Origin: a virus | IMG/VR virus record: IMGVR_UViG_3300044691_000045 | Coordinates: 1-54,020 of that record | Length of the DNA: 54,020 nt | Direction: 5' to 3' (one strand) | In this document: one piece after another, positions 1-54,020 of the stretch | How positions within the stretch are numbered: the first letter of the stretch is position 1 | Layout: each line of letters opens with the position of its first letter | Notes under the pieces: generated by a model | Seen by the model: only the letters and a program-made list of their open reading frames with translations | Databases searched by the model: none | What the model was told of the DNA's origin: nothing | Program-made: the position numbers and the translations under genes

Positions 1-127
1 CATCCAGCGCTGTTTTGTAGTCCTTTTTCTGCTCCATCTCTTCTGCAAAGGTTAGTACAGACCGCGCGTGCTGTTCCTTTGTGGGCAGAAAGGTACGCTC
101 GCCCTCTGCGGCGCGTATCTCATCCAT
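1..127. repeat. 127-bp terminal direct repeat, left copy
   Basis: Bases 1-127 are identical to 53894-54020, read by direct comparison. A short exact overlap with no other signature is what a de Bruijn assembler leaves when it opens a circular or permuted genome, so the unique genome is about 53,893 bp. It lies inside the terminase small subunit gene, whose reading frame continues correctly across the join. A true 127-bp terminal redundancy of the virion DNA is possible but less likely. Confidence 0.95.
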
Positions 128-295
128 TACTTGAATCACAAATGGATCAAAATGCCAGCTAACACCGGCATCCATTTTCTTCTGTACGTCTTTTGGATCG
201 GAGTATACGACGGATGCCGCTTTCATTGTGTCGCGCGGATTCGCCAGCAATGCGCGTGCAAATATGCGTTTTTTCTCCTCTTCTGCGGCATCCAT
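1..295 (-). CDS. Terminase small subunit, N-terminal part (gene crosses the genome join)
   Basis: Translation from the ATG at 295 gives MDAAEEEKKRIFARALLANP and runs off the left edge. Joined to the right end of the window it makes a 155-aa protein (56 residues upstream of position 127, then the 99 residues encoded from 54020 to 53721). A GAGG ribosome-binding site sits 7 bases before the ATG. Position directly upstream of the large terminase, with a 17-bp overlap, and the length are typical of small terminase subunits, which recognise packaging DNA and load the large subunit. The N-terminus is charged and helical, and I cannot name the family. The assignment is mostly by position. Confidence 0.7.
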   Translation of the reverse strand, partial: MDAAEEEKKRIFARALLANPRDTMKAASVVYSDPKDVQKKMDAGVSWHFDPFVIQVMDEIRAAEGERTFLPTKEQHARSVLTFAEEMEQKKDYKTALD

Positions 296-312
296 AGTAG
301 AACCTCAAAAAT

Positions 313-355
313 AAGACCGCATAGACAATGTTTCACCACTCTGCTATGCGGTCTT
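313..355 (-). terminator. Rho-independent terminator at the end of the fibre/lysis operon
   Basis: A perfect 12-bp stem (AAGACCGCATAG at 313-324 with CTATGCGGTCTT at 344-355) encloses a 19-base loop. Read on the minus strand it is followed by TATTTTTG. It lies just after the stop of the gene at 365-799 and only 18 bases before the start codon of the small terminase gene. Confidence 0.8.
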
Positions 356-364
356 TTGGCAAAC

Positions 365-799
365 CTATCTGTTTACAATTCCCGGCGTAGGCGCGAAGTT
401 CACAGTTTGCTTTACTTGCGCTGCTGGTGCAGACACCTGTGCAACAGTAGTGCTGCTGCTCGCAATCTGTTTCGCCTGCATAATTACTTGCGGGAATGCT
501 GCGATGAATGCCTCAAATTCCTGTAGTGCTGACTGATCGGCACCGGCATTCAACAAACCTTGCTTGGCTGCCTCACCGCCGAGATGCAGCGCCGATGCCA
601 GTATGCCAAGCGCGGCATAGCTTACGCGCTCGATACCCACGATAGCGGGGCCGTAACCGGGCACCAGCGTTGACAGAGCCTCTACGGTAGGCTCAGTGCC
701 ATTGATCTTGAGCAACACGCCTGCAACCAACTCTGCGTCATGGGCGAGGGTTTGAAAGCCGCTAGCAATTGCGTGGTCAAAAGACGTAAAAATGCTCAT
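365..799 (-). CDS. Hypothetical protein, last gene of the putative lysis block (144 aa)
   Basis: I chose the ATG at 799 because AAGGAG stands 8 bases upstream. The frame is open further upstream but overlaps the neighbouring gene. The protein begins MSIFTSFDHAIASGF and has a moderately hydrophobic stretch around VPGYGPAIVGIERVSYAALG, then an alanine-rich helical region and a low-complexity end (STTVAQVSAPAAQVKQ). I recognise no family. It is last in the operon, directly before a strong terminator. It could be a small membrane-associated lysis factor or a virion protein, and the sequence does not decide. Confidence 0.55.
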   Translation of the reverse strand: MSIFTSFDHAIASGFQTLAHDAELVAGVLLKINGTEPTVEALSTLVPGYGPAIVGIERVSYAALGILASALHLGGEAAKQGLLNAGADQSALQEFEAFIAAFPQVIMQAKQIASSSTTVAQVSAPAAQVKQTVNFAPTPGIVNR

Positions 800-848
800 G
801 GGTAACGCTCCTTGTGCCAAAGGTACAGCAGGTTGTACAGCAGTTGGA

Positions 849-1154
849 CTACTTGATGTCTGCGACAGTTGCGGAGACAACAGCCTGTTTGGAGCTAGGG
901 GCCACTTCTGCGGTAGTAATCTTCTGTCCGTTGCGGTAGTTGAGATAGACGGCAACGGCAATGGGGAAACCTGCTTTGACCCAACCGGGAGCACCGGCGA
1001 TTGCGTGGTTAACGTTTGCCGCAATGCTGGCATCGGTGACATATAGCGCATACCCGCTTGCAAGCGCAACCGTAATGCCGTGAGTGAATCCGTTGTAGAC
1101 TTCCCAGAAGGTTTTTGGTTCATTTGATTTTACCGCCGCTACTGACGTTTCCAT
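849..1154 (-). CDS. Small membrane protein, holin candidate (101 aa)
   Basis: A strong GAGGAG ribosome-binding site lies 6 bases before the ATG at 1154. Two hydrophobic stretches can be seen, roughly residues 24-48 (around HGITVALASGYALYV) and 53-72 (around GWVKAGFPIAVAVYL), followed by a polar tail. The size and two-segment topology fit class II holins, which open the inner membrane at the end of infection. It sits in a run of small membrane proteins at the end of the late operon, the usual place for lysis genes, but no endolysin is recognisable next to it. The holin role is an inference from topology and position. Confidence 0.5.
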   Translation of the reverse strand: METSVAAVKSNEPKTFWEVYNGFTHGITVALASGYALYVTDASIAANVNHAIAGAPGWVKAGFPIAVAVYLNYRNGQKITTAEVAPSSKQAVVSATVADIK

Positions 1155-1166
1155 TTGCGCTCCTCA

Positions 1167-1487
1167 TTAGGCCATATCCAGCTTTCCCTGTATTCGCGCT
1201 ACGTTACGCAAGTTATCGCGCATATCCGTATACTGCTGATCCTGCGTTTTCTGTAACTGCGAAATTTGTTCACGCATAGTTGTCATTTGCGTTTGCTGTG
1301 TTCTAACCGTTTTCTCTAGTGTTTCGTAACTCACAATTAAAGTTTTCAGTTTCGCGTTGTCTACAGCGTTGCGCAGGAAAAAACCCATGCCCAACCCTAT
1401 AACTGTTCCCACCGGGGTAAGCAGTTCTATAACACTTCTCAACCAATCTGGTAGCATGGTTGCAACTGCATAGCCCGCTTCACGCAT
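1167..1487 (-). CDS. Membrane-anchored coiled-coil protein, inner-spanin-like candidate (106 aa)
   Basis: Residues about 12-40 form one membrane segment (SVIELLTPVGTVIGLGMGFF). The rest is a glutamine-rich coiled coil (LEKTVRTQQTQMTTMREQIS) with regular heptad spacing. An N-terminal membrane anchor with a coiled-coil body is the architecture of Rz-type inner spanins, which bridge to the outer membrane during lysis of Gram-negative hosts. I see no partner outer-membrane lipoprotein with a lipobox. The start lies 3 bases after the stop of the upstream gene. Alternatives are a holin-associated or superinfection protein. Confidence 0.5.
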   Translation of the reverse strand: MREAGYAVATMLPDWLRSVIELLTPVGTVIGLGMGFFLRNAVDNAKLKTLIVSYETLEKTVRTQQTQMTTMREQISQLQKTQDQQYTDMRDNLRNVARIQGKLDMA

Positions 1488-1489
1488 TC

Positions 1490-1951
1490 TTACGCTGCCC
1501 CAAACGTTTTCTTAGTTATGGCTAACTCATGGTTAGCTATCCAGTGCAAATTCATTGCACGTTGGTGTATGTCTTTTATCTTGTGCCATTCCAGTACATC
1601 GGCTTCCTCTGTTCTACGCAGAGTTAAGCGCAGATTAGCAAGCTGTCCGCCGAGATAGGCAAAGGTGAAGAATGACACCATAGAGTGTATTGTCCACCAC
1701 ACTATAGCAATAGCAAACGTGTTATGAGCAATGCTGAAACACGTTATGAATTGCGATATAGAGCAAGAGTAGAAAAACACAGATAGAACAACATTCAAAG
1801 AATGATGCCCGGATTTGCGGTCATGGGTAAGAATGTGGAAGAGTACAGCAATGCCCAGAACAAAGACACCTGTTGCTGCTGAGTCAACCAAACGTATGTC
1901 AGCAGCGTACATATTAAAGCGTGTCGTCATTAGCCAGTGCTCTAAATACAT
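1490..1951 (-). CDS. Multi-pass membrane protein, possible holin (153 aa)
   Basis: The ATG at 1951 has GGAG 5 bases upstream and starts 12 bases after the preceding stop. An alternative GTG at 1996 would overlap that gene and has no ribosome-binding site. Three membrane segments are visible at about residues 22-41, 50-72 and 76-103, followed by a charged cytoplasmic tail (RLTLRRTEEADVLEWHKIKD). It is the first of four small genes after the spike gene. A three-segment holin or anti-holin is plausible from position and topology, but the sequence matches no family I can name. Confidence 0.5.
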   Translation of the reverse strand: MYLEHWLMTTRFNMYAADIRLVDSAATGVFVLGIAVLFHILTHDRKSGHHSLNVVLSVFFYSCSISQFITCFSIAHNTFAIAIVWWTIHSMVSFFTFAYLGGQLANLRLTLRRTEEADVLEWHKIKDIHQRAMNLHWIANHELAITKKTFGAA

Positions 1952-1962
1952 ATAGTCTCCAG

Positions 1963-3807
1963 TTACAGCGTTGACGCTATTTGCATTTTGACCCACGTGC
2001 CAAACCCGTCAGCAGCATTGCTTTGCCAGCCGCCGCCGGGTGCTTCTGAGTCTATCGTGCATTTCCACCAAGCACCGTTATCTGTCTCTACCCACACTGT
2101 ACCGAAGGCCCATGCTGGCGTGCATGCTCCGCGTCCAGCACCGGAACCTTGCGGCGGTCCTGTGGTAGTCATGGTAAGAAAAGAACTCTGCGAAGCTGTG
2201 AAAGGACCGTCACCGTTGAAAAATAGTTTATCGCCAATGGCTAGCTCATTGAACACTAACCCTTGCGCAGCGGTAACATGCATTTCAACTAGCGCGGCAT
2301 TAGACATCTGCGGCGTGCCTGCTGTGCAGTAATTGTTAGTCGCTGTTGGCTCTGTAGTCTGCGTAAAACCCGGACCCCATGACCCCGATGTAACATTGAT
2401 AAAGCACGTAGCAAACGTGTTATCTGCTGCGTTGTCATGGATGCTGTAGTTATTTACAGCGTCTAGCTGTATCTGATCGTGATTGGTAGTATTGAAAAAG
2501 TTATCATGTATAGCGGTACCACCGGATTGACCGCCGTTTGTGCCCGGTACACCGTACAACGCTTGATTCGCAGTTACAGTTGTGGGCGAAGATTGGCCTA
2601 TCTTCATTGGCAGTTCTGCGCCCTCAAAGTATGCAAACTCTACTGAATCAGCGCGCGTCAAACCAAATGCTATCCCGCCTATACCATTTGATTCTACGTT
2701 TACGCCGATAAAATGGTTGTTGTAGTTTGGTGATTGCGTACCGGCTGCACCGTAGTTAAGACCGCCACCGCCATATGTTGCGCTTGTGGGGTAGATGTTA
2801 GAAAGACCATCTATAATACCCCAGCCACTATTATTGTTGTAGTTGCCGCCAATTACGGTAAATGCATTGCTGGCAAAAGCGGGACGCCCTTCCAAGTTCA
2901 ATCCATTCATGTTTGACTGTGCGGTATCATTGAATATGGTTACCACGTTAGCACCGCGGCTAATCATTCCATCCCCGGCTGTAAAACCAGTGATATTCAT
3001 ATTTTCGATAAGACCGCCCTGCTCTGCGCCGTCCATGCGTATTCCACTACGCGCGGAGGCTGTGCCTGTGAGTTTACCGCCGCTAATGTGAAAGTGATCC
3101 GCGCCAGTAAGTACCTCGATGCCTGTATCACTGCCTGTGTAATGCAACGTTACCTGTGGATCGATTTGCAGATAGTCATTCGCGGAAACAGGCAACTGCA
3201 TTGTTACGCTGTAGTTGTACGTAACACCCGGTACATACGGAACAAACACGTGAGTATGCGTAGCAAATGCTGTGTTAACCAGCGTTCCTACGTCTGTGCC
3301 ATTGGACGGCGCTACTGTACCCACACCGCTATCAGGATTTGAGTTGCCGGGAGGACCGACGGGACCGGCTATTGGAATAAAGGACGGCAATGGTACTGCA
3401 AACATACCTAGATTTTGCGTACACAGGTTAAACGGCGCAGAGCCTTCGATGTCTACGTTGTTGTAGATCGTAAACTTCTGCGTACTGGTATTTTGTATTG
3501 TAATGCGATAACGTATGTTAGTTGGCGATGTTCCGCTCGCATCCGCAACAGATAACGGTGTAACTAATTGCCCGTTGGATATGCTTCTAGTAACTACGTC
3601 TGTTGTTGCAATACCACCGCTGGCAAAAGTGAATGGCTGCGGCTTATTCGTCTGCGGATTGAACGCTTGAATATAGAACATGCCCGTAAGCATAGGTACG
3701 TTCGATGCGTCCATAATGCATGGCGAAGGCGTTGTAACCGGCGTTAGCGTCTGTGCTCCGGCAAAGGTTGCGAGCAAGAAAATAGTAGTTACAAGCCATG
3801 TACGCAT
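1963..3807 (-). CDS. Tail-spike-like protein with right-handed beta-helix and Sec signal peptide (614 aa)
   Basis: From the ATG at 3807 the protein starts with an 18-residue Sec signal peptide (MRTWLVTTIFLLATFAGA, then Q). A TTG at 3831 would add eight residues, and neither start has a strong ribosome-binding site. After a beta-rich head and a short collagen-like GPVGPPG segment comes a long region of short repeated strands (NITGFTAGDGM, NAFTVIGGNYNNNSG, DNFFNTTNHDQIQL) typical of pectate-lyase-like parallel beta-helices. Such folds in phages are tail spikes that bind or cut surface polysaccharide. It is the last structural gene before the lysis block. The fold is seen; enzymatic activity is unproven. 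A secretion signal is unexpected for a virion protein. Confidence 0.75.
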   Translation of the reverse strand: MRTWLVTTIFLLATFAGAQTLTPVTTPSPCIMDASNVPMLTGMFYIQAFNPQTNKPQPFTFASGGIATTDVVTRSISNGQLVTPLSVADASGTSPTNIRYRITIQNTSTQKFTIYNNVDIEGSAPFNLCTQNLGMFAVPLPSFIPIAGPVGPPGNSNPDSGVGTVAPSNGTDVGTLVNTAFATHTHVFVPYVPGVTYNYSVTMQLPVSANDYLQIDPQVTLHYTGSDTGIEVLTGADHFHISGGKLTGTASARSGIRMDGAEQGGLIENMNITGFTAGDGMISRGANVVTIFNDTAQSNMNGLNLEGRPAFASNAFTVIGGNYNNNSGWGIIDGLSNIYPTSATYGGGGLNYGAAGTQSPNYNNHFIGVNVESNGIGGIAFGLTRADSVEFAYFEGAELPMKIGQSSPTTVTANQALYGVPGTNGGQSGGTAIHDNFFNTTNHDQIQLDAVNNYSIHDNAADNTFATCFINVTSGSWGPGFTQTTEPTATNNYCTAGTPQMSNAALVEMHVTAAQGLVFNELAIGDKLFFNGDGPFTASQSSFLTMTTTGPPQGSGAGRGACTPAWAFGTVWVETDNGAWWKCTIDSEAPGGGWQSNAADGFGTWVKMQIASTL

Positions 3808-3840
3808 AGCGGAATAGTACCATCCTGTCAACGAATCTAT

Positions 3841-6800
3841 CTAACGTTTCTTTCTACCGTGCGCGGCATACGTAGTCTGCTGCGCAAGCGACGTACCGCC
3901 AACGGCGGTAACTGTCAAGGCTAGACTGTCGCTGTGTGTCAATGAGCCAGAAACCGCCGTCCACAGACCTACAGCCGATACGCTGCTGCCTTGCCCACTC
4001 ACCAGCACAGCACTATTCGCTGGCACGTACACACCCGCATGGCCGCTGGTGATCGTGGCTGTGTAAGGCGCACCGGGCACTGGAGGCGTATAGCTTAACG
4101 GTGATCCTTGCAACAGCACATTCGTGTTTACCTTGTCAGTTAATCCAGACGCATCCGACAGTGTGATTATATTCGCAGACGATATAGCTGCTGGGAATGT
4201 AACAGCCATATTCATATTAGTTGTGGATTCGTTTAGAATCACAACTGCCTGTGACCCGTCTTGGTGCTGCAAGCCGTACGCTTTTACGTTGTTACCGCTA
4301 GACGTTATAGACGTAGATAGCATGCTAGCTTGCTGGTTACCTTGCGTAGCAAGCGTGAACAACAGCAAGCCTGCGTACTTTGGCTGCTCTTGGTATGTGT
4401 ATCCGTCACTGTCCTGAATAACTGAGTACGGGTTTGATGGCGCAGTTCCCATACCGCCTGAAATCCAATTGAGCATAACAGCGCCAGATTTTGCTACAAC
4501 AAAGTTAAAATCTATAGCGTACAGCGCAGAACTAAACGTGTTGGATACGCCGTCTAATCCTCCACTGTAGATGTCGTTTGTTTCGTTTAAAACCCACGCA
4601 TCCGGATAAGTTGCTTGCGTGGTATGGATGCCGCTAACCATAGAGTTAAAAAAGCCGTCTGATGCTGTAAAACTAAGCATCTCTGCTATAGTTCCAGTAG
4701 TAGGCCCGTCATGGTAAAAGTGTGACGTATCCCATAGCAACAGATCGGCATTGGCTGCCTCCATTGCTGTTGAATAAGTGCCAGCGCTCGTTGCAACTCC
4801 TGTTGACGGTCCTACAAACTGAGCACTAGGTACAGCGGCTTGAATAGCCAGCGCATACGTACGCCATGCTGTTGCAAATGAGGATGCTGTATAACCAGCG
4901 CCGGTATAGCCTGTGCCGTCTGGTTCGTTGCCTATCTCAAATGCAACCAACGATGATCCTAGCTTTGATGCAACGTAGGTTGCCTCCGCTACTGCGACAG
5001 ATGTGGTATTGCCTAGAAAGCGCAGACCGTACGTGCATTTCCATCCGGTAGCTGTAAGAAACGCAGCTAGGTTGTCCACGTCAGACTGTGAAATTTGCCC
5101 GGTTGTTTGTCCTGCTCCTGCTGGTGTCCATACCTCGTTATCGCCAGTAACTAAGCGCAGTGTGCCATTGCCTAAGCCTTTGAAATCAGCAATACCGCGT
5201 GCGTTGTTAGAAGCAAAGAAACGTGTACCTGCCATCAGCTTTGACTTAGTGTAAGACAAGCCTTGAAAGCCAGCCGGTATGTTGCCCACAACTGCGGTTG
5301 TCATGGTGACAGTGCCGCTCGCGGGTGACGACGGTACAGGCTGTAGATTGGTTGCCGCTGCTGCCGAAGTTAGGACAACAGCTTGCGTACCGTTCGCTGC
5401 TAGCGTGAATGAGCTAGGCGCGGCTGTTACCCCTGTGGGCAAACCAGCAACCGTTACTGCTGCTGTAGCTGCGAACGTTCCTAGAGCCGTAGATACTACG
5501 TTTACTGTTGCCGTAGAACCTACAGTCATTGTTAGCGTATCTGGCGTGACCGCTATAGTAAAGTCAGACGGCGCACCCGCGCACGTGCCTGATAGCTTTA
5601 CCGGCTCTGTACCTAGTACGAAAGTACCGCCTGTAATCGTTGTGACATTTCCGCGCAAGTCTGTCTTTGTGGGGTAGCAGGTTGATACAGTTGTATGACG
5701 CTCATAACCTGTATCAAACATAAACTGTACTGTGCTGCCATCGTTGTTAAGTGCAGTTGCAGACCATACAGAATTGTATTTTGCATGTGCGCCTGTTACA
5801 TCGTCAAAATGCGTTGTGAATCGATTGATATTGTTGATCCAACCTAGCACAGTTGCATGCGCTTGCCCTGCTGGATGGATGCCGACAGCGTTTGTAAACT
5901 GATGGTTGCTGCGGTAGCAATCTGCTGCATTGGTATAGCTTGATCCGATGTACTCTATACCAAAACACGCAACAGAGTGTAGCTCGATAACGCTGCAATC
6001 GCCTGTTTTTAAGTAAGGAGAGCAATACGCATTCGTTGTCTTAGAACGATACAATGTTAGACCGCCGCTACCTGTGGAATCAAACTGATACCAATTGCTA
6101 CCGATAGGACCGCAGCCACGCGTGCCGCAACCTGTACCGTACAATGGATTTTGTGAGTCAGCAGTTATCAGCGCTAGTTGTCCCATATAACCGCGCTGAT
6201 TTGTTGCTGTGAATGTCGCACCTGTTAGTGAATCGGTACGCGTGTCGTCCTGCATCTGATCATCGAAGTAATAGCCGCCCTCTGTTTCGAGCATAGGCGC
6301 ATCAGGCAGCATCCATGTTTTGCTCTGAATAACTGAGCGCATACGCTGTCTAATCTCGATAATGGAATAGTTGCAATGTTTGTTTGTAGACGTGATGTTG
6401 GAAGGCGTACACATGGAACTACCGAAACCTGTGCGATGAATATATGATCCAGTAGTATCTGTGTTACTACCACTACCGTCACCAGATATAGCGTTAGTAG
6501 CTCCTACACCGGGGAATACAACCTCTTGGTCGCTGTAGTCATGATAACTAATGCCTATACGTGGATTATTAGCAAGATCAGGCGCAACAATGTGAAATTG
6601 ATCCAGCAGCGAGTTCATGTTCTGATCGCACAGACCATTCGTGCCGCCTATCGAGTATTGCTTACCACCGCACGCCATTGATCCGATGTAGTATGTGCAA
6701 TCACCGCAATAAGCAAACACGATACGCGCTTCGTCTGCTTCCTGTGCAGCTAACCGCGTCCATGTACCGCTCTGTTGGCCCCATTGCTGCCCAGTATCGC

Positions 6801-7476
6801 TCTCGTTCACGCCCTCGAAATCATGAATACGGCATATGCCTACTAGCGGCGTTGCTGGTCTACTCTTTACACCGCACACTTTCTGCATAACAGCAGTATA
6901 AAACTCCTGCTTAATGCAGTCACCTTTTGCACCGCTAGGCGTATCGCCGGGAGCACCATTGACAGCCACATTACCGCAACTAATGTTAGCCATCGCTGTC
7001 TGTACTACGCCAGTATCGCTGTAATAACTATCGTATGGGCGCAACGATGGGTTATCGCGTGTATCACTGCAACCTGTTAGACCAAACGCGGAAGTAGACG
7101 CTGCGCCTGCCCAGTGCGGAATTGCAGAATCAGAAAATACAGTACGCGCGCCTATAGCTTCATTAGCAGGTATCCACGACGTAAGCGGATTTGCCTGCCC
7201 AGTAGCGGCAAGTAGATTACCGCTACCAGTCATGTTATACACGCCACGGCACGTATGTATGTTGTACTCAGCTTCGCCAGCATTCGCGCGGGAAAAATTA
7301 GGCGGAGCTATACCAACCTTGTTTATTGCATCCTGCAAGTCCAGCGGATGCAATACGTATACATCAAGCGGAGTTACGTTAGGATTGGTGCGAGGATCAA
7401 TAGGCACAGCCTGAGAAAAAGCAGCTATGCTGCAAAACAGCAATAGACTAGAAGTTATAAACTGCCGCAATTGCAC
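3841..7476 (-). CDS. Secreted two-domain glycoside hydrolase, GH79-like C-terminal half (1211 aa)
   Basis: The GTG start at 7476 has GGAGG five bases upstream and overlaps the previous gene by 29 bp. A Sec signal peptide (FITSSLLLFCSIAAFSQ) opens the protein. Residues about 30-620 form a cysteine-rich domain with candidate clan GH-A glutamates E225 (in GVNES) and E397/E399 (in LETEG). An Ig-like linker spans about 636-725. Residues about 735-1190 resemble GH79 beta-glucuronidases: acid/base E851 in EIGNEPD and nucleophile E965 in VLNETN, 114 residues apart, the same spacing I recall for the Acidobacterium capsulatum enzyme (E173/E287). A beta-sandwich closes the protein. It probably degrades capsular or extracellular polysaccharide. 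The N-terminal enzyme assignment is inference. Confidence 0.75.
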   Translation of the reverse strand: MQLRQFITSSLLLFCSIAAFSQAVPIDPRTNPNVTPLDVYVLHPLDLQDAINKVGIAPPNFSRANAGEAEYNIHTCRGVYNMTGSGNLLAATGQANPLTSWIPANEAIGARTVFSDSAIPHWAGAASTSAFGLTGCSDTRDNPSLRPYDSYYSDTGVVQTAMANISCGNVAVNGAPGDTPSGAKGDCIKQEFYTAVMQKVCGVKSRPATPLVGICRIHDFEGVNESDTGQQWGQQSGTWTRLAAQEADEARIVFAYCGDCTYYIGSMACGGKQYSIGGTNGLCDQNMNSLLDQFHIVAPDLANNPRIGISYHDYSDQEVVFPGVGATNAISGDGSGSNTDTTGSYIHRTGFGSSMCTPSNITSTNKHCNYSIIEIRQRMRSVIQSKTWMLPDAPMLETEGGYYFDDQMQDDTRTDSLTGATFTATNQRGYMGQLALITADSQNPLYGTGCGTRGCGPIGSNWYQFDSTGSGGLTLYRSKTTNAYCSPYLKTGDCSVIELHSVACFGIEYIGSSYTNAADCYRSNHQFTNAVGIHPAGQAHATVLGWINNINRFTTHFDDVTGAHAKYNSVWSATALNNDGSTVQFMFDTGYERHTTVSTCYPTKTDLRGNVTTITGGTFVLGTEPVKLSGTCAGAPSDFTIAVTPDTLTMTVGSTATVNVVSTALGTFAATAAVTVAGLPTGVTAAPSSFTLAANGTQAVVLTSAAAATNLQPVPSSPASGTVTMTTAVVGNIPAGFQGLSYTKSKLMAGTRFFASNNARGIADFKGLGNGTLRLVTGDNEVWTPAGAGQTTGQISQSDVDNLAAFLTATGWKCTYGLRFLGNTTSVAVAEATYVASKLGSSLVAFEIGNEPDGTGYTGAGYTASSFATAWRTYALAIQAAVPSAQFVGPSTGVATSAGTYSTAMEAANADLLLWDTSHFYHDGPTTGTIAEMLSFTASDGFFNSMVSGIHTTQATYPDAWVLNETNDIYSGGLDGVSNTFSSALYAIDFNFVVAKSGAVMLNWISGGMGTAPSNPYSVIQDSDGYTYQEQPKYAGLLLFTLATQGNQQASMLSTSITSSGNNVKAYGLQHQDGSQAVVILNESTTNMNMAVTFPAAISSANIITLSDASGLTDKVNTNVLLQGSPLSYTPPVPGAPYTATITSGHAGVYVPANSAVLVSGQGSSVSAVGLWTAVSGSLTHSDSLALTVTAVGGTSLAQQTTYAAHGRKKR

Positions 7477-9805
7477 CGTTGCCTCCGTCAGTACCTAGTG
7501 TAGTGCCGCAAACTGTTGTGCTGTGTAATCCGCCGTTTGCTGTCACCTGAGTAGCGAAAAGATTGTTGCCGAAGTTATAGCCCATTGCTTCTAGCAGTAT
7601 GTTACCAGCGCCGCCGCCTGCGCCGGATAGCGATGTTCCGCCTGCGCACGGTCCACCGGGACCACCATCCGCACTAATCCGTCCGGTAGAACTGATAAGT
7701 AAGAATGTCGTTTTGATGTAGACAAAACCGCTAGGTTGACCGCCGAAGCCGCCTAGATGCGTACCGTCACCAAAGCCGGGAGCACCCTGCGCGCCGAAGC
7801 CGTGCTGTATCATCTCGCGCAGCAATGGCCCTGCGCCGGGGATCGTGAGGCCCGTAGTAGCGCTCATTCCCGCAACAGCAGAGGTACCACCGCCTAGCGG
7901 CGTGGATTGGTTAGGGTATTGCCGCCTTCCGCCGCCGTTGATCGCTGTAGTGCCGCCGCCAGCGCCGCCCTGCCCACCGGCAAGCGGAGTGAATGCAGAG
8001 CTTGTGCTTGTCTGTCCTGAAACCGTGCCAGCAATTGCGCCCGTTGCTGCTAGGCTACACGTACCGGATACTGCCGCAGGCCACTGCGATGTAAATGCAA
8101 TACCGCCAAGAGATGCAATGGTTGCAGATGGAACGTGGCTATTTATAATTCCAGCACCGTAGCACAGGAATGATGAAAAGTGTGCATAGCCATCTATGAA
8201 TGCTGTTGTACCGTTGACAGTGAATGAGCCGCTTAGACCATTACCGCCGTTTGCCATGATTGCAAACGGAGATGTACCATACATGAATGGCGCAGCAAAC
8301 AGTGTAAACGTGCTTCCATTGTAGCCAACATCCCCAAGCGCAACAACCTGTGGCGATGCTACCGACCATCCAGCAGTAGTTGTGCCGTCGCCTGTTGTAC
8401 TAGTCATCCACAACTGTGTAGACATATCGAACCAATACGCAGGATTAGAGACAGTACCGGAATTGATCGGCGTGTTTATCTCAAATTGCACAATTGGCGC
8501 AGTTGTTGTATCTATCCACGTAAGACTGCCGCAACTTCCATCTGACTGAGCAATAAAAGATGCAAACGGAAAGTGCATGCCAGCAATAGCACTGGGAGTT
8601 ACAGTATTAGTTCCTACCCAACTACAAGTGCCACTGCTATTATTCATAACTAGCGGCTGCGTAGATGTTCCGCGTTCGATAAACGTATTACCGCTGTAGC
8701 GTAAGTAATCTGGAATGCCGAGTGTGGGCGACGTTGTTACAGGTCCGGATACTACAGAATTTGCAACAGTAGAGTACAGCGCAGAGGACGCGCCTAGCGT
8801 CTGGTTAGACGGATTGTAGGTTAGCGGCGGTTGTGCCACAGCTACACCCGGCGTACCTTGCGCACCGGGCGCACCCGGCGTACCGTTAGCGCCATTGGCA
8901 CCGTTCGCACCAGCAGGCCCAGCCGGTATGCCCACATTCAGGGCGTACAGCGTGCCGCTGGGATTAGTTACGCTGATAGTCGGTGACGCACCATTGGCTA
9001 GTCCTATTGCAGTGCCAGCCTGAAAGGTAGGTGTTACGCCTGCGCTACCTGCTGGTCCTGTTGGCCCGGTTGCGCCTGTTGCGCCTGTTGCGCCGGTTGC
9101 TCCTGCTGTACCTGCTGGTATAGATACATCTAACGCAAACACGTGTGTGCTTACAGTGCGTACAGTAACAGACGGCAATGTACCCGCACTTGTCTGTGTA
9201 GTTGTACCGCTAATAAACGATGGCGGAGTTGTACCGCTTATACCTGCTATCTGCGCAGCAACATACGCCTGATCCGCAAGCGGAGAACCACCGGAGCTAG
9301 TAAGCGCACCCTTCAGTGTTGCACCATTCAACAGTGTTGTAACTGTGTCTGATGTGATAGTAGTGGTACCGTTGGATAGATTCAGGCCGTACGTACCAGC
9401 TACCGGCTGTGATCCGTTGTAAGTTTGCAGAATAATCGTACCGGCTAATAGATCAGTTGGCGACGTAGCCGCCTGTGATGCCGTACCGCTGGGAGATGTG
9501 CAATAGTTCCACGTAAGTGGCGCAAACGTTTGTGTAGCGAATGTAAACGTTTGCTTATTGAATACGTCAATCAAACGCACAGTGTACGTACCTGCTTGCA
9601 CGATCATGCGCGGAGATACAGTACCGTTTATTACTGCTGCGTATTGGGTTAGTCCCGCACCTGTGGGAGTAACAACAAGAGCGCCTTGCTGTTCCAATCC
9701 AGACGCGCCAGTAACGCAGCCATCGCCAAGCACTGTTACACTGGCTTGTCCAAAGAGCAAAGGTGCGCAAAGCGCTAGATATAAGCATAAAACAATTTTA
9801 CGCAT
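7448..9805 (-). CDS. Collagen-like and glycine-rich tail fibre with Sec signal peptide (785 aa)
   Basis: AGGAG stands 7 bases before the ATG at 9805. The N-terminus is a signal peptide (MRKIVLCLYLALCAPLLFG, then Q). Two tandem modules follow, each a short beta segment ending in ALDVSIPAG or ALNVGIPAG and then Gly-X-Y repeats (GATGATGPTGPAG; GANGTPGAPGAQG), a layout common in trimeric phage fibres. The middle is beta-rich and the last 200 residues contain polyglycine runs (GGQGGAGGG, GGAGGGAG) reminiscent of glycine-rich receptor-binding adhesins such as T-even gp38. It is probably a receptor-binding fibre. The exact tip function is inferred. Confidence 0.75.
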   Translation of the reverse strand: MRKIVLCLYLALCAPLLFGQASVTVLGDGCVTGASGLEQQGALVVTPTGAGLTQYAAVINGTVSPRMIVQAGTYTVRLIDVFNKQTFTFATQTFAPLTWNYCTSPSGTASQAATSPTDLLAGTIILQTYNGSQPVAGTYGLNLSNGTTTITSDTVTTLLNGATLKGALTSSGGSPLADQAYVAAQIAGISGTTPPSFISGTTTQTSAGTLPSVTVRTVSTHVFALDVSIPAGTAGATGATGATGATGPTGPAGSAGVTPTFQAGTAIGLANGASPTISVTNPSGTLYALNVGIPAGPAGANGANGANGTPGAPGAQGTPGVAVAQPPLTYNPSNQTLGASSALYSTVANSVVSGPVTTSPTLGIPDYLRYSGNTFIERGTSTQPLVMNNSSGTCSWVGTNTVTPSAIAGMHFPFASFIAQSDGSCGSLTWIDTTTAPIVQFEINTPINSGTVSNPAYWFDMSTQLWMTSTTGDGTTTAGWSVASPQVVALGDVGYNGSTFTLFAAPFMYGTSPFAIMANGGNGLSGSFTVNGTTAFIDGYAHFSSFLCYGAGIINSHVPSATIASLGGIAFTSQWPAAVSGTCSLAATGAIAGTVSGQTSTSSAFTPLAGGQGGAGGGTTAINGGGRRQYPNQSTPLGGGTSAVAGMSATTGLTIPGAGPLLREMIQHGFGAQGAPGFGDGTHLGGFGGQPSGFVYIKTTFLLISSTGRISADGGPGGPCAGGTSLSGAGGGAGNILLEAMGYNFGNNLFATQVTANGGLHSTTVCGTTLGTDGGNGAIAAVYNF

Positions 9806-9814
9806 GAAATGCTC

Positions 9815-10522
9815 CTAGATCGGTCGTGATATTTTGTGCGGTACTGCTGCTGTGGTTGTTTCTTTGAAAGCAATGCCCATGAATGCGCCTGTATTGGCTG
9901 TTGTAGGGGCATAAGGTAACGCTGTAGATGCTGTAGTGTTAATTGCTCCTGTATACGCATTGCCGCTGGCAGGAAAATCACCTGGCGATGTAAATGGAGC
10001 GCTAGCGCCGGTAATAGAAGCATTCCACTGTACACACTGCACAATCACATCATTAGTGCCGGTTAGAGTCAACGCGACATTAGTAGGGGCAGCAGACGTA
10101 CTTTGACTTCTCAGACCGGAGGTATCGTAAATAGCAGGTCCGGAGGTTGTTGAATACTCAAAAATTTCAAATTCGCCGCCGTTTGTTACACTTGTGGTAG
10201 CTGTAATTGTCGTGTTACCGCTAGTGGATGATAGCGTGTAATAGGCATCGATAGCATTGTTGGTTACTAATGCGTTGCAACTTGGGCAATGCACCCAAGT
10301 CATTGCCGTTCCGCCTGTGCTAGACATCGCAGTCATGGCACCTGAAGACGACGGGATAGTACGTACGGCAACGATCAGATGACTCGCGCCTGTCGCAGTC
10401 GTGGTTACGGCACAGGTTGTAGCAGTGGGGCAACTGGAATTTATCGGATGCTGTACAAGCGTCCATGTAGCACGCGCTTGTGCTGATACCAACAACAAAA
10501 GTGCGAATATAGGTATACGCAT
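9815..10522 (-). CDS. Secreted beta-rich fibre-associated protein (235 aa)
   Basis: A Sec signal peptide (MRIPIFALLLLVSAQARA) precedes a threonine/serine-rich, strand-rich body with paired cysteines (SSCPTATTCAV, HCPSCNAL). The start codon shares one base with the upstream stop (TGATG), so the two genes are translationally coupled. The repeated short strands resemble jelly-roll or lectin-like domains found in fibre accessory proteins, but I cannot name a family. It sits between two other signal-peptide fibre genes, suggesting a shared surface role. Confidence 0.6.
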   Translation of the reverse strand: MRIPIFALLLLVSAQARATWTLVQHPINSSCPTATTCAVTTTATGASHLIVAVRTIPSSSGAMTAMSSTGGTAMTWVHCPSCNALVTNNAIDAYYTLSSTSGNTTITATTSVTNGGEFEIFEYSTTSGPAIYDTSGLRSQSTSAAPTNVALTLTGTNDVIVQCVQWNASITGASAPFTSPGDFPASGNAYTGAINTTASTALPYAPTTANTGAFMGIAFKETTTAAVPHKISRPI

Positions 10523-11166
10523 CAGTTAGCCTGCACAGTTAACGCGCGTGGAATTGTAAGCTGTACGCCAAGCACATACGCTGCTGTGGCTGTGTCTGTG
10601 CCGCGCACTACCTTTACTTTCATCAAACCACCGGCAAGGCATCCCGTAGTGGTCATGCTAGTAAGCGTAGCTGTCCACATCTGATTGCCTACCGTGCCTA
10701 GCGTTATTGTGCTCATAGCTTGCACCGTATTAAAAGCAACATCATCGGAGGTTGATCCGTCGCCTTTTTCACATGATGTTGCTAGCTGCATAATGATGGT
10801 ATGCCCACTCGTTACATCCGACGTTGCGACATAGAGCCTAGCATTCAGCGCAGTTGTGCTATCCCAATCCAGCGGCAACGCTACAGTAAACTGTGCCGAG
10901 TTTGTATCTGCAAAGTTTAGCGCCGCATCCAGCGTGTTAGCTCCGATGCGCGTAGTAGCGGCTGGACCGCCCGATGCGGGTATATTCCAGCTTGACGACG
11001 CGGTACCGGAGATAATACCAGCAGAGGGTACATACTTAGTATCCGGCACAGTTGCTATGTTTGCCATAGGCAGCTTGTTCTTAACTTGCGAAGTCAAGTC
11101 TACCTTGTTCTGTGCGAGCGCACACATGCTACACAACAGCAACAGACTAGTAACGATACCACGCAT
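10522..11166 (-). CDS. Secreted beta-sandwich fibre-associated protein (214 aa)
   Basis: The ATG at 11166 has AGGAG ten bases upstream and overlaps the previous gene by 20 bp. The N-terminus is a signal peptide (MRGIVTSLLLLCSMCALAQ). The body (ALNFADTNSAQFTVALPLDWD, LYVATSDVTSGHTIIMQLAT) looks like the jelly-roll domain often seen in phage fibre and adsorption proteins, with alternating strands and few helices. It has two central cysteines, one in ATSCEKGDG. No specific family is recognised; the role in host binding is inferred from its neighbours. Confidence 0.6.
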   Translation of the reverse strand: MRGIVTSLLLLCSMCALAQNKVDLTSQVKNKLPMANIATVPDTKYVPSAGIISGTASSSWNIPASGGPAATTRIGANTLDAALNFADTNSAQFTVALPLDWDSTTALNARLYVATSDVTSGHTIIMQLATSCEKGDGSTSDDVAFNTVQAMSTITLGTVGNQMWTATLTSMTTTGCLAGGLMKVKVVRGTDTATAAYVLGVQLTIPRALTVQAN

Positions 11167-11503
11167 AAACGTTTGCTCCTGTGGGCACTGTCTGTACCGC
11201 TGTTAGCGTAGCACCGGAAATAGTATAATCAACTGTTTGTTGCCAAGTAACACCATTAACTACAAGAATTAAACTTAGCGAAGGACTAGGCGCGTGTGCA
11301 AGCGTTGCTGATCCACTGGCAAACGTAACTGCTTCGCTGTCCGCAAAATTCATCTTTGCGCTAGTGGGTAACATAGTGTTGTCTATGAACCCACTTGCAT
11401 TCAACTCAGGTATCTTACCAGCAGAGCCAGCACCCGCCGATGTTGCAACGGTTGCTGTCTCTGTCGGTTGCCCGGATACGTTTTTTAGTAGCTTTGTCGG
11501 CAT
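11147..11503 (-). CDS. Small tail-fibre protein, paralogous N-terminus with next gene (118 aa)
   Basis: It starts MPTKLLKNVSGQPTETATVA and carries the segment TSAGAGSAGKIPELNASGFI, nearly the same as in the protein encoded at 11510-12022. This N-terminal module of about 45 residues is a common fibre building block. The rest (LSLILVVNGVTWQQTVDYTI) resembles a small beta domain with a conserved NGV-x-Q pattern found in virion appendage proteins. No signal peptide. The 3' end overlaps the next gene by 20 bp. Confidence 0.6.
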   Translation of the reverse strand: MPTKLLKNVSGQPTETATVATSAGAGSAGKIPELNASGFIDNTMLPTSAKMNFADSEAVTFASGSATLAHAPSPSLSLILVVNGVTWQQTVDYTISGATLTAVQTVPTGANVYAWYRY

Positions 11504-11509
11504 GTTTCC

Positions 11510-12022
11510 TTACGCGAGTACGATAGTAAACAGCGACGGCTGGAAATAAAACGTGCTTGCGGACGTAGCGCGACCAATGGATTGCAGCAAGTTACCTGCT
11601 GTAGCCGGAGGCGTAGCAGTTGCCGCACCATTTGTGCCAAGGTAGTACAATCCGGTAGACAACGCAGACAACCCGGTAATCAAGCCCTCGCCCATCGTGA
11701 TAGAACCAGATGCACCGCTGGTGATACCTGCGCTCGCAAAGCCATTGGCTTCGCTACCTGCTGTAGTATTGTCAGCAGGCTTTACTTGTAACACGGTACC
11801 AGACCATGATACGTTGACGATTTGACCGGCTGTGATCGTTGCGGTTGCAGTTGCAGTAACAACAATCAAGCCGCTTGTCGCTGCAAGCATAGTTGGATCA
11901 ATCAAGCCACTACCGTTAAGTGCAGGAATCTTGCCAGCATCTCCAGCACCAGCAGACGTTTGTATTGCCGCTTTCTCTGTTACTTGTCCTGCGCTGTTAA
12001 AAAGATACTTATTACCTGCCAT
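11510..12022 (-). CDS. Tail-fibre/decoration-like protein, paralogous N-terminus (170 aa)
   Basis: It begins MAGNKYLFNSAGQVTEKAAI and contains TSAGAGDAGKIPALNGSGLI, matching the module in the neighbouring 118-aa protein. The C-terminal part (IVVTATATATITAGQIVNVS, EGLITGLSALSTGLYYLGTN) resembles head-fibre or DUF2190-like decoration domains. CTCC just upstream of the start (GGAGAACAC before ATG on the coding strand) is a good ribosome-binding site. It has no signal peptide, unlike the genes on either side. Role: virion appendage, by context. Confidence 0.6.
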   Translation of the reverse strand: MAGNKYLFNSAGQVTEKAAIQTSAGAGDAGKIPALNGSGLIDPTMLAATSGLIVVTATATATITAGQIVNVSWSGTVLQVKPADNTTAGSEANGFASAGITSGASGSITMGEGLITGLSALSTGLYYLGTNGAATATPPATAGNLLQSIGRATSASTFYFQPSLFTIVLA

Positions 12023-12031
12023 GTGTTCTCC

Positions 12032-12823
12032 TTATGGTGCTAGTAAGATAGGTGGCTGCATTTGAATAAGCAACTGTGTTGCTGAAATTGGCACACCTAT
12101 TACCTGCACAAAGCCGGTAGATGGTGGCGTCTGTGTGAGCATCCCAGATGTACCTAGAAATACAGGCTTTGACGTATCAAATGCCCAGCCTGCATTAACG
12201 AGTGTTCCCCCGTTTTGAATGCTTACCGTACCACCTGCCGAAGCACCATTTGCCGCTACGCCCACAACCATATCTAGGTGGCCTAGTAAGCTGTTGTCTG
12301 CGTATTGAACTACACCATTGACAACAGCAATAACGCGGTACTGCCCTATACCTACTGTTGTGGTTAAATTGAGAACTGACGCAGTACCGGGCGCACCCGG
12401 CGGCCCTTGTGGGCCAACTACCAGAGTGCTGGGTATAGTTGGATTAGCGAGCGCCGAGTTCCATAGACCGAAATCAAAGGTAATGCCATCTGTTGCGTTT
12501 GCTGTGATGTTTACCAGCGTGTACGTAGTACGTACTAGCGTGCTACTGCTGTGATCCTCAACAATGAATGTGAACAGCAACCCGTTTGGCGACGTGTAAC
12601 GGGGATCAGGCAGGGATAGAGCATCGCCCGTATGCGCCGGGAATAGCCAGCCTTTGTATATCAGGAACTCGTACGGCTCAAGCGAAGCCTGCCCACCGCC
12701 ATCTAGCAGATAGGGTATAGCTTGCGCGTTCTGATCGGTCGCGTACACTAGCAACTTACCTATGGCTATAGGTTGGCTACCAGCGCCAGACAACGCAGAC
12801 GCAGCGATAGGAACTGTGCGCAA
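12032..12823 (-). CDS. Collagen-linked fibre protein (263 aa)
   Basis: The start is a TTG at 12823, two bases after the upstream stop. No in-frame ATG exists near the N-terminus, so the rare start seems real. The first 135 residues are beta-rich (KLLVYATDQNAQAIPYLLDG), followed by a short collagen-like linker (GPQGPPGAPG) and a C-terminal domain (GIGQYRVIAVVNGVVQYADN, FVQVIGVPISATQLLIQMQP) similar to a head-fibre or decoration beta domain. No signal peptide is present. It is likely a fibre or baseplate appendage. Confidence 0.6.
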   Translation of the reverse strand: MRTVPIAASALSGAGSQPIAIGKLLVYATDQNAQAIPYLLDGGGQASLEPYEFLIYKGWLFPAHTGDALSLPDPRYTSPNGLLFTFIVEDHSSSTLVRTTYTLVNITANATDGITFDFGLWNSALANPTIPSTLVVGPQGPPGAPGTASVLNLTTTVGIGQYRVIAVVNGVVQYADNSLLGHLDMVVGVAANGASAGGTVSIQNGGTLVNAGWAFDTSKPVFLGTSGMLTQTPPSTGFVQVIGVPISATQLLIQMQPPILLAP

Positions 12824-12824
12824 T

Positions 12825-13298
12825 TTAGTAGATACCGTAGGTAATGAGTGCTTGCGCGCCCGTTGGTGCTACTGACATATTCAGGCACAATCCATTGCCC
12901 ACAGGAACAGACAAGCCGCCTCCCATAGTAAATGATTCCTGATAGGTGTCTGTGACAGATGCCGTGCCTAGAAACAGCGGCGTTACTGTCGTGGTTCCGG
13001 TAACGCACGCTGCGCCTGTACCAGCGGCAAGGCCGAAGTTAGCAGGCGTGGCCGTCTGCTTTACTTTGAGGGTAACTGTGCAGATGTGGATGGATTGACG
13101 CGATGGAACCGTAGTAGGTACAGCGCCGTTGTACAGCGTAGTAGCTCCGGTAGGCGCAGTGACAAGCTGTGTCTCGCCTGCGGCTACGCTGGACACTGCT
13201 ACAGCATAAGGGCAGATGGCAGAGCCACCATTGCCGCGCTGCGCGAGAACCGCGCTGGGGAGGAGTAAGAGTGCAGCAGCAGCTAGAAACAGGCGCAT
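12825..13298 (-). CDS. Secreted beta-rich protein, first gene of fibre operon (157 aa)
   Basis: GGAG lies 7 bases before the ATG at 13298. A clear signal peptide (MRLFLAAAALLLLPSAVLAQ) is followed by a cysteine-containing beta-rich domain (AICPYAVAV, SIHICTVTLKV, GLCLNMSVAPTGAQALITYG). The pattern, ending in a short strand, is like small phage decoration or receptor-binding domains. It is the promoter-proximal gene of the run that ends at 365, just after a terminator at 13337-13361. The mature protein would be about 137 residues. Confidence 0.6.
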   Translation of the reverse strand: MRLFLAAAALLLLPSAVLAQRGNGGSAICPYAVAVSSVAAGETQLVTAPTGATTLYNGAVPTTVPSRQSIHICTVTLKVKQTATPANFGLAAGTGAACVTGTTTVTPLFLGTASVTDTYQESFTMGGGLSVPVGNGLCLNMSVAPTGAQALITYGIY

Positions 13299-13336
13299 GT
13301 GTATCTCCTGTTTTGCAGGCTAGCACACAGACACAA

Positions 13337-13361
13337 AAGGCGCATCATAAAGATGCGCCTT
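13337..13361 (-). terminator. Rho-independent terminator between accessory and fibre operons
   Basis: A perfect 10-bp stem (AAGGCGCATC at 13337-13346 with GATGCGCCTT at 13352-13361) closes a 5-base loop. On the minus strand it continues into TTTTGTGT. It separates the gene ending at 13384 from the fibre operon starting at 13298. Confidence 0.75.
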
Positions 13362-13383
13362 GCATGCAACCAAAAACTTGTGC

Positions 13384-13719
13384 TTATAGCGTGACACCAC
13401 CAGTAGCGGCGGCTGGGGTAGGCGTAGGCGTAGGCGTGAGTGCTGCGTTGTCAGCGGTAAGCAACTGCTGCAAGATCACGTCCACTGCCTGAATGTGGGC
13501 AACCTGCGCGGCAGTATCCGGAGTCTGCGGCCCTGCCAGCAACTTGGCAAGAATCGCAGCATTGCTGGTTTTGAGCGTAGCCACGTCGGTGTCTACAGTA
13601 CCCAATGCCTTGTCGATGTCGGTCAAATCCATGTTGACTGTTCTCCTCAAATCTTCGATAGAACTGCGGATGTCTGCAAGAGCCGTTAACACGTGATTTT
13701 GAAAACGGCGCTCATTCAT
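13384..13719 (-). CDS. Small coiled-coil protein with Thr-Pro tail (111 aa)
   Basis: The middle (RRTVNMDLTDIDKALGTVDT) and what follows form an amphipathic coiled coil. The C-terminus is a (Thr-Pro)n stretch encoded by a short tandem repeat near 13420-13438. Two starts are possible: ATG at 13719, with a weak ribosome-binding site right after the upstream gene, or ATG at 13632, with a strong GAGGAG ten bases upstream, giving 82 residues. I list the longer form because its N-terminus looks coding. Small coiled-coil proteins at this place next to fibre genes are often appendage or chaperone proteins, but no family is recognised. Confidence 0.5.
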   Translation of the reverse strand: MNERRFQNHVLTALADIRSSIEDLRRTVNMDLTDIDKALGTVDTDVATLKTSNAAILAKLLAGPQTPDTAAQVAHIQAVDVILQQLLTADNAALTPTPTPTPAAATGGVTL

Positions 13720-13730
13720 AGCCTATAAAG

Positions 13731-14045
13731 CTAGTCGTCCAGCACGGCAGTGTCAAGTTTTTCTTCGTCATCTACCCACAAATAGAGCGTTTTTTTATCG
13801 CTAGATCGTTGGTAGAACAACTGTCCAACAAAAGGTGCGCCGTGTTTCTTTGTATGTGCGTTAATACGCTGTAGTAGGTAACCGGCTTCTTTTGTTGTCC
13901 CAACGTCAACCGCAATAGCTTGGTCCTTACCTACAGCTTTTGCCAGTGCAGTTAACAGTAGAGATGTGTACGAATTGCCGTTGTATTCATCTGCCGGTAT
14001 CTCGGAGCGCCGGACAGTAACAAAGCGCAACTCTCGGTTGCCCAT
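13731..14045 (-). CDS. Hypothetical protein (104 aa)
   Basis: The start at 14045 has GAGG 8 bases upstream. The protein is a mixed alpha/beta sequence with no membrane segment (SEIPADEYNGNSYTSLLLTA; APFVGQLFYQRSSDKKTLYL) and an acidic end (DDEEKLDTAVLDD). I do not recognise it. A hairpin terminator at 14062-14108 separates it from the upstream gene, so it probably has its own transcript with the following coiled-coil gene. Confidence 0.5.
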   Translation of the reverse strand: MGNRELRFVTVRRSEIPADEYNGNSYTSLLLTALAKAVGKDQAIAVDVGTTKEAGYLLQRINAHTKKHGAPFVGQLFYQRSSDKKTLYLWVDDEEKLDTAVLDD

Positions 14046-14061
14046 GCAAAGTACCTCGCTG

Positions 14062-14108
14062 CCAAAAAGTTAAACGGCGCGCGCCGGAGGCCAGTCCATC
14101 GCGCGCCG
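14062..14108 (-). terminator. GC-rich hairpin terminator
   Basis: A 9-bp perfect stem (CGGCGCGCG at 14075-14083 with CGCGCGCCG at 14100-14108) has a 16-base loop and is followed on the minus strand by TTTAACTTTTT. It lies 30 bases before the start of the gene at 14045. The neighbouring stretch 14109-14277 contains no gene I can support. Confidence 0.6.
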
Positions 14109-14277
14109 CTGTCCCTATGCTATATGGTCCTAAACTGCAACCAAAGGTGCGGAATGACTAACACGTCTCAGCGCACCCACAGCACAGGGATACTTTAGAG
14201 TTGCGCGGCAAGTCGAATTAGAGCATCGCCGCGCAACTGTTGCCCAAACATCGGCAACTCTTCCGGGGGAGGAAGGG

Positions 14278-14823
14278 TTAGGAATCGCGCCAGACACGCA
14301 CGCCCTTAACGCCGTTCTCTTCCACCGACCGTGTAGAGAACTTGCGGTCATACGCAAGCACCTGTACGGTCTTGCCTTTGGCATTCACGCGCGTCTGTCC
14401 GGTTGGTTTGCCGAAGCGCCGCGCTGCCGATGAAACGATGCTCGGAAACGTCTTTTGCACGTTGGGCATCGCTGCCGAAACCGGGACAAAGAACGACTGT
14501 CCGGGCTGCATCTGTGCGAACGGATACATGCTGTTGCCAGCACCGCCGCGCCGCATCGCTGGCTTTACGATACCGCTGTCCAGCGTAAACACAGGCCGTT
14601 CCTTCGGTGCGCTCTGCTCGGAACTTGCGCCCGATACGGTGGAGATGTCCAGCGCGCGCACGCCGATGTGACCGTCCGGCAAACCGGCAACCGCCGCATT
14701 CAACTCTACCTTTTCGGGATCGAGTTCGTTCGCCTTGTCTTGTGGCAGAACGGCATAGCCATTCGCCTTCGTCTGCTCAACAACTGTTGCGTACAGCGAT
14801 GCCTTTTCTTTCTTTGAAAGCAT
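14278..14823 (-). CDS. GQSF-domain protein, large paralogue (181 aa)
   Basis: GGAG lies 8 bases before the ATG at 14823. The N-terminal third is charged and helical (MLSKKEKASLYATVVEQTKA). The centre contains MYPFAQMQPGQSFFVP, a motif (YP-W/F, x2, GQSF, x, V/I, P) also present in the 81-aa protein at 18776-19021 and in reduced form at 23345-23530. The C-terminal part (SSAARRFGKPTGQTRVNAKG) looks basic and could bind nucleic acid. Small proteins with this motif are widespread in phages and of unknown function. It is likely an accessory regulator, by inference. Confidence 0.55.
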   Translation of the reverse strand: MLSKKEKASLYATVVEQTKANGYAVLPQDKANELDPEKVELNAAVAGLPDGHIGVRALDISTVSGASSEQSAPKERPVFTLDSGIVKPAMRRGGAGNSMYPFAQMQPGQSFFVPVSAAMPNVQKTFPSIVSSAARRFGKPTGQTRVNAKGKTVQVLAYDRKFSTRSVEENGVKGVRVWRDS

Positions 14824-14901
14824 GTGTGGTTCTCCGTTGCCAAAGTTTGTATTGCGTTCTATTGAGATGCTACATGCTGGTATGCATGTTGTAAAGAAAA
14901 A

Positions 14902-15297
14902 TTATAGCTGTGTCACGCTTATTGTTGCACTAGCATCTACTTCATATTCCTTACGCGCCAGCAACGAAACGATTTGCGCGTCATCTTCCCACACAATTCC
15001 ATTCAGCGCATCCAACACAGATTTGACACAGTTGTCAACGTCCGGCTTTTTTGTATGCTGCTTTAGCCAGTCTCCTTGAAAAGCAAAGCTAATGTCTATC
15101 TCCAGCGGTCCTGTAAGTACAGGTATACCGCTAGCCATAGCGTTGCGCGCACAAGATTGCACAAGATGCTCGTACGTCTTGGTTTTTTCCGGCGTACGCA
15201 TGTTGATGCCCATTCTACCGGCTTTGGTGCGGCCAACTGTGGCGCGTGGCCTGCCCTTGCCCACAGGAGTACCGGGCACGACAAAGGTTAGCCTCAT
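14902..15297 (-). CDS. rusA: RusA-like Holliday junction resolvase (131 aa)
   Basis: The protein carries PVGKGRPR near residue 11, then KKPDVDNCVKSVLDALNG and WEDDAQI, the aspartate-bearing motifs of RusA-type endonucleases that coordinate magnesium. RusA proteins are small homodimers that cut four-way junctions made during phage recombination and before packaging. Length matches the usual 115-140 residues. The start shares ATGA with the stop of the upstream gene, so the two are coupled. It would act with the annealing proteins encoded at 27672-29143. Confidence 0.9.
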   Translation of the reverse strand: MRLTFVVPGTPVGKGRPRATVGRTKAGRMGINMRTPEKTKTYEHLVQSCARNAMASGIPVLTGPLEIDISFAFQGDWLKQHTKKPDVDNCVKSVLDALNGIVWEDDAQIVSLLARKEYEVDASATISVTQL

Positions 15298-15503
15298 ACA
15301 CGCACCGAACGCGTAACATCCAGCACGTGATTGACTAAATCTTCGCAGTGCCGCGTAGTAAGGTAATCGGGATATAGCACGCGAAGTGTGTGCATGCCCT
15401 CAGTGTACCAGCGCTCCAAAGGATCGAAGTCCGGTAGAATAAGAAACGCTTTGTACAGCGCAATGTACACGTGATTGATAAGTGATTTTTCGTGCAGTGT
15501 CAA
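15294..15503 (-). CDS. Hypothetical protein upstream of the resolvase (69 aa)
   Basis: The start is a TTG at 15503, supported by the extended GGAGGCC ribosome-binding site used elsewhere in this genome. The protein (HVYIALYKAFLILPDFDPLE) is helical and soluble-looking with no known motif. The stop overlaps the resolvase start by four bases (ATGA), pointing to co-translation and perhaps a shared recombination role. Confidence 0.55.
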   Translation of the reverse strand: MTLHEKSLINHVYIALYKAFLILPDFDPLERWYTEGMHTLRVLYPDYLTTRHCEDLVNHVLDVTRSVRV

Positions 15504-15561
15504 GTGGCCTCCGACGGCTGTGATATGTCAGTGCAAATGCGTATCCAACATGAGGAGCAAA

Positions 15562-15840
15562 TTAGAGCATTGGCAGGCGAATTGGGCACCAAGACTTTGC
15601 ATTCGACACAGCGCCTGTATCCAACAGGGCACCAAGGGGTTTTTCGTACAACATGATCCATTCTTTTTTCTCCAGATGGTAAACATGACCGCTGGCTATA
15701 AAGGCCAACGTTGCTGCGGTTCGCGCCTGCGCCTGTGTAGCTTCCGGATCATGGTCAACGTATGGATTGTATGCGCCTGCTAGAGCCTGCGCAGCGTACG
15801 CCTGTGAGAGAAGCATATAGTGCTGCGTGTCGTGGCGCAT
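15562..15840 (-). CDS. Hypothetical protein (92 aa)
   Basis: GGGAG stands 10 bases before the ATG at 15840. The alanine-rich helical body (LLSQAYAAQALAGAYNPYVD) has no motif I recognise. It overlaps the small membrane protein at 15755-15961 by 86 bp in another frame, unusually long for this genome, so one of the two may start later than given here. Confidence 0.5.
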   Translation of the reverse strand: MRHDTQHYMLLSQAYAAQALAGAYNPYVDHDPEATQAQARTAATLAFIASGHVYHLEKKEWIMLYEKPLGALLDTGAVSNAKSWCPIRLPML

Positions 15841-15961
15841 AGCGTTTGCACTCCCAACGAACCGTGTAGGTAATGAGCCCGTAAATTGCTGTTGCTAGCA
15901 CTACCCACACCAGCAGAGACAGACCAAGAATTGCAAGATAGTGAACCACTAAAGGTGTCAT
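15755..15961 (-). CDS. Small single-pass membrane protein (68 aa)
   Basis: Residues about 7-31 (HYLAILGLSLLVWVVLATAI) form a convincing membrane helix followed by a basic tail. The ribosome-binding site is weak. A possible promoter (TTGACA, 17-base gap, TCATTC) lies just upstream. The 3' 86 bases overlap the next gene in a different frame, so the C-terminus may be an artefact of a real gene that is shorter. Function unknown. Confidence 0.4.
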   Translation of the reverse strand: MTPLVVHYLAILGLSLLVWVVLATAIYGLITYTVRWECKRYAPRHAALYASLTGVRCAGSSRRIQSIR

Positions 15962-15969
15962 GCGCAGAA

Positions 15970-15998
15970 GAATGAACGCTTTGCGTGATGGCTGTCAA
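15970..15998 (-). promoter_or_regulatory. Possible promoter for the small membrane gene
   Basis: On the minus strand a perfect TTGACA (15998-15993) is separated by 17 bases from TCATTC (15975-15970), followed closely by the ATG at 15961. A separate TATAAT lies at 16023-16018 without a good -35. The stretch 15962-16072 otherwise holds no gene. Confidence 0.3.
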
Positions 15999-16072
15999 TA
16001 GCTATTTTGATGCTCTAATTATAGCCTCCGCAAGACGCAAGTAGCATGCGCCTTACGCAAGCTACTGCAGTT

Positions 16073-16744
16073 CTATTCTGGTGCTTGTTCGGCAATTGGT
16101 TGGTACCCGCTATCCATCTTCACATCACGCGGATTGTTGTACGTGTCTGTTGTGGGTACATAGCGAGCATCGTAATGTTCTCTCTGGCTTTTATGCACAT
16201 CGTACAATGCACGTTCCAATTCAGCATTCTTATGCGCCAGAACATCGGCTCTGGTTTGTTCGGCGTGTTTCTCATCCGCCAATTCAAATGCACGCTTGGT
16301 TACGGTTTCCAGTTCTTTACGCACTATGTTGTAGCGATCATCGCGAATAAAGGCTTGTCGCCAGTAGCCTTCGCAGGCTGCTGTTTGCTTGTTGATTACC
16401 GCTTTCAGCTTGTCGCCAAGACTTGTACGCGATGCATGCGCTTCGCTGGCGTACTGCTCTGCAAAGGTATTGCGTTCTTTGAGCACGTCAATCAGTGTGC
16501 TGAGATACAGCACAATGCCTAGCAGAAGTCCGGCAAGGATCAAACCCAAAATCATGAAGACAAACGGCACGCTGCCGAACCCAATATCAATCGTGGTACC
16601 GCCGCTGTTGTGTGCCTGCTGCATCCAGTTAGCATCTACATTGCCTTGCACAATGCCTTCGTGGATAGAGTTGTAAATCGTGGTTTGTAACTTGTCAAGA
16701 AAAGCGTTGTTAAGCTGGATGTAACTTTCAACTGCTGTCTGCAT
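16073..16744 (-). CDS. Membrane-anchored coiled-coil protein (223 aa)
   Basis: The ATG at 16744 has CCGGAGGC 8 bases upstream. An earlier ATG at 16792 lies inside the previous gene. After a 60-residue polar region a long membrane helix is visible at about residues 58-84 (FVFMILGLILAGLLLGIVLY), then about 130 residues of coiled coil rich in Glu, Lys and Arg (KRAFELADEKHAEQTRADVL). The architecture suggests a protein that tethers something to the inner membrane. No family recognised. The gene overlaps the LuxR-type gene upstream by 17 bp. Confidence 0.55.
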   Translation of the reverse strand: MQTAVESYIQLNNAFLDKLQTTIYNSIHEGIVQGNVDANWMQQAHNSGGTTIDIGFGSVPFVFMILGLILAGLLLGIVLYLSTLIDVLKERNTFAEQYASEAHASRTSLGDKLKAVINKQTAACEGYWRQAFIRDDRYNIVRKELETVTKRAFELADEKHAEQTRADVLAHKNAELERALYDVHKSQREHYDARYVPTTDTYNNPRDVKMDSGYQPIAEQAPE

Positions 16745-17012
16745 TCGTGTTGCCTCCGGTTGATTGTAGTCGTTGTCGTTTCTTGGTTTCACGTGCTACG
16801 CGCGTATGATACGCATATAAGCCAAGTTGTAATCGAGTAGTGAATCCGGTTCTACGCAAAGATTCTAGTACGTGATTGCGTACAGTAAAGTTGCTCAGGT
16901 TCAGTAACAGTGCTATGTCTTTATCACAGTAACCGTAACTAAGCCAGAACATGACGCATCTCTGTGCTGGTGTTGGTGGCAATCGGGGGATGATTGGCGG
17001 TGTTAGTGTCAT
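16728..17012 (-). CDS. Stand-alone LuxR/GerE-type helix-turn-helix protein (94 aa)
   Basis: The sequence LTPPIIPRLPPTPAQRCVMF leads into GYCDKDIALLLNLSNFTVRN and HVLESLRRTGFTTRLQLGLY, which matches the four-helix DNA-binding domain of LuxR/FixJ regulators (T-x-AQR, G-x2-x-KDIA-x-L, T-V-x-N-H, L-x-R-x-G). No sensor or receiver domain is present, so the whole protein is essentially the DNA-binding unit. The start shares ATGA with the stop of the upstream gene; a longer frame exists but overlaps that gene. It is the clearest transcription-factor fold in the phage and could control the adjacent control region, which is inference. Confidence 0.75.
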   Translation of the reverse strand: MTLTPPIIPRLPPTPAQRCVMFWLSYGYCDKDIALLLNLSNFTVRNHVLESLRRTGFTTRLQLGLYAYHTRVARETKKRQRLQSTGGNTNADSS

Positions 17013-17206
17013 TGTGCATTCTTTACTGCGGTTGCTGCCTTGACCCAAGCACGCGACCGTGTAGAGCCTATCCCGGCAAGCGGTGTGCTGCCGTCATAGA
17101 TACAATACACAGCGACTAGCTTACCCACAAGTACATTGCACTTTGCACGTGGGTATATCTCGCGTACCACGATCTTGGCTTTGTCGGTTCGTTTGGTATA
17201 GGCCAC
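17009..17206 (-). CDS. Hypothetical basic protein (65 aa)
   Basis: The start is a GTG at 17206 that shares one base with the upstream TAG stop, with AAGGAAAG upstream. The protein is basic at both ends (AYTKRTDKAKIVVREIYPRA; GSTRSRAWVKAATAVKNAQ) with a hydrophobic centre (LVGKLVAVYCIYDG). I do not recognise it. It ends in ATGA, coupling it to the LuxR-type gene. Confidence 0.5.
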   Translation of the reverse strand: MAYTKRTDKAKIVVREIYPRAKCNVLVGKLVAVYCIYDGSTPLAGIGSTRSRAWVKAATAVKNAQ

Positions 17207-17511
17207 TACTTCTTTCCTTGTATCAGGTCACCGGCTGCCGCCTGCCATGCATCGTACTCGGATGCATGCTGGTACGTGATGACTGGCGATGCTTCATCAT
17301 CACGTTCTAGGATCATCCAGTATCCTATGCTGTCATTGTAGGCTACTGCGTTGGGGTACTCTTTCAGTACCTCAGCACGATTGCGGATTAGCTCACAGGT
17401 ACGTATGAAGTCCTGCGCTGCCTGTTCACTACCAGTTAAGCTGCGGCTGTAACGCACGAATGCTGCATCTACCATAGCCAGTGCCTTGTCTATAGGGTTG
17501 TCCTGCGTCAT
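17206..17511 (-). CDS. Hypothetical protein (101 aa)
   Basis: A soluble, mostly helical acidic protein (AFVRYSRSLTGSEQAAQDFI; VLKEYPNAVAYNDSIGYWMI). The start at 17511 overlaps the upstream stop by ATGA. No known domain. It is one of a tightly packed chain of small genes transcribed toward the resolvase. Confidence 0.5.
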   Translation of the reverse strand: MTQDNPIDKALAMVDAAFVRYSRSLTGSEQAAQDFIRTCELIRNRAEVLKEYPNAVAYNDSIGYWMILERDDEASPVITYQHASEYDAWQAAAGDLIQGKK

Positions 17512-17723
17512 GGTTTGGCCTCTGGTCTGTGTACCACGTTACCGTCTCTGGTACCTTGTTCACCTTTGCCGTGGCATGTGCTGCATTTCCAAGGATGCAT
17601 GCTGTTGATGAGTCCGCAGCCTTGACACGTCTTGCATGCGATGTAGCCTTGTACAGTGGCATAGCCTAGTGCGGCTGACATAGCTATGTAGTATGCGCGT
17701 TTCTCTGCTTGGTTGCGTGCCAT
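17508..17723 (-). CDS. DnaJ-type zinc-finger mini-protein (71 aa)
   Basis: Residues 31-55 contain CKTCQGCG and CSTCHGKG, two CxxCxGxG-type units of the kind found in DnaJ and Trp-attenuation zinc domains, so one zinc ion is likely held by four cysteines. The rest is basic and helical. It begins one base after the upstream stop and ends in ATGA with the next gene. Phages often encode such mini zinc proteins of unknown function; nucleic-acid or protein binding is likely. Confidence 0.65.
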   Translation of the reverse strand: MARNQAEKRAYYIAMSAALGYATVQGYIACKTCQGCGLINSMHPWKCSTCHGKGEQGTRDGNVVHRPEAKP

Positions 17724-17882
17724 CTAGCGCCACTTCCTGCTGACGGCATAGGTAGCAAGTAACAGTGCCTGCAATAGCAGCAATGATGCAGCAAACGAGG
17801 TATAGGACATCTCCAGCCAGTAGTACCGGCTGTATAGGATGATCCATCCAGTGTGCGCGATGTGGAACAGGTAGATATGCAT
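17724..17882 (-). CDS. Two-segment small membrane protein (52 aa)
   Basis: The start at 17882 forms TAATG with the upstream stop, so I chose it over a longer frame. The sequence is hydrophobic almost throughout: MHIYLFHIAHTGWIILYSRY and SYTSFAASLLLLQALLLATY are two candidate membrane helices, ending in a basic tail (SRKWR). Function unknown. It may be a superinfection or membrane-modifying peptide. Confidence 0.5.
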   Translation of the reverse strand: MHIYLFHIAHTGWIILYSRYYWLEMSYTSFAASLLLLQALLLATYAVSRKWR

Positions 17883-18106
17883 TAGGTTGTCAACTCTGCG
17901 TATGCATACATCCATGCCTGATCCGCTCCGATGTTGCTACAGGCAAGTAGCTTGCCATGCGGTCTGTCTTGGTTGACTACGCCATCATAGACCGCCCATT
18001 GCATCTCATCTACGGTGCAGTGCGCGCCTGCACGTAGCTGTACAACTCGCTCTTGATAGGGTATGGCCTTGTACGGGATGCGTACGATGTGTGTTGCCTG
18101 ATCCAT
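17882..18106 (-). CDS. Hypothetical protein (74 aa)
   Basis: The ATG at 18106 has CGGAGG five bases upstream, the genome's typical strong site, and is preferred over an upstream ATG. The product (MDQATHIVRIPYKAIPYQER) is a small alpha/beta protein with no recognised motif. It lies downstream of one parS-like palindrome and two TTGACA boxes, so it may head its own transcript. Confidence 0.55.
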   Translation of the reverse strand: MDQATHIVRIPYKAIPYQERVVQLRAGAHCTVDEMQWAVYDGVVNQDRPHGKLLACSNIGADQAWMYAYAELTT

Positions 18107-18146
18107 AGTGCCTCCGATGTACGGTGTATCTGTGTTATGTGTCAAA

Positions 18147-18175
18147 CCTTACGTGCATGCAAGTAACACTGTCAA
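18147..18175 (-). promoter_or_regulatory. Possible promoter downstream of the parS-like site
   Basis: A perfect TTGACA on the minus strand at 18175-18170 is followed by a weak -10 (GTAAGG or TAAGGT) at a 17-18 base spacing. A second TTGACA lies about 30 bases further on, near 18144-18139. The stretch 18107-18234 has no gene and is the likely start of the transcript that reads 18106 downward. Confidence 0.3.
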
Positions 18176-18234
18176 CAGCACGTTAGTAATCAGGTAACAC
18201 GTTCTGCTTTACTAAGGCGGCAGTAAAACAAGTA

Positions 18235-18250
18235 TGTTCCACGTGGAACA
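18235..18250. promoter_or_regulatory. parS: parS-like palindrome, copy 1
   Basis: TGTTCCACGTGGAACA is a perfect 16-bp palindrome and matches the parS consensus (TGTTNCACGTGNAACA) bound by chromosomal-type ParB proteins. It directly abuts the stop codon of the gene at 18251-18391. An identical copy lies at 19500-19515. No ParA or ParB gene is visible in this genome. The match is seen; binding by a host or phage ParB is inference. Confidence 0.8.
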
Positions 18251-18391
18251 CTAGCGCCGAAAGCAGTCAATCTCTCTGCCCACATAGCAGCAGATGAGCG
18301 CCACAGCTACGCTCCAGTGGGCATGGCGTGCGACAGTGCCTAACAGTGAGATGGTGAGGATGTACCGCAGCAAGGTACCGTGTACGCTCAT
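18251..18391 (-). CDS. Tiny membrane protein (46 aa)
   Basis: This frame is short but starts at an ATGA overlap with the upstream stop, as most genes here do. The product (MSVHGTLLRYILTISLLGTV, then ARHAHWSVAVALICCYVGRE) has two short hydrophobic stretches. Its TAG stop is immediately followed by the parS-like palindrome. Function unknown; gene-hood rests on coupling and composition. Confidence 0.45.
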   Translation of the reverse strand: MSVHGTLLRYILTISLLGTVARHAHWSVAVALICCYVGREIDCFRR

Positions 18392-18603
18392 GGCTGCACC
18401 TTAGAGCCGTGCTCTAGTGCCTCGGCAATTGCTACGCCTAGACGTGCGCGTGTGAAGCGCAGTACATAACTGTAATAGTCTTTGTTTAGGTACAGCGCCA
18501 GTACAGAAGCATGCACAGGTATACGCAAGTTTAGCTCTGGACAGTGATAGGCATACTCGTTGTATGTGCTGCCTAGCTTGGTCACTTCCACGTAGATTGT
18601 CAT
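18388..18603 (-). CDS. Hypothetical protein (71 aa)
   Basis: AAGG stands 7 bases before the ATG at 18603, which also overlaps the upstream stop as ATGA. The protein (MTIYVEVTKLGSTYNEYAYH) is a compact alpha/beta sequence with a helical C-terminus (ARLGVAIAEALEHGSKVQP). No family recognised. Confidence 0.55.
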   Translation of the reverse strand: MTIYVEVTKLGSTYNEYAYHCPELNLRIPVHASVLALYLNKDYYSYVLRFTRARLGVAIAEALEHGSKVQP

Positions 18604-18779
18604 AGTTTACCTTTCTGCCGCTTGCATAGCAGGCAAGTACCAGACATAGACTGTGGATTGCACGTGCTGCACTGGTACAAGCCGCATGCCTTACAGCGTC
18701 TGCGCACTGCTCTATTGTTGTGCTGTATCTCAGCACGTTTGCATGCTTCGCAAACTAATATATAACATTGGCGTCTCAT
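18600..18779 (-). CDS. Four-knuckle zinc-binding mini-protein (59 aa)
   Basis: Read directly from the minus strand, this frame starts at 18779 with an ATGA overlap with the upstream gene and ends with an ATGA overlap with the downstream gene, so its position in the chain is exact. It holds four CxxC pairs: C10/C13, C30/C33, C37/C40 and C49/C52 (for example CKACGLYQCSTC), enough for two zinc ions. It is rich in Arg and Lys, so nucleic-acid binding is plausible. Function unknown. Confidence 0.7.
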   Translation of the reverse strand: MRRQCYILVCEACKRAEIQHNNRAVRRRCKACGLYQCSTCNPQSMSGTCLLCKRQKGKL

Positions 18780-19021
18780 GCTGTTCTGCCCACAACGATA
18801 GTTGTGCCATCTGCGCCCATGTACGCGCGGTAGGTATTGCCTGTTTCCTTTGACTTGCGGTAGCAGTACGCCTGAATGCCTGCGAGCATTGGCACACCGT
18901 TAGTGTAGGGAATCACGAACGATTGCCCAACAGCAAGCGCGTTCCAAGGATACTTGCCGGTGCGACCGCGTTTCTGCGCCAATTGCGTCACATCGTAATC
19001 GTGTACGGTATAATCTGCCAT
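18776..19021 (-). CDS. GQSF-domain protein, small paralogue (81 aa)
   Basis: It contains GKYPWNALAVGQSFVIP, the same motif as the larger protein at 14278-14823. The rest (AYCYRKSKETGNTYRAYMGA) is basic and could contact DNA. It is the first gene of the minus-strand chain leaving the control region, with GAGG ten bases upstream of the ATG and a TATAAT-like box at 19123-19118. Being first in an early operon suggests a regulatory role, but this is inference. Confidence 0.55.
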   Translation of the reverse strand: MADYTVHDYDVTQLAQKRGRTGKYPWNALAVGQSFVIPYTNGVPMLAGIQAYCYRKSKETGNTYRAYMGADGTTIVVGRTA

Positions 19022-19240
19022 TTTCTATTGCCTCTCTGGTGCCGAATATGCCCGGAATATTCCGTTAGGCTGGTAACCATTAAACCAAAGTTTTGTCTAT
19101 ATTGGAATAGCGTATAGATTATATCTGCTTACTATAGGTCATAAGTGGTAGAGAGCATCCTATCTGTAGTAGTATATGTAGTAGTGTATAGATACAGATT
19201 AAGTACAGCAGGATCAGCAACTTAGCGGCCAAAACAGCAT
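19022..19240. other. A/T-rich divergent intergenic region, left part
   Basis: No gene. The sequence is A/T-rich around 19081-19200 with short repeats of TATAG, TAGTAG and GTATA. On the minus strand TATAAT occurs at 19123-19118, upstream of the gene at 19021, but without a good -35 box. I read it as the promoter part of the divergent control region between the two early operons. Confidence 0.4.
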
Positions 19241-19378
19241 GTGTCGGAAGGCGCTTGCCAAATATTCAAGTGTGTGTATATGACGAAACCTTCCGACACT
19301 GCGCCAGATGACCCTAACTCTTACATTCTAATCAACTTACAGTGTCGGAGGGCATTTCCGACAGATGCGCCAGATAAC
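19241..19378. repeat. Iterated TGTCGGA element (four copies in two inverted pairs)
   Basis: TGTCGGA occurs at 19242-19248 and 19343-19349, and its complement TCCGACA at 19292-19298 and 19357-19363. The outer pair extends to GTGTCGGAAGG/CCTTCCGACAC. After each inverted copy comes TGCGCCAGAT (19300-19309 and 19366-19375) and then a further AC, making a direct repeat of about 21 bases. The layout fits an operator or iteron array bound by a dimeric protein, placed centrally between divergent operons. Confidence 0.6.
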
Positions 19379-19380
19379 GT

Positions 19381-19570
19381 AACATCACAAAGTAACCAAA
19401 AAGTAACCAAAAGCGAACAATAAGCGAATGAATTGTCACACAATTGTCACCAACACATGAACAACCAACTTTGCGCACAACTAACACGCAACTTTGCATT
19501 GTTCCACGTGGAACATTACGCAAATCAAAGCGCAATCAACACACAATCAAAGCGCGAACAAAGCGCAATT
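19381..19570. other. A/C-biased direct-repeat block, candidate replication origin
   Basis: The plus strand here is strikingly poor in G. It holds tandem AAGTAACCAAA copies (19389-19412), two AATTGTCAC (19432-19450), two AACTTTGC (19477-19498) and two AATCAAAGCGC (19523-19555). A parS-like palindrome sits inside it at 19500-19515. Strand bias, short direct repeats and location between divergent early operons are typical of replication origins. No experimental support exists here, so this is a candidate. Confidence 0.45.
19500..19515. promoter_or_regulatory. parS: parS-like palindrome, copy 2
   Basis: TGTTCCACGTGGAACA again, identical in all 16 positions to 18235-18250. The two copies are 1,265 bp apart and flank the first five genes of the minus-strand chain. 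This one lies in the A/C-rich repeat block. Two exact copies of a 16-mer in non-coding DNA are not expected by chance. Confidence 0.8.
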
Positions 19571-19666
19571 GGTTACTAAAGATATGTAGACAAGCACATA
19601 CTTGTGGGCATACATTAGACACAGTACCGTTATGCTTCAGAATCGCAGTACCGGAGGACTAGCAAG

Positions 19667-19900
19667 ATGCGCAACGTTAACCAAGTAGATTTTGCCGCAA
19701 TCACCAGCACAACGAAGTTTGCACATGACGCGGTAGTAACTGATGGGCGCATCTCCGTATCATTCACGATTCCTTACACGCGCACATGCTTCGATGTTGC
19801 AATCGATGGCACAGTCATAGGACGCGCGCACACCGTCAAAACAGCATTGGCACTAGTCAACACAGCGCGCAAGGCTATCCTCACATCTTGCGGCAAGTAA
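19667..19900 (+). CDS. Hypothetical protein, first gene of the plus-strand early cluster (77 aa)
   Basis: ACCGGAGG lies 9 bases upstream of the ATG. The sequence (VVTDGRISVSFTIPYTRTCF) looks like a small beta-sheet domain followed by a helix (HTVKTALALVNTARKAIL). The helix resembles the one in the protein at 20334-20591 (TLDQAISVVNIARFLTG), so the two may be distant paralogues. Function unknown. It is transcribed away from the control region. Confidence 0.55.
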   Translation: MRNVNQVDFAAITSTTKFAHDAVVTDGRISVSFTIPYTRTCFDVAIDGTVIGRAHTVKTALALVNTARKAILTSCGK

Positions 19901-19938
19901 CATCACGCAATCTAATCCAACACCGGAGGCCGTTCTAT

Positions 19939-20334
19939 ATGTCGCTCACAATCGCAGGTTTCAACACTCCAGAGGAAGTAGTAAAGGCTGTCTATCCGAA
20001 GGCATACGCTTTCCTTTCAGACCGCACCGGCTATACGATCTATCCCACGCCTTATGATAAGGCTATTGGACGCTCCGTTGGTAGCGAAGCAGGCGCGTGG
20101 ATTGACGCAGCATCCAACATCCTGATAGACCAAGATCCGACCATCAAGGCAGCGCTTGACGCAGCACAACGCGCATCGAAAGGTAGCGAGTTGTCATTAA
20201 CGCTAATCGAGCATGCTATCGAGCATCTACCTGACTCCGACACAAGCGCAGTATCCGTTCTGCTCGAAGCGTATAAAGCTATCGGCCCACTAGGTCAAAC
20301 ACCTAGTTGGGAACGCTCGAAAGGTGGCCGCTAA
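19939..20334 (+). CDS. Hypothetical helical protein (131 aa)
   Basis: The ATG at 19939 follows ACCGGAGGCC by 8 bases, so the longer upstream frame is rejected. The protein (MSLTIAGFNTPEEVVKAVYP) is largely helical with a low-complexity acidic and alanine-rich middle (AALDAAQRASKGSELSLTLI). No motif recognised. It ends as TAATG with the next gene. Confidence 0.55.
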   Translation: MSLTIAGFNTPEEVVKAVYPKAYAFLSDRTGYTIYPTPYDKAIGRSVGSEAGAWIDAASNILIDQDPTIKAALDAAQRASKGSELSLTLIEHAIEHLPDSDTSAVSVLLEAYKAIGPLGQTPSWERSKGGR

Positions 20335-20591
20335 TGGCGAAATCAGCGCGTTACGAAGTAGCCATAGATGCGAGCGCATTCAAGCTAGCGACTGTGGAAG
20401 TTGGCTGCCCTATACGCAAATTCAGTTACACCACGTTAGACCAAGCAATTAGTGTAGTGAACATCGCAAGGTTTCTCACTGGGCATGTGATGATTGGACG
20501 CGAATCAGGCGTGCCGCATACGCTAGCCGTGCATGACTCCGTACAGCTAGGCTATAACGGATTCAGCCTTACCATCACACGCGAGCGATAG
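20334..20591 (+). CDS. Hypothetical protein (85 aa)
   Basis: Starts at a TAATG junction with the upstream stop; AAGGTGG lies upstream. A beta-strand-rich N-terminus (ARYEVAIDASAFKLATVEVG) and a central helix (TLDQAISVVNIARFLTG) suggest a small alpha/beta fold, possibly related to the 77-aa protein at 19667. Followed by the first of the intergenic stem-loops. Confidence 0.5.
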   Translation: MAKSARYEVAIDASAFKLATVEVGCPIRKFSYTTLDQAISVVNIARFLTGHVMIGRESGVPHTLAVHDSVQLGYNGFSLTITRER

Positions 20592-20596
20592 CCGTT

Positions 20597-20646
20597 AGTG
20601 TTGCGCTGTATGCCCACCGCTGGCACTGTGGGCATATCGGAACACT
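20597..20646 (+). other. Intergenic stem-loop 1
   Basis: Stem TATGCCCAC (20609-20617) with GTGGGCATA (20628-20636), with a second outer pairing AGTGTT/AACACT (20597-20602 and 20641-20646). It ends shortly before the ACCGGAGGCC ribosome-binding site of the next gene. There is no U-tract, so it is not a normal terminator. Confidence 0.6.
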
Positions 20647-20668
20647 ATATAACACCGGAGGCCACACC

Positions 20669-20902
20669 ATGAACGCAGAGCGCCGCAAGCAACTCACGAA
20701 GCTAGTTGGGCAATTGGATGACATCAAGGGCGAGATTGAATCACTGAAAGACGAAGAACAAGACGCCTTTGACAACTTGCCAGAAGGCTTGCAACAGGCC
20801 GAACGCGGCCAACAGATGGAAGAGGCTGTCAGCAACCTAGACAATGCCGTCAGCAACCTAGACAGCGCGATTGACGATGTGAACAACGCAATAAACGAAT
20901 AA
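20669..20902 (+). CDS. Small acidic coiled-coil phage protein (77 aa)
   Basis: ACCGGAGGCC precedes the ATG. The sequence DEEQDAFDNLPEGLQQAERG followed by heptads (EEAVSNLDNAVSNLDSAIDD) is a pattern I recognise from many unrelated phages and prophages, always as a small acidic coiled-coil protein of unknown function. It probably oligomerises. Confidence 0.65.
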   Translation: MNAERRKQLTKLVGQLDDIKGEIESLKDEEQDAFDNLPEGLQQAERGQQMEEAVSNLDNAVSNLDSAIDDVNNAINE

Positions 20903-20903
20903 G

Positions 20904-20946
20904 GTTGCTGCCCACAGCGTTCGCTACGGTGAGCGCTGATGGCAAC
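20904..20946 (+). other. Intergenic stem-loop 2
   Basis: Inner stem CAGCGTTC (20915-20922) with GAGCGCTG (20931-20938), one G-U pair, and outer GTTGC/GCAAC (20904-20908, 20942-20946). The inner arms are nearly the same as those of stem-loop 5 at 23303-23323. It contains TGCCCACA at 20909-20916 and directly precedes the next ribosome-binding site. Confidence 0.55.
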
Positions 20947-20966
20947 ATCCAAGTACCGGAGGCCGT

Positions 20967-21173
20967 ATGTCACGTGAGTATAAGGTACTAGTTAACTACA
21001 CTTACAACGGTGTAGCTATATCCCAGTCACTGTACAGTGGACCGCACAAGAAACACGCAGATAATGCCTTTGTCAAAGCTGGCGTACTAGGCAATCACGG
21101 CATACTATCTAATTGCACTGTAACCTTTTACGATGGTTACCGCATGCGGCTAGACCTAACAAAAACGTACTAA
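20967..21173 (+). CDS. Hypothetical protein (68 aa)
   Basis: TACCGGAGGCC ends 2 bases before the ATG at 20967. The product (MSREYKVLVNYTYNGVAISQ; CTVTFYDGYRMRLDLTKTY) looks like a small beta-sheet protein. Not recognised. Confidence 0.55.
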   Translation: MSREYKVLVNYTYNGVAISQSLYSGPHKKHADNAFVKAGVLGNHGILSNCTVTFYDGYRMRLDLTKTY

Positions 21174-21207
21174 GACAGAAGCGCACGTCAACACCGGAGG
21201 CCAACCA

Positions 21208-21342
21208 ATGCGAATCACACCATGCACGTGCAATCTAGGCGCAGGAGCATGCAACAGACATCCGTTCTTTGGGCCGTTCCTTGCATATCGCCCGAAGCAT
21301 ACCTTTTCGATGTTCCACGGCTACATCTCGATTAGCTGGTAG
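21208..21342 (+). CDS. Cysteine-containing mini-protein (44 aa)
   Basis: ACCGGAGGCC precedes the ATG by six bases, which is what makes this short frame credible. The product starts MRITPCTCNLGAGACNRHPF, with three cysteines and a histidine that could bind a metal, and ends GYISISW. No family recognised. The downstream stretch 21343-21506 holds no gene I can support, only a short GGTAAC/GTTACC inverted repeat. Confidence 0.5.
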   Translation: MRITPCTCNLGAGACNRHPFFGPFLAYRPKHTFSMFHGYISISW

Positions 21343-21506
21343 TCATGGTAACGCACACATTGGTTACCACTGTGCAAGCGAATTGGCGTGCAACTTTGCA
21401 TTATTTGCTTGCGTTTATCCTACGTTATTCATTACTGTAAAGACTCCATCGTTACACATACGGTGATCGGCACCTACAACCGACAGCAACAAAGAAAGGT
21501 TACAAA

Positions 21507-22505
21507 ATGGCACACAACATTGTTAACAACATGATCAGCTACAAAGGCGCAACGCCTTGGCATGGTTTGGGCGTGAACGTGGAAGAGACTGCAACGGGCG
21601 CAGAGATGCTGGTTAAAGCTGGCATGAACTGGCAAGTACAGCGCCGCGCTATTGCAATGCGCGGTGATCTAACGAACCCAGCAACGGATGCCACGAAGAT
21701 GCTAAAAGAACCACTCGCAGGCTATCGCGCAATTGTCCGCTCAGACAACGACCATGTGTTCCAAGTATCAACCGATAGGTACCAAATTGTACAAAACGCA
21801 GAAGTGGTAGAGATTTTCCGCGAATACTGCGAAGCTGGTCATGCCACGATGGAAACAGTGGGAGCGCTTGAGGGCGGTAACAAAGTGTGGGCATTAGCAC
21901 GGTTGAATGGTGGCTCTACTGCTACACTCGCAGGCAATGACGAACTACGCGGCTATATGATGTTCGCCACGTCCCACGATGGCAGCCTGCGTACGATTGC
22001 GAAGCCAACGCAGGTAAGGGTAGTCTGCTGGAATACGCTGTCTATCGCGTTGGGCGATGGCGTGCCGCAATTCAGGCTCAAGCATTCAGCAAAGTTTACT
22101 GATGCGCGCAAAGAAGAGGCACGCGTTATGATGGGAATGGCATCGCAGCAGGTAGCCAAGACCAACGCAGCAGCAGACGCACTCTCTCACGTCAACATAG
22201 ACCATTCAGATTGGCTAAACTTCATGGACAGACTTATGGGCGAAACCGTACTAGACCCAAAGACTGCGCAGCTATCCCGCATGGCCGCTGACATCCAAGA
22301 CGCTACGCTTACCTCTCCCGGCTCTACACTGACAAGCGCTAAGGGTACCCTATGGGGCGCAGTAAACGGTGTGACGTTCTACACAGACCATATGCGTGGA
22401 CGCACACAAGATACGCGCCTATCCTCTGCGTGGTTTGGTGACTCTGACTTACTCAAACGTACCGCCATGAACACAGCGCTAGAGATGGCTGGTGTGAGCA
22501 TCTAA
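21507..22505 (+). CDS. DUF932 family protein (332 aa)
   Basis: The protein starts MAHNIVNNMISYKGATPWHG and contains TPWHGLG, ATSHDGSLR and VCWNTLSIAL, which are the hallmark segments of DUF932 (phage/plasmid-like protein, TIGR03299). Family members are common in phages and plasmids, about 250-350 residues long, often close to replication genes; their function is not established. AAAGG lies upstream of the ATG. It is the largest gene in the early plus-strand cluster and the only one in it with a widespread family. Confidence 0.85.
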   Translation: MAHNIVNNMISYKGATPWHGLGVNVEETATGAEMLVKAGMNWQVQRRAIAMRGDLTNPATDATKMLKEPLAGYRAIVRSDNDHVFQVSTDRYQIVQNAEVVEIFREYCEAGHATMETVGALEGGNKVWALARLNGGSTATLAGNDELRGYMMFATSHDGSLRTIAKPTQVRVVCWNTLSIALGDGVPQFRLKHSAKFTDARKEEARVMMGMASQQVAKTNAAADALSHVNIDHSDWLNFMDRLMGETVLDPKTAQLSRMAADIQDATLTSPGSTLTSAKGTLWGAVNGVTFYTDHMRGRTQDTRLSSAWFGDSDLLKRTAMNTALEMAGVSI

Positions 22506-22520
22506 CAGACGATGGCAGCG

Positions 22521-22575
22521 GTATGCTGCTATGTGTGCGCAACATCCCCCGGTTAGCGCACACATAGAAGCATAC
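22521..22575 (+). other. Intergenic stem-loop 3
   Basis: A long stem: CTATGTGTGCGC (22529-22540) pairs with GCGCACACATAG (22556-22567), with AAC/GTT closing the loop and GTATGCT/AGCATAC (22521-22527, 22569-22575) outside. At about 22 base pairs it is the strongest structure in the early region. No U-tract follows; the next ribosome-binding site starts about 10 bases downstream. Confidence 0.65.
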
Positions 22576-22594
22576 AGAGTCAATCGGAGGCCGT

Positions 22595-22936
22595 ATGGCA
22601 TTCATGCAACATCAGGTAACGGAACGTCAGCAGTGGTTACAGGTAGAGACTAGGCAAGGTACGGTGTACCTGCCATGCAACGAATTAGGCTTGCATTTTG
22701 CCGATGCTACTGGCGAGGATGACGCGGTACTTGACGCGCACATCGCCACAGTGCAGCAGTATTGCGAGGGCAGCGTTATAAGCTGGTCAACCATTACCGG
22801 CTATGGTGCGCGCACTAGTGCTCCGGGGTATCTGGATTGCACAGAATGGGCCGTCTATCCTACGGCTGCTCAGGCTCAAGCATATCTCGATGAATACTAT
22901 CCAGAGGATGATGACAGCGACAGCGACAGCGACTAA
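22595..22936 (+). CDS. Hypothetical protein with Asp/Ser tail (113 aa)
   Basis: CGGAGGCC lies just before the ATG. A mixed alpha/beta body (LQVETRQGTVYLPCNELGLH; YLDCTEWAVYPTAAQAQAYL) ends in an acidic low-complexity tail (YYPEDDDSDSDSD) encoded by a GACAGC repeat. The CTEW-x-VY segment is found in other small phage proteins, whose role is unknown. Confidence 0.55.
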   Translation: MAFMQHQVTERQQWLQVETRQGTVYLPCNELGLHFADATGEDDAVLDAHIATVQQYCEGSVISWSTITGYGARTSAPGYLDCTEWAVYPTAAQAQAYLDEYYPEDDDSDSDSD

Positions 22937-22947
22937 GGCTTGCTGTG

Positions 22948-22981
22948 TTCCGTACACTGCCCACATGGACAGTGTGCGGAA
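22948..22981 (+). other. Intergenic stem-loop 4
   Basis: TTCCGTACACTG (22948-22959) pairs with CAGTGTGCGGAA (22970-22981), 12 bp with one G-U pair, with a 10-base loop containing CCCACA. It ends one base before TACCGGAGGC, the next ribosome-binding site, so folding could affect its access. Confidence 0.65.
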
Positions 22982-22998
22982 TACCGGAGGCTAACAAC

Positions 22999-23286
22999 AT
23001 GGATCGTACATACGGGCGTGGAATGCTGTATTTAAATAACAGTGGTTCGCGCTGGATTACTGCCGATATGCGCTTTGTTCTGGTCATGCCAGACGGTATG
23101 CGCAAAGTACGCACTGCGCGCTGCTATGAATCCTTTGGCAACTTTGCTGTGACCATTTACCGTATCGGCTCTAAGCAGTTTGCCGGACTAGCGAAAGACT
23201 GCAATGGATACGAAACACACGCAGAGGGCGTAACGGGCGATGATGCCTTGCCGCATATCTTCCACGAAAAATCGCGCGTGTACTAG
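22999..23286 (+). CDS. Hypothetical protein (95 aa)
   Basis: The ATG at 22999 follows CCGGAGGC by 8 bases and is preferred over an upstream ATG. The protein (MDRTYGRGMLYLNNSGSRWI; DMRFVLVMPDGMRKVRTARC) is beta-rich with two cysteines. No known family. Confidence 0.55.
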   Translation: MDRTYGRGMLYLNNSGSRWITADMRFVLVMPDGMRKVRTARCYESFGNFAVTIYRIGSKQFAGLAKDCNGYETHAEGVTGDDALPHIFHEKSRVY

Positions 23287-23292
23287 CTTGCT

Positions 23293-23333
23293 GTACTGCG
23301 GACAGCGCTCCCGGTGAGCGCTGCTCGAAGTAC
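23293..23333 (+). other. Intergenic stem-loop 5
   Basis: CAGCGCTC (23303-23310), loop CCGGT, GAGCGCTG (23316-23323), with outer GTACT/AGTAC (23293-23297, 23329-23333). The outer arm runs into the TACCGGAGGCC ribosome-binding site of the next gene, so the site could be partly masked when the stem forms. Confidence 0.6.
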
Positions 23334-23344
23334 CGGAGGCCGTA

Positions 23345-23530
23345 ATGCCAGTTGATAGGCAATTCAGAGACTTGAGTATTGGGCAGTCATTTGATTTTAT
23401 TTCGCCCATCGCTACGCACAACAGCTTTTACCTTACCTGCACAAAGATCAGCGCGCGCCAGTACCGTGACGAACGCGGCACCGTACACACTGTCGGCAGT
23501 GTTAAGGCAAACGTATACCACGTTAAATAA
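23345..23530 (+). CDS. Short GQSF-motif protein (61 aa)
   Basis: ACCGGAGGCC precedes the ATG. It contains FRDLSIGQSFDFISP, a reduced version of the YP-x-GQSF motif seen at 14278-14823 and 18776-19021, and a basic C-terminal half (ISARQYRDERGTVHTVGSVK). It may be a third, diverged paralogue, which would put copies in both early operons. Function unknown. Confidence 0.5.
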   Translation: MPVDRQFRDLSIGQSFDFISPIATHNSFYLTCTKISARQYRDERGTVHTVGSVKANVYHVK

Positions 23531-23559
23531 CGCACTAGCTGCCAATCTAAGCGCCAGCG

Positions 23560-23584
23560 ATGCCCACATAGACCATGTGGGCAT
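23560..23584 (+). other. Intergenic stem-loop 6 made of an inverted TGCCCACA pair
   Basis: ATGCCCACAT (23560-23569) pairs perfectly with ATGTGGGCAT (23575-23584) around a 5-base loop. The arms are the over-represented octamer of this genome in opposite orientations. The surrounding spacer 23531-23640 has no gene and no U-tract after the stem. Confidence 0.6.
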
Positions 23585-23640
23585 ACTTGCCTGTACCGAA
23601 CGCAGCAGCACACCGTAGAAGCGCAACAAAGGGATAACGA

Positions 23641-23853
23641 ATGGAGACAGTAACCTTGACAGAGCACAAGCGCGTTATACAACAGCTAATCGAAGATAGG
23701 CAGGAGACGCAGATACGTGCAGCACTGGTACACATTACCCGTATGCACGCACATAGCTATCTGGCGATAGACGCGGTACACGATGGCGATGCAGCGACCG
23801 CACGCCTGCACGCCCATCTAGCCGTAACGGAGGCACGGCAGATTCGCCCATGA
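23641..23853 (+). CDS. Hypothetical helical protein (70 aa)
   Basis: AAGGG lies about 8 bases upstream of the ATG. The protein (METVTLTEHKRVIQQLIEDR; VHITRMHAHSYLAIDAVHDG) is helical and His-rich. Last gene of the plus-strand early cluster, followed by a terminator-like hairpin. Not recognised. Confidence 0.5.
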   Translation: METVTLTEHKRVIQQLIEDRQETQIRAALVHITRMHAHSYLAIDAVHDGDAATARLHAHLAVTEARQIRP

Positions 23854-23863
23854 CTAGGCATGC

Positions 23864-23887
23864 TGCTACGGAGCGCCAGCAGCACGC
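23864..23887 (+). other. Intergenic stem-loop 7
   Basis: TGCTGCT (23864-23870) pairs with AGCAGCA (23881-23887) just after the last early gene. It resembles the other spacers in placement but is not followed by a ribosome-binding site. The rest of 23854-24091 contains no supported gene, only the terminator below. Confidence 0.4.
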
Positions 23888-23998
23888 CTGCGCCTGCAAA
23901 TCGATGGCGCTCTGGTACCTGCCAAAGTGTCTCAGAGGATGCTCGTTATAACGACTAATCGCCCGATTAACGCGAATCCGCAATTGCATATGCTACGC

Positions 23999-24027
23999 TA
24001 TGCACACTCATCTGTGCATACTTATTT
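23999..24027 (+). terminator. Terminator of the early plus-strand cluster
   Basis: TATGCACA (23999-24006) pairs with TGTGCATA (24013-24020) around a 6-base loop and is followed by CTTATTT. It stands between the convergent genes ending at 23853 (plus) and 24092 (minus). Confidence 0.55.
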
Positions 24028-24091
24028 GCATAGGTTGATATGGCTTGTGGGAGGCAGGCGCAGACTTAGGGGTAGGTTTTCCGGGCAAGGT

Positions 24092-26371
24092 TTACGATGC
24101 TTCGAGGCCGTATACTTTTGGGTTTTGCAAAGCTAATTCTGTACTTTTTTCGTCATCTGTAGTACCTACGCTATCCAGCGCTGTAGCATCTACTAACTGA
24201 TAACATTTGCCGCCGCGTGGATTAGGGTGAGCGCAGGCAGCAATTATACCGGAATCAACCGCCGAATCTATGCAGATTTTTAGCATGCGCGCTGTATCCA
24301 TTCTAAATGATTGCAGCCGGTTAACCGACCGTAACATCTCTCTATACGAGATAAGCAACTGCTCTCTATACGGCGTATTGCCGGGACTATATATTCTGCT
24401 GCTAAACCAAGTATTGAGCACGCGCATAAAGTCTGCATTAGCACGCTGGTTACCTACACCTATCTCACCGCGAACAAAACGCGAACTCATGCATTCCATG
24501 CCGCGTATATCCATAGAGATAGCCCAACGCAGCATATCGCCAGTTATGACCGGAGGTTGCATGGTATCTGTGTGCTCATCCCAAGAGCACCCTATGGCTA
24601 ACAAAGCCGCTAACCGCATTACTTTAACATGGGTACGATTGTAGAGTTGCGCGATAGGATCACTGCCGTGCTTGACATTTTGCCGCCGTGCTTTGGCCCG
24701 GTACTCCTCATTTAGCTGTTCCGCTTCCTCATCAAACGTAACCGCCTGCGGTACACCACAATGCTCTAGTGCATCACGCCAATGCAGCATGCGCAGCAGC
24801 ATATCGGATAACTTCTTTGATACCTTAACTGAGCCAGCATGTTTATTGTATGTCTCGCTAGCGTGCAACTTCTCAATTGTTAAGAACCGTGCAACAAAGC
24901 CTTCGCCTAGCATCTCATTCGACATAGCACCGAAGAATGTCTCAGGCGTGCTCATACCGATAACTGACAGCGCCGGACGATCCACACCCGTATTGCTATT
25001 GTCTTTCTTACTGTAAACTTGGTCACCTGTTTTAGCCATCGAATCAACACCAAACAGTGTAAGCAAGTCTTGTCTTAGTTGCTTCATAGTAGAGCTAACT
25101 CGCACACTGTTTAGCTGTTCTAAGAAGTGGCCGAACTCATCCATCTTGTACAGCATGCATGGTGTTTCATTCATGCGCTTCATCAGCGCTTGTCCACCAG
25201 ATAGGCTGCCCACACTGAAGTTAGGAGCGTAGCCGGGATTAGTGTTGCCGATGCTGTCCTTTAGCCGCTGTGCTGTATCCCGCACTAGTGACGTGATACC
25301 TGTGCTGATTGCTTCTTTGCCTGCACCTGTGGGCGCGACCAAGACCGTGTATAGGTTTAGTGGCATGCCATTGACAGAGAACGCGCGAGCGAATGCGCCA
25401 GACATAAACGAGATAGCACCGGCAATTGCTGTTTCTTGTAGTGGGTAAGGCGAGCGCTCATAGATGAATGACGCAATATCGCCCATCATACCTATAGGCT
25501 TGTCTATGTGTATTGGCGCTGCTATTGCCAAACGCGATTGCTGTAGTACGGTATGATTGTTTTCGATTGTAGTTACATCGATAGGCTGTAACTTTTGATC
25601 GAATGCCTTATCTATCGTACGCTGTATGTAGTCCTCACGGTTGGCTTTGCTGCGCCTGCCAAGCATGGACATACGAAAGATGCGTGCAACCTGCTGTTTG
25701 TTGTCAGTGTAGAATGCAATGATGTTCATTAGTGCCTGATCAGCGCGGGAAGCGTCACCGTTGTACGCTGTCAAGTCACCGGACCACAACTGAGAAAATG
25801 TCAAACCATTAGTAGCATTAGCTGCGCGATTTAGAATGGTGTCATCTTCATCTATCTGCGGCCCATCTGTAACAATAGTGGCTGTGTGTTTCTTATAGCT
25901 ACTCCACAACCAATCAAGCATAGCCTGCCCATCTACTGCCTCATGGTGACCGTTCACAGCATCGCCGGTTACAGTCATGTAGTGGTTGCGCGTGTATACC
26001 TCGATACCCTCTTTTTTTGCAACGATGTTCTCAGGTAGTTTGCCGCGTACCCAAATGTGCAAGCCTTTACCAGATGGCGAGCGCTCACTATAAGATTTGA
26101 TGTGGGTATATATCTCTACCTGATTAGCGAGTATGCGAGGATCATCCGTAGCATCGAAGTCAATGCAACTGTACGGCGTTTCCGGCGTGATAACAAAACC
26201 CATCAGATACTCTGGTCTTCCCAGAATAGCGAGCATCGCTTCCTTGTGCGAACTCCAGTAGATAGAGTTAGACACGTCGCACGTTAGAAGCGTACGGGCA
26301 CACAACGGTATTTTATCGGATCGTTTTGCAACAACCCATTGCGGTATTCCCGCAATCTCTTCCAATAGCAT
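24092..26371 (-). CDS. Primase-polymerase / DUF3987 helicase-like protein (759 aa)
   Basis: Residues 1-160 look like a primase-polymerase catalytic domain (CIDFDATDD with acidic D71 and D73; ERSPSGKGLHIWVRG at 96-110; EVYTRNHYMTVTGDA at 124-138), followed at about 185-260 by a helix-bundle region similar to that of NrS-1-type polymerases (DQALMNIIAFYTDNKQQVAR). From about 300 on, a DUF3987-type P-loop ATPase follows, with Walker A APTGAGK near 346-352 and YKMDEFGHFL as the likely Walker B. Such fusions start replication by making primers and unwinding DNA. It is the only large replication gene on the minus strand, set apart from the plus-strand operon. Family placement of the N-terminus is from motifs I recall. 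Confidence 0.8.
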   Translation of the reverse strand: MLLEEIAGIPQWVVAKRSDKIPLCARTLLTCDVSNSIYWSSHKEAMLAILGRPEYLMGFVITPETPYSCIDFDATDDPRILANQVEIYTHIKSYSERSPSGKGLHIWVRGKLPENIVAKKEGIEVYTRNHYMTVTGDAVNGHHEAVDGQAMLDWLWSSYKKHTATIVTDGPQIDEDDTILNRAANATNGLTFSQLWSGDLTAYNGDASRADQALMNIIAFYTDNKQQVARIFRMSMLGRRSKANREDYIQRTIDKAFDQKLQPIDVTTIENNHTVLQQSRLAIAAPIHIDKPIGMMGDIASFIYERSPYPLQETAIAGAISFMSGAFARAFSVNGMPLNLYTVLVAPTGAGKEAISTGITSLVRDTAQRLKDSIGNTNPGYAPNFSVGSLSGGQALMKRMNETPCMLYKMDEFGHFLEQLNSVRVSSTMKQLRQDLLTLFGVDSMAKTGDQVYSKKDNSNTGVDRPALSVIGMSTPETFFGAMSNEMLGEGFVARFLTIEKLHASETYNKHAGSVKVSKKLSDMLLRMLHWRDALEHCGVPQAVTFDEEAEQLNEEYRAKARRQNVKHGSDPIAQLYNRTHVKVMRLAALLAIGCSWDEHTDTMQPPVITGDMLRWAISMDIRGMECMSSRFVRGEIGVGNQRANADFMRVLNTWFSSRIYSPGNTPYREQLLISYREMLRSVNRLQSFRMDTARMLKICIDSAVDSGIIAACAHPNPRGGKCYQLVDATALDSVGTTDDEKSTELALQNPKVYGLEAS

Positions 26372-26398
26372 TTATGGCCCTATCGAAGTGTGCCGCTA

Positions 26399-26572
26399 TT
26401 ACGCAGCGTTGTTGGCGTCTTGTATAGCCATTCGTACTACTTCGGTTGCTTTCATCGGCTTGTTCAAATCACGTTCATAGTGCGCCCGTAGCTGCATGTA
26501 CGCAGCGTAATCATCGCCGCGCAGAACTACATGCAAAATTAATTCGGGATCGCTTTTGTGTTTGGCGCTCAT
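26399..26572 (-). CDS. Small ribbon-helix-helix-like protein (57 aa)
   Basis: From the ATG at 26572 the product starts MSAKHKSDPELILHVVLRGD and ends with NKPMKATEVVRMAIQDANNA. A strand followed by two helices, and the pattern ATEVVRMAI, fit an Arc/MetJ-type ribbon-helix-helix DNA-binding protein. It faces the divergent promoter at 26622-26650, a common place for an autoregulator. A longer upstream frame would run through that promoter, so I reject it. The ribosome-binding site is weak. Confidence 0.5.
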   Translation of the reverse strand: MSAKHKSDPELILHVVLRGDDYAAYMQLRAHYERDLNKPMKATEVVRMAIQDANNAA

Positions 26573-26621
26573 GAGACATACTCTACACGCAAAACCAAGA
26601 AAAATATAAAAATATTTTGTA

Positions 26622-26650
26622 TTGACATCATACGCCTGAATCGGTACGCT
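26622..26650 (+). promoter_or_regulatory. Probable promoter of the replication operon
   Basis: A perfect TTGACA (26622-26627) is followed after 17 bases by TACGCT (26645-26650), 31 bases before the ATG at 26681. An A/T-rich block (AAAAATATAAAAATATTTTG, 26599-26619) lies just upstream and could act as an UP element. It is in the only divergent gap between the replication operon and the primase genes. Confidence 0.5.
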
Positions 26651-26680
26651 GTCTCCAGAAGAAAAATCTACGGAGGCCAC

Positions 26681-27079
26681 ATGGAAGAGACGCAAAAAGC
26701 ATTGCTAGCACAGTGGACAGAAGCAGAGCAAAACTGCGCGATGTGGAAAGCAAAAGAGCTACGCTTGCGCACAGAAGTAATCGCGCAGTTCTTTGATACC
26801 AGCAAGGATCAGGGTACAGAACACTTTGAACTCGGCAACGGTTACAAGTTGACCGCTGTTAAGAAGCTGAACTATACGCTCACCAATAAGAATGGTGAGA
26901 CTGTGGCAGCACTGCAAGCACTGCGCCCGGATACCGCGCAGCGGCTTGTTTCGTGGTCGCCTACGCTGTCCAAGACGGAGTACGATCGGCTGTCTTCCAA
27001 CGAAAAGATGTTACTCACCAACGCGCTAACTATCAAGCCTGCTACACCGTCGCTTGAGTTAGTGGAACCAAAGAAGTAA
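26681..27079 (+). CDS. Conserved phage protein, first gene of replication operon (132 aa)
   Basis: CGGAGGCC lies 3 bases upstream of the ATG at 26681; a longer frame exists but crosses the promoter. The protein has a helical N-terminus (WTEAEQNCAMWKAKELRLRT) and then HFELGNGYKLTAVKKLNYTL, a combination found in DUF7173-like proteins of many phages, near recombination genes. The function is not known to me. It ends as TAATG with the next gene. Confidence 0.6.
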   Translation: MEETQKALLAQWTEAEQNCAMWKAKELRLRTEVIAQFFDTSKDQGTEHFELGNGYKLTAVKKLNYTLTNKNGETVAALQALRPDTAQRLVSWSPTLSKTEYDRLSSNEKMLLTNALTIKPATPSLELVEPKK

Positions 27080-27171
27080 TGCCGTTCTACGGCGGTTACT
27101 TCTTTGGTTTGCTGACTGGCTTTATCATCGGCGCTGGTGTTGTTATCTTATTGTTGTACAAAAGGAATTAA
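27079..27171 (+). CDS. Tiny single-pass membrane protein (30 aa)
   Basis: This frame starts at a TAATG junction with the upstream stop and stops two bases before the next start, so it exactly fills the gap. The product is almost wholly a membrane helix (GGYFFGLLTGFIIGAGVVIL) with a short basic end (YKRN). A glycine-rich helix of this kind suggests oligomerisation. Function unknown. Confidence 0.5.
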   Translation: MPFYGGYFFGLLTGFIIGAGVVILLLYKRN

Positions 27172-27173
27172 GC

Positions 27174-27374
27174 GTGGAACAACACCGGCACGTATGGGAC
27201 AGCGAGCATGGCTTCTATCGGTTCAAAAAATCGGTAGGACTGAAGTGTTCCTGTGGTTTAATGGCATTCTATTTCCCGTCAGTTGGCTTGCCGTATTTTA
27301 GCGATCACCAGCTAAAGAATCCAGACTACGTACCAACACCGCAGCACGCAAAGCAGGAGACACATGCGCGTTAA
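27174..27374 (+). CDS. Zinc-binding mini-protein (66 aa)
   Basis: The start is a GTG at 27174 with AAGGA 8 bases upstream. The product has HRHVWDSEHGFYRFKKS followed by CSCGLMAFYF and later HQLKNP, giving a set of histidines and a C-x-C pair likely to hold one zinc. The C-terminus overlaps the next gene by 11 bases. Similar small zinc proteins are common in phage replication regions. Confidence 0.55.
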   Translation: MEQHRHVWDSEHGFYRFKKSVGLKCSCGLMAFYFPSVGLPYFSDHQLKNPDYVPTPQHAKQETHAR

Positions 27375-27675
27375 CATCTACGCAGAGGAGTTGACAGACC
27401 GCGTGGAACTTATCACGAAAGTGATAGAAGGACAGACCTATACGGCTGTGCGCTTTTACATGGAATTGCCGGTAACGGTGACAGTTCCTAACTACGCTGC
27501 AAACGATATTGCTGCGTCAACCAAAACGCAAAACGTGCGCGGTCCATTCATGCACCGTCCGGGTGATGATGATTCAGCGGCGGTTACCTTTTGGGGCAAG
27601 CACGATTTGCAACGTATACTGCGCAAGGCTCTTGACAAATTAGAGGAGCATTACGCAACCAAGGAAATAGCTTGA
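27364..27675 (+). CDS. Conserved phage hypothetical protein (103 aa)
   Basis: AGGAG lies just upstream of the ATG. The opening MRVNIYAEELTDRVELITKV is one I recognise from small proteins of several phages near their recombination genes, with no assigned function. It has beta strands then a helix (WGKHDLQRILRKALDKLEEH). The stop overlaps the next gene's start. Confidence 0.6.
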   Translation: MRVNIYAEELTDRVELITKVIEGQTYTAVRFYMELPVTVTVPNYAANDIAASTKTQNVRGPFMHRPGDDDSAAVTFWGKHDLQRILRKALDKLEEHYATKEIA

Positions 27676-28340
27676 ACTCTTCTGATCTACGTCCGGCTGG
27701 TGACTTTGCGCGGCATTACTTTGTTAAGATGCTGCTTTTCGGAGGACCGGGGAGCGGTAAAACTCCGCTGGTAACTACAGCACCCGCGCCTGTACTATTT
27801 GCGGCTGAAACTGGACTAGCTACCATGCGCGGCTCTAATGTGCCCACATATCCTATTCTGAATACAGCCACGGCACGCGCTGCAATTGATTGGATCACCA
27901 GCGATGCGAAGGACGCGGCACAGTTCCAAACAGTGTTTGTTGACTCTGGGACACAGATGGCACAGAACGCGCTAGACCATTGGTTGCCGCTGCGCTCTGA
28001 TGGACGCAAAGCGTATGGAGATATGGACAAAGAGATGTATCCTTTGTTTAATCGCCTGTACTATCAGAAGAATAAGCACGTAGTTATCGTTGCAAAAGAA
28101 TCAATCGATGGGGAAGAAAACCGCATTCCTATCTTTCCCGGCAAGAGCATGAATAGTTGGGTTCCGCACTTGTTTGATCTTATCGCGCATCTAGGCATTT
28201 ACTCTGCTGGTGCATGGCGCGGTTTGGCATTGCGTTGTCATCCTGAGTTTGAAAAGGTGAAAGTACGCGCACGATACCGTACACTTGACCCATTAGAGCC
28301 GCCTGATTTATCAGCGTTGTTTCGTAAAGCAATGCTGTAA
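27672..28340 (+). CDS. Sak4-like / AAA_24 RecA-fold ATPase (222 aa)
   Basis: The start is a TTG at 27672 overlapping the upstream stop (TTGA), with AAGGA upstream. Walker A GGPGSGKT is at residues 24-31, Walker B is probably FQTVFVDSGT, and a sensor-like HVVIVAKES follows. The fold and the partner gene (DUF669 SSB directly downstream) match the Sak4 single-strand annealing ATPases of phages, which promote homologous recombination together with an SSB. Length fits (about 220-250 residues). Sak4 versus a generic AAA_24 ATPase is decided by context. Confidence 0.8.
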   Translation: MNSSDLRPAGDFARHYFVKMLLFGGPGSGKTPLVTTAPAPVLFAAETGLATMRGSNVPTYPILNTATARAAIDWITSDAKDAAQFQTVFVDSGTQMAQNALDHWLPLRSDGRKAYGDMDKEMYPLFNRLYYQKNKHVVIVAKESIDGEENRIPIFPGKSMNSWVPHLFDLIAHLGIYSAGAWRGLALRCHPEFEKVKVRARYRTLDPLEPPDLSALFRKAML

Positions 28341-28372
28341 ACATTCACACTTTAACCGGAGGATTCTGGCAA

Positions 28373-29143
28373 ATGCAATTCAACTTCGATGCACGCATTA
28401 TCGAACCAAACACAGGCGGCAGTGGTGGCGATGATATTCCCACCGGCACCTATCACGTGATGATCGACAACATAGAGCGCAAGCCAGTTACCGACAAACC
28501 TACTTGCGCCTATCTCGAAGTATCAATGGTTGTACTTGATCCGGGGCCGTACAAAGGCTTGCACGTGATTGATCGGCTGAATATGTGGAATGATTCAGCC
28601 AAAGCACAGGACATTGCGCACAAGACGTTTTCGGCGCTGTGCCACGTGACCGGCATTCTGGTACTGCAAGATACACAGCAGCTTTACAACATTCCGTTTG
28701 CTGTGAAGATCGTACAGACGGAACAGCCGAATCCGGACAACCCAAACACGCCGTACAAGAATACCAATGTTAAGAAGTACATGGACGTTAACGAAAACGA
28801 TGCAAAGCATGTGGGCGCAGGTCCGCAGCGCAGCGCACCGCAACCGGCAGCGCCTACGCCAGCACCGCAACAGGCGGCATGGCAGCAGCCAACGCAAGCG
28901 CCAGTAGGCAACGGGGCCGCTGCTGGCTCGGCATGGCAGCAGTCACCAGCGGGGCAGGTTGCGCAGCCGCAACAGGCACCTGTACAGCAGCAACCTACCG
29001 GCTTTGTTGCTGGTCCTCCATCATTCCAGCAGCCAGTACCGCAACAGCAGCAGTTGCCAGTACAAACGCAGGCACCTGTGCAGAGTGGTTGGCAAGCGCC
29101 AGCGCAGCAGGCACCCGCTGCGCAAGCGCCTTGGCAGAAGTAG
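28373..29143 (+). CDS. DUF669 single-stranded DNA-binding protein (256 aa)
   Basis: The first 145 residues hold the DUF669 pattern: IPTGTYHVMIDNIERKPV, YKGLHVIDRLNMWNDSAKAQ and FSALCHVTGI. The last 110 residues are a Gln/Pro/Ala-rich disordered tail (PAAPTPAPQQAAWQQPTQAP), much longer than in most relatives and made of short imperfect repeats. DUF669 proteins act as phage SSBs beside Sak4-type ATPases. CCGGAGG lies 10 bases before the ATG. The tail may be used for partner binding or phase separation, which is speculation. Confidence 0.8.
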   Translation: MQFNFDARIIEPNTGGSGGDDIPTGTYHVMIDNIERKPVTDKPTCAYLEVSMVVLDPGPYKGLHVIDRLNMWNDSAKAQDIAHKTFSALCHVTGILVLQDTQQLYNIPFAVKIVQTEQPNPDNPNTPYKNTNVKKYMDVNENDAKHVGAGPQRSAPQPAAPTPAPQQAAWQQPTQAPVGNGAAAGSAWQQSPAGQVAQPQQAPVQQQPTGFVAGPPSFQQPVPQQQQLPVQTQAPVQSGWQAPAQQAPAAQAPWQK

Positions 29144-29158
29144 TCTAAACTCCCTAAC

Positions 29159-29194
29159 CGGCGTACGCTCAGTGCGTGCGCCGTTTTCTTTCTT
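29159..29194 (+). terminator. Rho-independent terminator inside the replication operon
   Basis: A 10-bp stem (CGGCGTACGC at 29159-29168 with GCGTGCGCCG at 29174-29183, one G-U pair), a 5-base loop and then TTTTCTTTCTT. It stands between the SSB gene and the zinc mini-protein, only a few bases before the next ribosome-binding site, so downstream genes would be expressed by read-through or another promoter. Confidence 0.7.
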
Positions 29195-29206
29195 CGGAGG
29201 CCAACT

Positions 29207-29344
29207 GTGGCAACAACCGATGTGTTTTGGATGAATGCACACTACGCAGGTAAGTGTGCCGAATGCATACAAGAGGATGATCGTATTGCTGCGTACAAGG
29301 GTAAGGTGTATTGCGAAGAGTGTGGCAAGGAGATAGAAGACTAA
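29207..29344 (+). CDS. Two-CxxC zinc mini-protein (45 aa)
   Basis: A GTG start at 29207 follows CGGAGGCC by 5 bases. The product has CAEC at residues 17-20 and CEEC at 36-39, a classical four-cysteine zinc site, with an acidic end (GKEIED). It ends as TAATG with the next gene, so it fits precisely in the operon. Function unknown. Confidence 0.6.
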   Translation: MATTDVFWMNAHYAGKCAECIQEDDRIAAYKGKVYCEECGKEIED

Positions 29345-29652
29345 TGTTTGGATTCAAAACAAAATCAGGCAGGCTACTACCCTCGACTAAAAAGTATCAC
29401 ATGGACAACAACGGTGTGATACATAACATGGTCAAACTGCGCTGTCCGGCTGAACTATCTTCGCGCCAGTTCCGCATACTGCGCAAGGCTGCAAGGCGTG
29501 TGGTCAAAGCCGGAATAATCGGAGATGCGATCAACGACAAACACGCGTTCTATAACGCTGTTATGCCTATGCTTGCTTACAATGCGCTAGCTTACAAACT
29601 CGTAAATGCGCGCCGCTGTGTGCAGCGCCTAACCCGTTTGATGGTGGCCTAG
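29344..29652 (+). CDS. Hypothetical basic protein (102 aa)
   Basis: Starts at the TAATG junction at 29344, with AAGGAG about 12 bases upstream. The protein is basic and helical (FRILRKAARRVVKAGIIGDA; LAYKLVNARRCVQRLTRLMV) with no motif I recognise. The charge suggests nucleic-acid contact, and its neighbours are recombination genes. Confidence 0.5.
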   Translation: MFGFKTKSGRLLPSTKKYHMDNNGVIHNMVKLRCPAELSSRQFRILRKAARRVVKAGIIGDAINDKHAFYNAVMPMLAYNALAYKLVNARRCVQRLTRLMVA

Positions 29653-30623
29653 TGTACACAATAGACTACTCGCAGGTACATTTGCCGGAGCTAACGCAGC
29701 AGCAGAAAGACCGCTTTACGCTGTCTACTGTTGACGGACGGTTAGCTCTGGCTACGCAGATACGCGAGGATATAGATACATTCTCTTCGCAGGCGTATCA
29801 AGACGCAGTACCGCGCCGTCATGTAGGTGCGTCTATGATCGGCAAAGAATGCGCGCGGCAAGCGTGGTATGAGTTTCGCGGTATGGTGAAAGAACAGTTT
29901 AATCCGCGCATGCTGCGTATCTTTAACTACGGTCACCGACTTGAATCATTCTTCTTAGAAGTGCTGCGCGGCATCGGTTGCGAGATACAGGAAGTTACAG
30001 ACGAAGGAATACAGTTCAAAGCGTACGCTGTGCGTCAGCACTTTTCCGGCTCTTGCGATGGCTTTGCATCCTTTCAACAGCGCTACGGTATACCTGATAA
30101 GTTCCTGCTCGAATTTAAGAGCAAGTGTACTGGCGCTGGCTTTAATAACCTGAATCAGAACGGCGTAGAAGAGACGGATAAAAAGCATTGGGCGCAGCTA
30201 TGCACGTACGGTTGCGAAAAGATGTTTAATGTGCGCTACGCATTGTATCTCGCGGAAAATAAAAATGACTCTTCTATCGCTGTTGACGTAGTAGAGCTAG
30301 ATAACGAACTAGGCTTAAAGTATCTCGATAAAGCAGAGTTTGTTATCAATTCGCAGGTACCGCCGCCGCGCATCCTCAGTGCATCTACATCACATTTTGT
30401 ATGCAAGTATTGCCCGGCTAGAGGGCTATGCTTAGAACCTGAATCAGCGGGCGATGGTTTTCTAAACTGCCGCAGTTGCAGGAACGCAACTCCAGTAGAA
30501 AATGCGCAGTGGCACTGTGCGCAGTTCAACGACATCATACCTGTTGACTTCCTTGCAAAAGGCTGCAACAATTGGATACAGATTGAAACGCACAAAACAG
30601 CAGCAGACTACATACCGTTCTAA
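29652..30623 (+). CDS. PD-(D/E)XK nuclease, Cas4/RecB-like (323 aa)
   Basis: The GTG at 29652 overlaps the upstream stop (TAGTG). The active-site triad can be read as SCDGF (aspartate) and LLEFKSK (E-x-K), with a downstream HWAQLCTYG like the QxxxY motif of RecB nucleases. Cysteines in GKECARQAWYEF and at the C-terminus (CKYCPARGLCL) match the iron-sulphur cluster ligands of Cas4/AddB-type enzymes. It probably resects DNA ends to make single strands for the Sak4/DUF669 annealing pair. Confidence 0.75.
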   Translation: MYTIDYSQVHLPELTQQQKDRFTLSTVDGRLALATQIREDIDTFSSQAYQDAVPRRHVGASMIGKECARQAWYEFRGMVKEQFNPRMLRIFNYGHRLESFFLEVLRGIGCEIQEVTDEGIQFKAYAVRQHFSGSCDGFASFQQRYGIPDKFLLEFKSKCTGAGFNNLNQNGVEETDKKHWAQLCTYGCEKMFNVRYALYLAENKNDSSIAVDVVELDNELGLKYLDKAEFVINSQVPPPRILSASTSHFVCKYCPARGLCLEPESAGDGFLNCRSCRNATPVENAQWHCAQFNDIIPVDFLAKGCNNWIQIETHKTAADYIPF

Positions 30624-30632
30624 AGGCGCAAA

Positions 30633-32216
30633 ATGATAACGTTTAGGCCGTATCAATTCGAGGCTGTAAATGCTGCATTCAACTACTACAACAGTGGTGG
30701 ATGCGAGCATGGCGTTATTGCTTTGCCCACAGGTACCGGAAAGTCGCTTATTGCTGCTGCTATTATTTGTCAACTTATCCATGACAAACCTAGCGCGCGT
30801 GTGGTGTGCGCCACGCACGTTAAAGAACTAGTAAGGCAAGACTATGACGCGCTCAACCTACTTTGGCCCAATGCTCCTAGCGGTATTTGCTCTGCTGGGC
30901 TCAAGCGGTACGATACTTTTCTTCCCGTTATCTTCGGCGGAATTGGCACTATGTCAAGCCGTGTTGATACAATCGGTTTTCGTGATCTACTTATTGTTGA
31001 TGAAGCGCATTTAATCAGCGGTAAGAATGATAGCGAATACGGCGCATTTATCGATGCGCTGCGTACGATCAACCCATACCTTATCGTCATTGGACTAAGC
31101 GCAACACCTTACAGAATGGGCAACGGGTTACTTACCGATGGGCCGCTATTCTCTAAGATGTTGTTTGATCTTACCGGCATAAAAGAGTTTAACGAATTGA
31201 TACGGCAAGGCTATCTGTGCCGTGTTGATCCAAAACGTACTAAAACAGAACTGGACGTGTCTAACGTTGGAATTATCAACGGTGACTTTGCGCAGGGTGA
31301 GTTACAGCACGCAGTAGATAAAGAGAGTGTTACGTATGCTGCTGTCAAGGAGATTGTTGAATGGGGCCAAACGCGTAACTCGTGGATGGTGTTTGCTGCT
31401 GGCGTGGATCACGCTATCCATGTTAGTGAGATGTTACGTAGTTTTGGGGTACCAGCCGCCGCTGTACATTCTAAGCTATGTGATAAGGATAGAGATGCGG
31501 CTATTAACGCATTCAAGAGCGGGGAAATACGTTGTGTAGTTAACAACAACGTTCTAACAACCGGGTTCGATCATCCTGCACTAGATATGATTGGAATGTT
31601 GCGACCAACTATGTCAACACCGCTGTGGGTACAGATGCTTGGGCGAGGTACACGCCCGTATCCGGGGAAAACAGAAACATTGGTACTAGACTTTGCGGGA
31701 AATACGCGCAGACTCGGACCTATTAACGATCCTGTGATACCGAAAAAGCGCAGCGGTAAAGGTGGCTTGGCACCTGTACGCATTTGTGAGATGTGCGGTA
31801 GCTACTGCCATGCACGTGCAACTGAGTGCGAATCGTGCGGCCATGTATTCCCGCAAACTGTCAACATTGCAGCCACAGCAGACAGCGCAGAACTAATACG
31901 TTCTGATCTACCGGAAGTGCTCAACTTGCCGGTACATAGCGTGAACTATAACCGCTATGAAAAGAACGGTAGAGCAATGCTGCGCTGTGATTACTTCTCT
32001 GGTCTTATGCGCTACCAGAAGTATGTAACGCTTGAGCATGGCGGTTTTGCTGCTAAAAAAGCGCGTGACTGGTGGCGAAAGGCTACTGGCGATCATGATA
32101 ACGTACCAGCTACAACAGATGAGGCATTGCAGCGACTTGCACTGCTACAGCAGCCAAAGACAATAGACGTGTGGGTAAACAAAACACCGCCTGAGATTGT
32201 GGGAGTCAATTACTAA
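30633..32216 (+). CDS. RadD-like superfamily 2 helicase (527 aa)
   Basis: Walker A is ALPTGTGKS at residues 30-38, motif II is VDEAH near 122, motif III LSATPYRMG follows, and motif VI is MLGRGTRPYPGK. The C-terminal third has two CxxC pairs (CEMC and CESC) and resembles RadD/SF2 helicases, which have a zinc site there. These enzymes unwind or remodel DNA during replication and repair. Length fits the RadD family. The gene is immediately followed, with a one-base overlap, by the clamp-like gene. Confidence 0.85.
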   Translation: MITFRPYQFEAVNAAFNYYNSGGCEHGVIALPTGTGKSLIAAAIICQLIHDKPSARVVCATHVKELVRQDYDALNLLWPNAPSGICSAGLKRYDTFLPVIFGGIGTMSSRVDTIGFRDLLIVDEAHLISGKNDSEYGAFIDALRTINPYLIVIGLSATPYRMGNGLLTDGPLFSKMLFDLTGIKEFNELIRQGYLCRVDPKRTKTELDVSNVGIINGDFAQGELQHAVDKESVTYAAVKEIVEWGQTRNSWMVFAAGVDHAIHVSEMLRSFGVPAAAVHSKLCDKDRDAAINAFKSGEIRCVVNNNVLTTGFDHPALDMIGMLRPTMSTPLWVQMLGRGTRPYPGKTETLVLDFAGNTRRLGPINDPVIPKKRSGKGGLAPVRICEMCGSYCHARATECESCGHVFPQTVNIAATADSAELIRSDLPEVLNLPVHSVNYNRYEKNGRAMLRCDYFSGLMRYQKYVTLEHGGFAAKKARDWWRKATGDHDNVPATTDEALQRLALLQQPKTIDVWVNKTPPEIVGVNY

Positions 32217-33202
32217 TGGCTAAACGCACAGAGAATAGCAAGCTGTACGAAGCACTGCGGTTTGTGTCGCTGGCGCAACGCGATCTTGGCAGCGATATGC
32301 AAACGCATTGCGTGATGCATGACGGTGACTTGCTGGCGTTTGATGGCATCGTGGCTGTGTCTACTCCGATTGATGAGCAAATGTTCGCCTGCCCACACAC
32401 GTGGAAATTCTTGTCTGCTATCGAGCGTTGCGGCGCGGAACTGGCGATAACGCAGTTGCCCACAAATCGGCTGTCTGTGCGCTCCGGCAAATTCAAGGCC
32501 ACTATCCCCTGTGTAACGGCTGCAAGGCTCGCAGGAGCTATCCCAGACGCAGCACGCATAGCTGTAGACGATCGGCTGATAGCCGCGCTCGATACTGTAG
32601 GCGTGCTCATCTCAGACACCGCGCAAACGGTCCTGTGCTCCTCTGCGCTGCTACAGAGCAACACCAGCGTGGCTACCGACCGGGAAATGTGCATCGAAGC
32701 GTGGCACGGCTTTGATCTTGGCACAGAGAACAACGCACCAATCAAGATGCTTATTCCCAAAACAGCTATCAACGTGCTAGGCAAATGCAAAAAAGCGTTG
32801 ACCGGCTTAGGTTGGAGCAAGAGTAGTGTAACGTTTCATTTTGATGATACGTCATGGGTTCGTACGCAACTCTATGATGGCGGATTCCCGGCGTACGAAG
32901 CGATCCTGAGCACAGATAGCCAAATGCAAATACAGGTAACTGAAACGTTCTTTGAGGACATAGCCAAGTTAGAGCCATTCAGCGAGGATGGATGCCTACG
33001 CTTTAACGGCAACATAGTACAAACGCACGATAGCGCAGAAGATGGCGCAACACACGCTATCGATATTCCTATCTACGGTAGATACATGGCGCGGCAAATC
33101 GCTGTCATTGCCGAGATAGCTACGCACTTGATACCGCAGAAAAACAAACTACTGTTTGTTAGCACAATGGCGCGCGGCGCTGTTGGGAATAAGGTAAGAT
33201 AA
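32216..33202 (+). CDS. Sliding-clamp-like protein (328 aa)
   Basis: The sequence (FDGIVAVSTPIDEQMFACPH; LSVRSGKFKATIPC; DTVGVLISDTAQTVLCSSAL) has the alternating strand pattern of a DNA polymerase beta clamp: three repeated domains of about 110 residues. SVRSGKFKATIPC resembles the beta-clamp segment in which a strand enters a short loop. Its place between a helicase and a family A polymerase supports a processivity role. I cannot exclude another beta-rich DNA-associated protein, so the assignment is provisional. The start overlaps the helicase stop (TAATG). Confidence 0.5.
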   Translation: MAKRTENSKLYEALRFVSLAQRDLGSDMQTHCVMHDGDLLAFDGIVAVSTPIDEQMFACPHTWKFLSAIERCGAELAITQLPTNRLSVRSGKFKATIPCVTAARLAGAIPDAARIAVDDRLIAALDTVGVLISDTAQTVLCSSALLQSNTSVATDREMCIEAWHGFDLGTENNAPIKMLIPKTAINVLGKCKKALTGLGWSKSSVTFHFDDTSWVRTQLYDGGFPAYEAILSTDSQMQIQVTETFFEDIAKLEPFSEDGCLRFNGNIVQTHDSAEDGATHAIDIPIYGRYMARQIAVIAEIATHLIPQKNKLLFVSTMARGAVGNKVR

Positions 33203-33203
33203 C

Positions 33204-33374
33204 ATGCCAGAAAAAGTAGATGACTTGAGAATGCAGTATCACAAGCAAATATACCAGAAGATAGCAGACAACCCTTTTGGTAGAGATACCGTACGTGAAC
33301 ACGCACGCGATCTAGTGCTCATCATCGAAGAATTGCAGGAGCTACGCAAACATGCGCCAGCCAGTCATAGATGA
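33204..33374 (+). CDS. Small helical protein upstream of the polymerase (56 aa)
   Basis: ATG at 33204 with AAGG upstream. The product (MPEKVDDLRMQYHKQIYQKI, then LVLIIEELQELRKHAP) is a long helix with a coiled-coil pattern. Overlaps the next gene by 23 bases in another frame. Function unknown; possibly a polymerase-associated factor. Confidence 0.5.
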   Translation: MPEKVDDLRMQYHKQIYQKIADNPFGRDTVREHARDLVLIIEELQELRKHAPASHR

Positions 33375-33582
33375 GGTAAAACTTATCGGCACAACTGACA
33401 GAGTGTTGTCAGAACTAAAGCATGTGTTAGATAACATAGATGAGTATGACACATGCACGCTGCAAACCATCAAGCATCATATCGAAGATATGGGCTTATT
33501 TGTGAAGTACGCCGAAGGCAAACTTGCTGCCATTAAGCAGGTATTACCGCCACTGGCAGAACAGCGCGAGCGAGGGTATTAG
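33352..33582 (+). CDS. Hypothetical helical protein (76 aa)
   Basis: AGGAG is 10 bases upstream of the ATG at 33352. A fully helical protein (DRVLSELKHVLDNIDEYDTC; MGLFVKYAEGKLAAIKQVLP) with no recognised motif. The stop overlaps the polymerase start (TAGTG), indicating coupling. Confidence 0.5.
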   Translation: MRQPVIDEVKLIGTTDRVLSELKHVLDNIDEYDTCTLQTIKHHIEDMGLFVKYAEGKLAAIKQVLPPLAEQRERGY

Positions 33583-35639
33583 TGTCGTTCTTTGACAGCG
33601 TTGTATCTGAGCCACGCAACAAAGCATTCCTGCGCGTGCCACCGCCTACACCAGAAACTAGCTGGCGAGCGCCTACAGACTTCCCCGATTTAACAACGTG
33701 CTCCGGTATAGGCTTTGACTGCGAAGTCAAGGAACTAGACTGGGAGCATGGACCGGGATGGTCGCGCGGCCAAGCAAAGATTGTAGGCATAGCTCTTGAG
33801 GGATACTGGAGCGATGGCAAGACAGTAAAGCTGTACTTGCCCACAGACCATGAGGTAGAGCCGGAATACAACCTTGACGCGAACAAAGTATATCCGTATG
33901 TCAAGGCGATGCTTGAGACGCCACACATACGCAAGTTCGGCGGTAATCTCTACTATGATTGCGGCAATCTAGGTGATAAGGGCATATTCCCGAAAGGTGA
34001 GTTGCACGATTGTCAGCTTTCTGAGCCGCTGTTAGAAGAAACAGGCGAGGTAGCGCTAGAAGCGCAAGGCCAGAAGTATCTAGGTGTGGGCAAAGAATCA
34101 AACCAACTGTATAGCTGGATCATGGAATCATTCAGGCCAAAGGAATCGCGCTGGCGTGGCGAGATATGGCGTGCATCTCCGCGCTTAGTTGGACCGTACG
34201 CAGAGCAAGATGCGCAGCTACCGCGCGAGATATTGCAGAAGCAATGGCCGCTGCTGGTAGATCAGCAACTATTAGACGTGTACCGTATGGAATGCGATTT
34301 AATACCTTTGATGGTAGCCATGCGCAGACGCGGCGTGTATATTGACGTGCCCAAAGCGGAACAAGCATATGAATCACTAGGCAAAATTCAGGAGCAAATG
34401 TATGCTGCGATGTCATCAGATGTTGGCTTCCAATTTAGCGTGGATTCTTCTAGCGATCTTGAGCGCATGTTTAATCACTATAGCGTGCCATTTGCTCGCA
34501 CTGCTGCTAGTAAGAATTATCCTAATGGTCAAGCATCTTTCACGCGCGCGTTTCTGGAGAGTGTTGAGCATCCAATTGCGCGCCAGATAATTGACTTACG
34601 GCGCGTGCAAAAAATCAGAAACACTTTTGTAAAGAGCTATCTGCTGGAGAGTAATGTTAATGGCGTAGTACACGGCGAGTTTCACCAGCTACGAAGTGAA
34701 TCTAGTGACGATGGTGGCTCTAGCAAAGGCACGCGCAGCGGCCGCTTTTCCAGCAGCAATCCTAACTTACAGAATATCCCGACACGTACAGACGAAACAG
34801 AGCACTCTAAGATAGTCAAGATCATACGCGAGCTATACATACCTTTCCCCGATAGCATAGCGTGGATGTGCGGCGACTACTCCCAGATTGAGTACCGTTT
34901 TCTAGCACACTACGCAGTAGGACCGGGCAGCGATGCTTTGCGCCAGCAATACAACGAAAATCCTGATACTGACTACCATGATTCTACGTATGAGCGCGTA
35001 TGCACTGTTATGGGTTGGGATTTTACTGATAAGCCGCAACGCAAATCCAGACGCGGTAAAGTTAAAAACTGCAACTTTGGTTTAGTATACGGCATGATGA
35101 AACCAAAGCTAAAACGTATGTGGGGATTAGACAACAAAGAAGGTGACAAGCTATTTAATGGGTATCACCAAGCAAACCCGTATGTTAAACCTACAATGGA
35201 TGCTTGCGCAGATGAGGCGCAACAAAATGGATACATCACAACTATTCTTGGCAGGCGCAGCCGCTTTGACTTGTGGGTACCTGCTGGGTTTGGCAACGAT
35301 GCGATACCTTTACCGCTTGCCACGGCTATCAAGGCGTATGGTACGCAGATACAACGCGCATCTACACACAAAGCGGTCAACCGCCGCTTACAAGGCAGCG
35401 CGGCAGATCAAATAAAGTTAGGCATGCTTACTGCCTACAAAGCCGGTGTGTTTGATGTGATAGGTGTGCCCACACTCACAGTTCACGATGAATTGAGCAA
35501 TGATCTTATTGAGGATACTCCGCTGCACTTGGAAGGCCACGCCGAATTAAAGCGCATCATGGAAACGTGCATACCGTTGCGCGTTCCTGTGAAGTTTGAG
35601 GTACAACGCGGTACTAGCTGGGGAGATGCTAAGTCATGA
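33582..35639 (+). CDS. polA: Family A DNA polymerase with 3'-5' exonuclease (685 aa)
   Basis: A GTG start at 33582 overlaps the upstream stop. The exonuclease domain is intact: GFDCE (D46, E48), NLYYD and YAEQD. The polymerase motifs are all present: A is DYSQIEYR at 432-439, B is RRGKVKNCNFGLVYG near residue 490, and C is VHDE at 634-637. Motif B keeps the phenylalanine of E. coli Pol I F762 and the lysine and tyrosine around it. Length and exonuclease fit replicative polymerases of siphoviruses and podoviruses. It probably copies the phage genome with the clamp-like protein just upstream. Confidence 0.95.
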   Translation: MSFFDSVVSEPRNKAFLRVPPPTPETSWRAPTDFPDLTTCSGIGFDCEVKELDWEHGPGWSRGQAKIVGIALEGYWSDGKTVKLYLPTDHEVEPEYNLDANKVYPYVKAMLETPHIRKFGGNLYYDCGNLGDKGIFPKGELHDCQLSEPLLEETGEVALEAQGQKYLGVGKESNQLYSWIMESFRPKESRWRGEIWRASPRLVGPYAEQDAQLPREILQKQWPLLVDQQLLDVYRMECDLIPLMVAMRRRGVYIDVPKAEQAYESLGKIQEQMYAAMSSDVGFQFSVDSSSDLERMFNHYSVPFARTAASKNYPNGQASFTRAFLESVEHPIARQIIDLRRVQKIRNTFVKSYLLESNVNGVVHGEFHQLRSESSDDGGSSKGTRSGRFSSSNPNLQNIPTRTDETEHSKIVKIIRELYIPFPDSIAWMCGDYSQIEYRFLAHYAVGPGSDALRQQYNENPDTDYHDSTYERVCTVMGWDFTDKPQRKSRRGKVKNCNFGLVYGMMKPKLKRMWGLDNKEGDKLFNGYHQANPYVKPTMDACADEAQQNGYITTILGRRSRFDLWVPAGFGNDAIPLPLATAIKAYGTQIQRASTHKAVNRRLQGSAADQIKLGMLTAYKAGVFDVIGVPTLTVHDELSNDLIEDTPLHLEGHAELKRIMETCIPLRVPVKFEVQRGTSWGDAKS

Positions 35640-35683
35640 GTTGCTATTGCATCTACTGTACAAAAATAAGAGAGGATAAGCTA

Positions 35684-35926
35684 ATGAGCAAAACACCGGA
35701 TGAAGTCTTACGCGAACAATCAGCCAACTTACCAGATAATGCAGAGCGCATAGATATTAGCGTTGTATCCGACAAGTACAAGGTACAACCGTATGTAGGT
35801 GGCGCTGTCGCAGTTATCTACATCTCTAACATGCCTGCTAGAATGCAGATTTACCGCACGGTATTCTACGGTCCAGAAGCGGAAGAAAGAGCACGCGAAT
35901 ACGCTAAGTGGAAGAATCAAAGCTAG
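35684..35926 (+). CDS. Hypothetical protein after the polymerase (80 aa)
   Basis: I chose ATG 35684, with GAGG upstream. Another ATG at 35636 overlaps the polymerase stop (ATGA) and would add a short cysteine-rich leader (MSCYCIYC) of 16 residues. The body (RIDISVVSDKYKVQPYVGGA) is a small alpha/beta sequence. The TAG stop overlaps the stop of the convergent tip gene (CTAG), leaving no intergenic space. Confidence 0.5.
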   Translation: MSKTPDEVLREQSANLPDNAERIDISVVSDKYKVQPYVGGAVAVIYISNMPARMQIYRTVFYGPEAEERAREYAKWKNQS

Positions 35927-38670
35927 GCAGGATCGTACCCCGGAGGCCCACCGCCGTGACTGATAGGTGCTGGTGGCTCGCCGGGGCCGCTGCCGCCCTG
36001 TACTGGCACTGGAGGCGCAGCGTAGACCGGCGTAAAGCCAACGTAGCCAAAGCCAGCGCTGTTGCCGAGGTATCCAGCGGGGCCGTAACCGCCGCCATCT
36101 GGTGTAATCACACCGGAAGTCAAATCTGTATCATGCGCGTAGTAGCGCGCGTCGTAATTGACGGCAGTAACCGTGAAAGTGTTGCTGCCTGCCTTTTTCT
36201 TTTCTGTCACCAAGAAAGGCGTTGCGCGCTGATCGGTAGACGCGACAATTTGGTAGGTAGTAGCTGCGTACTTATCGCTCTCAAATACCAGCGGCACAGC
36301 CGGAGGACGCGACAGCACTACATGCTTTGCGTCAATCAATCCTGTTAGCGGAATTGCCTCTACCGTCAAGTCATAATGCTGCAAGAATATCGTATAGGAA
36401 GCATCGCCAAACGTAGCTCTGCGCGACAATCCAATAGTCAAACCAGACTGGCTAACAATCTCGCCATCTTGCGTATCAGGACGTGTGTTGTCAGCAACTA
36501 GAATACGGTTGCTAACTACCAAGAGTGCGCCTTCGGATGTGCATGAGAACTGCACATTCGTATTCTGATATAACAGCTTTTGATATAGCCGCCAACCATT
36601 AAATGTTGCCTGCGCTTTGTTGCGCACGCCGATGCTCTTTACTTTCTTTGGATTGGTAGCGCTTTGATCCGGAGGAAAGTACAGCGTGCGGGGCGTATCT
36701 ACGTTGGGATAGGACGGCGCATTAGGATCAACAAAATCGTACTCTATGCCGTCATTGTTGCCGATAGCTCCAAACGTAACAGTGCGCGTTTCGCTGTTAG
36801 GTAGCTTATTGCGATGGTTAAACAACAGTGAGGAGTTTGCTGTCTGCCCCTCGAAAGACAAGCCTATGACATTACCCCGACGAAACGCTATGCAGTTACA
36901 TGCGGCTGCGATGTCTGTGGCTATTTCCTCAAATGACATATTGGCGCTGTCAAAGGTATAGCAAAATTCTACAGATAATCCGGTACCGAAGTTTGCGCTT
37001 GCGGCATTGATAGCTGCGTAAATTCCATCTACGTCTACCTCTTCTTTAGTTCTGTTGCCTATGCGTGGATCGAGCGCAACAAAGCAGAAGATAGCCGCCG
37101 CATTGTTCTGCGGTACCAACGCTGTAGAGAATACACCGCCGCCTTGATAAGCCGGTATGTTACGCGTAACTAGGCAGTTGAACTTACGCTCTTTGACGCT
37201 GGTAGCTGCATTAGTAGCAACGGTAATAGCCTGCACAATGGTGACGTTGCCGAAGTCTGTACCCGCGAATGGAGACATTGCATAAAACTCTGTCCACTGC
37301 ACAGAATCAACAGTAGTTATATTACCTGTAGCATTGTCTCTGTTATTGATTCTGTGGGCACGCACAGAGATAGGACCGGCATAGGGCAGTACACACTTGA
37401 TAGTAATGCCGCGTGCTGCTGTGGTGTTAGCTGATCCTTGCATAGTCGCTGAGAACAAGCGCTCTGATCCAACCGGGCTGCCGCTAGAGTCTACAGCCGT
37501 AACGCCTACTTCTAAGTCTACGTTTACCCTATGCTGGTTATTGCTTGAGTCTGTGTAATACAGACCATTGGGCGCACTGAAGTTACACCAAACCTCTGTA
37601 GCATCGCCAACGTTTAGAACAAAAGAGTCTGTCCAGTTAGTACCGCTGCCCTCTAAGAGCGCTTGTGTAGCGTTCGATTGACCGCTAGGGAAGGCGTTAA
37701 CAGCGTTCCAGCCTGCATTCACATCCTGCGCATTAGATAGCGTAAGTGTGTTGCTGGTCACGTCTAGTATAGTGTACAGGCCGTCTACGTTCGCTGTTAT
37801 GCCGCTGTGGTTTGCATCGTAACAGTTGCCGTTACTTATCTGTAATTGATGCGTTGTTTGCGGCGTAGATGCTTGGAAAAAATCAGTGAAATCAAATAAG
37901 CCATCAGAACAAGTAATAACGCCTAATCCTGAGAATACGATGTCGTTATTCCCATGCACGCGGTTCGCGTTAGGGGCCGTAATGTACTGCCCATTAACTG
38001 CTGTGCATGCCCTTGCCGCTCGTATAATATCTGGCGTGCCGGTACCGATAGTAAGCTGCGGTACAGAACCGGGTTTGTTCGGAGATGTAAACGGAGCGTA
38101 GAAAAATGCCGAAGCGCCGGTTTCTTCCTGTATAGGTGTTGTGTCGTCTTTCGCGTCATATATCGTATAACTCCCGCGTCCCAAACACATATTCGCAGTT
38201 TCTAACTGTTGATTGCTGGCGTATTGTTTGTAGGGAAGACCAATCAAATCAGGTACCGCACGCACTGTGCCCACAATGTCAGGTATGCGCTCGTTTGGCC
38301 GCTGTTGATTGCTGCGATCAGCAAGCGAATTATTTGGCGAAATAGAGGAAGGATGCGGCTTCGACGGTCGCAGTAAGAACGATAAGCCAATAGAGATAGC
38401 AGAGATGATGATGGCAATGATAATGCCGATAGTAAACTCGGGGTAGATCACAATAAAGAACTCACCCGTTAGTTGTTCTATGGCGTCAACATCGTCTTTA
38501 GTCACTGGCGTTATATCGCAACTCATAGCGACGTATTGATGGTAGAGCCGCGCGCCAGTAGGCCATTCCTCGAAGTGCTTTAATATCTCTGCACGTATGT
38601 CACCATCGAACGTAAATATTTCCCGTTCTTCATTATCGGCTACAGTGCGGCAGATAGTTAAAGTATTCAA
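35923..38670 (-). CDS. Tail tip / central fibre protein, gpJ-like (915 aa)
   Basis: The start is a TTG at 38670 overlapping the NlpC/P60 stop (TTGA), with AGG 10 bases upstream. The N-terminus (residues 1-75) carries DUF-type strand-helix modules, followed by a hydrophobic stretch (FTIGIIIAIIISAISIGLSF, about 80-100) and then IPDIVGTVRAVPDLIGLPYK, which is typical of the tail-tip J family. The rest is beta-rich, with several cysteine pairs. The C-terminus is Pro/Gly-rich (PPVPVQGGSGPGEPPAP). It forms the end of the tail that contacts the receptor, and lies last in the tail operon. Confidence 0.8.
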   Translation of the reverse strand: MNTLTICRTVADNEEREIFTFDGDIRAEILKHFEEWPTGARLYHQYVAMSCDITPVTKDDVDAIEQLTGEFFIVIYPEFTIGIIIAIIISAISIGLSFLLRPSKPHPSSISPNNSLADRSNQQRPNERIPDIVGTVRAVPDLIGLPYKQYASNQQLETANMCLGRGSYTIYDAKDDTTPIQEETGASAFFYAPFTSPNKPGSVPQLTIGTGTPDIIRAARACTAVNGQYITAPNANRVHGNNDIVFSGLGVITCSDGLFDFTDFFQASTPQTTHQLQISNGNCYDANHSGITANVDGLYTILDVTSNTLTLSNAQDVNAGWNAVNAFPSGQSNATQALLEGSGTNWTDSFVLNVGDATEVWCNFSAPNGLYYTDSSNNQHRVNVDLEVGVTAVDSSGSPVGSERLFSATMQGSANTTAARGITIKCVLPYAGPISVRAHRINNRDNATGNITTVDSVQWTEFYAMSPFAGTDFGNVTIVQAITVATNAATSVKERKFNCLVTRNIPAYQGGGVFSTALVPQNNAAAIFCFVALDPRIGNRTKEEVDVDGIYAAINAASANFGTGLSVEFCYTFDSANMSFEEIATDIAAACNCIAFRRGNVIGLSFEGQTANSSLLFNHRNKLPNSETRTVTFGAIGNNDGIEYDFVDPNAPSYPNVDTPRTLYFPPDQSATNPKKVKSIGVRNKAQATFNGWRLYQKLLYQNTNVQFSCTSEGALLVVSNRILVADNTRPDTQDGEIVSQSGLTIGLSRRATFGDASYTIFLQHYDLTVEAIPLTGLIDAKHVVLSRPPAVPLVFESDKYAATTYQIVASTDQRATPFLVTEKKKAGSNTFTVTAVNYDARYYAHDTDLTSGVITPDGGGYGPAGYLGNSAGFGYVGFTPVYAAPPVPVQGGSGPGEPPAPISHGGGPPGYDPA

Positions 38671-38978
38671 GCGTAAAACCTAACCTTTCTGTGACCACGT
38701 ATAGCTACGGCTAGCGGTTGGAACTCTGTCCACAACGCCGTCATGTGCAGCACGCTACCGTCAATGTAGATGCCTACATGCGGCTGATTACCGCTTTCCA
38801 TGAGCACAAGGCACGGCGTTGTGGGCACGTCCAGCCGCTCACCGCGTAGCGCAAACAACGTCTCACGATCCTGTGTAAACCTGTGCTCACCGTACAGACC
38901 GTGCCATGCCTCACGCACGAAATCTAGGCAGTCATAGTCTGGTGCTGGCACACGATCTAAGTAGGCGTCAACGCTCAT
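38667..38978 (-). CDS. NlpC/P60-like peptidase, tail assembly (103 aa)
   Basis: The ATG at 38978 shares ATGA with the upstream stop; a longer frame is rejected. The motif YDCLDFVREAWHG supplies the catalytic cysteine (C17), and PHVGIYIDG the histidine (H67). This is the C40 peptidase pattern of phage gpK-type tail proteins, which cut peptidoglycan during DNA entry or help tip assembly. It directly precedes the gpJ-like gene, as in lambda. It might also serve as the only peptidoglycan enzyme visible in this genome. Confidence 0.75.
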   Translation of the reverse strand: MSVDAYLDRVPAPDYDCLDFVREAWHGLYGEHRFTQDRETLFALRGERLDVPTTPCLVLMESGNQPHVGIYIDGSVLHMTALWTEFQPLAVAIRGHRKVRFYA

Positions 38979-39184
38979 TGCAAGTCTTTCTCGCTGTACA
39001 GATGCTCGATAGAATGCCGCGTTGCGTGACATTCCATTGCAGCCGATTTGTAGCCGCTGCCGAATAGATGTATAGCAGCATTGTTTAGTATGCTGCACAT
39101 CTCAAGTAACACCAGCTTGCGCATCTGCGGGGTAACACGCGGATCAAGTGTTATAACGTTTGTAGCTATATCACGGCAACTCAT
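38975..39184 (-). CDS. Small tail-region protein (69 aa)
   Basis: The start forms TAATG with the upstream stop and the stop forms ATGA with the peptidase gene, so it is fixed by its neighbours. The sequence (RVTPQMRKLVLLEMCSILNN) is helical with several cysteines. No family recognised. Probably a tail-tip assembly component, by position. Confidence 0.5.
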   Translation of the reverse strand: MSCRDIATNVITLDPRVTPQMRKLVLLEMCSILNNAAIHLFGSGYKSAAMECHATRHSIEHLYSEKDLQ

Positions 39185-39684
39185 TATTGAAAACTCCGCA
39201 GCATTGTAAAGCGATCTAGTCTGTATATCTCTCCCGTACCGTTTATGTTCAATTGCGGCGCTTGCGTCTGCAACGTACTATTCTTTTTCTTGGTTGCTAC
39301 GCTGATAACTTGATAGCGTATAGGACCGTAGATTGGACCGCTGAAATCGTCAGAGCGATACACACGGTAAAGGCACAGGGGCCGCGTCATGAAACCATTG
39401 CCGCCTGCAACGTTGTCCAATTCCGGCGGTAGTACCTGCCCTAAGTCGCCTAGATCAATCTGCAACGTTTGGTCTAGATCATCGGATGTTGTACCCTCTA
39501 TCAGTTGCATAGGGTAATACTGATACTGCGCGCTCGCGCCTGTTTCCAGCGTCACCTGTATACCCTGTACAGCATTACGCACAAGACGGTATACCTTTGA
39601 CCAATTGGGATGTGATAACTCTACTGTTTCGAGTTGAACCACATCCTTACGCGCGTTAAGAAAGAAAGTAGCGTATGCGCTCAT
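39184..39684 (-). CDS. DUF1833 tail assembly protein (166 aa)
   Basis: The protein contains ETVELSHPNWSKVYRLVRNA followed by strands and RYQVISVATKKKNSTLQTQA, which matches DUF1833, a family encoded between the minor tail protein and the NlpC/P60 protein in many siphoviruses. It helps to assemble the distal tail (gpL-like position). Start overlaps the upstream stop by ATGA. Confidence 0.75.
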   Translation of the reverse strand: MSAYATFFLNARKDVVQLETVELSHPNWSKVYRLVRNAVQGIQVTLETGASAQYQYYPMQLIEGTTSDDLDQTLQIDLGDLGQVLPPELDNVAGGNGFMTRPLCLYRVYRSDDFSGPIYGPIRYQVISVATKKKNSTLQTQAPQLNINGTGEIYRLDRFTMLRSFQ

Positions 39685-40151
39685 CCGTTAACCGATAACA
39701 ACGTACTATCATTTTGTAGATCGTTGCTGCTGGCGTTGTCTGCTTCGCCTTGCGCAATAATCATCGCATCCATATCTGTGTCCACAGGGTTAGGAACAAC
39801 ATACACATTTGCTTGCGTGGTGTAGGCTAATCCCTGCTGCGCAGTTATCTTCCATGAACCGGCTACAAGTATGCAAGTATGCTCCTCTAGCGTAGCTGAT
39901 TCCAGAAACAAATCCATTACAAATGGAAGTGAACCACGCGAGATAGACTTACGAAAAAATGCGTGCAAGTAGTTATGATCGGAAACGTTCAATGTCCATT
40001 GCATTGTGATGGTTTCCACAGAACCCATGATGCCTAGACGCTGGCGCGGCAAGCCGCCGTCTACGTCTGTCTGCTCTATCTCGCTAGCATTCTGCGTAGC
40101 AGTGTAATACGCCTGATCGGGACGCAAAAACAGTTTAGGCATGCCAGCCAT
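39681..40151 (-). CDS. Minor tail protein, gpM-like (156 aa)
   Basis: The ATG at 40151 has AAGGA 10 bases upstream. A beta-rich protein (SVETITMQWTLNVSDHNYLH; AGSWKITAQQGLAYTTQANV) in the position just after the tape measure, where lambda has gpM and other phages have distal tail proteins. It likely initiates tail-tube assembly on the tip. The family is inferred from position and pattern. Confidence 0.6.
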   Translation of the reverse strand: MAGMPKLFLRPDQAYYTATQNASEIEQTDVDGGLPRQRLGIMGSVETITMQWTLNVSDHNYLHAFFRKSISRGSLPFVMDLFLESATLEEHTCILVAGSWKITAQQGLAYTTQANVYVVPNPVDTDMDAMIIAQGEADNASSNDLQNDSTLLSVNG

Positions 40152-42848
40152 TTATCGTTTCCTTTCTGCGCTGGTAAAGCGTTGCATTGCCTTGCTGCTC
40201 TTGCTGTTGGGATCGGATAGGTGACCGGCTACCGCACTGTCTGTGTGGGCAGCAACAGCATCCTGTGCATGCTGTTTAGCTATCACATGCACATCATTCA
40301 ATCCTACGCGCTGTACTTGAATTGCGGTAGAGCCGTCATGCTGTACGTTCACGTTAAGCTGTGGTGACTGTGTGCCGTTAGTTATCTGTGTAGATGCTGT
40401 ATGTACTTGCTTTGCGCCGGAATTGATTTGCTCTAGCATAGCGCGATGTTGCTTTACCGCAGCAGCCTTAACAACAAACTCGCCATGACTTACACGTGCA
40501 AGGATCGAATCACTAGTGCCGCTACCGGGGCCGCTTACTACACCGCCCTCTGCGAATCCAAACACGCCAGCCAACGCGCCTAGTCCCTTGGTTAGTATGC
40601 CAGTGATACCACTTCCGCCAGCAGCACCACCACCACCGCTACCGCCGCTGCTATCATTAAAAAATGAATTAAAGCCGTCATCTTGGCTACCGCCTAATGC
40701 TTTCTTGAGTGCAGCAACCACGATAAGTTGAGTGCCTAGCTTGATTAGCGAACTAACCAAACCGCCTACAGCTTCGCGCGCAACATCCTTTAATGCGCTG
40801 CCAAAATCATGCGTGGTAAAGATAGCTCTACCTACAGTGTCAGCAAAGCCGTCTTTCAGGGTAGAGAACATACCTGTAAGTGAATCTCGGAAGTCATTAA
40901 CCGGATTCAGTGTTTTGTTCATCTCTTCACCAAAGCCGCCTAGTAGATCACCAGCACTAGCAGTCTTGATAGACTTGGTATCACGCGGCTCTAACGCATC
41001 TTTCTTAACTTGTAGCTGCGTATTGAGAGTATCTATCTGCGAGTCTGTCTTTAACTTGGCAGCGCCTTGTGCCGCCGAAGAGATAAGCGGGTTACCGGCA
41101 ATCTCGGCTAGTGCATTTTTAAGTGCAGTGATCTTTGCTTTTGTTTCTGTTACAGCTACTTGATATAATCTCTGCGCAAGTATGCCTCTGGAGAATGCAC
41201 CATCAGAGTACGCTTGCTTTAAGTTTGATTCCTGAAGCACAGCATTATTCTGCGCAGTGGCTAGCGTAGATTCGCGCAACGCTGTGTAGTATTCCCTAAC
41301 GCCCTGTGCCTCTTCGCGCGCTGTCTTTGCATCCGCTGCGCGCTCCTCACGTTGACCACGCGAGAACTCACTAATGGCATACTCGTTAAATGACTGCGCC
41401 GTTTGCTTTGTATCTTGTTCTACTTGTGCGTGATACTGGCGCTCTGCTTTCATCGCATCATCGAATGCGGTAGTTTGTACTAGCGATCCTGTCTTTGCTT
41501 GTGCAGCCGTAATGAGCCAAAAACTAGAGGTAGCCGCTTTTTGATCGGCAGTATCTACGCTAGCTAGATAGCCGTCTAACTCTTCGCGTAGCTTTATCAA
41601 TTCTTCGCGCTGCGCTTTCAATGCATCTTTAGCGTCTGCGCCGGGTTCCTTACGCGCGGCTATTTGTACATCAGCTTGCTTGTCTTTTATCTGACTATCG
41701 ATAGAACGCTGTAGTTCCTGTGCAGCAACAGCGCCTTGCTCTAGTTTTCTGCGCTGCCCTTCGTCCACGATGTTTGTTACAGAACGCCCTTTGTTGGTAT
41801 CTGCGCCAGTGAGCGCACCAAACGGCGTCATGTTCTGCAATAAGTCTGTAAACCGTTGCGAGTTCTGCCCTGCTGGATGACTAGCAAGTAACTGATCCTC
41901 ATAACTCTTTTTTAACTGATCTACAGTTACTTTCTCCTGCTTCTTTAGTTCAATGATCTTTTCCAGATCAGTAACACGTTGCCGCTGCAATGCGCCGCCT
42001 GTTAATCCAGACTCCGAAATGCGCGCTGCGCGCTCTTGATTCTCCTCATCTCGTTTTATATTGCGTATTGCTTCATTAGGATCAGTGAACGTAATTGGCT
42101 TTTGATCCGTAGCACCGCCTACATATTTGTCTATGTATGACATAAAACCAGACTTAGGCTGTATTGTTTCTTTGCCGGATAGTAATTCGCCTAAGTGTGA
42201 TTTTTCGTACGCAAGTCCTAGCTCTGTAAAACGCAGTATCAACTTGCCTATTTGTTCGTATATCTGCGCAAATACACCTATCAATGCGATAGCGCCGAAT
42301 ACTGGAAAGGCAGCGGCTAGGATAGGAGACAAGCCGGGGATGATTGACAAGAATCTAGCAGCACCGCGCGTGTTGCCTGCAAATCCATTCTCCAGTACGC
42401 GCAACTCTGTAGATGCAACAATCGCGCCGCCAGACACGCTACCCATACCGGCTGTAGCAGCCTGTGCGCCGCGCGCAAAGTTGTTCGCTTGCGTGCTAGC
42501 TGCACCAAAGGATGTTTGCAGTGCGCTTAGAGCCTGCGCCGTATTAGTCGCATTTGTGCCCACAAGTGCAATGGACGTTGCAAACGTGTCCAGCACAACG
42601 CTTGCTTTGGCTGCGCCAGTAGTTAGCCTATCGATGTTGGTATTAAAGCGCGTTAGCGAGGTTGACGATTTGCTAATTGCGTTTTGTAGACCGGACAAGC
42701 CTTGTCCATTGATAGTGTTAATTGCGGCTTGTAGATACTTGAAAGCACCGCCTGCATCGCGCGCTGTCTTGGCTATGCCCTCAATTTTCGGTTGAATACT
42801 GGACGCTATACCATCCTGTACCTGAATCGAAATATTGGGAGTGCCCAT
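40152..42848 (-). CDS. Tape measure protein (898 aa)
   Basis: I chose ATG 42848 (AGGA 10 bases upstream, 1 base after the preceding stop) over a longer frame. The length, Ala/Gln-rich helices (SSAAQGAAKLKTDSQIDTLN), a hydrophobic patch near residue 165-195 (PILAAAFPVFGAIALIGVFA) and a C-terminal glycine-rich region (SGGGGAAGGSG) followed by FAEGGVVSGPGSG are typical of tape measure proteins, which set tail length and pass into the host membrane at infection. The C-terminus resembles the Gly-rich region often cut during assembly. It is the longest gene of the tail operon except the tip. Confidence 0.85.
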   Translation of the reverse strand: MGTPNISIQVQDGIASSIQPKIEGIAKTARDAGGAFKYLQAAINTINGQGLSGLQNAISKSSTSLTRFNTNIDRLTTGAAKASVVLDTFATSIALVGTNATNTAQALSALQTSFGAASTQANNFARGAQAATAGMGSVSGGAIVASTELRVLENGFAGNTRGAARFLSIIPGLSPILAAAFPVFGAIALIGVFAQIYEQIGKLILRFTELGLAYEKSHLGELLSGKETIQPKSGFMSYIDKYVGGATDQKPITFTDPNEAIRNIKRDEENQERAARISESGLTGGALQRQRVTDLEKIIELKKQEKVTVDQLKKSYEDQLLASHPAGQNSQRFTDLLQNMTPFGALTGADTNKGRSVTNIVDEGQRRKLEQGAVAAQELQRSIDSQIKDKQADVQIAARKEPGADAKDALKAQREELIKLREELDGYLASVDTADQKAATSSFWLITAAQAKTGSLVQTTAFDDAMKAERQYHAQVEQDTKQTAQSFNEYAISEFSRGQREERAADAKTAREEAQGVREYYTALRESTLATAQNNAVLQESNLKQAYSDGAFSRGILAQRLYQVAVTETKAKITALKNALAEIAGNPLISSAAQGAAKLKTDSQIDTLNTQLQVKKDALEPRDTKSIKTASAGDLLGGFGEEMNKTLNPVNDFRDSLTGMFSTLKDGFADTVGRAIFTTHDFGSALKDVAREAVGGLVSSLIKLGTQLIVVAALKKALGGSQDDGFNSFFNDSSGGSGGGGAAGGSGITGILTKGLGALAGVFGFAEGGVVSGPGSGTSDSILARVSHGEFVVKAAAVKQHRAMLEQINSGAKQVHTASTQITNGTQSPQLNVNVQHDGSTAIQVQRVGLNDVHVIAKQHAQDAVAAHTDSAVAGHLSDPNSKSSKAMQRFTSAERKR

Positions 42849-42849
42849 G

Positions 42850-43323
42850 CTACAGAATCCTAAACGCTGGCGCTGTCTCGCGTCCAACAATTAGCGCGCG
42901 ATCGACAAAACCCGCAGGCTGTTGCACGCTGGTACCGTTGTCTAGGTCCACGATGTACGGGGCATTGTTGGTAATGAAGATGGGCTGTCCGGGCGTCTTG
43001 TTCGATAAGATGGCGTTTGCCACGTCCAGCAGGATCGGTAAGTTAGCCTCACGTGTCGCTGGTGCGTTTGGGTTGACTTGTCCGGGGCCGGTACGCTCAA
43101 AAGGTACTCCCGGCTCAAAAGCCGGGTGGAAGTCGTCTAGGGCAGGCGTATCCAGCGTTACGTCCCAATTGGACATTGCCGTGCCTATGTCCACCGGGGT
43201 AACGCTGCCTAGATCAGCGACAATGGCAAGCGCAGTGAGCACCGCAGCCTGTGACGCGCCCTCTGCGATACGTGTGGGCAAGGTATCGAGATACGCGGCG
43301 AGTGCGAATAGATCATTTGGCAT
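42850..43323 (-). CDS. Tail completion / HK97 gp10-like protein (157 aa)
   Basis: GGAG lies about 10 bases before the ATG at 43323; an ATG at 43332 is also possible. The sequence contains NNAPYIVDLDNGTSVQQPAG followed by FVDRALIVG, the pattern of HK97 gp10-type neck/tail completion proteins (x-YxxxLExGTSxxxP). In this phage it lies after the tail-chaperone genes, not between head and tail genes, which is uncommon. It overlaps the chaperone frame by 11 bases. Confidence 0.6.
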   Translation of the reverse strand: MPNDLFALAAYLDTLPTRIAEGASQAAVLTALAIVADLGSVTPVDIGTAMSNWDVTLDTPALDDFHPAFEPGVPFERTGPGQVNPNAPATREANLPILLDVANAILSNKTPGQPIFITNNAPYIVDLDNGTSVQQPAGFVDRALIVGRETAPAFRIL

Positions 43324-43612
43324 TCTTCGCATTCTCCGCGTCCATATACGCTATATCCATCCTGCGTATGTAAAAGTGCAAATCTTCCATTTGTTCACGA
43401 TCAAACCAGTGTGTATGCCCGTACTGCTGTATCGCGCTCCAAGGTATCGGCCCTAGTCCCATACCGCTGTGCCGTTCCGTATTCAGCGCAAAGAACGCCT
43501 GCATGAAAAGAAACAACTCCTCACGCAATTCTGGCGCATCTCGGATGCTATCAGGTATTGGCTGCCCTGTACGCAGCGCTTGTTTTACAATGTTCTGCTC
43601 GATAGCACCCAT
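43313..43612 (-). CDS. Tail assembly chaperone, downstream (T-like) frame
   Basis: This frame has no ribosome-binding site before its ATG at 43612, but it is in the -1 frame relative to the upstream chaperone gene and continuous with it through the slippery site at 43642-43648. The region RDAPELREELFLFMQAFFAL and GMGLGPIPWSAI is typical of DUF1799-like tail chaperones. It is made as the C-terminal half of a fusion of about 250 residues (the chaperone frame, ten linker residues and these 99). Confidence 0.8.
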   Translation of the reverse strand: MGAIEQNIVKQALRTGQPIPDSIRDAPELREELFLFMQAFFALNTERHSGMGLGPIPWSAIQQYGHTHWFDREQMEDLHFYIRRMDIAYMDAENAKNAK

Positions 43613-43638
43613 ACTTAGCGTGTATAGCAGAACATCTA

Positions 43639-44064
43639 TTAGTTTTTTGCTTCTGCGTCCCGTACTGTTTCGCGAAACGTTGCTATATCACGCGCTGCGC
43701 CCATCAGATTAAACAGCAAATCAGGCAGCACAGTAAACAACTCCTTAGCTGCTTTCTTGCTGTACACAATGGGTTTGTTGTGTGTGTCGTACACATTTTC
43801 CCACTTAACTAAAGCCACATCGCAAAACACTTCCATAAGGATAGCGTTAGCTTTGTCCTCAGATAGACCATCGGCAAGTTCCATCTCACGGCGATAAGGA
43901 CGGGTTGCGCGGTTCATTGCCGCTTGCCATTGCGTGTTAGCACCACCAGCACGACGCACGTAGAATGTGGGTATAGTGCCGTCCTCATTTGGTGGAAATG
44001 TAACTTGCTTACCGTTCTGTTCTGCATCGTGATCAGTTGCAAAATTCTTGAAAAGTGACGACAT
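43639..44064 (-). CDS. Tail assembly chaperone, upstream (G-like) frame (141 aa)
   Basis: GGAG lies 8 bases before the ATG at 44064. The protein (MSSLFKNFATDHDAEQNGKQ; YRREMELADGLSEDKANAIL) is the helical, acidic kind of tail assembly chaperone that coats the tape measure before tube polymerisation. It ends at TAA 43639, directly after the slippery heptamer, where a fraction of ribosomes shift into the downstream frame. Confidence 0.75.
   Translation of the reverse strand: MSSLFKNFATDHDAEQNGKQVTFPPNEDGTIPTFYVRRAGGANTQWQAAMNRATRPYRREMELADGLSEDKANAILMEVFCDVALVKWENVYDTHNKPIVYSKKAAKELFTVLPDLLFNLMGAARDIATFRETVRDAEAKN
43642..43648 (-). promoter_or_regulatory. Programmed -1 frameshift slippery site
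   Basis: On the minus strand A AAA AAC is aligned with the zero frame codons GCA AAA AAC TAA, the ideal X XXY YYZ arrangement, immediately before the stop codon of the G-like frame. A -1 shift gives CTA ATA GAT and reads on into the T-like frame without any stop. This matches the classic G/GT tail-chaperone frameshift of siphoviruses. Confidence 0.85.
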
Positions 44065-44110
44065 ACGTACGCTCCATTACTGCCAAAAGTTTACAGCAAA
44101 CTACCTACAA

Positions 44111-45646
44111 TCACATTGCGATGTTAGGCAAATACGGAAACAAGTTAACAAGCAACGTATAGTTGTTTGGACCGCGCGCCGCTGTCGTATCGATAGGCAG
44201 CGTAATTGGCTTGTCTTTCTCGATAGCAAGCTGTCCATTGCCAAGCGTGATTAGCGGCAGATCAAACAGCAAACCGCCGTTCGCTTTGGTCATGATCGAT
44301 GTCAGCATAACACTTGCATTGTTGCGAATAGCAGCAAGCGCAGCGGAGGTAGCAAAGTATACCGTCATGCTACCGGATACATCGAACTCACCTACATTGA
44401 TAGAGAACGCGCCAAGTGTGCCGATTGCTTTGTTACCCTTGACGTTGTTGTTAATCGTCAGCTTGAAATCAGAAGCGTACGCAAATAGCGCAGTAGGATC
44501 GAGCGTAGTTGGATCAACCAAAGCCAACCGCAGCAAGTACACATCGTTGGTGGAATTGTACGCATCTTCTGTTAGCAGAGCCGGACGCGGCCCACCAAAC
44601 ACGCCCTGCGTACCTGTGCGCTGTATGTCGTCCAGTGCAGCAAACGAAAGATCAAGGTTGATCTTCTGCGCAGTGGGCATGTTTATTGTCATCTCGTTAG
44701 GCACTGCGCCTACAAGATACTCAGCTTGGATGCCGTTGCCGTCGTTGCCTAGCGTGCGCTCAAGCGTGTACGAAAATGTTTTGATAAGCGTGGGATCAGA
44801 TTCGTTGCGAACCACGCGACCAAACCACATCCAGATAGACTGCGCGGCTGCGGTTTCATTCGCAGGAACCCACGTAGTAATATCAAAAATCATGGTGTGC
44901 GCAGCAACGCTGGCTATACGCGCGAATCCGGGCGCATTGTTCACATACTTAGACAGCGAGGAATCACCGCCAACAAATACCCATTCGCCCGGAATAAGAC
45001 CAAACTGCGTCATATCCTTTACGATAGATGTGCAGATAATCTGGCTGCCTGATACAGCAATAGACAGATCACCAACAGCGAAAGCAAAACCTACTTGCTC
45101 AAGATTTGCTGTGTTTGGTGGCGCTGCCTCAACTGTGGGTAACAGCGTGACAGTTGCAGCAAGCGTAGCTGTCACAGTTCCAAGCACAAATATCTGGTTA
45201 TTGCCGGTAGCGCCGAATCCGCTGGATAGAACAATATCGCCAGCGTGAAAGCGCGTCAATCCAGATGCAGCAACAAAGCCGGTAGCTCCAGCAGCGGTAA
45301 TAGGAACCGCTGTGCCCACAACAGGCAAGGTAGCTGCTTTCTGTCGCACAGCAGCGAACAAGAAACCTTGCAACAGATCGTACATGTTGTGCTGCGTTAG
45401 ATCGGTATTGAATCCGCCCGATGCCTCAAGATCAGTGGTAGTACCCTTTGATTGCTGGCGCGTTGGATTGATCGGAGTACGCGCAACTGTGGTAATCTTC
45501 GCACCAAAATCCTTGTAAGAGTTCGGCTCTAGAGGATGCCACGTGGCCGTAATATTGCCGCTACCGTCAGCCGGTAGAGTGCGCAATGACAACTCCTGCG
45601 CATAAGATAATCCAGTAATATTGCTGTCAATCGTGATAGGCGGCAT
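44111..45646 (-). CDS. Major tail tube protein (511 aa)
   Basis: GGAG lies 6 bases before the ATG at 45646. The protein starts MPPITIDSNITGLSYAQELS and is beta-rich throughout, with an inserted Ig-like region (ASGLTRFHAGDIVLSSGFGA). Its position between the tail terminator and the chaperones, and the C-terminal part (FKLTINNNVKGNKAIGTLGA, FDVSGSMTVYFATSAALAAI), fit a phage tail tube protein of the lambda gpV/TTP class. It would be one of the most abundant virion proteins. It is larger than many tube proteins, probably because of the inserted domain. Confidence 0.8.
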   Translation of the reverse strand: MPPITIDSNITGLSYAQELSLRTLPADGSGNITATWHPLEPNSYKDFGAKITTVARTPINPTRQQSKGTTTDLEASGGFNTDLTQHNMYDLLQGFLFAAVRQKAATLPVVGTAVPITAAGATGFVAASGLTRFHAGDIVLSSGFGATGNNQIFVLGTVTATLAATVTLLPTVEAAPPNTANLEQVGFAFAVGDLSIAVSGSQIICTSIVKDMTQFGLIPGEWVFVGGDSSLSKYVNNAPGFARIASVAAHTMIFDITTWVPANETAAAQSIWMWFGRVVRNESDPTLIKTFSYTLERTLGNDGNGIQAEYLVGAVPNEMTINMPTAQKINLDLSFAALDDIQRTGTQGVFGGPRPALLTEDAYNSTNDVYLLRLALVDPTTLDPTALFAYASDFKLTINNNVKGNKAIGTLGAFSINVGEFDVSGSMTVYFATSAALAAIRNNASVMLTSIMTKANGGLLFDLPLITLGNGQLAIEKDKPITLPIDTTAARGPNNYTLLVNLFPYLPNIAM

Positions 45647-45648
45647 TG

Positions 45649-46074
45649 TTACTCCACAGTGTCAAAAGTGTAGTTCGTCACAAAGTTGATGGGGTAGTTA
45701 TCCACGTTTGGCGGTAACTGTCTGACATCTTGGCTGCGATACCATACAGCAGTATTAGCAGGATTACGGAAGGACGACAACAGATTTTTAGCTATTGCCA
45801 TACCAGCGTCTAAGCCGCCCGGTTGCGTGGGACAAAATAGCTGCACATACAGCAAGCCATTTGAGGTATAGCGTGCTGGCTTTTGCAACGTAGTCTGCGC
45901 ATTTGTTACTTGCTGCGTAGATACACGCGCCCATACTTGGTCTTCTGGTGGCGCTTGCGGTTCTTTAATACCGGGGTAACGCACGTCAATAATATAGCCA
46001 AGATTCGCAGCATCAAATACAGCTTGCACGGCTGCAAACATAATATCGTGCGCCGCATTTAGTCCAGATGTCAT
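45649..46074 (-). CDS. Tail terminator protein (141 aa)
   Basis: The start overlaps the upstream stop by ATGA. The sequence (IMFAAVQAVFDAANLGYIID; VWARVSTQQVTNAQTTLQKP; LLYVQLFCPTQPGGLDAGMA) matches the gpU/DUF4128-type tail terminator pattern, with a helix, several strands and a loop. It caps the tail tube and joins it to the head. Position between the connector and the tube gene supports this. Confidence 0.7.
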   Translation of the reverse strand: MTSGLNAAHDIMFAAVQAVFDAANLGYIIDVRYPGIKEPQAPPEDQVWARVSTQQVTNAQTTLQKPARYTSNGLLYVQLFCPTQPGGLDAGMAIAKNLLSSFRNPANTAVWYRSQDVRQLPPNVDNYPINFVTNYTFDTVE

Positions 46075-46418
46075 GCCTTAAAATCCACGCGGTACAGGAT
46101 CACCGTATCTGCCGGTTTAACTTCCTGAATAGATGCTATATCCAGTACCTTACCGCCGCGTATAACTCTATCAGTTAATGAGGGCACAAACGGGATACCA
46201 CCTGCCATTAAACCACGCATAGACAGCGCCGTTACATCCGTACCCTTCACCAACTGTATTAACGAGTTCAACGACCCCTTTGGCTGCACAAACGCCATCT
46301 GTACCGCATACGCACGTACTACGCTTGTGCCCGTTTTCCACTTCTGTACATTGGCTACAGTGTAAGTTTGTTGCCATAGTACCTGTTCTCCATCGCGCAT
46401 AATTACACGCTTTGCCAT
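46071..46418 (-). CDS. Head-tail joining / neck protein (115 aa)
   Basis: The ATG at 46418 starts MAKRVIMRDGEQVLWQQTYT; an upstream GTG at 46445 would add nine residues. AGGAG lies very close to the ATG. The protein is beta-rich (RDGEQVLWQQTYTVANVQKW; VIRGGKVLDIASIQEVKPAD) and sits where the head-tail connector family is encoded. The TGA is shared with the tail terminator start. The family is inferred from position. Confidence 0.55.
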   Translation of the reverse strand: MAKRVIMRDGEQVLWQQTYTVANVQKWKTGTSVVRAYAVQMAFVQPKGSLNSLIQLVKGTDVTALSMRGLMAGGIPFVPSLTDRVIRGGKVLDIASIQEVKPADTVILYRVDFKA

Positions 46419-46447
46419 TGCTCCTAAACGCGCCGCTGTGCCCACAC

Positions 46448-47035
46448 CTACACCCGTATCGTTTTCAGGCCGAAAGCAGCGCCGGTTGTGAGTAATGGTG
46501 CGAGAATGGATTTTACACGCGGCAATAGTACAGCGTATGGCATAGAACTATTTTGCGAATACTGAGTAACAATGCCGTCCATAGATTCCATAGTCACTCT
46601 ACCGCCGTCAATTACTGTGTTTCTGCGCAACTCGATACCGTCTACAAGCTGCGCCATAACTAACTCAGCGGTCGCAGTCTTTAGCTCTGTGGGTATCAGA
46701 TTCGCGTTAGGATCAACGTATGTAAACAACGGCGTAGAAAAACGCAAGTTGTAAAACATAGAGTTAGGATCGGCAAACACGTTGTACGGCACAACCGTAC
46801 GGGGCCATTGCAATGGCTGTGTGTAGGACGTTGGGCGTCCTTTGTACTCGCCAGCAAGTGACTCCAGATAGTCAGTTGCTAAGACCATGTGCGAGATTTG
46901 CGGGTTGATGAGTTGACCACGCGAAAAGGCGTACTGCGTCACAAACGCCTGCGTTGTGTAGGCATTGGCATTTGCTACCCCTGTGCCGTCCTCAACTATA
47001 AGGACGGCACTCGGAGGAGTTGGGGTAGTTCCCAC
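46448..47035 (-). CDS. Head-tail connector, DnaT-like-domain protein (195 aa)
   Basis: The GTG start overlaps the upstream TAG. The opening VEDGTGVANANAYTTQAFVT, followed by VLATDYLESLAGEYKGR and PLQWPRTVV, is the pattern of the phage protein family annotated as putative DnaT-like or connector domain, which are head completion proteins encoded right after the capsid genes. The DnaT label is historical; a neck function fits better. Confidence 0.65.
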   Translation of the reverse strand: MGTTPTPPSAVLIVEDGTGVANANAYTTQAFVTQYAFSRGQLINPQISHMVLATDYLESLAGEYKGRPTSYTQPLQWPRTVVPYNVFADPNSMFYNLRFSTPLFTYVDPNANLIPTELKTATAELVMAQLVDGIELRRNTVIDGGRVTMESMDGIVTQYSQNSSMPYAVLLPRVKSILAPLLTTGAAFGLKTIRV

Positions 47036-47565
47036 TACGCGCTCGCGTTAGGCGTCCAAGGCGTCTGGGCACCGTTGGCAGGAAGGCCCGACAGCGGGGC
47101 AGCAGCGCCGGTTGTAGCGCCTGCTGGTGCTGCTTTGGCACTCTTCGCGCTGGTGTTGTTTGCGGCATGCTCTGCGAGCCTGCTAACGCTTGGTTCGGAG
47201 TCAGAGGAGCGCTTGACAGTGGAATTTTCCACTGAAAAGGATTCTGCGCCTTTCTGCCCTTCGTCCAGCGCCTTCGGATCACGCTTGAGCGCTTCGCGCG
47301 CCTGTGCCGCTACACCAGCAGACAACTTGCCGGAGTTAGCAAGTTGATCGTTCAAACCACGCAAGTGTGCGCGGCGGTTGTTGTCATTGAAACCATGCTC
47401 ATCCATCGGAATAGTAACAAGCTGCCCATTCCGGATGATGGTCAATTCATCGGTTTCTGGCGCGGCATCATCAACGACAAAGTTCTCCAGATTAACGGAA
47501 TCCTCGCCTTCGATTCGTGCCTGTGCCTCAAGCTGCGCTTTCAACATCGCCATCTGACTCGCCAT
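47035..47565 (-). CDS. Disordered protein downstream of capsid (176 aa)
   Basis: GAGGG lies 7 bases before the ATG at 47565. The first 60 residues are charged and partly structured (DELTIIRNGQLVTIPMDEHG); the rest is Ala/Ser/Pro-rich and disordered (AAPAGATTGAAAPLSGLPAN). Found immediately after the major capsid gene, it may be a head decoration or assembly protein. No family recognised. Confidence 0.5.
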   Translation of the reverse strand: MASQMAMLKAQLEAQARIEGEDSVNLENFVVDDAAPETDELTIIRNGQLVTIPMDEHGFNDNNRRAHLRGLNDQLANSGKLSAGVAAQAREALKRDPKALDEGQKGAESFSVENSTVKRSSDSEPSVSRLAEHAANNTSAKSAKAAPAGATTGAAAPLSGLPANGAQTPWTPNASA

Positions 47566-47630
47566 TCCTGTACCCTCGCGTTTCTATGCAGGTTAATGCA
47601 ACTACGGCGGTTGTTACACCGCCTTGCTAG

Positions 47631-48665
47631 TTAGCCGTTGGTTACAAGGAACACAATTGGCATTTGCTTGCGTGCAACTGTGCGCGTCCAGTTCGCAGCC
47701 GCCGCAAGATCAGCGACGTTAGGAGAACCGGGATTGTTTGCACCACCGTGCAAAGTTGCGCCCATGTTCCACGAATGCCCAAACGGATGGATGAGCCAAT
47801 TGTAGCGCTCAAACCATGTATCCACACCAGCACCGTTGCCCTGCTGCGGCAAGTGGTACAACTCAGCAGCCGGAGGACCGCCAAGCTCGCTGCCGTAGCC
47901 GATAGTGCCGTCACCGGATAGCACGCTGGTGTACTTGAAATTGCCGCTGCCATCGGGACCGGAAACAGGCATCGAATCATCGGCAATAACGCGCATGCCT
48001 TGAAACGTTGCAATGTCCGGGGAACCGTCTGCGGGATGCTCGTACACAATCTGGTTATTCTGGCGCATGCGGAGCATGACGTTTGAATGTACCAGAAGCG
48101 TACGGTACAAATCGTGCTGGTCGCCCGAAGTGTACACAGCAGCAAGGAAGCTGTTGAGATTGAACATGTTTGCGTTACCGGCAACACCGGATGCCGCGCT
48201 AATGTCAATCACCATATCGCTGGCGTTGTTCAACTTGTTCGCGCCCAACATGCCATTGAACACGGCAATAACATAGCGCTGCCAGCGGCGAGTCCAGTAC
48301 GTGCCGGTACGGTCTTTGATGCGCTGCATAGGATCAGCGCCGATAACCGTAGGAATGATGTCAGCACAGGCCCACGATTGGTTAATGTACATCTTGCGTG
48401 CGAACCACTCACCTGTACCAACCTTGTTAGGTACAGCAATATCCGCTGGATTGTCAGTGGAATAGTTCGGTTCGATGGTCGCGTCCAGATCACCGAAGAA
48501 AGGAACAGTGATAAACGTACCAGACTTGGCTAGAATCGCGTCTAGCTCCGCAGTACGGACAACAACACCAGATTGAAAGATGTTGGTGAGTTCCGGGCTA
48601 TTTAGCGTTTCATAGCCTGCCCATACTGCGGGGATGAATACATCAGCAAACTGTGTCGTTGCCAT
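47631..48665 (-). CDS. Major capsid protein (344 aa)
   Basis: GAGG lies 5 bases before the ATG at 48665. The sequence begins MATTQFADVFIPAVWAGYET and contains FQSGVVVRTAELDAILAKSG, TWFERYNWLIHPFGHSWNMG and TRTVARKQMPIVFLVTNG, a pattern of capsid proteins with the HK97 fold (often annotated as major capsid protein/coat protein). Position after the scaffold gene and before the connector genes is canonical. The size is typical for a T=7 head. Confidence 0.9.
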   Translation of the reverse strand: MATTQFADVFIPAVWAGYETLNSPELTNIFQSGVVVRTAELDAILAKSGTFITVPFFGDLDATIEPNYSTDNPADIAVPNKVGTGEWFARKMYINQSWACADIIPTVIGADPMQRIKDRTGTYWTRRWQRYVIAVFNGMLGANKLNNASDMVIDISAASGVAGNANMFNLNSFLAAVYTSGDQHDLYRTLLVHSNVMLRMRQNNQIVYEHPADGSPDIATFQGMRVIADDSMPVSGPDGSGNFKYTSVLSGDGTIGYGSELGGPPAAELYHLPQQGNGAGVDTWFERYNWLIHPFGHSWNMGATLHGGANNPGSPNVADLAAAANWTRTVARKQMPIVFLVTNG

Positions 48666-48688
48666 GTTGCCTCATATGGTACCAGCGC

Positions 48689-49423
48689 CTACCGTACTCG
48701 ACTGGGAGGGCTGTATCTAGGCGTAGACGATGGAGCTATCTGCGCGTATGCCGAGGGATCAGCCTGAGCCAGTGTCTTCCTTTCCTCGAAAGACATCTCA
48801 GACCACTTTTTCCCACTGGCACCGCCATGTGAGGTTTGGCCGTTGGCACCGCCACCAGCCTTGCTACCTACAAGGATAGTACGTAACTCTGGATCAGCAC
48901 GCAATGCTTTTTTTAGATCATCCTTAGTCATGCCGGAAACGTTGCCTAATTCATCCAGCACGTGTAACTCCGGTGTGCCATCTTCCCTGTAATCCACTTT
49001 CAGCCGCTTTTGTATCAGCAGCGCCATTGCTTTCGGAGATGTCGAAATCTCTGCTGCAATTGCTTGCGCCGTGTCGTCAACATGCGTTTTTTCGACATAC
49101 TTGCGCAATCCGTCAATGGTCGCCTGTAGCTTTGCCTGCTCGCGTGCGTGTGCATCCTTCCACTGCTTTTCTTTCTCCGTCAGTGTGCCAGCCTGCTTTG
49201 TTTCAGCAGCTACAGCGCGTGCTTCGGACTCTAATGCGCGTGCTTCCGCTTTCTGGCGTTCGCTCTTTTCATGATCTTTTGCACGCTTGAGCGCGGATAC
49301 GTCATCGAATCCGCCTTCCAAGTCCAGCAGGTATGAGCCGTCGTTTTCCTCTGTATACAGCGCCTTGGTTGCCGCATCAAGTAGTGCAAATTCTTCTGCC
49401 GTAAGTATTTTCTTAACGCTCAT
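48689..49423 (-). CDS. Scaffold protein (244 aa)
   Basis: AGGAG lies 10 bases before the ATG at 49423. The N-terminus is LTAEEFALLDAATKALYTEE, then about 90 residues of coiled coil (EKSERQKAEARALESEARAV) and a C-terminal basic helix. This is the standard layout of head scaffold proteins, which guide capsid assembly and are then lost. The tail region around residue 180-210 is Gly-rich. It directly precedes the major capsid gene. Confidence 0.8.
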   Translation of the reverse strand: MSVKKILTAEEFALLDAATKALYTEENDGSYLLDLEGGFDDVSALKRAKDHEKSERQKAEARALESEARAVAAETKQAGTLTEKEKQWKDAHAREQAKLQATIDGLRKYVEKTHVDDTAQAIAAEISTSPKAMALLIQKRLKVDYREDGTPELHVLDELGNVSGMTKDDLKKALRADPELRTILVGSKAGGGANGQTSHGGASGKKWSEMSFEERKTLAQADPSAYAQIAPSSTPRYSPPSRVR

Positions 49424-49435
49424 TTTTGTAGTCTC

Positions 49436-50500
49436 CTAGTTCGCTGTATAGCTAGCTCTCATCTTCTTTACAAATTGGTCTAGTGTCAATGGGGGAGTTA
49501 CATTATATTCAGGAAAACCAGCAGTAGCTAAGTCTATAGGCTGCTCACCGTACAACGGAAACGTACGGCTGCGGCAGTTAGGATGTGCAGGCGGCAATGG
49601 TCCTTCGCCTACAACATAGATGTTGCCATCGCGCGTTCTACACACTTCACTAGTACGGCTATCAAGTATAGATGCCCATTGATAATAAGACAGATATGCG
49701 CTGCCTATTCCCATCTGTACTATAGCGCTAGTGTGCTGCACAAGCGTATTAACTACGGCATCATTCGCAGCCGCCAAACGAGATAGTACACCACCCCTAA
49801 AACCATCAGGATCACCAGCTTGTGCGTTACGTCCAATAGCTATACCTGTGAATGCCTCTAATGTTTCTTGCGGCGTCCATGCGTTTGCGTACGCTTTTGT
49901 AATCAAGCTGGATGATGCAGTAATAGCATAGTTAACAAACCACGCAATCATCTGTTCTGGCGTTTGACCGTTTGCAGGAACCGGAGCATTACTGACTGTT
50001 GCCCACAAACTTTCATTGCCTGCATCGTCTCCGGAGATTGCGGAGATACCGTATAGTGGCGATGCGTCAACGTGTGTGGGTAACTGGTTTGCTGTTTGTG
50101 TAAGCTGTTCATGCTCTGTAGCAGTAAGATCGTTTTCTTGTTCGGGAGTGCGCCCGGTAACATGCACATAGATGTCCCTTGTTACTTCCACGTCAGTTGC
50201 AAGAAAGTCTTGCAATATCTTTATCAACTGCTGTGTGTATATGCTGTAGAACTGTATCTGCGCACGCTTGAAACGATACACAAAAGTTATCAACTCTTTC
50301 CTAGTAAAAGAGTCCATGCGCTCATACCGTACGCCGTGAATAAACGCAGCAAACTGACTATAAATTTGCGTAAGCAATTCACGATAATTCTGCGCGAAAC
50401 CTGCTTTGACACCCTCTAAGTATACTTGGTGTCTGTACAGCAGATTGAACAGATATATGTTTTGTGCCGTAAATAGTGCGTCAAACTTTTTAGTTGCCAT
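49436..50500 (-). CDS. Mu F-like minor head protein (354 aa)
   Basis: The start follows TAA of the portal gene by a few bases. The N-terminal 120 residues are helical; the C-terminal third has the phage Mu gpF / SPP1 gp7 pattern DSRTSEVCRTRDGNIYVVGE followed by PLPPAHPNCRSRTFPLYG, including the conserved Cys and HPNCR. These proteins attach to the portal and take part in head morphogenesis and DNA ejection. Its place between the portal and the scaffold is typical. Confidence 0.85.
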   Translation of the reverse strand: MATKKFDALFTAQNIYLFNLLYRHQVYLEGVKAGFAQNYRELLTQIYSQFAAFIHGVRYERMDSFTRKELITFVYRFKRAQIQFYSIYTQQLIKILQDFLATDVEVTRDIYVHVTGRTPEQENDLTATEHEQLTQTANQLPTHVDASPLYGISAISGDDAGNESLWATVSNAPVPANGQTPEQMIAWFVNYAITASSSLITKAYANAWTPQETLEAFTGIAIGRNAQAGDPDGFRGGVLSRLAAANDAVVNTLVQHTSAIVQMGIGSAYLSYYQWASILDSRTSEVCRTRDGNIYVVGEGPLPPAHPNCRSRTFPLYGEQPIDLATAGFPEYNVTPPLTLDQFVKKMRASYTAN

Positions 50501-52198
50501 TTATGTTGTCTGCGTAGTTTTAGGACTTGCTCCTGCAACCGCTGCTTTCTCACCGCCCGGATGCTTGCCGATAGTAGGTTGCGGTTTACCGCCGCCTGCT
50601 GGTGGCTTACCGCTACCGTTAGGCTTACCACCGGGAGGCGCGGCACCACCTGCTGGTGGCTTCGCGCTATCTGCGAATGGATCAGCTTGCGGCAACAGCG
50701 TAATAGTCTGCGCAGCCAACTCTTTACTAATCTCTTCCTGCGCTTGTTTGTCATCCTCAAGTAGCAAGCCGCCGCTGCGCAGATTCGCGCGATACTCAGG
50801 CCAACTAATAGCGCCGCTAGTCCATTCTTTCAGTAATTGTCCTCTATCCTGTGCATTCATCTTGGACAGATCGAAGTCTTTGCTAAGTGTTATTTTGATG
50901 TCTGTTTCATCTGCGTTCACAAAGCCAGCGCACCAGTGCATAGATTTTGTAAAAGCACTAGATACATTCTTAGATATGTTAGAAAGAATTGAACTTTCTG
51001 TGTCGTGATCTACCAGCGCTTCTGTTGCTGTACGTCCACCTGTTTTTTCAGGCTCTACCAGCTTCGCACCTAGCGCCAGCATTTGTTGTTCTTTGTGCGT
51101 CATAGCTTCCATAGCCATGCTATTCGGTGATACCTCCAGCAAGCCGATAGCAGCACCGACCGGCAACGGTATGCCTCCCATAGCACCAACGCGCAAAGAA
51201 CCTTTCAAAGTTTGTTCTAGCCATTCCTGCGTTAGTCCAGTAACCCACGGTGTAGGTTGTCCAACAACAAAAACGCTTTCCTCATAGTCTGCACTATTAC
51301 GATAATGCGAGATGTTGAGCGATGCCATATCGTACAAGATTGGCACTTCTGGTCTTGGATCATTGCTGGTAGCACCGCAGAATGTAAACGGTATTTCGTC
51401 CAACGGAGCGCCTTGCGCATTCAAAGGCGTGTACTCCGGCAACGCTACAAGTTTGTTTTTCTTGGTCGCGTCTGCTGTCTGCGGCTTAACGGATGCTGCC
51501 TGAGATGTAGCAGCAAGTTTGGCTTGTTCCGAATTAGGCTCTACCCACAACTGCGCAACGTGGTTGCCGGTTTCTGGATCGATACGCAGCACACGGTACT
51601 GTAGCAATTCCTGCGCAGAGAAACCATCCTCGCCTATGCCGAAGTTTTTCTCGCGCAGCACAACTAATGAGAGTATCTGACGTGCGCCTTTCTGTACTGT
51701 GCGCCAATTGATAATATCCCACGGTTGATAAACTGTAATGGTAGGACGCACATAACCGTCCTCAAGATCAGCAACCGTTGCCACTGCACCGTCTGGATTA
51801 GGCGGATAATCGGCAAGTAATCCGCAGCGGCTATACGCAAGTGTGTAGTCTACTGCGCGTGTTAAAGACTGCTCCAAAGACAAGCCTGTGCCGTCGCAGT
51901 CATCTACCATTACGTTGCTAAGTGCTGTGGGCAGATTGATAACCGGCGCTTCTAAAAACACCTGCCCAACCATACCGGCATGTGTTCTGCGCGTTACGTT
52001 GTAGAACACTGCGCGCCTAACATATGCCTCATAGCGCAGCATATTTGCCGCGCTCTTATCTGCTGCATTAGGCATAGGCAGATAGCGCTCACGCAACAAC
52101 GAATCTTTGATGGTAACTTCGCCAGCAAGACAATCACGTATAAGATCATACTGTTTCCGTAGTTCTCTTAATTCTGCGCGCTCATACGTGACATCCAT
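50501..52198 (-). CDS. Portal protein, DUF4055 family (565 aa)
   Basis: GAGG stands 7 bases before the ATG at 52198. The sequence contains KDSLLRERYLPMPNAADKSA, RAVFYNVTRRTHAGMVGQVF and LLADYPPNPDGAVATVADLE, and GVNAL-like strands, as in DUF4055 portal proteins. The C-terminal 60 residues are a Pro/Gly/Lys-rich low-complexity tail (KPPAGGAAPPGGKPNGSGKP). Portals form the dodecameric DNA gate of the head and take the terminase motor. It is followed immediately by the Mu F-like gene. Confidence 0.85.
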   Translation of the reverse strand: MDVTYERAELRELRKQYDLIRDCLAGEVTIKDSLLRERYLPMPNAADKSAANMLRYEAYVRRAVFYNVTRRTHAGMVGQVFLEAPVINLPTALSNVMVDDCDGTGLSLEQSLTRAVDYTLAYSRCGLLADYPPNPDGAVATVADLEDGYVRPTITVYQPWDIINWRTVQKGARQILSLVVLREKNFGIGEDGFSAQELLQYRVLRIDPETGNHVAQLWVEPNSEQAKLAATSQAASVKPQTADATKKNKLVALPEYTPLNAQGAPLDEIPFTFCGATSNDPRPEVPILYDMASLNISHYRNSADYEESVFVVGQPTPWVTGLTQEWLEQTLKGSLRVGAMGGIPLPVGAAIGLLEVSPNSMAMEAMTHKEQQMLALGAKLVEPEKTGGRTATEALVDHDTESSILSNISKNVSSAFTKSMHWCAGFVNADETDIKITLSKDFDLSKMNAQDRGQLLKEWTSGAISWPEYRANLRSGGLLLEDDKQAQEEISKELAAQTITLLPQADPFADSAKPPAGGAAPPGGKPNGSGKPPAGGGKPQPTIGKHPGGEKAAVAGASPKTTQTT

Positions 52199-52207
52199 TG
52201 TTTATCC

Positions 52208-53737
52208 TCAGTAATAAGTAAAACTGAAATTTGCTTTGTTCGCTAAACGATTCGCGCCTTTTAGCACGCGATACCGTACTTGGTCATACGCATGATCTTC
52301 GGCGTGTGTATCCACATCGTCAATTTTCAAAGGATCACGCGGCAGTATTGGCAGTGTAGCAATAGATGCTCTACAGTGTGCCATAAAATAAATAGCTGGT
52401 CCTTCGTGCTTTACTGCGGCTTGTAAACGATCACGCAGCAGTTGCAAGCCATTACGACGCGAGCCGGGAGACTTGTCGCTTTCCTGCCAACGCACGCCCT
52501 TGTCAGCCATCTTTTTCTCTATGGTATCTACGTCAGACTCGCGCACATCGCGTATCTGATTATCTGCGGGGCCGGGGCGCGGCTGCCGTTGTATCAGCTT
52601 ATCGCGCAGTAAGCGTATCTCTTCGTTAATCACCATTTGCGCAACATCAGGCGCAGACATCCGCAAGCCTTCGTTGTTGCCAACACCTGTACTTAGATAC
52701 AGTTCTCCGCACTGAATTAGAGAACCTTTTTCCGGGCAGAATATTTTACCATCCGGCAAAGTTGCCTCTTCGCCATTTGCTTCTGCCCACCAACCTATTG
52801 CGCATGGATGCGAACTACCCCAATCTAGAGAACGGTCAACATACCAATCTATAGGAACTTGGAATGTAGGCATGATGTGTATAGCTGGCTTCCATAGATC
52901 ATCTATCGCACCACCGGATACAACATCCCAGCTACCCTCTAGCCATGACTTGCGCAAGTTCTCATTGTTCGCGCATAGTTGCATGAGTCCAGCGATGTAC
53001 GTTGCGCTGAGATACTTGTTTTCCCTGAATGAGCCAAAGATAGCTATTTGCGTGCGTTCGATGTCTACCAGCTTACCGCCTTGTTGCGGATCAGGTACGT
53101 CTTTGAACACGGTACGCACTACGGTACCAGAAGGCGCAGGATCGATAAACCGTTGCTTTACTTGCGCGTGGCCTATGCCTTCAGAGTTAGTAGTAGCAAA
53201 CGTTTTTAATGGAATAGGCGGCAACGTGTAATTGCCGCTTTTGTCCTTTGGGCTATTCTTTTCTTGCGTCCATGACGAACGATTGCAACTCATCATCAAA
53301 TCGAACGCTTTTAAGTTAGGCCACTTGGTTAACTCGTTCCACGCAATAAACGGATATTCGTGGCCGTGATAGTTAGAATAATCGCGCTCATCAAATACAG
53401 CGCGCAGCAATAATTCTTCACCTGTAGGCCACAACCATTTGTACTCATTACCCGCAAGAAACTTTACGCCATCATCGAAAGCGTAATAAACGCGCTTCAT
53501 CTTATCTAAGATGTCGTCTAGGTGCTTGTATTCACGATCTATTACGATGCCGCGCCAGAACCTACCGTAGCCTATGCCCACATGCTTACGGAATGCCATC
53601 ATCTCGGCTTCTGTCTTGCCGGGGCCGCGTGTGCCGTGATAGAGAGTTACATCAGCGCGTGAATCCAGCGCGAGCGTTTGGGAACCGGGTAGCGGTTCCC
53701 AAACAACTTTTGTAACTGGCTCAGTTAATAGAGGCAT
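52208..53737 (-). CDS. terL: Terminase large subunit (509 aa)
   Basis: The ATPase domain has Walker A GTRGPGKT at residues 35-42 and a Walker B-like FIAWNE at 130-135. The nuclease domain includes DRSLDWGSSHPCAIGWW, with the aspartate typical of the RNase H-like metal site, and later DVRESDVDTIEKKMADKG. The packaging motor cuts concatemers and pumps DNA into the head. The start overlaps the small subunit gene by 17 bases. The large subunit sits first in the late operon, as usual. Length matches the 450-600 residues of its family. Confidence 0.9.
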   Translation of the reverse strand: MPLLTEPVTKVVWEPLPGSQTLALDSRADVTLYHGTRGPGKTEAEMMAFRKHVGIGYGRFWRGIVIDREYKHLDDILDKMKRVYYAFDDGVKFLAGNEYKWLWPTGEELLLRAVFDERDYSNYHGHEYPFIAWNELTKWPNLKAFDLMMSCNRSSWTQEKNSPKDKSGNYTLPPIPLKTFATTNSEGIGHAQVKQRFIDPAPSGTVVRTVFKDVPDPQQGGKLVDIERTQIAIFGSFRENKYLSATYIAGLMQLCANNENLRKSWLEGSWDVVSGGAIDDLWKPAIHIMPTFQVPIDWYVDRSLDWGSSHPCAIGWWAEANGEEATLPDGKIFCPEKGSLIQCGELYLSTGVGNNEGLRMSAPDVAQMVINEEIRLLRDKLIQRQPRPGPADNQIRDVRESDVDTIEKKMADKGVRWQESDKSPGSRRNGLQLLRDRLQAAVKHEGPAIYFMAHCRASIATLPILPRDPLKIDDVDTHAEDHAYDQVRYRVLKGANRLANKANFSFTYY

Positions 53738-54020
53738 GGGCAGTCAACGCGGCTTGCTGTTTTGCTGCGGCTATTTCCCACTGCTCATCCGATGTATGCA
53801 CAGGAATGACCATAACCTTATTGTCAAGTGCAACGTTGACGGTTGGCGCATCCTTGGCTATCTCGCCCATGATTTGCGCATACAACTTGTGAGCATCCAG
53901 CGCTGTTTTGTAGTCCTTTTTCTGCTCCATCTCTTCTGCAAAGGTTAGTACAGACCGCGCGTGCTGTTCCTTTGTGGGCAGAAAGGTACGCTCGCCCTCT
54001 GCGGCGCGTATCTCATCCAT
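53721..54020 (-). CDS. Terminase small subunit, C-terminal part
   Basis: This is the remainder of the 155-aa small terminase protein that starts at 295 on the other side of the join. The ATG at 54020 is an internal methionine (residue 57), not the start. The segment holds a helical region around EMEQKKDYKTALDAHKLYAQ and ends inside the start of the large terminase gene, overlapping it by 17 bases, which suggests translational coupling. The function is inferred from position. Sequence alone gives no recognisable helix-turn-helix. Confidence 0.7.
   Translation of the reverse strand: MDEIRAAEGERTFLPTKEQHARSVLTFAEEMEQKKDYKTALDAHKLYAQIMGEIAKDAPTVNVALDNKVMVIPVHTSDEQWEIAAAKQQAALTAHASIN
53894..54020. 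repeat. 127-bp terminal direct repeat, right copy
   Basis: This is the second copy of bases 1-127 and closes the genome into a circle. The reading frame on the minus strand runs through it unbroken into the sequence at 295-128, which shows that the two ends are adjacent in the real molecule. Confidence 0.95.

Follow-up and report, generated by a model that had tools for sequence, protein, structure and literature searches.

Signal peptides on six proteins of a phage operon suggest that some phages route tail fibres through the secretion system of the cell

The accepted view is that tail fibres are both produced and assembled inside the cytoplasm, and the virion-bound tailspike depolymerases of tailed phages are generally described as being made and assembled there too, without a signal peptide. 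The locus described here resembles the tailspike depolymerases in that large surface-binding or polysaccharide-cutting proteins are encoded in one late block, but six of its nine genes carry signals. It shares a phage-encoded glycoside hydrolase with the auxiliary metabolic genes of soil phages, although in this case the enzyme, of family GH79, shares its operon with fibre genes and with the genes of five further exported proteins. Other phage proteins are known to use the host Sec pathway, including o-spanins, SAR/Sec endolysins, exclusion lipoproteins and Lom, but these are single and mostly small lysis or conversion proteins and not a large set of fibres and enzymes. The target proteins of phage DGRs are stated to be without signal peptides (PMC6199706), and a literature search of partial coverage found no report of signal-bearing fibre sets.

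The window, by which we mean the whole stretch of DNA analysed, is a virus record of 54,020 bases, and because it has a 127-base terminal repeat it is most likely a complete genome. The phage is known from this genome alone and is apparently a siphophage with a Septimatrevirus-like core. Sequence comparison places its portal at 49% to Pseudomonas phages 73 and PSV3 and its TerL at ~53% to Septimatrevirus-like siphophages, which the primase, helicase, Cas4-like exonuclease and polymerase also match, while the J-like tail protein is 40–43% to Klebsiella phage Kmi2C and contig L013, both closer than phage 73. The head and tail core and the gene order are common to the window and Septimatrevirus (Pseudomonas phage 73, PSV3), as are the portal, terminase and replication genes; the window differs in lacking similarity outside this core and in carrying the export operon. 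The relatives are ~42–43 kb long, and the ~11-kb block at 1963–13298 makes up most of the difference in size. With a genome of 54 kb and best core identities of only ~49–53%, the phage is by sequence Septimatrevirus-like and not a member of that group. Elsewhere in the window there are a DUF7303 (phrog_7597) gene at 14278–14823, another, short member of this family at 18776–19021, and a DUF932 protein at 21507–22505 (Pfam match 4.9e-46). The TerL of viral contig L007 (6147–8153) has an intein-like insertion of ~200 aa, CWVQDTLISTPKGEV...GMLSSNTEAEDH.

On the minus strand the operon runs from 13298 to 1963, with a lysis-like block and, beyond it, terminase downstream. Its features are listed below in that order, with genes named by their lower coordinate, signals by their start, cysteines counted in the mature protein where there is a signal, and predicted cuts marked by a slash.

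13337..13361, minus strand: terminator-like hairpin just before the operon, a 10-pair stem AAGGCGCATC..GATGCGCCTT and then a T-rich stretch
12825..13298, minus strand: signal-bearing protein, 157 aa, 4 Cys; start ATG 13298, signal MRLFLAAAALLLLPSAVLA/QRG, Shine-Dalgarno AGGAG; no family match
12032..12823, minus strand: fibre protein with no signal, a collagen-like piece and no Cys; phrog_4368/30025/12121 C-terminal domain
11510..12022, minus strand: phrog_4368-like protein with no signal and no Cys; conserved neighbour of the 12032 family
11147..11503, minus strand: short protein with no signal and no Cys; N-terminus matches the 11510 family, weak PHROG tail-fibre match
10522..11166, minus strand: signal-bearing protein, 214 aa, 2 Cys; start ATG 11166, signal MRGIVTSLLLLCSMCALA/QNK, Shine-Dalgarno AGGAG
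9815..10522, minus strand: signal-bearing protein, 235 aa, 5 Cys; start ATG 10522, signal MRIPIFALLLLVSAQARA/TWT, overlapping the preceding stop (TGATG)
7448..9805, minus strand: signal-bearing fibre-like protein, 785 aa, collagen-like and glycine-rich, 8 Cys; start ATG 9805, signal MRKIVLCLYLALCAPLLFG/QAS, or cut FGQA/SVT, with Shine-Dalgarno
3841..7476, minus strand: signal-bearing protein, 1211 aa, GH79 at residues 712–1159 with E851 and E965; start GTG 7476, signal MQLRQFITSSLLLFCSIAAFS/QAV, or cut SQA/VPI, Shine-Dalgarno GGAGG
1963..3831, minus strand: signal-bearing protein, 614 aa from ATG 3807 or 622 aa from in-frame TTG 3831, 6 Cys; signal MRTWLVTTIFLLATFAGA/QTL
1490..1996, minus strand: small hydrophobic, likely membrane protein with hydrophobic stretches, overlapping the end of 1963
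1167..1487, minus strand: Rz-like spanin candidate (phrog_739, E 6e-6)
365..1154, minus strand: one or two small hydrophobic proteins, likely lysis or membrane (849–1154; 365–~800)
310..355, minus strand: hairpin and T-run, GACCGCATAG..CTATGCGGTC TTATTTTT, that could end the transcript before terminase

With one hairpin before the first gene and another after the lysis-like block, the operon and that block look like a single transcription unit. The hairpin at 13337..13361 is to be read with the finding that terminator-like sites in the region are no commoner than in shuffled sequence, and the site at 310..355 was recognised by eye and was not listed by the automated hairpin scan. Profile searches gave no family match for 1490..1996 or 365..1154, and despite the spanin candidate no endolysin gene was recognised in the parts searched (window 365–1996 and 13384–16792); a secreted lytic enzyme could be among the exported proteins.

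The operon appears to encode nine surface-binding or sugar-degrading proteins, six of them with a bacterial export signal. The original prediction called it a tail-fibre operon, a name that homology bears out for the unsignalled 12032 and 11510 and, weakly, for the unsignalled 11147 and for 7448, but not for 3841, which is a glycoside hydrolase. For 7448 the Pfam Collagen match is below the cut-off and the PHROG minor tail and tail fibre matches (E 2.5e-6 and 7e-4) fall on repetitive sequence, and 12825, 10522, 9815 and 1963 match no phage fibre or tail family, nor any other. Genes similar to 12032 and 11510 adjoin in ~20 other viral contigs. The products of 11147–11503 and 11510–12022 have their N-terminal ~45 residues in common, as after a partial duplication. 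No homologues of 1963, 3841, 7448, 10522 or 12825 were found in GenBank phages, none of 7448 or 1963 in whole viral records, and none of 12825, 3841 or 7448 in a scan of viral contigs that is sensitive to close relatives only. Single-sequence structure prediction gave low scores for 1963 (pLDDT 30) and 12825 (pLDDT 35).

Signals were sought in every called gene of at least 90 aa with a home-made Sec/SPI rule, not SignalP, that asks for a positive n-region, a hydrophobic h-region and small residues at −3/−1. Six of 57 window genes pass, all within the operon, and by this rule the six signal peptides that had been predicted at 13298, 11166, 10522, 9805, 7476 and 3807 are all present, as are the predicted unsignalled genes alongside them, which are three of the operon's nine (12032, 11510 and 11147). 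Among the Septimatrevirus-like relatives 15 of ~1,290 genes pass (1.2%), with a maximum of one in any nine consecutive genes; the probability of finding at least six in nine is 2e-10 at this background and 1e-8 with the rate doubled. Shine-Dalgarno sequences (AGGAG or GGAGG) lie 6–10 nt 5′ of the starts at 13298, 11166, 9805 and 7476; the ribosome site at 3807/3831 is weak. Immediately 3′ of the signals, inspection showed no alternative start preceded by a convincing ribosome site. The clustering statistics and the Shine-Dalgarno sites exclude chance or wrong starts as an explanation, and the scarcity of such genes in the relatives excludes signal clusters as a general habit of this phage group. 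A lipobox is absent from all six, which rules out lipoprotein signals.

At 9805 and 7476 the predicted cleavage site is less well defined than at the other four starts. This would suit N-termini that stay uncut, either as inner-membrane anchors facing the periplasm and acting in exclusion or lysis, or as hydrophobic segments for attachment to the tail. We regard this as very improbable, because the h-regions are short and nearly all cases have an A-x-A-type site, mostly followed by Q, a recurring feature that would be useless in an anchor. On the sequence, then, the six signal peptides are genuine, and they are probably functional.

In the product of gene 3841, the glutamates E851 and E965 lie in the motifs GNEPD and ETN, which we take to be those of the GH79 catalytic glutamates. 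The GH79 domain is complete, with residues 712–1159 matching PDB 5bwi at E 6e-42 and AcGH79 at E 1e-34, and both glutamates are kept in alignment with solved GH79 enzymes, so that judged from its sequence the product is a GH79 glycoside hydrolase and a predicted glucuronidase. The N-terminal half has no meaningful PDB match, and the motifs FEGVNE and LETEGG within it could mark a second TIM-barrel glycosidase. Degradation of the cell surface, as originally proposed, is thus supported for this one protein.

It had also been suggested that the domains derive from proteins secreted by the host and that the signals are dispensable; on this view the proteins would work in virions without export. 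GH79 and bacterial Ig-like domains are indeed typical of secreted bacterial proteins, and such an origin is possible for single domains, but dispensability fits poorly with six intact signals that have ribosome sites at their starts (four of them strong) and with the retention of signals in several lineages and in two diverged paralogues of phage Tunturi 4, described below. Since an unused hydrophobic signal is expected to decay or to misdirect its protein, we consider vestigial signals improbable.

If the signals work, the mature proteins would fold in an oxidising space, and a high and mostly even number of cysteines is what is expected of disulfide-bonded periplasmic proteins. We compared 14 mature signal-bearing proteins from the window, Tunturi 1 and Tunturi 4 with 39 other virion and tail proteins, a hand-picked set, and found cysteine at 1.82% in the former versus 0.49% in the latter (Mann-Whitney p=7e-7; window alone, p=0.0013). 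Cysteine counts are even in 11 of the 14, and there is no cysteine at all in the three unsignalled genes of the operon. As a test of export this is indirect. Two proteins, that of L013 and the largest of L275, are cysteine-poor despite their signals and count against folding in the periplasm, and cysteine content may also follow domain origin.

Five cultured phages of the acidobacterial genus Tunturiibacter, Tunturi 1–5, have been described (PMC11924767). Our comparison took in the complete genomes of Tunturi 3 and 4, the initial 50 kb of each of Tunturi 1 and 2, and, out of the 309 kb of Tunturi 5, the initial 100 kb. In Tunturi 1 and 2 the tail region encodes five signal-bearing proteins of 1190, 675, 919, 149 and ~1184–1280 aa in a run of six genes 5′ of the endolysin gene, at the podophage fibre/spike position, and the annotated starts include the signals. 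Tunturi 4, a siphovirus unrelated to these two, has three signal-bearing genes, gp111, gp113 and gp114, shortly before terminase, of which gp111 and gp113 are diverged paralogues with a common signal, a common N-terminal domain and two cysteines shared between them. As annotated, gp111 (PP885687; L281 32077–32434) starts too late to include an in-frame signal and fibre-like N-terminus that match gp113. These phages (PP887698, PP885685 and PP885687) thus resemble the window in having runs of large, cysteine-rich, signal-bearing tail-region proteins with A-x-A/Q-type sites, located 5′ of lysis genes in Tunturi 1 and 2 or of terminase in Tunturi 4; they differ in that their proteins have no sequence similarity to those of the window and in their virions (podo, sipho). 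The main text of the description (PMC11924767) makes no mention of signals on the tail proteins. The window phage has the same style of signal as the Tunturi phages; a tetranucleotide comparison pointed to no host for it.

The pattern extends to IMG/VR contig L275, where four consecutive signal-bearing genes follow tail-like genes and precede small membrane proteins. The first holds the phrog_12121 domain that is also found in window gene 12032, and in the second, which the rule missed and which was judged by eye at the internal start 13128, the signal runs directly into a PHROG tail-fibre-assembly family. L013 and L128 have one signal-bearing fibre-like gene each, near their J genes. Signal clusters are absent from Tunturi 3 and from the first 100 kb of Tunturi 5, where fibre genes are without signals, and they are therefore not a universal need for infecting Acidobacteriota. 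In Acinetobacter prophage-type loci (L131–L187) there are many small signal-bearing or lipoprotein-like genes near tail modules, including DUF4882 (L131, L138), and these look like conversion genes rather than fibres.

Export is thus favoured by the signals, the ribosome sites, the mature cysteine content and the recurrence in unrelated acidobacterial phages, as had been proposed, which leaves the question of where the proteins act. One answer is that they never enter virions and serve, unbound in the periplasm or outside the cell, as depolymerases, adhesins or receptor blockers, which would loosen exopolysaccharide, help progeny to spread or block superinfection. One member of the set is a GH79 enzyme, the Septimatrevirus relatives lack the operon yet possess a complete tail, which allows exported proteins that are not on tails, and the unsignalled fibre trio could be the sole virion part. 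This explanation would nevertheless leave Tunturi 1 and 2 with no candidate for a large fibre or spike at its customary position and does not sit easily with the tail-fibre family directly behind a signal in L275, and we judge it unlikely, if less so than either vestigial signals or uncut anchors. The fibre/spike position of the signal genes in Tunturi 1 and 2 argues instead that the proteins are virion components with a periplasmic stage, an option that the original prediction had not listed.

We propose that the operon would be a module of late genes for engaging the host surface, adjoining lysis-like genes. The cysteine-free fibre pieces 12032, 11510 and 11147 would remain in the cytoplasm and assemble conventionally, while the six cysteine-containing proteins would leave the cytoplasm through Sec, lose their signals to signal peptidase I, in most cases by a cut before Q, and would fold and form disulfides in the periplasm, accumulating until lysis frees them together with the progeny. 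Attachment to tails, at lysis or later, would then be the likeliest fate of the fibre-like exported proteins (7448, 1963 and the small ones). The GH79 glycosidase, tail-bound or free, would cut exopolysaccharide containing glucuronic acid. That the exported proteins of the window join tails at lysis, with the glycosidase as a bound or free depolymerase, could in our estimation go either way.

This proposal has in its favour the five signal genes of Tunturi 1 and 2, the three of Tunturi 4, the four of L275, and the order of operon and then spanin candidate; the unsignalled fibres of Tunturi 3 and of the searched part of Tunturi 5, phages of the same host genus, count against it. A wider reading is that some tailed phages, including several acidobacterial lineages, mature receptor-binding fibres and spikes outside the cytoplasm, by Sec export, signal cleavage and disulfide bonding in the periplasm, with the tails acquiring them no earlier than lysis. 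We tentatively give this wider reading a probability of roughly 0.4.

Six signal-bearing genes of nine in the operon, and the same pattern in cultured acidobacterial phages, suggest that some phages route tail fibres through the secretion system of the cell rather than finishing them in the cytoplasm. If this is true, fibre and spike proteins rich in cysteine would be exported as whole sets and assembled by a two-compartment route, which would account for fibre genes that are missing or misread, such as gp111 of Tunturi 4 with its annotated start lacking the signal. Phages would gain fibres stabilised by disulfides, or a supply of unbound enzymes that cut the surface, and because cultured Tunturi hosts and phages exist, the proposal is immediately testable.

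What the first reader, a model, noticed from the sequence alone, without database searches (positions are those of the whole stretch)
18235..19515. Two identical parS palindromes in a phage with no visible parAB
The 16-mer TGTTCCACGTGGAACA occurs at 18235-18250 and 19500-19515, perfectly palindromic and identical. It matches the parS consensus bound by chromosomal ParB. The copies flank the first five genes of one early operon and sit in non-coding DNA, one next to a stop codon and one within an A/C-rich repeat block. I find no ParA or ParB gene. The phage may borrow the host ParB to place, stabilise or replicate its DNA (a plasmid-like state), or to silence or boost the enclosed genes by ParB spreading. 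Alternatively a phage-encoded regulator could bind them.
Basis: partly seen in the sequence, partly recalled or inferred. Interest (0 to 1): 0.85.

Follow-up and report, generated by a model that had tools for sequence, protein, structure and literature searches.

The report
Orphan parS centromere sites in phage
This virus of a soil-type bacterium carries two perfect copies of the DNA tag that bacteria use to mark and separate their own chromosomes, but no gene to read it; the same kind of orphan tag turns up in many unrelated bacterial viruses, which suggests that viruses recruit the host's chromosome-sorting protein.

Summary
Confirmed: TGTTCCACGTGGAACA occurs exactly twice (18235-18250, 19500-19515), with no third site within 3 mismatches. 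It is identical to chromosomal parS2 and parS3 of Pseudomonas aeruginosa. About 1e-5 copies are expected by chance. One site abuts the end of a four-gene leftward early operon; the other lies in the 645-bp divergent control region upstream of it. No ParB_N or ParA-family domain is detectable. The window looks like a complete (127-bp terminal repeat) virulent-type siphophage, probably of an Acidobacteriota host. Relatives at 54-62% terminase identity lack the sites, and no closer relative was found. The feature is nonetheless not a fluke: in viral contigs this 16-mer occurs at least 119 times (0, 2, 4 and 54 for four control palindromes) and is strongly enriched between genes. Cultured phages of Pseudomonas, Vibrio, Ruegeria, Bacillus, Lactobacillus, Gordonia and Tunturiibacter carry one to six such sites without ParB, and off-consensus sites vary only at positions that ParB tolerates. 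Best reading: orphan parS sites that recruit the host's chromosomal ParB onto the early/replication control region. What ParB then does (DNA placement or SMC loading, gene silencing, or decoy) is not settled. I found no published report in the papers searched.

The parts
18235..18250 (.). parS copy 1, TGTTCCACGTGGAACA, abutting the stop codon of the last gene of the leftward four-gene unit; 89 bp upstream of the start of the next leftward gene (17882-18145)
19500..19515 (.). parS copy 2, TGTTCCACGTGGAACA, in the divergent intergenic control region
19022..19666 (.). 645-bp divergent intergenic region, 42% GC against about 50% for the genome; probable early promoter hub and candidate replication origin (inferred)
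19523..19566 (+). 11-bp iteron-like direct repeats (AATCAAAGCGC and variants) 8 bp from parS copy 2
19241..19363 (.). second set of inverted repeats, TGTCGGAAGG / CCTTCCGACA, four half-sites; candidate operators for a phage regulator
18776..19021 (-). first gene of the leftward unit, 81 aa, GQSF-type small protein (phrog_10287 / phrog_7597)
18600..18779 (-). 59-aa Cys-rich, zinc-ribbon-like ORF
18388..18603 (-). 71-aa ORF, no family
18251..18391 (-). 46-aa hydrophobic ORF; its TAG stop abuts parS copy 1
19667..19900 (+). first gene of the rightward early unit, 77 aa
21507..22505 (+). DUF932 early protein; distant homologues also sit on parS-bearing viral contigs L069, L114, L105
24092..26371 (-). 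primase/helicase (DUF3987, NrS-1-type helix-bundle domain)
52208..53737 (-). terminase large subunit, 54-62% identical to virulent siphophage relatives

Best explanation
The two palindromes are orphan, chromosomal-type parS sites. After injection the host's own ParB recognises them, closes as a CTP clamp, slides outwards and coats the early/replication control region (about 18-20 kb of the window). The ParB-coated DNA is then handled as a host origin region would be: it can contact host ParA and load host SMC-condensin, so that entering or newly replicated phage DNA is positioned, compacted or disentangled by host machinery. Shown: the sequence, its exact identity to a proven parS, its intergenic placement, the absence of ParA/ParB genes, and the recurrence of such sites in unrelated phages. 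Inferred: that this phage's host ParB binds (about 0.8), and that the main gain is DNA placement/organisation rather than transcription control or titration (about 0.5).
For: Exact identity to P. aeruginosa parS2/parS3 and P. putida parS. Two copies, about 1e-5 expected. No ParB_N or AAA_31 in the window. In 50 parS-bearing viral records, the window included, no ParB. Cultured phages: 58 records with the exact 16-mer where about 0.5 is expected; Pseudomonas phages carry clusters of up to six sites, and all eight single-mismatch sites fall at ParB-tolerated positions (p about 6e-7). Canonical parS clusters in Ruegeria, Bacillus, Gordonia, Lactobacillus and Vibrio phages, no ParB. Of the 10 Klebsiella-phage records (hosts without chromosomal ParABS, established knowledge) none is annotated as between genes: 8 lie inside genes, 2 records are unannotated. 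An Acidobacteriota phage, Tunturi_2, has one exact site at its divergent early junction.
Against: The host is not known and no Acidobacteriota chromosome could be scanned for its parS. Terminase relatives (50 records, 54-62% identity) lack the exact site; one has TGTTTCACGTGAAACA. Tunturi_1, nearly identical to Tunturi_2 beside the site, lacks it, so the site is dispensable or turns over fast. No binding data. No lysogeny or plasmid-maintenance genes, so stable partition over cell generations is not an obvious need.
Confidence: 0.55

Rival explanations
1. Host ParB binds, but the purpose is transcriptional: the ParB clamp and its spreading repress or time the divergent early promoters and the four-gene leftward unit bracketed by the sites.
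For: Sites bracket the first leftward unit and one sits between divergent operons. At native level P. aeruginosa ParB represses genes next to the intergenic parS3/parS4 (PMC5521831); plasmid ParB proteins silence genes several kb from parS.
Against: In other phages orphan sites lie at convergent gene ends or in terminal repeats, not regularly at promoters.
Confidence: 0.2
2. Decoy: multiplying phage parS copies titrate host ParB and disturb host chromosome segregation or division during infection (a parS incompatibility effect).
For: SGI1 uses two parS copies both to stabilise itself and to destabilise its helper (PMC10954446); parS copy number rises with phage replication.
Against: ParB is non-essential in several hosts with such phages, for instance P. 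aeruginosa and P. putida; only two sites in the window.
Confidence: 0.1
3. The palindromes are operators for a phage-encoded regulator (for example the LuxR-type HTH protein at 16728-17048) that happens to share parS sequence.
For: Two palindromic sites around an early operon are typical of operators; a GerE-domain protein is encoded nearby.
Against: Exact identity of all 8 half-site bases to parS; the same 16-mer and its ParB-tolerated variants recur in phages with unrelated gene content. The region has a separate palindrome set, TGTCGGA/TCCGACA, better placed as operators.
Confidence: 0.06
4. They are hairpins of intrinsic transcription terminators.
For: Site 1 follows a stop codon directly and scores as terminator-like on the minus strand; RNA hairpin of -6.3 kcal/mol.
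Against: Three terminator-like hits found in the region where 2.4 are expected by chance. Site 2 sits in a divergent region with no T run on either strand, and intergenic viral parS sites show only a modest excess of T runs over random intergenic points (12 of 47 against 14.5%). A hairpin does not require the parS sequence; control palindromes are rarer.
Confidence: 0.05
5. Chance, or leftover host origin-region DNA picked up by recombination, without function.
For: Relatives lack the sites and they turn over between sister phages.
Against: Two exact copies at 1e-5 expected; no host gene around them; population-wide intergenic enrichment.
Confidence: 0.04

Closest known systems
Chromosomal ParABS, parS sites of Pseudomonas aeruginosa/putida (PMC4368675, PMC7022226)
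   Same: Identical 16-mer, several copies within a few kb, near a replication control region.
   Different: Here the sites are on a phage with no parA/parB in cis; binding not shown.
SGI1 parS mimics that hijack the IncC plasmid ParABS (PMC10954446)
   Same: Mobile element with exactly two parS-like sites and no ParAB of its own, using another replicon's ParB.
   Different: SGI1 mimics a plasmid parS; here the match is to the chromosomal ParB site, in a virulent-type phage. SGI1 binding and stabilisation are proven, here inferred.
Phage-encoded partition systems (P1; RedRock-type cluster A parABS mycobacteriophages, PMC7157519)
   Same: Centromere sites on phage DNA.
   Different: Those phages encode ParA and ParB and live as extrachromosomal prophages; RedRock parS is a set of 8-bp direct repeats. 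None of this is present here.
Lacachita-type phages with ParB but no ParA (PMC10286716)
   Same: An incomplete par system suggested to rely on the host.
   Different: Mirror image: they have a ParB-like gene and no ParA; here parS and no ParB.

Membership tests
Chromosomal-type parS site | 16-bp palindrome TGTTYCACGTGRAACA with intact CACGTG core | tested here: met
   Exact 16/16, identical to P. aeruginosa parS2/parS3
Chromosomal-type parS site | Bound by a chromosomal ParB of the cell it enters | not testable with these tools
   Needs host ParB and binding assay; host only inferred
Chromosomal-type parS site | Same parS present in the host chromosome near oriC | not tested
   No Acidobacteriota genome handle could be reached; kin of a virus record are not drawn
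Self-contained ParABS partition cassette | ParB gene (ParB_N) in cis | tested here: not met
   No PF02195 in six frames
Self-contained ParABS partition cassette | ParA ATPase gene in cis | tested here: not met
   No PF13614 in six frames
Orphan parS hijacking another replicon's ParABS (SGI1-like) | parS present, parAB absent | tested here: met
Orphan parS hijacking another replicon's ParABS (SGI1-like) | Foreign ParB binds and stabilises the element | not testable with these tools
   Experiment required
Intrinsic terminator | GC-rich hairpin followed by a T run downstream of a gene | tested here: inconclusive
   Site 1 weakly fits on the minus strand, site 2 does not

The most novel reading that the evidence does not exclude
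Orphan chromosomal parS is a widespread, repeatedly acquired device of virulent phages of ParABS-bearing hosts: host ParB clamps loaded on early or first-injected phage DNA recruit host ParA/SMC (or shield or silence that DNA), so phage genomes pass as host origin regions during takeover.
Probability: 0.45. Interest if true: 0.88.

Novelty: new variant of a known kind. Interest (0 to 1): 0.74.

Why it matters
ParB-parS is thought of as a chromosome and plasmid centromere. If phages that do not live as plasmids carry host-matched parS sites to draw in host ParB, then ParB, and through it ParA and SMC, becomes a direct player in phage infection. That is testable at once in lab systems with cultured phages (P. 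putida phages Amme-3/KoPa-4, P. aeruginosa phage XD2 or KPP25) using parB and smc mutants. It would also explain clusters of palindromes in early regions and terminal repeats of phages that have no assigned function.

Tried and rejected
Primase and DNA polymerase as single-sequence probes of IMG/VR found no close relatives, so conservation at short distance could not be tested. Terminase relatives: no exact sites in 50 records. Tail-fibre probe of bacterial genomes gave nothing. Terminase probe of bacterial genomes gave 42 loci, none labelled Acidobacteriota, so the host's chromosomal parS could not be checked. Terminator reading tested and rejected as the main explanation. Rfam: no RNA family; no tRNA. 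I first took a count of 0 for one control palindrome as the background; further controls gave 54, 2 and 4, so the enrichment claim rests on all four and on intergenic placement. Literature: no paper found that reports these sites in phages; the exact 16-mer appears in four held papers, all by title on bacterial chromosomes or plasmids; the key survey of parS sites (Livny 2007) is not held.

Full report
OBSERVATION. The 16-mer TGTTCCACGTGGAACA occurs twice, at 18235-18250 and 19500-19515, and nothing else in the window comes within three mismatches. At the window's base composition 1.3e-5 exact copies are expected. The record is an IMG/VR virus sequence of 54,020 bp whose first and last 127 bases are identical, so it is probably a complete genome. 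Leftward genes end at 19021 and rightward genes begin at 19667; AT skew changes sign there. Site 1 touches the stop codon of the fourth leftward gene; site 2 lies inside the 645-bp divergent region, which is AT-richer (42% GC), carries 11-bp iteron-like repeats 8 bp from the site, and holds a separate set of inverted repeats TGTCGGA/TCCGACA.

IDENTITY. P. aeruginosa parS2 and parS3 are exactly this sequence (PMC4368675); P. putida parS is the same (PMC7022226). The window has no ParB_N domain and no AAA_31 ParA domain in any frame. The larger ORFs searched are replication and structural genes: DUF3987 primase, Sak4-like AAA_24 ATPase, DUF669, ResIII helicase, family A polymerase, RusA, DUF932 and a LuxR-type HTH protein. 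No integrase or partition gene was recognised. Terminase (54-62%) and polymerase (about 45%) relatives are siphophages of Variovorax, Sphingomonas, Pseudomonas and others.

HOST. Not known. Pointers to Acidobacteriota: several virion-region proteins of the window start with signal peptides ending in A-Q, as do two proteins of the Acidobacteriota phage Tunturi_2, while three other relatives show none in their virion genes; and the small protein 23345-23530 has only three homologues among cultured phages, two of them Tunturi_1 and Tunturi_2 (the third is a Rhizobium phage). Tunturi_2 itself has one exact parS at the junction of its leftward and rightward early genes.

CONSERVATION. No close relative was found. 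Of 50 records related through terminase, none has the exact site and one has TGTTTCACGTGAAACA. Tunturi_1, 89% or more identical to Tunturi_2 beside the site, lacks it. So the site is gained and lost quickly. This counts against a universal essential role, not against a function.

IS IT A PATTERN? Four control palindromes give 0, 54, 2 and 4. The 54-hit control is almost always inside genes (94% in ORFs of 100 aa or more), the parS stretches much less often (55%), random positions 80%; Fisher p = 6e-8. Fifty records (the window and 49 mostly intergenic parS contigs) have no ParB. Some pair the C/G and T/A versions of parS within 24 bp (G056, G058, G091), variants whose common denominator is ParB recognition. 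Among 50,697 phage records, 58 contain the exact 16-mer where about 0.5 is expected: of the 17 Pseudomonas-phage records 14 are annotated as intergenic, 2 fall in a hypothetical gene and 1 is unannotated; of the 10 Klebsiella-phage records 8 lie inside genes and 2 are unannotated. Enterobacterales lack chromosomal ParABS (established knowledge), so this is a natural control, although the Klebsiella set is largely one jumbo-phage family. Whole-record scans show clusters: SYP six, UAVern four, XD2 four, Amme-3 three, a Xenohaliotis phage three, viral contig G051 five; Vibrio phi 3 two within each terminal repeat, Ruegeria DSS3P8 three, Bacillus BcoS-136 four, Lactobacillus Bromius three, Gordonia Woes two. 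All eight single-mismatch sites in the Pseudomonas phages differ only at the outer base or the C/T position, where known parS sites vary (chance about 6e-7). Of 23 records tested only BUCTxx99 has ParB_N hits. Caveats: some IMG/VR contigs may be host DNA, for instance G060, which also has a ParA; records are redundant within phage families; some parS-variant hits lie in genes (Listeria, Arthrobacter, phi29-like).

MECHANISM. Known ParB biology (PMC7333895): ParB nucleates at parS, becomes a CTP-dependent sliding clamp, stimulates ParA, recruits SMC, and can silence neighbours; P. aeruginosa ParB at native level represses genes next to intergenic parS3/parS4 (PMC5521831). A mobile element with two orphan parS mimics, SGI1, is proven to use a foreign ParABS (PMC10954446). 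The most economical reading is therefore recruitment of host ParB to the early/replication control region (about 0.8). For the outcome I favour placement or organisation of phage DNA through ParA/SMC (about 0.5), then early-gene repression (0.2), then titration (0.1). Terminators and a look-alike operator are possible but weak.

NOVELTY. Phage-encoded ParABS and a plasmid-parS hijacker are known. Orphan chromosomal-type parS in phages without ParAB was not found in the held literature, but subscription papers, including the 2007 parS survey, could not be read. I class it as a new variant of a known kind.

Noticed in passing
window 1963-3831, 3841-7476, 7448-9805, 10522-11166, 12825-13298 (-): Several virion-region proteins begin with bacterial-type signal peptides ending in A-Q/S-Q; two proteins of Acidobacteriota phage Tunturi_2 do the same. 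Phage tail-region proteins with signal peptides are unusual and unexplained.
   Followed up: partly
window 14278-14823 (-), 18776-19021 (-), 23345-23530 (+): Three small proteins share a GQSF motif; two of them match phrog_7597, so they may be paralogues scattered over both early operons. Function unknown.
   Followed up: partly
window 19241-19363: Inverted repeats TGTCGGAAGG/CCTTCCGACA, four half-sites, in the divergent region: candidate operators of a phage regulator.
   Followed up: no
window 16728-17048 (-): LuxR/GerE-type HTH protein of 106 aa in the leftward early operon.
   Followed up: no
L342 (Vibrio phage phi 3), L308 (Pseudomonas phage SYP), L343 (phiPsa374): parS sites sit in terminal repeats or the extreme left end, in phi 3 beside its A1/A2 pre-early genes, possibly the first DNA to enter the cell.
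   Followed up: partly
Microviridae records: Several ssDNA gut microviruses carry exact parS 16-mers, many between genes; meaning unknown, could be terminator hairpins.
   Followed up: no
L004 / G060 (84 kb, about 23% GC): Two parS sites plus a strong ParA (E = 5.5e-69) but no ParB_N; may be host DNA misfiled as viral.
   Followed up: no
L359, L360 (Stenotrophomonas phage BUCTxx99, 34175-35064): Two adjacent ParB_N-domain ORFs in a phage with one parS site 15 kb away.
   Followed up: no
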